Notes under the pieces: generated by a model | Seen by the model: only the letters and a program-made list of their open reading frames with translations | Database searches by the model: none | Told to the model about the DNA's origin: nothing | Position numbers and translations under genes: made by a program | Shown: positions 1 through 25,581 of the stretch, piece by piece | Numbering within the stretch: position 1 is the first letter of the stretch | Layout of the letters: each line of letters opens with the position of its first letter | DNA from: Amoebophrya sp. AT5.2 | Taxonomy: Eukaryota > Sar > Dinophyceae > Syndiniales > Amoebophryaceae | Assembly: GCA_005223375.1 (NCBI GenBank) | Contig: RXOD01004231.1 | Location: 1-25,581, forward strand | Direction of reading: 5' to 3' | DNA length: 25,581 nt

Positions 1-60
1 CCCAAAAAGGTGGGCAGAGCGGGGGAGCGGCACAGCGGCAGAGCGGGAGAGCCAAAAGTG

Positions 61-137
61 CAAAGTGCAAAGTGCAAAGTGCAAAGTGCAAAGTGCAAAG
101 TGCAAAGTGCAAAGTGCAAAGTGCAAAGTGCAAAGTG
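61..137. repeat. (CAAAGTG)n tandem heptamer array
   Basis: Eleven uninterrupted copies of the 7-bp unit CAAAGTG occupy these positions. A decayed tail to about 255 is built from related words such as AAAAGTC, GAAAGTC and GGAAGTG. The array lies upstream of the first recognisable E1 exon, so it is either upstream of the gene or inside a 5' intron. The ORFs that cross it are by-products of the repeat. No ATG occurs anywhere before position 378. Confidence 0.95.
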
Positions 138-305
138 CAAAAGTCAAAAGCGAAAGTCGAAAGTGGAAGTTGCAAAAGTCAAAAGTGAAAGTCGGAAGTG
201 CGAAGTGCAAAAGTCAAAGTCGCGAAGTCAAAAGTGAAAGTTGCAAGTGCGAGTTTGCAAGTCGTGGTTTTTGGCGGGTGAGAGTAGTGTTATAGGTTAT
301 CGACA

Positions 306-3300
306 TTGATTCATAGCCGACGGGCTACTCGAGAAGAACAAGATCAAGCAGGTCGCTTCGTTTTGTACGACGCCTATATGGTCTGCATAGCTGCATCTCT
401 ACGACATCTTATCGGGCCGACTTTTTCTGTTTTTCATCGGATACATAATTCTTTTCACCCGCCCCAGGTTGGTCCGTATGCGCGTAACCCTCCAGGGGCT
501 CTCTGGCGTGGGCGTGGAGATTGCGAAGAACTTGGTTTTGGCTGGTCCCAAGTCCGTCACTCTTTTTGATCCTACTCCCTGCGTCCTTGGCGATCTCGGG
601 AGGAATTTCTACGTCACCGAGCAGGACGTCAAGGAAAACAAAACTCGCGCCGAGGCGTGCGTTGCGAAGCTCCAAAAGCTCAACCCGTACGTACAAGTCT
701 CCGTCGCTCCCCCAAGTACTCCTCTTACCGCCGAAAACTGCGACGTCCTTGTGCTGGCCGAGGCGCTGCTTTTGTCGTCGGACGCGATCGAGCGGCTGAA
801 CACGGAATGTAGGAGATTGAAGGCGGGGATGATTTTGGTCGAAAACGCGGGCCTGGCGGCGAAGGTGTTCGTGGACTTCGGGGGCGAGTTCGTAGTACGC
901 GACGCGAATACGCAGAGGAAATTTGATGTCCCTGTCGTGGTCTCCGGGAAATAATGCCAGAAGTCTTGATGTTGGGGAGTTTCTGCTGCGCTTGGAGTCC
1001 TCGCGTACGCAGCTCCAGACGCAGCGTTCTTGTCAACCTAGCTATGGAAGCCATTTTTCCGAAAAGTAGGACATTTTTCCGAGGGTTGCCGCGGTCCCGG
1101 TCTGAGTGTCAAGGAACCCGGGACATATTAATTTAATTTCCTGGGGGTGTTTCTGTGGGTTTGGAAGCGGGTTCGGAGACATCATACAAACATAGGTTTT
1201 GTTCGGGGTCCCCCCAATTGAGGCCCCTGCCCGACGCAGCTCCCCGACACAGGGACAAATTTCCTTTGCATACCGAACGGCGAGGAGCCCAAGACCGCGA
1301 TCATCGCGGCGATTAGTGAGAAGGGAGAAGTCGTGACCCATGAGAGCAAGCGTCACGGCTTCGAGGACGGGGACTTCGTATCCTTCAACGAAGTGGAGGG
1401 AATGGAGGGCATAAACGGGGAAAAGTTCGAAATCGTGGTCACCGGACCACACGCTTTCAAACTCAAGCTGCCGGAAGGAATGAAGGTACTTATTAGTTCT
1501 ACTCGAATTCGATTTCGTGGTACGTAAAGGTCTAGTACTCAGCGCGAATGCCTATGCCATCACTTCGTCGATGCGCAGGTTTCAGTTGCAAAAATCTCCG
1601 AAAAAGTGGAAACTTCCCCATGATGATCTGATGTTGAAAGCACAAGAACCCACAAAATAAATAACCGACAACCTCCCACCCTCCACATCATCCACATCCA
1701 CACCCGCAGGGCCTTTCTGGTTTCGGCAGCTACAAGCGCGAGGGCCTTGTTTCTCAGATCAAGCAGCCTAAGCACTTGCCTTTCCGCACCTGGAAGGAGT
1801 CGCGGACCAACCCGGTTGCGCCGAACGAGTTCGCGCTGCCGGTGCCCGACCTGGCTAAGTTTGGGCGCTCCGAGCAGCTGCACGTGGCGTTCGAGGGGCT
1901 CAGGAGATTCAACGAGCTTGGGTTGTCGCTGATGGAGCAGGCCAAGCAAGCGAACCTGGCGATCGGAGAATGCGCGGCGAATCACGGAGGGATCTCGCAA
2001 CAAGTGGAGGAGGTGGACGAGAAGATCGTCAAACTCGTGGACAAGTACAAACTCTGCTCCCTGCCCTGCATGGCGGCGTTTCTGGGGGGGTTGGTGGCGC
2101 AGGAAATCGTCAAGTTCACGGGGAAATACACGCCGCTGCACCAGTACCTGTACTTCGACATGCTCGAACTCGTCGAAGGACAAGACGTTGGTACTTCCAG
2201 ACGGCTATTGCCGATTAAGTATACCGATGGATATAGAAAGTCAACAGTTGTTTGAAGAAAATGCAATTTCAGTCTTGAAGCAGTAGATGAACGCGGCCGC
2301 GAGCCGCGCGACCAGTTTCACAACTGTCGATCGAGTAAATCTTCATTTTCAAAAATAGAAAATGAATCTGCCACATCAACAACAGCCGCCCCGCTTTCTT
2401 ATTTTCCTGCTGCGTCTCGTTATGCGGACCAGATTGCGGTTTTTGGCCCGGATTTCCAGCAGAAGCTGTCCAAGCTGAATCTGTTCGTGGTGGGCGCGGG
2501 GGCCTTAGGCTGTGAATTTTTGAAGGGGTTGTCTCTGATGGGGTGCTGCACCGCAGAAGACGGCCAAACCCGCCTCACCTGCACCGACATGGACCGGATC
2601 GAGGTTTCCAACCTCAATCGTCAATTCTTGTTCCACCGCGAGCACGTCGGCTGCGCGAAGTCGTCCACGGCCTGCGAGGCCGCGAAGGGTTTTAATAGCG
2701 AATTGAAGATCCACCCGATGGAGGTGCGGGTGGGGCCAGACACGGAAGACACGTTCAACGACGAGTTCTGGAACCGACAGGACTGCATCGTGAACGCTTT
2801 GGACAACGTCCAGGCACGTCTCTACGTGGACAGCAAGTGCGTGTGGTACGAAAAACCGCTGCTGGAGTCGGGGACGCTGGGCACGAAGGGAAACTCGCAG
2901 ACCGTGCTGCCGTTCCTGACGCAAAGCTACGGAGACTCGCAAGACCCGCCAGAAGAAAGCATACCGCTATGCACAATGAAGGTAAGCATTGAAGAATTGG
3001 CTCTACTTTTGTATTAATTAATAATCTCTCGGCGGACGCGGACGGTGAACAGGTTCTTTGCTCCTCCTCCTATGAACAACTGAATCGATGAAAACAATTA
3101 GCTGAATCGGTGAAATAAAACAGCACTTTCCCCACGCCATCGAGCACACGATTGAGTGGGCTCGTGATTCTTTCCAGAAGTGCTTTGTGGATGCCGCGCA
3201 GGAGGTGAACACTTTTGTGGAGTCGCCCGACGCCTTCCTCCGAAAGCTGAAACAGGAAGCTTCCGGAAGCGGGCAGCTTTCGAAGTTGAAAACTTTGAAG

Positions 3301-6289
3301 AAGATGTTGTTCGTGGAAAAGCCCGAGCTTTCTTACAAAGCGATCAAGTACCGTTAACCGGTGGGCGCCGGACCAATAAGTTAATTCAATTGCCGCGCTT
3401 TCGCTTAAAAATCTTCTATAAATAAGATGACCGTGGCAAGCAGCACCGCTAGCGAACTGCGCGAAGACGCCCGGGATAGTAGAGAGAAAGCAGGCTCATG
3501 GGCTCTTGCGCTTGCGGCCTGACATAGGCTGACATCGCCCTCCTCGCGCACCAGTCTACGTGGCTTTCTTCGCCCCCACCCACAAGGGTGCAACATTCTG
3601 TAGTCCCGTAGTCCCCAGCAACGTTAACGGTAATGGATCCATTTCTAACCTTCGACCTTGGTGCAGTACGCGGTGAACACGTTCCAGGAGGACTTCTGCG
3701 ACCAGATCGCGTTGCAGAAGTCCTCCTGGAACGTGTTCACAACGTACTGGACCAAGGTCGAAAGTTAGAAATTGATCCTTTACCGTTAACAGCTTGTCCA
3801 GCATTCCCAGACCTCTCGCCCAGGCGAAAGGGTTGGGGGTGGGGGGGGGTTGTCGGCCGATGCCGATCCCCGGCCGACTGATCCGACGAACGCTGGACGA
3901 ACGAACGCCCGGCGCTGCGCTCGTTGTCGCCGAGCCGCTCGGGTGTCCGCGCGAGTCTTTCGCACATGGGGACTGCGATGGACCCACGCTTTCGGCCACG
4001 AGCGCAGAGCCAATCCCACGCCCTGCATCCGTGGCGACAAGCTGGCGACCGTCGAGGACGGGATCCGCTGTGAATGCCTTCGCATACACTCACTGCGACC
4101 AGTCGTTAACGGTAAAGGATCTCAATCTTTCTAACTTTCGACCTTGGTGCAGTACGCTGTGAACACGTTCCAGGAGGACTTCTGCGACCAGATTGCGCAG
4201 CTCCTGCACAACTTTCCGCCCGACCATCTCACCAACGAAGGCGCGAAGTTTTGGAGCGGCCCAAAAAGGCAACCCAAGGCGATCAAGTTCGATCAAACGG
4301 ATGACCTGCACGTCTCCTACGTGCAGGCGTGCGTGAACATGCTGCTGAACAACCTGGGGGAGCCGGTGGAGACGGACAAGGAAAAAATAAAAGCCCTCGC
4401 GCAAGCGTGCAAAGTCAAAAAAGTCGCAGCGAAGAAGGGCGTAAAAATAAAAGAAAACGACGCTGACACAGTGGAAGAAGGAGGAGCAGACGACGCAGCA
4501 GCAGGTAGTCGACCGATAGTCGTGATCATGCTATTCGAGGTTTATTGATGAAAATATTTATTTTCATGGTTAACAGATCCTGGGTCCATCGCTGGATCGC
4601 TCCATCAGTAGGCATCGGAATGCAGCTCCTCGAAGTCTTAAAAAAATAAACTCCAACTCGATCAGCCGAGTTGTTGTGCGAGGAGCTTTTGCAGGCGGCG
4701 GGTTCGAGCAAGTTTCGAACGTTGTACCCGGTGGACTTTGAGAAGGACGACGACAGTAATTTTCATATCGCCTTCATGGCCGCGTGCGCGAACCTGCGGG
4801 CCAGGAATTACAACATCCAGGAGGCCGATTTCATGAAGGTGAAGATGATCGCCGGGAAGATTATCAAGAGACCAGCGATGGTATTAGATAAGTCTGCAAG
4901 TGGCTAGTGGCAGTGGGCAAGTTGCCAGTAAATTGTAACGGGTGGTCCCCACTTGATGGGGTTGGGTGGCGGACGATCGCCCTAGCGATGGCGAGAGTCG
5001 GCTAGAAGGCGCTCTGAAGAGTGTCTGAGCTCTGAGGCGCGAAGGTTTCGGGGACGGTTCCAGAGATGCCGTATGGTGGGCAGTGGGAGAAGGTGGGTCC
5101 CTCGCTGACGAGGAGCCAGCGTGAGGGGTGTGGTGGCGAAGAGGAACAAAAACAAAAAGGGCGCCCAGTAGTCCGGCGATCTACAGCGATTGCCTACTAG
5201 CTGTAGGAGCTGCAGGCTGCTGATTTCGCAGAGGTCTGCCGACCCCGTACATGGTCGCTTTTCTTCCCCTTTCATTCGCAGCCCTCTTGTCAGGAGCATC
5301 GATAGCCAAAGAACCTTCAAAATAAACTAATACCACTATAGCTAGACCTAGACCTCCACTTACCATCGCTGGCCCTCCTTGTACAATGCTCATTCCCGCC
5401 ATCGCCACCACCACCGCCATGATCACGGGGCTGGTGCTCTGCGAACTGTACAAGATCGCGCTCGGCAAGAACAAGATCGAGCCCTTCAAGAACGCGCTCA
5501 TAAATCTGGCGCTGCCCCTGTTCGTGCTCTCAGAGCCGAGCGAGCCTTTGAGGGTGAAGTCGAGGGAAAACGACCCGGTGCTGCACGGACCGGTGAAGGC
5601 AGTGCCGGAGGGGTTTTCCAGCTGGGACAAAGTCATCGTGGACAAAGGAGACATCACGCTGGGAACGCTGGTACTATACGAAAGTGGGATCCGTCCTTGT
5701 AGCCCACCTTCTTCAGATCCAAAGCACAGCGCAGGCTTTCGATTTTCAAATTTTTTTAAGGCGGGTTTTTATCATTGGTTGGCGCCAACGAGAGCCACGA
5801 TAGCCAGCGGGATCGGCCGGGGATTGGTGTGGTGGCGGTCGGGTACCACCTGGTGGGTGCTCGACCACCAGTTCACCTTCCCCGAGCCGCCGTGAGTCGC
5901 ATTCACGTCTCCGCGGCGCCCGTTTCCCAGACCTTCCGCTCTCTAGTTTTTGGATGGCGATGTTGAGTGATGAGGATGCTGATTGTATTTAGCGTATAAA
6001 ACTTGCAGTTTAGCGTATAAAACTCGAAAAAAAGGTTGAGGAGATCCAGGAGCGGTACAACACGGAGATCATGATTCTTTCTGCCGGCAACGCTTGCCTG
6101 TACAACGCGTACCTTCCGAGCCACCGGAAACGGCAGCAGCAGAAGGTCACCGAGCTGTACGAGCAGATCTCGAAGACGAAACTGCCCGCGTACAGAACCT
6201 CGCTCCCGATCGAGTGCACCAGTGCCGACGTGGACGACGGAGTCGACGTCCAAATCCCAACCGTGAAGCTGATATTCAAAAACGCTTGA
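306..6289 (+). CDS. UBA1: Ubiquitin-activating enzyme E1 (UBA1), multi-exon, 5' partial
   Basis: E1 adenylates the ubiquitin C-terminus with ATP, captures it as a cysteine thioester and passes it to E2 enzymes. Exons I infer: up to about 379, 470-908, 1274-1485, 1710-2218, 2273-2981, 3124-3351, 4151-4504, 4666-4864, 5394-5670 and 6035-6289 (TGA). In order they give the inactive adenylation domain (GVGVEIAKN, about 505-535), the first catalytic half domain ([12 protein letters not shown], exon 3), the active adenylation domain ([10 protein letters not shown] near 2490; NLNRQFLF near 2617), the catalytic Cys in PLCTMK (codon 2970-2972), the second half domain ([27 protein letters not shown]) and the C-terminal ubiquitin-fold domain. 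The total is about 1,080 residues, close to the family's usual length. The first ATG of the window (378) lies inside conserved sequence, so the start codon is upstream or in an unseen exon. The linker 2187-2411 can be read as a 54-nt GT-AG intron (2219-2272) plus a serine-rich insert, or as one longer non-canonical intron. Confidence 0.93.
379..474 (+). other. UBA1 intron 1, non-canonical, 5-bp direct repeat
   Basis: TGGTC occurs at 379-383 and again at 470-474. Removing one copy plus the intervening sequence (91 nt) joins YDAYM to [10 protein letters not shown] in frame. The obvious GT-AG pair (381-467) would shift the frame by one. No inverted repeat is visible inside. The boundary is therefore ambiguous within the repeat, as expected for an intron that arose with a target duplication. 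Confidence 0.6.
905..1277 (+). mobile_element. UBA1 intron 2: introner-like element with TIRs and CGAA duplication
   Basis: CGAA is present at 905-908 and 1274-1277. Just inside, the left end from 909 (TACGCAGAGGAAATTTG, then ATGTCCCTGTC) is matched by the reverse complement of the right end (TATGCAAAGGAAATTTG, then TCCCTGTG). That is an inverted repeat of about 27-28 bp with a 2-bp gap and few mismatches. Excising 369 nt joins FVVRDA to NGEEPKT in frame, which matches the short conserved E1 segment D-x-x-GEEP. Without excision the frame hits TAA at 952. No GT-AG choice gives this junction. The architecture is that of a short non-autonomous DNA transposon acting as an intron. Confidence 0.78.
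3347..4155 (+). other. UBA1 intron 6, non-canonical, AGTAC direct repeat, complex interior
   Basis: AGTAC flanks the intron (3347-3351 and 4151-4155). Removing 804 nt joins SYKAIK to YAVNTF in frame with E1 conservation, while GT-AG at 3348/4152 breaks the frame. GTTAAC words stand at 3353, 3623, 3785 and 4104. The left end TACCGTTAAC (3349) is inverted as GTTAACGGTA at 4104. About 40 nt with a pyrimidine-rich stretch follow before the acceptor. The interior holds the hairpin at 3623-3790 and a G+C-rich stretch (3791-4103) in which I recognise nothing. Confidence 0.65.
3623..3790. repeat. Hairpin made of two opposed copies of the intron 6 acceptor plus exon 7 start
   Basis: Arms 3623-3699 and 3714-3790 are inverted repeats of 77 bp each with about six mismatches, separated by 14 bp. 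Each arm copies the sequence from 4104 onward: the last roughly 48 nt of the intron (GTTAACGGTAAAGGATC and onward to GGTGCAG) and the first roughly 30 nt of exon 7. The left copy continues to about 3711. This puts three copies of the same junction in the region, two in + orientation and one in minus. Confidence 0.9.
4865..5393 (+). other. UBA1 intron 8, non-canonical with inverted repeats
   Basis: The conserved join GKII to PAIATTT requires removing 529 nt between 4864 and 5394. Only 2 bp (AT) are shared at the two ends and no GT-AG pair fits. CCAGCGATGGTA at 4872-4883 is perfectly inverted at 5361-5372, and flanking bases (CAAGAG-A and CAAGGAGGG) extend the match. The 5' repeat lies almost at the donor end, whereas the 3' repeat stops about 13 nt before the acceptor. 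Confidence 0.62.
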
Positions 6290-6420
6290 TGCCACTTTCT
6301 GGTGAGGAAGCCCTAGCTGTATCGTTCCTAGTATTTGTGAGAGGCTACATCAACATCTACTGCGCCGATGTTGCGCCGCGATGATCAGTTGCCGCCATGC
6401 AGTTCGGGGTCGGGGTTTTT

Positions 6421-6487
6421 CTATGAAGGAACGATCAATCCGGAAGTTAACTTTAGATAGACCCTATTCTTCTTAACTTTCACGAAG
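6421..6487 (+). repeat. Left terminal inverted repeat of the 14.4-kb element
   Basis: This 67-bp arm matches the reverse complement of 20733-20799. Bases 1-21 and the last 27 (ACCCTATTCTTCTTAACTTT and onward) are identical. Two compensating 1-bp length differences lie between them. Similarity ends at CACGAAG. Confidence 0.92.
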
Positions 6488-6741
6488 GACCGCGATTTTG
6501 AGGTACCGCGTTTTTGATTTGGAGCTTGCGTTTCACATTTGCTTTTGAATAGGATTGCCTTCTGATTCGTATCCCTGATGACATCATCCGTGATCATTTT
6601 GGCCCAACCCAGCCATATACGCCAGGCCCCGTCGCAACCGAAAATTGGCCCGGACCGATCGCTGAACACTGTTCTCGCGGGAGCTGCGACGCCGCAGCGG
6701 CAGGGGGATTCTCGGGTTTTCACTTTTGCTCTCGCGTCCAA

Positions 6742-7041
6742 ATGGCCGCAATCGCAAAGATCATTTTCCAGGTGCGTTCGGTCTGCTCCTGCTGCGACTA
6801 CTATGACGTCGCGGGCACTTCGATGCCTTCGCTGTTTGGTTTCACGCCGTCACAAAAACAGGCATGGCGGCATCCAATCATTCGGCACGCCCACGAGCAT
6901 GAAGGCGGCCGCGTGATGAAGTGCTACCAGGCTGCTTCCAGGTCCTCGCTCTCACAATCATCAACCAAGTCGAACCGAAAGGATACGGAAGCGCAAGTGG
7001 TACTTGTATTGTCACTGCTGATTTCTGTTACTTTGTGTTGA
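6742..7041 (+). CDS. Small Cys/His-rich protein at the left end of the element
   Basis: The ATG at 6742 opens a 99-aa frame ending at TGA 7039-7041. Residues about 11-60 contain VCSCCDYYD, followed by RHPIIRHAHEHEGG and a further Cys in VMKCYQ. This spacing of paired cysteines followed by a histidine cluster could bind zinc, although it is not a clean match to a BED or C2H2 finger. A GT after IIFQ (6772) and another after EAQV near 6999 could be donors, so the frame may be only the first exon of a plus-strand gene. It begins about 250 bp inside the left TIR and points away from it, opposite to the large genes. I do not recognise a family. Confidence 0.4.
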   Translation: MAAIAKIIFQVRSVCSCCDYYDVAGTSMPSLFGFTPSQKQAWRHPIIRHAHEHEGGRVMKCYQAASRSSLSQSSTKSNRKDTEAQVVLVLSLLISVTLC

Positions 7042-7225
7042 CCTTGAAGTTGATCTTGATACAAGCTACTTCTCGTTCTTATCAAAATCAATGATCTCAG
7101 TATCACTGGAACTACTATCGTTTGCTATCAGTGACCGTGCCATTGCTGCATCCGTGTCGCGATAGCCAGCGTACTCGTAGTTCTTCTATTCCTAACCTGT
7201 GCATTCTACTGGTGTGGCGGTGTAG

Positions 7226-7782
7226 ATCAGCGCTGAATCAGAAAGCGATATCCAAAGCCGGTGAGGCAGCAGCCTCGTTCCGGCAACACTTGCATCACCT
7301 TCAGCAACAGCATCGCCTATAGAGAAATTTGATAGCGACCTGACTAGTGTCCTTGCTGTCAACTCCGCTGCCGTTCCCGATGAGCGAGCAGCTCCATCTA
7401 GCCCGGCGCCGATTGAGTAGTTTTTTTGGAAAGCCAGCAACGCACGCGCGGCACGCTGCTAGCGATCCGAAGAAATGAAAATCTGGCCGAGGCCAGATCG
7501 TAGAGGTTGGCTCTCGATAGAATTGAATCTGTGCACAAAATCGCAATCGAAGGTAGGAAGTCTTTTACTGGTTGTCGTTTATCAGGCTAGCAGAATACTT
7601 ATCCATTGTTCTGTAAATCTACAACAACAACAACAGGGTCCGCATCTGCGACCATGCGCGAGAGACTGGCCTCCGGCGCAGCTTCCCCGAGCCTGAGGGA
7701 CAATGCCCAGCCTGAAAAGTTGGTAGAGCAAAGAGACGGGGAGGAAAAGTCCGCAATGGGACAACAGACCGAATCTGCTTGA
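7226..7782 (+). other. Plus-strand coding-like patches, possible later exons
   Basis: The frame from 7226 (after an AG) runs ISAESESDIQSR, meets TGA at 7262-7264, and then continues in the same frame as SSLVPATLASPSATASPIE and FDSDLTSVLAVNSAAVPDE to TAG 7418-7420. A second patch, preceded by TAGCAG near 7588, gives TTTTTGSASATMRERLASG and QPEKLVEQRDGEEKSAMGQQ to TGA 7780-7782. Their composition looks like protein rather than chance. Splice sites are unclear and I cannot connect the patches with certainty to the frame at 6742. Confidence 0.3.
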
Positions 7783-8044
7783 AGATATAGTTTATGTAAA
7801 GCCTATTCATCGTTGTAAAAAGAGTTTAAAGTTAAACTTACTTAAACCTAATGGCATTGGTATTCGTAGTCGTACGCACACGCAGCACCGAGCTGCTGAT
7901 CTGATTCCGATACTGCGAGACTGAGAACGAGAAGTATGGCCTATTGGGCTACTTGGCTGCCAGAGCAAGGCTCGGGAGGTGTGGACGACGCCGCACGGCA
8001 GGTGGAGCACAGCTCGTTTATTTGCGGCACGAGATGCTGATGCC

Positions 8045-8117
8045 CCGCGTCGGAAGTGCTGCATAGATTCAGCAAGGCGCCTGCGCGTGCTGATTCCACC
8101 CACCACTTCCGACGCGG
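8045..8117. repeat. Inverted repeat (14-bp perfect arms)
   Basis: CCGCGTCGGAAGTG at 8045-8058 is perfectly inverted at 8104-8117. The 45-bp loop contains a second smaller stem (TCAGCA and TGCTGA). Plus- and minus-strand reading frames both cross it. Confidence 0.8.
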
Positions 8118-9113
8118 TGTTCGTAGCCTCAACAGCTGGCCGCTCCAATTCCCCTGCGCTCTGCGCCAATGGCTATGGCAATGGCAGAAGCCAATCCTAA
8201 TCCCTATCTCAAACCCAATGCCTAGGCCAAAGCGAATCCCAACCCAATCGCAAGCGGCAATCCAAACGAAATCGAATGCTACCACCAAGACCAACACGAC
8301 CACCATCACCAATGCCTATTTGCCAATCGCAATCCCTATCCCATTCCCAATCGCTACGATATTTAAACAGCAGCGAATCAGTATCAAAGTAAGACGCGCG
8401 ATCGTAGTTCCACGAGGTTATACTTATAGCTAGGGCGACAGGTCGTCTACTGCGGCGGGGAGGCCCAGCACAGATGATCAGACCCTGTGCATGAGCAAGA
8501 GCATGCCTCCCCAGTCTTTATGTAGGTGCGATATTCTGGGTGCTACTACGAAGCAGCGGCAGGCAGTGGCACCGGTGAAAATAGTGAATGCGTCCTGCCG
8601 AAGCTGGCGCGCAACTACATCTGCCTAGCCGCTACACCACCATGACCACACCGCCACGAAAGCGCTAAGTATATCTACTCGCCACTTACGGCATACGGTT
8701 GCGGATCAGGAGATCTTGCAAAAGCAAGTCGAAGAGCGACAAATGGAGACGCGAAACCGCGCTCTATTTTGTCCTCGTAAAAAATAGCAGTCGCTTCCGC
8801 TCCACCACCAATTCCACACTGCTATCAGGTTCAGCTCCAGGCCCACGCCCAGGACCCGACGCGCCGCGACAGCCATCCGCACACATCGGCGGCCATCCGG
8901 CACCAGCGCCACGACCTCCGGGCACGACCTGATTTTTTTTATGGTTCGGATGGCTCAAGCTTTAGTCATGAAATTTCATTCTGAAGTGGGGGAGGAGATG
9001 GAATCGATGCTGAAGCTGATGGCGGTGCTGAACGCCCCGCAGTATGGACATCGGCCGTCAGGAGCTACGACGACGAGCACGAATCCAAATCGCAAGCGGT
9101 TCGCGACAAGTGC
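8118..9113. other. Left-end element DNA without an assignable gene
   Basis: Positions 8170-8360 are degenerate low-complexity sequence based on words such as CCAATCC and CGCAATCCC, like that seen in introns of this window. Between 8440 and 8770 there are short coding-like plus-strand stretches, for example CYYEAAAGSGTGENSECVLP near 8545-8610 and EILQKQVEERQMETRNRALF near 8710-8770. Several frames look plausible and I cannot choose one. From 8780 to 9113 I see nothing further that I can support. Confidence 0.3.
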
Positions 9114-9393
9114 CTAAAAGTCCTCCAAGTCTTTGAAGACGCCATCCTTCATGATCTCCACGTCGTCTCCAGCGAACAGCTCGCCGAGTTCCTCGTCCTC
9201 CTTCATGGTCCGCGCCATGTCCTTCTGCTTGCACCTTGGCGCGCGCCTTCACCACGGCGGGGTCTGACTTCAGCCGGACCGGGGCCAAAAACGAAAACTC
9301 ACCGCTTCCGTACGGCTGTGGTGGTGGAGGTGAAGGTGATGCTGATGCGCTATGGCTTTGTCGAATCGGAAACGGGACCCATTCGCTAACGGT
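9114..9393 (-). pseudogene. Possible minus-strand coding remnant with a frame break
   Basis: Reading leftward from 9393, an open frame gives a proline-rich stretch (SPSPPPPQPYGSGEFSFLAP) and then VRLKSDPAVVKARAK. A second frame then gives KDMARTMKEDEELGELF, AGDDVEIMKDGVFKDLEDF and TAG at 9114-9116. The two good stretches are offset by one base. Removing the 10 bases GTGCAAGCAG between them restores one frame. It may be the decayed or mis-read end of another element gene, lying about 0.5 kb beyond the stop of the 9892-13491 gene. No family is recognised. Confidence 0.35.
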
Positions 9394-9691
9394 TTACGGT
9401 TCTGGGTATGAAGTAAAGGGTCGGCATACGGCGCCGAGCACCCCAAGACCATGCAGCTGCGCCTGCTCCTCCAGCGCCAGCCTAAGCGTAAGCCGTGAAT
9501 GCAGTGAGTTCCACACACCTTCGGCTTCGGCGCTGATGTTTAGCCCGCCATCACGTCTATTCTCTCTGCCCAGGCTTAGGCTTCAGGCATGCCAACGACT
9601 TTGCGCGCAGTACCAGACAAAGACCCGCTAGCCAGAGCCACACCGGCGGCCACGCTCAGCGTCAGCTGGCAGCTGGAGCTGGCCTTTTATC

Positions 9692-9788
9692 TCGGAAACT
9701 TTCCGAAAGATAGACGCTCCGGGCTCTACCTAGAGAGATCTCTCTCTAGATAGACACTCGGAGCGTCTATCGTTCGGAAAGTTTCCGA
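9692..9788. repeat. 97-bp palindromic fold-back sequence A
   Basis: Arms 9692-9721 and 9759-9788 are inverted 30-mers (TCGGAAACTTTCCGAAAGAT then AGACGCTCCG) with one mismatch. The middle contains a further palindrome around AGAGAGATCTCTCT. The word GGAAACTTTCC is itself palindromic. It lies about 100 bp downstream of the stop of the 9892-13491 gene. It could be a MITE-like insertion, a terminator or processing structure, or an internal transposase binding site. Confidence 0.88.
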
Positions 9789-9891
9789 AAGGACCCACTT
9801 TCCCACTCCTAGGTCAAGCATGGCGAGCGCAGCTTTGGGTTGGTCTTGGAGCTGGACGAAAGAAGAGCATACTTAGAAAAACAAAGAAACA

Positions 9892-12800
9892 CTAAAGCAC
9901 CAGGGTCAGGGTGCGATAGCAGATCTCGTCGGTGTCGTAGACGGAACCGCCGGTCTTTCCGGCGTTGGACGCGAACGACCAGTAGTAGCGGAGGTAGGAG
10001 ATGGGGTTGGGGTACGCGGCGGCGTGGACGTGGACGATCTCGCCGAAAAAGTCGTTTTCGTTTTCGACCGACTCCGACTTGAACCTGCGCAGCCTCGGGC
10101 CCTGCTTCAATTTCAGGAACTGAAACTTCTTGCCGAACTCTTCCTCCTCGATGCTGAGCTTGTGCTTGTCTTCGTCGCGGCGGATCAAATGCCGGAGCTT
10201 CAGAATTCCTTCTTCCTGTGCACCACGTCCGTCCGTGTCGTTCGGGTTGAGGTTCTTGGCGACCTTGCACCAAATCGGACTCTTCGCCGCCGGATCCCGC
10301 AGGTACTTCTTGGTCGCTTCGACTTGCTCCTCAAGAGTCGGCTCCGGCAGCGCCGGGCTGGAGCCGGACGTCGGATTCACGACCTCCCCCTTCACCGACG
10401 GCACGCGTTCCAGGATCGTCTTGTGAGAGTGCATGTACTTCACAGCATCGACGTAGAACGGGAGCATGCGGCACTGTTCCAGCTGCGGAGGGATGTGCTG
10501 GAGCGCCTCCCTGTGGTCCTCGATCGTCTCGGCCTCCCACTTCAGCCAGTCTCCGAGAGTCTCGTCGAAAGAATCGAACGCGTCCTGGCACGTCCGGAAC
10601 ATGCCGATGATCAAATCCCGCTGCGCCTCCTTGATGTTCTGTCATGGAGATGGTATTTTTTATTTGCGTCTAAGTTTCAAGGGCATGCGCATGGAGGATG
10701 GTTTTTCTTTTGTATTCGAGAGTACATGCCGCAACCGCAAGGGCAAGCCGCAAGCGAAGCTGCTCAACACGCGCGCACATGCGCGTGCGCCCGAGCACAC
10801 ACACGCACGACCAGATTTTGAAGCGGGTGTGGTAGTGGTTGTGGACGCCCGAGAAAGATAATTGAGTTTCAGTATGGTGTGGATGTGCATGTGCCAGCGC
10901 AAGCGCGTGTGGAAGTGGATGGGGATGGGGATGCGCAGGAAAATAGTACTCAGATACCGAAAACCAAAACAAGAAACAGAAATGGAAATCGGAAACGAAG
11001 TCGCAAAATAAAAACTTCAACATAGGTGATACCGGCAGCGCCTGCGCGTCTGCTGCGACCTTGGCGTCGAGCTCGCACTGCTTCGCGATCTTCTGCTTCA
11101 CGTCCTCCCGGTGTTCGTCGGACATTGCGGTTGCCGGATCCAGAGCCCCCATCGACACCTTGCGCATCGCGGTCCCCGTGGCAGACTTTGCACGCTTCGC
11201 ACCCTCCTCCGGGGTCAATCCGCTGCGGCCGCGTACGTTCGTAGTGGACGTCGCACAGGTTGACTTCGATTCCCCTTCCTCCTTCAGTTTCGACTGCTGT
11301 AGCCGGTTCGCGTACGCCTTACCCGCCTCTTTTTCGATGGCGAGCCAGAGCTCCTCCCGCTTGTCGGCGTCAAGTTTCGCAGCGTCGGAGTCCAGCTTGT
11401 TCTTCATCTTGGTGATCTTCGCCTTGCCGGACTTGTTGAGCTCCGCGCGCGCCTCCGCCAAGAGCTTGTCGTCATCCTTCACCTGCGACTCACTCCAAGC
11501 GAAGTCCAGCTCATCGTCGGTCGCGGCCACCTCCAGCTTGGCAGGAGCCGACAGGCCCGCAGCCGCACTACTGCTGCTGCCCGAGGAGTCCTTGGTGGCG
11601 ACCCTGTCGGACGTCGAGGCTTTCGTCATCTTCCGGTGCCGCCGCTCGTTGAGAGTTCCGTCCGGATTCAGCGGAAGAGCGTATCCGTTTTCCACGAACT
11701 TCAAGATGCGGCCCTTCCAGTCACTCGGCGCCTGCACCCAGCACTCCTGCATCACGAACGGGCGGTCGCGGTTATCGAGCACGATCATGTTGTACGCCAG
11801 CGCCTGCGGAGGCAGCTGGTAGTCGTACGCCACGACGTTCAACTGCAGGCCGGGGATGCGGTCCTCGATCGACAGGTACAGGGCGGTGGCCATGTTCCCG
11901 ACGTGCTTGATGTAGAAGTCGTTGCGCGCTTTTTGGTAGCCGTTCATGGCGCGCCTCCACAACCAGTTGGGGGGCCGAGTCAGCCCGTGGCCCTCCGGTT
12001 CCGTCTTGTACAGGTCCTCATCCTGATCTTCCTGCACTGCGTCGTCGTCGTCCGCCGTTTCCTTCTTCTTGGACTTCTCCTGCTTCTTGGCGCCGTGGTT
12101 GTCGAGGAAACGCTTGCGCTCGCGGTACATTTCGCAGATGGACTCCTTCGTCACCCAGTGCTTGAGAGTTTTTTTCAGGTCCTGCGCGCTCATCTTGTGC
12201 AACGGCATGGAGTGGTCGACCTCGCCCTCGGTGTTGTATTCGACCAGCAACGTCAGCTGCTTCCGGTCCTCCTTTTGCATCTGAATCTTGTCGCCCGATG
12301 ATCCGCCTGCGTAACGGAAGTCGACCTGCACGGCACTGAACAAGTCCAGCGCATTCGTGCCCTTCTGCAAGCTGGTGACCGGCTCGATGTTCGTCTGATG
12401 TTTTGTCTGTGGGTAGTGACCGCATGGAAATGCAACGAATGCCATAGAAGTAGAATATCGATGACAGCGTAGGAGTAGAGGTAGGCGTAGCTACCGATAG
12501 AAGCGAAACTTATTCGCACCTTGTAGAAACTCATCAGCCCCATCTGATCACCGGGCGGCGCCCGCTCGTGAATGGTCACCCCCGAAACCGTGCGCCGCTT
12601 GTGCACGTTCTTCCCCTCCATCGTCTTGGCGATATCGATCTGGCCCTTCTTCTCGACGCTCTCAATGTACTTCTTGGCCCATTCCACCATGTCCATGGGC
12701 GGATACCCCTTGTCCTTCATCCTTTTTTCGTAGGACTTGTACTCGTTGTGGCAGCGTGCCAAGATAGGCAACGCCTCCAAGAACTGCGCCTTGAGGTTCC

Positions 12801-13491
12801 CGATTCCTTGGCTGCGGCACTGCGCGAACACTTCCAACAGCTTGGGATAATTATTGATGTCCGCGTCCAGGGCGATGATCTGTAGTGCGTGAAAGTTCGA
12901 GTGAATCAAAAAAGTAAGTACCTACGCGGCATAGTTTTTATCTGCCTGAGTCACCAAGACAAAGTAGCACAAGCAAACAAGCTATACTTTGAGCCCGAGA
13001 TCTGCCGCGCGCTGGAAGCCCACTGTCTTGATTGCCTGCATGGTGTGGCTGCCGCTGATCATTGCGTACTGGTTCGCACCGGGGCCCATGTCAACGGCGA
13101 CGAGATCTGCGAAACAGGTATTGGAGATGGATTATGATGGAAACGCGATGTCTTAGCAAGTGCAATCTGCTGCGTTTTAAGTGCGAAAGCGTTGACATTT
13201 GCAGCAGAACCTACACAACAAGTAGCAATTTATACGCATGCCGTTGCTGACGTATTGGCTCTTGTCGAAGGCTTCGGTGAGGACCTGCAGCCAAAATGGG
13301 CTGTAGTCGCGGTTCATTTCGTGGCGACACGAGGATGTGGTGTAGTTGTTGTCGAGGGGTCGCTCGATCTGACCGTTTCCATCTGGTTTTGCCCATCGCC
13401 GTGCAAACTGAATGACACCAGTAGGACCCGTCTTGCCCGCGTCGAAGAGTAGGGTCGTACTATCGACATCCTGGGGCCCGGGGAATGACAT
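9892..13491 (-). CDS. Five-exon element gene of unknown family (about 945 aa)
   Basis: The ATG at 13491-13489 opens MSFPGPQDVDSTTLLFDAGK. Inferred exons, read leftward, are 13491-about 13243, about 13112-12988, 12879-12520, 12394 (or 12406)-11033 and 10638-9892 (TAG). Introns 2-4 are in-frame GT-AG (donors AAA/GTATAG, AAG/GTGCGA, CCG/GTATCA). Intron 1 fits a GC-AG pair least badly. The acceptor of intron 3 has two in-frame AGs 12 nt apart. The protein has a central stretch rich in Asp, Lys and Ser (EARAELNKSGKAKITKMKNK; DDELDFAWSE) and a basic-acidic C-terminal region. No signal peptide or membrane segment is seen. I recognise no domain. Its place between the transposase-like gene and the left end, on the same strand, suggests an accessory function of the element. 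Readthrough past 11033 (VSPMLKFLF and beyond) is intron. Confidence 0.7.
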
Positions 13492-13628
13492 CTTTCCTGC
13501 TGAAACTCGGAGAAGATTACTAAGAAATGAAGGCGCTGAGCGCGCTCAGAGCCGTGAGTCCAAGCACTCTGGCGATGCCTCAGACCTGTGAATTGGCTGG
13601 GATTTGGAAGCTCCGAAAATGGGTGGTC

Positions 13629-13769
13629 TCGGAAAGTTTCCCAAAGATAAGCTATGGACGCGTCTACCTAGACGCTTGATCTGCTTAGATAAGCTGATGA
13701 TCTGTCTAGATAAGCTGTGGACGTGTCTAGATAGACACTTGGAACATCTATCTTTCGGAAAGTTTCCGA
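13629..13769. repeat. 141-bp palindromic fold-back sequence B, related to A
   Basis: TCGGAAAGTTTCCCAAAGAT (13629) pairs with the reverse complement of the end at 13769 (TCGGAAACTTTCCGAAAGAT). Between the arms, words such as CTAGATAAGCTG and GGACGCGTCTA recur. End sequences and the AGATAGAC word are shared with fold-back A at 9692-9788. It lies about 140 bp upstream of the ATG of the 9892-13491 gene, so the two copies bracket that gene. Confidence 0.82.
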
Positions 13770-14349
13770 AGGAGAGGACTTGGAGGCCTCCAAAAAACAG
13801 GGCGAATTGAATGAAGTGAGCAGGTTGACGAGCTGGAAAGTCTAGGTAGTTGGAAGAAAAAAAGTGGTTTTTCACGTGCTGAACTGCTACTATCATACGC
13901 TTTTCTCAACCCAAATCAAAACAGATCCAAGGCCCGAAACCGCATTCCAACGGCTTCCGCACCTTGTACTCGCTGGCCGTATCACGTGTTTTTTTCTCAA
14001 AACTGATAGCCGGCATGGCAAGCGCGAAGAAGCTTTGCGCCATGTTTCAGCCCGGCGCGGCATGCACAAAGAAGCAACTTCCCGCCTTTTCTCCCCCTTT
14101 CATCGCTCGAAGTTGTTGTACAAAACTAGTGCTCGTAGAGTAGATCAACGCCGTGTAAAGCTCAAGGTAAGTAAAAATCTAAAGCCTACGCAGTCACTGC
14201 GCATCAACTACTACAAGCGCTTTTACTTTTCCATCCGCATACTAGCAATTCAAAAATAGAGCTTCAAAAAATGTCGTCACTGGTAGTTGTAGTTCCATTT
14301 CCAACGAAAAGTAGATGAAAATCTAAATGTAAACTTCAACTGGTATCAT
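13770..14349. other. Intergenic spacer inside the element
   Basis: This separates two minus-strand genes. A plus-strand frame with a GTG start covers 13864-14259, but its basic composition, lack of ATG and position give no support for a gene. No clear promoter or terminator was recognised. Confidence 0.4.
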
Positions 14350-16509
14350 CTACTCCTCGTCACTGTCCTCCTCACTGTCCACGTCATCGTCGGCGTTGTC
14401 AAACAGCATAGCCTGCTTGTACTGGTTTTCGATCTCCAGCGCCTTGGCCTTTTGCGCCTCAGTGGCCTGCTTGAAGCTCGGCGGCAGCTTCTTCGCCCCG
14501 TCCTTGATGTTGGCCTTCACGTAGTCGTACAACGCCCGGACTAGCTCCGCCCGGGTCTTCTTGGCGATGCAGCGGGTGCTCGCCTTGACCGGGATCTCGG
14601 TCTCCTCGCCGTCGACGAGGACGAAAAAGCTCTCCTCTTTCGTAGAGCGGCAGACGTTGCCCCACCACTGGTTCTGTTCCGGCTGAAAGATCGCGTAGGC
14701 CTTAAACAGGTGCAGCTTGTTGATCTTGATCTCCGGCACAGATTCCTTCTGGTCGAACTTCCCCCACTTTTCCTCGCGCACCCGACGCCGGCCTCCCCCC
14801 CGCCCAGTTGTCGAGTTGCGGCGGGCCGGACTTCCCGCAGGCTGCCCGCGCTTCTTCAACAACGACTGCACATCCGCCGTGTACTCCGTGCCGTACTCGA
14901 GCAGGAACTGCAGCCGCTTCTTCAGCCCCTCGTCGATGCAAGTGTTGATCATCGACTTCATCGACTTGGTCTTCTTGTGCTTCGCGGCTACGAACTCATT
15001 CCAGTGGTCCTCCTCCTCGTACCGCATGACGACCGTGATATCGCAGCCGCGGGCGTCGGAGCCCGTGTTGTCGAGATAGAACAGGTTCTTCGTGGTCTTC
15101 TTCACCCAGTACTTCGTCACGTAATTCGGCGGCGCCGTGATCACGACCGAAGACTTCGCCACCTCCTTCGGCGTGATCTTGTCCTTCTCGGCGCGGGCCT
15201 TGGCCGTGCGGAGCTCCGGGCACGCGGCGATCGTGTTCTTCTCGTCCCGGGTGGGTTTTTTCAGGAGCTGCGGCCGAAAATCGCAATCACCCATGTTGCC
15301 CGCTTCCGTCGCGGTGCCCAGGAGCAGCCGCCCGGAGTCGGCTTCGTAGAAACAATCCTTCACCACCATCGCCGACGCGTTCGTGTGGCTGCCGCGCACT
15401 TCGTCCGGGTGGTATTGCGCCAAAGCGCCTGCCTTCGGGTTGGCAGCCGACGCTTTCGGGAGAAAACCACCTGCGGCGCCGCCAACGCCGGGGAGAAACT
15501 CGTAAGCGTGGTCCTGGTGCTCGTCCGCGACGACGATCTGGTGCGGCTGGGCCGAGAGCCGGTTTTGCGCCCCGTTTTTCATCGCGGCGCTGATCTCGTT
15601 CGCGCGCGAGCGCGACGCATTGTTCGGCACACTCGGTGTGCGGTCGCGGTGGCCGCTTGCGGGGCCAGGGTTTAGCGCAGCACGCCCACGCGGTTGCGGC
15701 GGCGGCACCCGCGACGAGGAGGAGGGTCCGCCGACGAGCACCATGGGCATCTGGGCCACCTCAGCCGCCATGGCCCGCGATTCACGCAGGGCTTGCTCCA
15801 GCATCGGGTCGTCATCGTCCTCGTCGAATACGTCGTCGTCGTTCCCCCGGTGAAACTGCCCAGAGATGGCCGGCTTCGCGCCCGGAGCTTTCGCGTCCCG
15901 GGTCCCCATCATTCCCAGCTTTCCGCTGGCGGCCTTGTTCGTCACGAAGGTGGGCTGCATGATGTGGAGGTCCTGCAGAATTTGCGCCGGCCCCGGCTGC
16001 GCCAATAACTCCTGCTCCTTCCGCTTTTTCTCTTGCTCCTTCCGACTCGGTTTCGGCGCGGACCAGGCGATGTGCTGCAGCAGCTCAGACAACATGATCG
16101 GTTTGTCGTGGACGACCGTCCAGCAGCCGGCTCCGGACTCCTCCTCACACGCGACCAGCATCATGTCGTACGCGGTGGAGTCGACGATCAAGCACTGCTC
16201 TGCCGGGACGAACGCGTTCGCCACCGCGTCATCGGTGAATGTGAAGCAGATGAGATCGCCCGGAACTGCCTCCAGCGCCTTGGTTTGGACCTGGACTTCA
16301 TCCATGACACGGCGCGCCTTCGCGCCAGTCTTCACCGCCGGGGCGTTGAAGAACTTTGCGCTCTTCTGGTACTTGGAGATGTGGCAGACGAGGTCGCTGA
16401 AGAGCAACATTTTTGTGGGATCCTTAGTCAGCTTTCTGCGGAGTCCTGATCGTGCTGACCAAGTTGAGGCGACAACATCGCGCGCGTCGTCGTATTGTTC
16501 CCATGACAT
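14350..16509 (-). CDS. 719-aa element protein with ubiquitin-interacting-motif match and acidic tail
   Basis: This is a single open frame. I chose the ATG at 16509-16507 (MSWEQYDDARDVV); the frame stays open 20 codons further upstream but without ATG. It ends at TAG 14352-14350. Residues about 230-248 read DEDDDDPMLEQALRESRAMA, which fits the UIM consensus: acidic run, Leu-x-x-Ala-Leu-x-x-Ser. N-terminal about 180 residues look folded. A Lys/Glu-rich helix (KPSRKEQEKKRKEQELL) and a proline/serine-rich linker follow. The C-terminal 350 residues look folded again (KYWVKKTTKNLFYLDN; WWGNVCRSTKEESFFVLVDG) and end in DDDVDSEEDSDEE. No enzyme motif is recognised. It lies between the transposase-like gene and the five-exon gene, on the same strand. 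The UIM call is a short-motif match only. Confidence 0.8.
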   Translation of the reverse strand: MSWEQYDDARDVVASTWSARSGLRRKLTKDPTKMLLFSDLVCHISKYQKSAKFFNAPAVKTGAKARRVMDEVQVQTKALEAVPGDLICFTFTDDAVANAFVPAEQCLIVDSTAYDMMLVACEEESGAGCWTVVHDKPIMLSELLQHIAWSAPKPSRKEQEKKRKEQELLAQPGPAQILQDLHIMQPTFVTNKAASGKLGMMGTRDAKAPGAKPAISGQFHRGNDDDVFDEDDDDPMLEQALRESRAMAAEVAQMPMVLVGGPSSSSRVPPPQPRGRAALNPGPASGHRDRTPSVPNNASRSRANEISAAMKNGAQNRLSAQPHQIVVADEHQDHAYEFLPGVGGAAGGFLPKASAANPKAGALAQYHPDEVRGSHTNASAMVVKDCFYEADSGRLLLGTATEAGNMGDCDFRPQLLKKPTRDEKNTIAACPELRTAKARAEKDKITPKEVAKSSVVITAPPNYVTKYWVKKTTKNLFYLDNTGSDARGCDITVVMRYEEEDHWNEFVAAKHKKTKSMKSMINTCIDEGLKKRLQFLLEYGTEYTADVQSLLKKRGQPAGSPARRNSTTGRGGGRRRVREEKWGKFDQKESVPEIKINKLHLFKAYAIFQPEQNQWWGNVCRSTKEESFFVLVDGEETEIPVKASTRCIAKKTRAELVRALYDYVKANIKDGAKKLPPSFKQATEAQKAKALEIENQYKQAMLFDNADDDVDSEEDSDEE

Positions 16510-16748
16510 TTGGCCCCGCCGCGCAACGACACTGAGATGATGGAGCAACGACGAATGACGAAGGAACACAAGCCGCCGACGCAGCCATAGCTACTTATTT
16601 AGATTTTTTTAGGCTTAGGGCTTGCTGATAGAAGGCCGCGATCTTTTTACTATGTTTTGTAGCCATCGGCCGCCGTCGCGTTCGCGCATTCAATTTTTAC
16701 CGCGCCGACGGTGCAGCCGTTGCTCTCTCAGAGAGACGGCGCAGCGAG
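16510..16748. other. Spacer between two element genes
   Basis: It contains TA-rich words (TATTTAGATTTTTTTAGG near 16594) and, into the next frame at about 16763-16800, degenerate repeats of GGAATAGG type. No gene or hairpin of note is seen. A short terminal exon of the upstream transposase-like gene could lie here but cannot be shown. Confidence 0.4.
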
Positions 16749-19627
16749 CTAGAAAAATAAACTATGCGCATCGGAATAGGGATCGGAATAGGCGTAGGAA
16801 GTACTTCTACAACGAGAACGAGCACGAGGTAGTTGAAACCGTGCCGCAGAAAGAGCCACACTGATGTGGCTGCTGACCTCGCGGTGTATCGCAGTGCTTG
16901 TAGAGTTTATGGACTCCGCCTCCTGCGATGTAGGATACAACGCATGGAGAAGCGGCTCCAAATCGTCTAGCAGCGCGGGCGAGTAAGCCGGAAGATCGGC
17001 CGGCTTCGGTCCGTCCCGCAGCGGCGTCCGCAGCGCCTCGAGCTCGTGCTTGAAGTCGTCGTACAGATCCAGCGTGATGCGGTCGAGCTCGCGCCGCTCC
17101 CCTCGTCGGCAAAGCGCCTTGGCAGTCGTGCTCACTTTACCCGCGGTCAGCAGACCGAACAGCGCGTGCGGGAAATCGTTGAGAGGTTCCTGGCGTTCCC
17201 GTATGTCCTTCTGGGCCTTCAGCAACGCGATCGCGGCGAATCCAGCGGCGGCCCGGTCATACATCAGACGAGTCTGCGTTAAAACGAACCGCCGCGCCAG
17301 CTGCGACTTCTTCCACGGCACCACCGCGTTGCGAGCGAGAGAAGCCGTGCTGCAGCCGGAGGAGCAGAGGCCGGCGAATTTCATGACCCCGGCGGAGGCG
17401 TCGCGCATCAGCTCCAGCATGGAGCCGCTAGCCTCCAGGGCGCTCCACCATGCAGGCGTCGTGACGGCGGAATAGGCTCTGTTAACGAGCGCAAGGCTTT
17501 TCTTGATCAGCGACCCTGCTTTTTTTGTCATCGAGAAGTGGGGGATGACCACGGCGATCTTGTCCTTCTGCGCCAAGATGTCCACTGTCGTCGATTCTGT
17601 GGAGATCCAGCGGGTCGCGACGTAGTTCGTTACCCTCTTGCACTGAATCTCGGAACCCGCCGCGTCCGCGTCCACTTGGGGCAGCTGGTAATCCTCCGAC
17701 ATGGGATCGCTCCGCCGCACGCCTACGCCGCTCGCCTTCGGTTTCGGAACCACCCAGCCGCCGACGCGGATCGTCTCGAGCGGCTGTTCGACGTCGATGC
17801 CCGGTACAACATCCCCACCCTCCTCCACAAACCCGCTGGCCGCGTTTCTGATGGCTGGGCCCAGCTCGCCGTCCTGCAGGTCTTTGGCGACGCCTCGACT
17901 CTCCCCCGCCTGCAGCCCCCCGGTCATCGTCTTCGGGGCGAGCCAGTAGTTTATCGTCTTGGAGACGGCGGTGAGGGTCTTGGACAAGTTGAGCCCCAGC
18001 ATTGCGCTGAGGCTTGCCATGACGGTCTTGGAGACGATCGAGTACAAGTGCAGCTGGCACGTGATAAAAGTGATCGCCCAGAGCGGCTCGTTGGGGACGT
18101 TTGCGATCCGGAGTGCCTCGCCGAGAAGAGCCAGAAGTTTGAAGGCCTTTATCATGTCGCTGCCGTTGTCACTGCAGCCGAGGAGCGCGGGTCGAATCTT
18201 CGGCAACGTCCCGTCGTGGCGCATGGTAGCGGCGAAGGTTCCAGGAAGCGGTATGTTTGCACGCCAGCACATGAAGTAGAGATCATCGAGGAGGTTCAAC
18301 GCACCTCCCAGCGTTGCCTCGGACTCGAGAGGAAAAGACTCCATCACGACGCCGCGCGCGGAAGAGCCGGGCTTCGCACTTCTGAAGGCCGAAGCGACGC
18401 AGTTCATGTGTTTGATGGGTCCGAACGGTGTAGCGTCCGGCGTCATGCGGAAGACGACACGGGGCTCGCGCGGCAGTTTCTGGCCCTTGTCTCGTTCGTC
18501 GCCCGGGAAGGTCTGAATCGCGATGGGCTCCTCTTCATCACCACCTACCGCCACTTGTTCCTGTGCACACTGCAGCGGACCCAGCCCCAAGCTGCCGTCA
18601 TCGACCTCCATCGCGGACCCGTTTTCGGCGGCGGCACTGGCAGCGATTGCGTTTCGCATGAAGTGGTGGATCTTCGGCTTCGGCTTGGTTCCCAAAGCTC
18701 TCCCCGCAGCCTGCTCCACGACGCTCGTCGACATGATCTCGAACCAAGCCGCCGGGCAGAGGTTCAGGATCCTCATCCGGTTGCACTGGGACTGGCAAAG
18801 CTTGTAGGTCAGTTCGGCGCGTTTGCCGAACATCCTGTACTTTGTCTTCATGTTCGCCTGCAGCCGCTTGTAATCTTTCTTCGCTTGCAGCCCCTCCGCC
18901 GCAGTCACCCCCGCCATGCCAACCACCTTGGATGCTGAATAAAGTCCGGCCTTCAAATCCGGTTGGTACGGCACGTCGAAGTTGAACGCCGTGTCGTCTT
19001 CGACGAAAACCGGATCTTCATTCTCCACTTCGCTATCGGCGTCGGCCTGAAAGAGTTCGTCCTCGTCTTCTGCGTGGAGCTGGAGAGCGGGGCCCGCTGG
19101 TGGAGGACCGTTGGCGGGGGTGGTCGTCTTCATCTTGCCGTACTGCGCCACCGCGATCAGACTGCGAGCGCGGTCCTTATCACATTTGATGTTGGTCTCC
19201 AGCCCGGACGCAAGTAGCGCCATCCGAGCTCTTTGCGCGCTCGTCCCATGGCCTCCGCCGACGAGATACCGCACCCATCGTCGAAATTTCGGTTCTCCAA
19301 ACTTGGCCGGGGCCTGCATTCCGGCGAGGTCATCGGCGACCTGCTTGCTCAGCACCGCCTCTTCTCCCCCCATCTGTAGATCCCATACTTCGTCGCCAAA
19401 CTCGAGCCGCTTCTTCCACAAATCGACTCCGAACTCCACCACAGATTTCCCGACCGTGAGGGTCCACTGCTTCGAAAGCGCCGGCGCTGAGGGGACGAGG
19501 GAACGAATATTGCCACCTCCTGGCGCGCGCGGAAAGTTGTTGCTGTTTCCCCACTCCAAGACGCGGCGGACGTCAGCAACCGTTTGGCAGCCCGCGAGCC
19601 GCGCGTACTGCGAGTCCGGAGGCTGCG
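16749..19627 (-). CDS. Transposase-like protein with hAT-type RNase H-fold signatures (main exon)
   Basis: Open frame of roughly 950 codons, entered after an AG near 19627 and lacking ATG, so the start lies in an upstream exon. Counting from the TTG codon at 19559-19557, four landmarks occur in the order seen in hAT transposases: an Asp in RMTPDATPF (about 375), CSDNGSDMIKA (about 462-472; compare the hAT D-N-A-S-N-M block), CQLHLYSIV (about 501; the C-x-x-H block) and NYVATRWISTESTTVDIL (about 645; the R-W block). A candidate acidic end is YPTSQEAESINSTS (about 875-888). The N-terminal 300 residues carry an acidic segment (EDEDELF) and no clear zinc finger. Predicted role: cutting and joining at the CTATGAAGG termini. 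After EVSSHIS (about 16860) the frame becomes low-complexity Arg/Ser/Tyr, so either splicing occurs there or the end is degenerate. The family link rests on motif reading only. Confidence 0.7.
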
Positions 19628-19799
19628 TCGTGCTGTGCTGCTAGCTTCAACCTATGCTTGTGCTTCTACTTCTAATTCCACTTCCACATCTTTACTTATT
19701 TATGTTTTTTTTTCAATTTTGCAGGTACTTGGCTACTTATGCCTTTCACTTCTTGTTCTTGATGGTGTACTTTGCTTCGCTATCGTGCGGAGGGCTGAA

Positions 19800-19923
19800 A
19801 CCATGGAGGACTGGCTGCTGGTGCTGAAGTCGAAGTGTCGGCCGCAGGGTCTTCCAAGCTCCAGAAGGGTTCTGGTTCTGGCTCGGGTTCCGTGGAGACT
19901 GATGGACCCGGCGGCGGCGGCAT
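19800..19923 (-). CDS. Candidate upstream exon, proline-rich (element transposase gene)
   Basis: From ATG 19923-19921 the minus strand reads MPPPPGPSVSTEPEPEPEPF, WSLEDPAADTSTSAPAAS and PPWFQPSAR before TAG. This resembles a disordered protein N-terminus. It lies about 170 bp upstream of the main transposase exon on the same strand. The intervening sequence is AT-rich and intron-like. Splice sites could not be fixed. Confidence 0.3.
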
Positions 19924-20095
19924 CTTTTCACGTACTTATCTATTTGACTGCTGCTCGTGCTCGTGCTGTAGGCCTCCTCAATCTAAATGCGTCAAAACTT
20001 CTAACTAAAAATACGAGGACAAAGAGAAAGAGAGACGCACGCTTTTGCTTTACGAGCCGCTACCTGTGCGCGTGCGCGTGCCTGCTACTACATAC

Positions 20096-20199
20096 CACTC
20101 TCAGGCCCGCGCTCGCATCCAGCTCCGCAAGGGCATCCACCTGCGCCTCCGCCTCGTTCTCCTTCGTTAAAAAAGTGCCGCACTCCTGGCCTCACTCAT
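20096..20199 (-). CDS. Candidate first exon of the transposase gene, frame broken at a T run
   Basis: ATG 20199-20197 begins MSEARSAALF and then hits TAA inside a six-T run. One base out of frame, the same strand continues LTKENEAEAQVDALAELDAS and AGLRV up to a good donor, GTG/GTATGT, at 20095. A seventh T would join both halves. This may be an assembly error in a homopolymer, a real inactivating indel, or chance. Confidence 0.3.
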
Positions 20200-20732
20200 T
20201 TCTGCGGTCGGTGTCGCTCTGCCACATCGGCGCTGGTTTACTATCTCTCCAAGCCGGCCGCGCCCAGGGAAAAAAAAAAATGAAGTACTTGCACTTCCAC
20301 GACTCGGACTCGGCACAACGGACGACAAACCAGCTCCAGCTCCCGCGCAAGATACTTATGTTTAGATTTTTTTACTTCTGTTCGCAATCGAGTGAGCAGG
20401 TGCGAGCGCGCCTTTTTTTTCTTTTTACTCCACTGCTACTACCGTGATGCTCATGCTTCATCATGCTCGTACAGTCTCAATCAGCACCGCACCCATTGCA
20501 TTCCTCAACGGGCACCCTTCCCGAACCCTCCGGACGCGTGGCGCCTGGCTTGATTCTCCGGCTTTCTGCGATTTGCTTTCAAGAAGAAGAACCGAACGAA
20601 ACCAGCAGTCGCGACGCTGCAACCGAACACGAGACCAGCATATTTTTTTTCGTCAGCGGTGGGAAGAAGTGCGGCAGACAAGAGACGGATCGCGACGAAA
20701 CGAAACAAAACCAACGACGAAAAATTTAGGAT
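20200..20732. other. Right-end element DNA without a gene
   Basis: It contains an A10 run ending at 20280, pyrimidine-rich stretches and several short frames with no supporting features. Presumably upstream or untranslated sequence of the transposase gene, between its first candidate exon and the right TIR. Confidence 0.4.
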
Positions 20733-20799
20733 CTTCGTGAAAGTTAAGAAGAATAGGGTCTATCTTTAAGTTAACTTCGGATTGATCGTTCCTTCATAG
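20733..20799 (-). repeat. Right terminal inverted repeat of the 14.4-kb element
   Basis: Reverse-complement partner of 6421-6487, ending in GATCGTTCCTTCATAG and followed directly by the GTTTTT duplication at 20800-20805. Confidence 0.92.
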
Positions 20800-20805
20800 G
20801 TTTTT

Positions 20806-21137
20806 CTGGCTGTGAGAGTCTGGAGTAATACTTGGTTCAGCACAAGAGGACGAGGAGCAGAAAAGCAGCTAAGTACTTCCAGACCTATTGAAGACCACAA
20901 CTACGCGTAGGCTCGGCCACTACTACTTCATCTGGCGAATGCGTCTACAGCTGATATACTGTAGCTGGTGTAGCTGACGAGTGAGACTGTGACTCTCTTT
21001 GTCCGGGTCGCTATGAGGTACATCAGCCCGCACCGGTGACGCCACATCCGATTTGAGATAATTTCAGAGGCCGTGGCTCCTGGACACATTTTTTCAATCT
21101 TCCCCGGCCCGGGGGGCGGCACGAGAACCGAAGACGA
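20806..21137. other. Host spacer right of the element
   Basis: No gene is supported. A minus-strand frame crosses it and overlaps the small plus-strand frame at 21138-21434, which has the better codon pattern. Confidence 0.35.
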
Positions 21138-21434
21138 ATGAACAACGATGCGATGGCCCATGGTGACGTCTATTACTTCATCACTGAAGAAGAAGATTGT
21201 TCCGTCAAAAACCGACTTTCGAAAATCGTGTTTCGGGGCACGGCTGACGTGTTCAACTTCATACATCAAGAACTAGCTACTCAATCACGGCTGATGTGTT
21301 GTTCAACTACTGCTGGCGCTGGTGTGCCCTCCTCGTCGATGTCGAGTCGTGATCCCTGCTTCAGCGATGGGTTCTCCGTCTTCGATCCTCGTGGAACCAA
21401 TAATTCCAGCTTCTTATTCTCGAAAACAATCTAA
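21138..21434 (+). CDS. Hypothetical 98-aa protein
   Basis: ATG at 21138; MNNDAMAHGDVYYFITEEED leads into NRLSKIVFRGTADVFNFIHQ and a Ser-rich C-terminal half, ending at TAA 21434. Balanced amino-acid use favours plus over minus strand. There is an imperfect internal repeat of ACGGCTGAYGTGTT with CAACT (near 21240 and 21288). It lies about 160 bp before the RanBP9-like start and could be an upstream exon of that gene, a separate small gene, or chance. No family is recognised. Confidence 0.35.
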   Translation: MNNDAMAHGDVYYFITEEEDCSVKNRLSKIVFRGTADVFNFIHQELATQSRLMCCSTTAGAGVPSSSMSSRDPCFSDGFSVFDPRGTNNSSFLFSKTI

Positions 21435-21595
21435 ATCGAGGAAAGAAAAGTAGCCAGCCATGGGTGGAGTGCCGCCAGGGTATATTAAGTAAGAAAGTCT
21501 TTGTACTTTTACAACATCTTTCAGAAGTTTTAATCGCCGCGGAGATCAGTATCAGATCATCATCATTCGGAACCACGACCGAAAATATCGCGAAA

Positions 21596-24500
21596 ATGGC
21601 GTGTTCCGGTGCTCGCGACAGTGTGACAGAACTCGAGCCTGACGAGATTGACGTGGGCCACCATTTCACCTTTGTGGAGGTGTCGCAGGACAAAAAAACC
21701 GCGACCTACGTGGGCAAGGGCACGCACTCGGACGTGGGGGCGGTGCAGACAAGGAGTCCTTGCCCGAGGAAGCGGGTGTTGTACTACTTCGAGGTCGAGA
21801 TCCTCGATCTGGGCCTGCGAGGGGAGATCACGGTGGGGCTCACGCTATGGAAGACGAGCCAAAAAGTAGATTTCTTCGATTTTTCCGAGCCCCGCATTAC
21901 TTAGCATCTGCCAGATACAACCATCTGGTTGTTCGGGATGATGATATAGGTTGGTAAAAAAATGAGAAATAATATCGGTCCGAAGTAGTAGGAGGCTTCC
22001 CAATCGCCACAATTTGTCTGCTTCGGCCCCCAGCCTTTGGACCTGGGGCGAGCGCAGAGCACCCCCGGTCCTGCGGGGCGAGGGCGCTTTGTCTGCCCAG
22101 ACAAGGCGCCCCCGCCCCGCTCCCGCCCAGGTCCAGGATCTCGACCTCTACTACTTCGAGGTCGAGATCCTTGATCTGGGTCTGCGAGGCGAGATCACGG
22201 TGGGGCTCACGCTATGGCAGAGCCGAAAAGATTTCTTCGATTCAGAAATTGAGAGAACTGTCCGAAAGCTGTCCATTCGCCATAATATTGTGTCCCCCCG
22301 TCAAGCTGTTCCTCTCGCCCGCCCCCTACACAATTCCTCGTCGCAAAAACTTATATTTTGTTGCGAAGGAACACAGTCCTAGTCACTAGTTGTGGGTGAA
22401 AAGGAAAAGGATAATTGTTGGGACCACACAGACACACAGGGATCGAAGAAAAGCTTTTTCTGCATAACCGCCGCGGGGCTTTCCGCTGAACCGGCATCCG
22501 GTATGGCGATTTATTCTACTTCATTTTAACGTACTGCAAAAATTCAAGCCACTCTCCGGCGGCGGGGCACGACGCTGGGAAGACGCGGCGAGGGTGCTGC
22601 AAACTCCAGCCACCTTCTTCGCACGGGGATGCATCTTCTATGCCTATCGCGGATAATGCCCGACGCTGAGGGGCATCCTGGGGAGGGATCTATTGGAGGC
22701 CTCCCGTAGTCCGGATTGTAGTCGGGGACGGGGTCGCTTGGGAGCTAGCTGGTTAGGTTAAGGGGGGATCTGACTGGAAGGAGTTCCGGAAGGGTCCCGC
22801 CAATCCCTCCCCACCTTGAGTCCCATGATCCTCACCCTTGCGTTTGCATGGGATGCAGCCCTACAAGATGCCGCTGCATCCCGTCCAAACGCAAGCCATC
22901 GCTAGCTGCTGCATGAAGATGCTCTCCCTGTCCCTTCCCTCATTAGAATTTTTTTGAAACATCGAACAGTATAACCGAAAAATGAAGTAGAAAAGGGGAG
23001 CTCCACATCAGGGGACGGAGCCGAACTCCTTCGCGTACCGGGGGGATGAGGGTCGCAAGTACGTCTCCCCACAACAGAGCCAAAGCACGCGTGGCGAGCC
23101 CTACGGACCCGCGTTTCAGCGCGGCGACGTGATCGGGTGCGGCGCCGACTTCGTCACCGGAAATGTTTGGTTTACGAGGAACGGGAGCAATCTGGGAGTC
23201 GCAGCGAACCTTTTGCAACATGCAGTTGTTGACCCCCGGGCCGAGAACCCGGCCGGGGGCACGACACCAGGGGAGGTATTTTGTTTATTTGCTTCTGCAG
23301 CTTCATCGATTCATAGTCATACTACGTTATCCTTATCGCGCATTTCGTTCTCACAGTCAGAGGACATCACGCCATCGATTATTAATTTGTCCGGGACGAG
23401 GACTGAGTAGAGCATCTGCATCTGGCTCGTGGCTTACTCACTTCGTATGGCGACTTTTCGAAGGAAACTTTGAACTTGAACATGTAAAAAGGTTCCTTTC
23501 GAGTACTTCCCCACCGTGGGGTTGCATTCTCCTGGGGAGCGCGTCCGCTTCCGGTTCCAGCCTCCCTTTGCGTACAACATTCACGCCCACCGCGTCGATC
23601 TCGTCCAAGCCGAGCGCAAGGCGATCAACAACCAGACCACCTCGAGCGCAAGGCGATCGGCAATGCGGAACTTAATACGCGACTACCTCGTGCGGGGCGG
23701 CTTCGCGAAAACGTTTACGGCGTTCGAGACGGGTGGAGAGACGAGTGTAGTCGTGGAAGAGGACGACCATGACCCTGACCCTGTTCCTGTCGACCCACTG
23801 GAGGCGTCCATGCAGTGGCGCTCGGAAGTGAAGCAGAGGATCCTGCACGGCGACGTGCAGGGGGCGATCTCGCAGCTGAAGAAGGAACTCCCAGACTTCT
23901 TCGAGTGGAAGAACTACGAAGAATCCGGCCACCAGCACCACCCGCCGGCTGATTATAACTACGAAGACACGCCGCCGGATTACAACTACAACTACCATGA
24001 TCCGCCTGCATCGGGCGGTGGGTTGCAAGATAGCAAGGCAGCAACTGCATCTGCAGCAGGAACGTCAACATCTTCCGCAACAGGAGGGCCATCGATATCG
24101 ATAAGCAAGGGTTTTGCCGGTGCCCGCATACTCGGCGGACAGGGCGCCGGCAAGAGCAGGGTCCACCAGCACCCGGACCACGCGACGTCCTCCTCAAGAG
24201 GAGGACAGCACCAGCAGCTCCCTTATCACCGGTATCACCAACCGCCGGCTGCAAAAGGAAAGATGGCCGCCCAGCAGGGGGCCTCGATGATGTCTTCATC
24301 CCAGACGCACCAGAGCAGTCTGGCGGGAGTGGCACAGAGCCTAGTGCTCACATCCGATGGGTCGGCGAGCACTAGCACGACCCAACAGGCGCTCGATCCG
24401 ATGGGTGCGCCACCGCTCCTGCGCCCGGCTGTGGAGCTGTTCGACGGCGTCCTTGACAACAACGAGGAACAGCTGGGCGCCTCGAACAGCTCCACGGCCG

Positions 24501-25581
24501 GGCGTCGTGCCAACAGGCGGTCGAAGCCAAAGCAGAAACGCCCAGCGATGATTGATAGCCGTGGCGCCCCCGAGCTTCCGGGTGGAGCTGGAGCAAACAG
24601 CAGACAACAGTCGCCGAAACTCAGGTGCCAGGCCCTCGCTGCATATCTATTATTTTCATCAACAGTTGTATCTTTTGTGCCATTATATAACGGATAAGAA
24701 ATTCCTGGCAAAAAAACTATTAATTCAGTGGAGACGGAGGTTGAAACTTCAGTTTCCAGAGATTTTCAATCTCGCCTTCATCTTGCATCCATCGAAACTG
24801 CGTGCACAGAAGAGCGAGCCGCAGATCCATCGAAAACAGGTATCTGCCGCTTGCTCTTCTGTACACGCAGGGGTTTTTGGAGCTGCACGGTCGCGGCAAT
24901 ATCGCCGACGCGGTGCGGTACTTGCGCACCGAGGTTTCCAACTTGCGCTTCCGTATCCTGGAGGACCTGGAGTCTGGATCTCGAGAGGTGGTGGACCTCC
25001 ACGACAAAGTCACGGACCCCGAAAAAATGGTCAAATCCACGAACCAGTGCTTCGAGGACGCGTGCGCGGTGCTAGCGTACAGGGCGTCACTCGGAGGTTG
25101 TTCCAACGCCAAGGATTCTTCGATGCCGCCAAGGATCCAGGCTATGTTCCACGCGAGTCGGCTATGTTCGTGTTCCACGCGAGTCGAGACCATATGCTGC
25201 TGCTGCGAACGATAGGGAAGAACTGCTCGGAGAGAAGTGATCGATGGCGGGTACGGGTAGTTCTGTACCCATGTATATTTTTTCAATTAAAGGCGACGGA
25301 GCAGGACCAAGGTCGAGCCCTACTATAGGCTAAAGCCGTAGTATCTAGAAGTGGTCCGCGGCGAGGATTCAGGGGAACAAGAACCGACAGTCGCGCCATA
25401 GGCTTTGTTTTTACTTTTTAGCAACAGCAGCATATGGTCCTCTTTTCTCCACATCGGCGGATGCTGGTCGCGGATCTGGTGAATGCCCGGGCGGTGGAGC
25501 TGCTGCTCCAATGCGAGCGGAGTCGGAGACCACAAGAACTACGCCCACTATTACCAAAACCTCCACTACCGAACCCGAACC
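21596..25581 (+). CDS. RANBP9: SPRY-LisH-CTLH-CRA protein (RanBP9/RanBP10/GID1 type), 3' partial
   Basis: Proteins of this type are scaffold subunits of the CTLH/GID E3 ubiquitin ligase. The ATG at 21596 begins MACSGARDSVTELEPDEID and is the first in-frame ATG after an open stretch. Exons: 21596-21865, 23012-23275, 23504-24631, 24871-about 25187 (with a 20-nt frame problem at 25117-25136), and 25440 to the edge. SPRY comes first (GKGTHSDVGAVQT; YYFEVEIL; FAYRGDEGRKY; GEPYGPAFQRGDVIGCG; TRNGSNLGVAA; YFPTVGLHSPGERV). LisH follows (RNLIRDYLVRGGFAKTFTAF), then the start of CTLH (QRILHGDVQGAISQLKKELP). About 235 low-complexity residues come next, then the rest of CTLH and CRA (LRCQGFLELHGRGNIADAV; CFEDACAVLAY; PHRRMLVADLVN). 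Introns 1 and 2 are GT-AG, intron 3 is GC-AG. Intron 2 could alternatively lie at a TTT repeat near 23213, giving a shorter SPRY loop. TATATTAAG near 21482 is a possible promoter element. Confidence 0.88.
22037..22135. repeat. GC-rich imperfect hairpin in SPRY intron 1
   Basis: GGACCTGGGGCGAGCG near 22038 and GCGCTTTGTCT near 22090 pair with AGACAAGGCGC and CGCTCCCGCCCAGGTCC on the right. The left arm carries about 18 extra bases. The loop is only a few bases. The structure directly abuts the duplicated exon fragment at 22149. Confidence 0.75.
22149..22240 (+). repeat. Second copy of the 3' part of SPRY exon 1 inside intron 1
   Basis: This segment repeats 21782-21883 (from TACTACTTCGAGGTCGAGAT through CACGGTGGGGCTCACGCTAT) with few substitutions, in the same orientation. 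The donor region changed: the functional copy reads CCAAAAAGTAGATTTC, the copy CCGAAAAGATTTC, so the GT is gone. At its left boundary AGGATCTCGACCT (about 22134) is the inverse of AGGTCGAGATCCT (about 22158), a perfect 13-bp stem. Confidence 0.88.
24798..24870. repeat. Hairpin ending exactly at the CTLH-intron acceptor
   Basis: Arms 24798-24826 and 24842-24870 are inverted 29-mers with three mismatches (core ACAGAAGAGC), with a 15-bp loop. The right arm ends with the CAG that closes the GC-AG intron 24632-24870. CAGG at both intron ends makes the boundary ambiguous within 4 bp. Confidence 0.85.
25188..25439 (+). mobile_element. TIR-bounded introner-like insertion in the CRA region
   Basis: GACCATATGCTGCTGCTGC (25188-25206) is inverted at 25421-25439 with one mismatch. 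The segment is 252 nt, and cutting at the outer repeat ends joins FVFHASR to LFSPHRRMLVADLVN in frame, matching the CRA end of the family. The segment contains stop codons (from 25326). No clear target duplication was found, so the exact splice positions remain uncertain. Confidence 0.6.

Follow-up and report, generated by a model that had tools for sequence, protein, structure and literature searches.

A giant terminal-inverted-repeat transposon of Amoebophrya with a putative DDE transposase of hAT-like layout and a second gene, some relatives of which appear ParB-like

Two nearly identical inverted repeats that lie approximately 14.2 kb apart in Amoebophrya sp. AT5.2 raise the question of whether the DNA between them arrived as one insertion and, if so, what kind of element was inserted and what its genes encode. 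A first-pass annotation of this contig (the window, a stretch of 25,581 nt to whose forward strand all coordinates refer) had proposed a near-perfect inverted repeat of about 67 bp, a 6-bp target-site duplication (TSD) formed by outer GTTTTT sequences, and three large genes. The 14.4-kb insertion is real. The element occupies positions 6422-20798 (14,377 bp), and its terminal inverted repeat (TIR) was recovered as proposed, with arms of 66 bp that differ by one mismatch and two gap positions in 67 alignment columns (Table 1). GTTTTT does occur on both sides, but the duplication comprises 8 bp, since the base formerly counted as the first of the element is part of the target site.

Table 1. Features of the window element (an empty strand cell means that no strand applies).
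Feature	Position	Strand	Remark
Left TSD GGTTTTTC	6414..6421		8 bp
Right TSD GGTTTTTC	20799..20806		8 bp
Left TIR, starting with TATGAAGGAACGATCAATC	6422..6487	+	95.5% identical to right TIR, 67 columns
Right TIR	20733..20798	-	counterpart of left TIR
Transposase exon 1	16840..19640	-	frame open from 19640; start of frame used, not a fixed start codon
Transposase exon 2, stop codon included	14350..16531	-	second large gene of the first-pass annotation; splice and homology
Intergenic cluster, transposase-gene 2	13629..13790		21-bp repeats at 13677-13733; palindrome TTCGGAAASTTTCCGAA at 13754
Gene 2 exon 1, start codon included	13236..13491	-	comparison with C1220
Gene 2 exon 2, motif YAMISGSHTMQAIK	12988..13106	-	motif aligns with ParB-like motif of relatives
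Gene 2 exon 3, part after ParB-like core	12520..12879	-	C1220 8444-8803
Gene 2 exon 4	11033..12394	-	C1220 8940-10409
Gene 2 exon 5	9901..10638	-	C1220 10656-11393; dN 0.436, dS 1.345
Private inverted-repeat cluster, gene 2 intron 5	9684..9789		two TCGGAAASTTTCCGA palindromes and two AGATAGAC motifs
Gene 2 exon 6 (last)	9114..9315	-	placed against C1220, closing there at the homologous stop

Three further complete elements were identified in the same genome. The closest, on contig C1220, measures 12,950 bp and has its own TSD (CCACCGGC), a transposase 65% identical to that of the window element and all of the latter's exons in unchanged order; all large exons conserved between the two lie on the minus strand of the window, in line with the strand originally reported. 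The elements on C874 and C310 are distant relatives that both start with TATGAA and are flanked by 8-bp TSDs (GATCGGCT and TAGTTAGC, respectively). A perfect 8-bp TSD is present in all four complete elements, which rules out a 6-bp duplication; their termini read TATGAA, TAAGAA or TATGAG, their lengths range from 11,782 to 14,377 bp and their TIRs from approximately 66 to 247 bp. The complete, diverged C1220 copy with the same exons, together with the two more distant relatives and the separate TSD of each copy, supports the proposal of one insertion of a giant TIR transposon from a new and so far lineage-specific family. The same copies bear on the idea that unrelated repeats flank host genes by chance or that the contig contains an assembly join, which draws on the use of a single assembly without reads. 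The C1220 element lies on a different contig, and an identical misjoin there is disfavoured by the 65% transposase identity, so that this explanation has a negligible chance of being correct.

A search of the assembly with the window TIR (E 0.001) also returned matches outside the window, and the repeat is accordingly not confined to this locus. These matches were limited to the four ends of two elements and gave no sign of MITE amplification. On C1722, an element end is marked by a weak 18-bp TIR match, and a 14-mer from the other terminus was found at 10 places in the genome vs. one for the reversed control.

The size of 14.4 kb, combined with the 6-bp TSD of the earlier count, could be taken to indicate an endogenous virus or a Polinton-type self-synthesising element. 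A 6-bp TSD is typical of Polintons, and Polintons and polinton-like viruses encode PolB, a retroviral-type integrase, a packaging ATPase and capsid proteins. The TSD is, however, 8 bp long, polymerase, integrase, ATPase, protease and capsid families were absent by Pfam from the large ORFs scanned, and no related locus was found in IMG/VR with two transposase profiles. The domain content of the scanned ORFs leads us to reject this origin as highly improbable.

The coding capacity between the TIRs does not amount to three large genes, as the exon structure and a fusion in C874 reduce it to two spliced genes. The two upper ORFs are joined across a GT-AG, phase-matched intron (16532-16839) into one transposase, which is 1,660 aa long if the open frame is taken from its first codon, and in C874 a C-terminus homologous to exon 2 (147 aa, E 8e-4) forms part of the transposase ORF. 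Consequently, one of the two big proteins that had been left unassigned is the C-terminal half of the transposase; the other is encoded by a gene here termed gene 2, and its relatives appear to start with a ParB-like domain. Comparison of the window and C1220 elements yielded dN below dS for transposase exon 2 (0.58/1.56) and gene 2 exons 1-5 (0.39/2.34); for exon 1, dN was 0.30 and dS was saturated.

Homologues of the transposase are present on 22 contigs. The residues D402, D491, C528xxH531, R677-W678 and E909 of the window protein correspond to a D, D, CxxH, RW, E series kept in 15/15 aligned transposases, with 78-89 aa between the first two aspartates, 213-256 aa between W and E, and a serine at E+4 in all but one of the 15. 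This conservation was read from a MAFFT alignment of the transposon's own family alone, and equivalence to Hermes, whose key residues are D180, D248, R318, W319 and E572 in the section of PMC6027215 that describes them, is by order and spacing only. The order of the residues is nevertheless that of hAT transposases (Hermes, Ac, Tol2), the D1-D2 and W-E distances are comparable, and the 8-bp TSDs and TIRs are likewise shared, so the earlier puzzle of a 6-bp TSD beside hAT motifs vanishes with the 8-bp count. The other part of that puzzle, a size and TIR length unlike hAT, holds: the elements span 11.8-14.4 kb with TIRs of ~66-247 bp, whereas hAT elements are 2.5-5 kb long with TIRs of 10-25 bp according to the portion of PMC3942097 devoted to them. 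Moreover, the termini are TATGA/TAAGA vs. the hAT consensus [T/C]A[A/G]NG (PMC6027215, same section), the transposases measure 1,400-1,700 aa and are extended at the C-terminus by a conserved part (window element and C874), a second gene is present, and hATC (PF05699) or any other Pfam domain went undetected.

These observations can be read in terms of a true but very divergent hAT member that has grown giant and acquired a second gene, a reading that differs from the one preferred below only in rank. The 8-bp TSDs, the ordered key residues with CxxH and the serine that lies, in the Hermes piece too, four residues past the catalytic E speak for it. Against it, no relevant Pfam or PDB match was obtained for the transposase (no hAT by Pfam in any of the 15 members, nor in P0003/P0004), and its profile did not retrieve Hermes from PDB, which a hAT C-terminal consensus used as control did at 1.6e-12. 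In hhalign, the transposase was aligned to the hAT C-terminal piece E on E, but the score of 14.25 was beaten by 8 of 40 shuffles. Given also the size, TIR and terminus differences described above, hAT membership appears possible but somewhat unlikely. An AlphaFold model of the catalytic core, made from the single window sequence, was unusable (pLDDT 35.7), and a protein search with A2 gave no match among the 7,994 candidates scored, which were those sharing most words.

An 8-bp TSD is also reported for Zisupton and one Dileera family in the pertinent part of PMC12730594, and fungal elements of the KDZ group (Zisupton, Dileera, Kyakuja) contain a second gene; KDZ was compared by description. 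In the ORFs scanned, however, Pfam revealed no TET/JBP domain, and the CxxH motif fits the hAT/P/MuDR/Kolobok group as delimited in the relevant passage of PMC3706591. Assignment to KDZ is thus held to be very unlikely.

Gene 2 consists of six exons and encodes a protein of ~1,000 aa; in the window element, the frame read through exon 5 fails to reach the homologous exon 6 stop. Two public sequences correspond to gene 2 members: the metagenomic homologue P0001 is 95% identical to C1220 gene 2 exon 1 over 85 aa (64% to that of the window), and the public gene model P0004 includes 175 aa that are identical at every residue to our manual splice of the C2027 gene 2. Searches of PHROGs, Pfam, NCBIfam and PDB gave weak matches that agree with one another and suggest that the N-terminus of gene 2 relatives is ParB-like. 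ParB partition families of PHROGs were matched by four of seven gene 2 members (E-values: C1931, 3.6e-4; C874, 0.0018; more weakly C2027, 0.073 and C2292, 0.092) and remained unmatched by gene 2 of the window, C1220 and C310 taken alone. Below the cut-off, relatives matched ddrB-ParB of Pfam (0.24) and PRTRC_parB of NCBIfam (0.2). The top PDB profile matches were SbnI (E 0.15, 0.17) and ParB (0.25), in a list that also holds an unrelated adhesin and a synthase; with a first, smaller profile, an amidase outscored SbnI. The relatives appear to share with the ParB/Srx (ParB-CTPase) fold of ParB, SbnI and sulfiredoxin a motif of the type [LIV]SG.[HR]R..A.K, with a strand before and helices after it. 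Unlike these proteins, gene 2 is eukaryotic, transposon-encoded and ~1,000 aa long, with an assignment confined to its N-terminal part. In ParABS partition systems, ParB has a ParA partner and binds parS palindromes; no ParA-like domain was seen in the ORFs scanned. A bZIP_Maf match in exon 4 stayed under the curated cut-off and was read as a charged helix.

Gene 2 was found on 16 contigs, 13 of which also carry the transposase, and on all 13 it lies downstream of the transposase on the same strand; this count includes C2698 and C2311, whose matches are weak (E 0.003 and 0.011). With the queries used, no gene 2 match was obtained on nine of the 22 transposase contigs. These giant two-gene transposons form a diverse, large and apparently undescribed group, and no element of this kind was found in the open-access papers searched, among which the nearest case is Sola1 of Ectocarpus. 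There, the 21.5-kb Sola1-1 encodes a protein with ParB-like and methyltransferase parts, for which an anti-silencing or DNA-modifying role was suggested (PMC12477816, in its account of this element). The two share the nature of a giant protist DNA transposon with an accessory protein that is ParB-like in Sola1-1 and appears to be so here. To the extent of that account, they differ in transposase superfamily, in the orientation of the accessory gene (opposite strand in Sola1-1, same strand as the transposase here) and in gene content, as gene 2 accompanies many diverged relatives and no methyltransferase domain was found in it. The precedent makes it conceivable that gene 2 is cargo acting against host silencing, or a DNA-modifying partner, outside transposition itself, which concerns gene 2 only and is compatible with the rest of our preferred explanation. 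A methyltransferase within gene 2 was rejected, as Pfam gave no such domain in the exons scanned (exon 6 of the window copy lay outside the scan) and six regions containing gene 2 lacked the [DNS]PP[YFW] motif. The place and orientation kept beside very diverged transposases are, in addition, unexpected for loose cargo, and we rate a cargo role as rather unlikely.

Possible binding sites for the gene 2 product lie within the element. The TCGGAAASTTTCCGA palindrome of intron 5 occurs at three places in the 50.7-Mb genome, all within the window element, and the accompanying AGATAGAC motif is present in both TIRs as well. At the matching intergenic position, the C1220 element exhibits 21-bp repeats and a palindrome. 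Intergenic palindromes were present in all four complete elements, with equal arm length reached in 13, 27, 13 and 2 of 200 shuffles, a slight excess over shuffled sequence. In four further members, the palindrome ahead of gene 2 showed no excess over shuffles, and it fails as a general rule. Introners of the type described by Farhat (2021) are unsupported as a source of the short inverted repeats, as the palindrome is found nowhere else in the genome; Rfam gave no match in the window at the gathering threshold.

Taken together, the element probably represents an undescribed giant cut-and-paste lineage that combines a DDE transposase of hAT-like layout with a ParB-like accessory protein. In this model, the 1,660-aa transposase, with a hAT-like core of presumed RNase H fold and long N- and C-terminal extensions, would bind the TATGAA... 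inverted repeats, excise the 14.4-kb element and reinsert it by 8-bp staggered cuts, and members of the family may still be mobile. The co-oriented gene 2 protein, with a predicted N-terminal ParB-like nucleotide/DNA-binding fold, would most likely bind DNA in an accessory role, loading at internal palindromes and at the 21-bp repeats between the genes, where it could help to pair the far ends and/or regulate the element's own expression. A more far-reaching variant, which we regard as doubtful, envisages a new eukaryotic DDE group of superfamily level using a bacterial-type partition module: a nucleotide-gated, ParB-like clamp would load at TCGGAAASTTTCCGA palindromes and at repeat clusters that have an 8-mer in common with the TIRs, spread, and compact the 14-kb element for end synapsis or for keeping the excised element as a body. 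If true, cut-and-paste elements could outgrow their usual size limit.

For the compact genomes of the parasitic dinoflagellate Amoebophrya, the repeat-related part of PMC7789003 reports two putative transposases in one strain, zero in the second strain studied, and mostly unclassified repeats. The giant two-gene transposons described here are invisible to Pfam-type annotation. Under the preferred interpretation, the CxxH class of DDE transposases would gain a lineage, and ParB-like proteins of eukaryotic transposons would be known beside one more kind of transposase, making the role of ParB folds in eukaryotic mobile DNA a testable question.

No empty insertion site was found in the genome. 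The insertion had been placed between two ubiquitin-system genes, which is correct for the left neighbour, a ubiquitin-activating E1 gene (ThiF, E1_4HB and UBA_E1_SCCH domain matches) that probably ends with the stop codon at 6287-6289, 124 bp ahead of the left TSD; for the right neighbour, SPRY is the sole domain match. The genome hosting these transposons bears the dinoflagellate spliced leader.

Among the TIR cut-and-paste transposons, the window element represents a new variant, giant in size and carrying two genes. The inverted repeat claimed in the first-pass annotation was borne out, with copies of 66 bp each at window positions 6422-6487 and 20733-20798, which align over 67 columns with one mismatch and two gap positions. 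Both junctions were read together with those of three further complete elements of the same genome, on contigs C1220, C874 and C310; the window element begins with TATGAAGG, and 8-bp target-site duplications flank all four elements (see table). The TIRs are about 66 bp long in the window element and in C1220, 232 bp (99% identical) in C874 and 247 bp (90% identical) in C310. By eye, a GGAAGTGGAGCCGAAGG-like unit is repeated inside those of C310 (10735-10979 and 23086-23330), unlike in the window TIRs. At window 6287-6421, 124 bp lie between the likely stop codon of the neighboring ubiquitin-activating E1 gene and the duplication; since the element begins beyond this likely stop, it does not interrupt the E1 coding region. 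The element end TATGARCGGACMAA also occurs in approximately the first 20 bases of three contigs (C2292:1-14, C265:8-21 and C1416:20-33), which suggests that these repeats interrupt the assembly and that copies are undercounted.

Complete elements and inverted-repeat clusters (window positions unless a contig is named)
Feature	Coordinates	Length	Target-site duplication	Remarks
Window element	6422-20798	14,377 bp	GGTTTTTC	Duplication (8 bp) at 6414-6421 and 20799-20806
C1220 element	C1220:1159-14108	12,950 bp	CCACCGGC	
C874 element	C874:4878-16659	11,782 bp	GATCGGCT	
C310 element	C310:10735-23330	12,596 bp	TAGTTAGC	
TCGGAAASTTTCCGA cluster	9684-9789			Gene 2 intron 5, two palindromes; private to window element
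TCGGAAASTTTCCGA cluster	13629-13790			Between the genes, one palindrome; private to window element

Two ORFs of 963 and 746 aa, formerly taken for separate genes, proved to be exons of one transposase, as indicated by the joining intron, the C1220 intron and a single ORF in C874. In the window element, a phase-matched GT-AG intron (16839-16532) joins both ORFs into 1,660 aa with no internal stops, and in the transposase of C1220 the equivalent position is likewise occupied by an intron bounded by GT and AG. C874 encodes the catalytic part in one 1,474-aa ORF together with a C-terminus that shows homology to the last part of transposase exon 2 (147 aa, E 8e-4). The second gene (gene 2) comprises six exons, with GT-AG introns at matching places in the window element and C1220, and a hand-made splice of gene 2 from contig C2027 was matched letter for letter over 175 aa by an independent gene model (P0004, EukProt g18063.t1). 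In this 1,522-aa model, the C2027 transposase and gene 2 run together as one protein, which could be a prediction or annotation artefact or a fused (read-through) transcript. Both genes of C1220 read open apart from introns. Judged from its sequence, the window copy may be damaged, because the last exon of gene 2 is out of frame with the stop used by C1220 and no ATG was seen by eye at the position of the likely transposase start of C1220. Between these two elements, dN and dS are 0.579 and 1.559 in transposase exon 2 and 0.392 and 2.338 in gene 2 exons 1-5, and transposase exon 1 has a dN of 0.295 with saturated dS; as dS is close to saturation throughout, the ratio can be given only as “well below 1.”

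Transposase homologues were found on at least 22 contigs at E 0.001 (two genome searches, 10 and 32 matches). All 15 homologues that were aligned share the residues D, D, C, H, R, W and E, with 78-89 aa between the first and second D and 213-256 aa between W and E, and 14 carry Ser at E+4. According to excerpts of the respective papers, hAT transposases have five essential residues, in Hermes D180, D248, R318, W319 and E572 (PMC6027215), and CxxH or DxxH is common to hAT, Kolobok, P, MuDR and IS256 (PMC3706591). The element looks as if it works like a hAT transposon. It was kept out of hAT because tests of a recognisable domain, element size, TIR length and TIR consensus did not place it there. 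Pfam returned no relevant match for the 15 transposases, their joint profile found no PDB match at E 10, and another transposase profile retrieved two PDB chains only, both unrelated; as a positive control, a hAT C-terminal consensus retrieved Hermes at 1.6e-12. Aligned with this consensus by hhalign, the transposase places E on E with a score of 14.25, but 8 of 40 shuffles scored higher.

Gene 2 was located downstream of the transposase on the same strand in all eight contigs read (window, C1220, C877, C874, C310, C1931, C2292 and C2027), the first three of which had already shown it by sequence matches. A genome search added C1444, C2125 and C82, plus two weak cases, C2698 (E 0.003) and C2311 (E 0.011), so that gene 2 is found on 13 of 22 transposase contigs; the other nine, including C1722, which is cut by the contig end, gave no gene 2 match with the queries used. 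C2451, C2514 and C2124 show gene 2 matches and no transposase match. By eye, the N-terminus follows a pattern of a strand, SG.[HR][RT]..A.K and then helices. Four of seven members matched ParB-like partition families in PHROGs (C1931 3.6e-4, C874 0.0018, C2027 0.073 and C2292 0.092), and those of the window element, C1220 and C310 did not. PDB profiles of this region ranked SbnI (E 0.15; 0.17), described as a ParB-fold protein in an excerpt of PMC12704722, and a chromosome-partitioning ParB (0.25) at the top, with an adhesin (0.37) and a synthase (1.6) next; an initial, smaller profile placed an amidase (0.58) ahead of SbnI (0.74). Matches to Pfam ddrB-ParB (0.24) and NCBIfam PRTRC_parB (0.2) were below cut-off, and two further members had no Pfam match. 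Gene 2 is called ParB-like because these individually weak matches agree over four libraries.

In view of the target-site duplications and the conserved residues, a hAT-like transposase would excise and insert the element with 8-bp staggered cuts, and for the ParB-like protein an auxiliary DNA-binding role in the element is most likely. The closest counterpart in the literature comes from the 21.5-kb Ectocarpus transposon Sola1-1, whose protein combines a ParB-like part with a methyltransferase (excerpt of PMC12477816); in the gene 2 exons scanned, no methyltransferase was found. A survey of the ParB-CTPase fold, likewise seen in excerpt, reports frequent linkage to mobile elements and sulfiredoxin as the commonest eukaryotic form (PMC12704722).

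The palindrome TCGGAAASTTTCCGA occurs at three places in the 50.7-Mb genome (2,759 contigs), all within the window element. The 8-mer AGATAGAC, present in both window TIRs, recurs three times across the two clusters, and in C1220 the 8-mer ATCTAAGC of the right TIR recurs three times in a 21-bp repeat cluster at the same intergenic place; as a measure of chance, three other window-TIR 8-mers likewise recur three times elsewhere in the window element. Nothing comparable was found in C874 and C310. Palindromes with arms of 8-10 bp lie between transposase and gene 2 in all four complete elements, an arm length reached by 13, 27, 13 and 2 of 200 shuffles, and four further members showed no intergenic palindrome beyond shuffles. 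Since some chance sharing is expected and the palindromes exceed shuffles only mildly, a candidate binding site for the gene 2 protein between the genes is an idea rather than a result.

The assembly contains 18 occurrences of a 21-nt piece of the spliced leader of dinoflagellates vs. none of the reversed control; the host is therefore taken as a dinoflagellate that probably belongs to a parasitic lineage with compact genomes. Searches of 5.8 billion proteins, in which the 7,994 candidates with most shared words were scored each time, retrieved two EukProt proteins as the only transposase relatives. They match loci of the assembly at 98.3% over 1,094 aa and 99.6% over 1,175 aa, and consequently a public proteome exists for this organism or a very close one. 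A 1,155-bp metagenomic contig carries gene 2, whose exon 1 is, over 85 aa, 95% identical to C1220 and 64% to the window copy; the match to C1220 indicates a close relative beyond this assembly. To date, the element type is known from one genome, from the public proteome that goes with it and from a single metagenomic contig.

Further repeats occur in the window flanks. At 3623-4197, inside the E1 gene region, 66-80 bp repeats (91-96%) lie in both inverted and direct orientation, resembling the duplication and inversion of an exon end. Upstream of the SPRY match in the right-hand neighbor, a 73-bp direct repeat (21782-21854 and 22149-22221; 95% identical), reading YYFEVEILDLGLRGEITVGLTLW by eye, is a possible exon duplication. 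An AAAGTGC tandem array at 27-264 decays toward one side.
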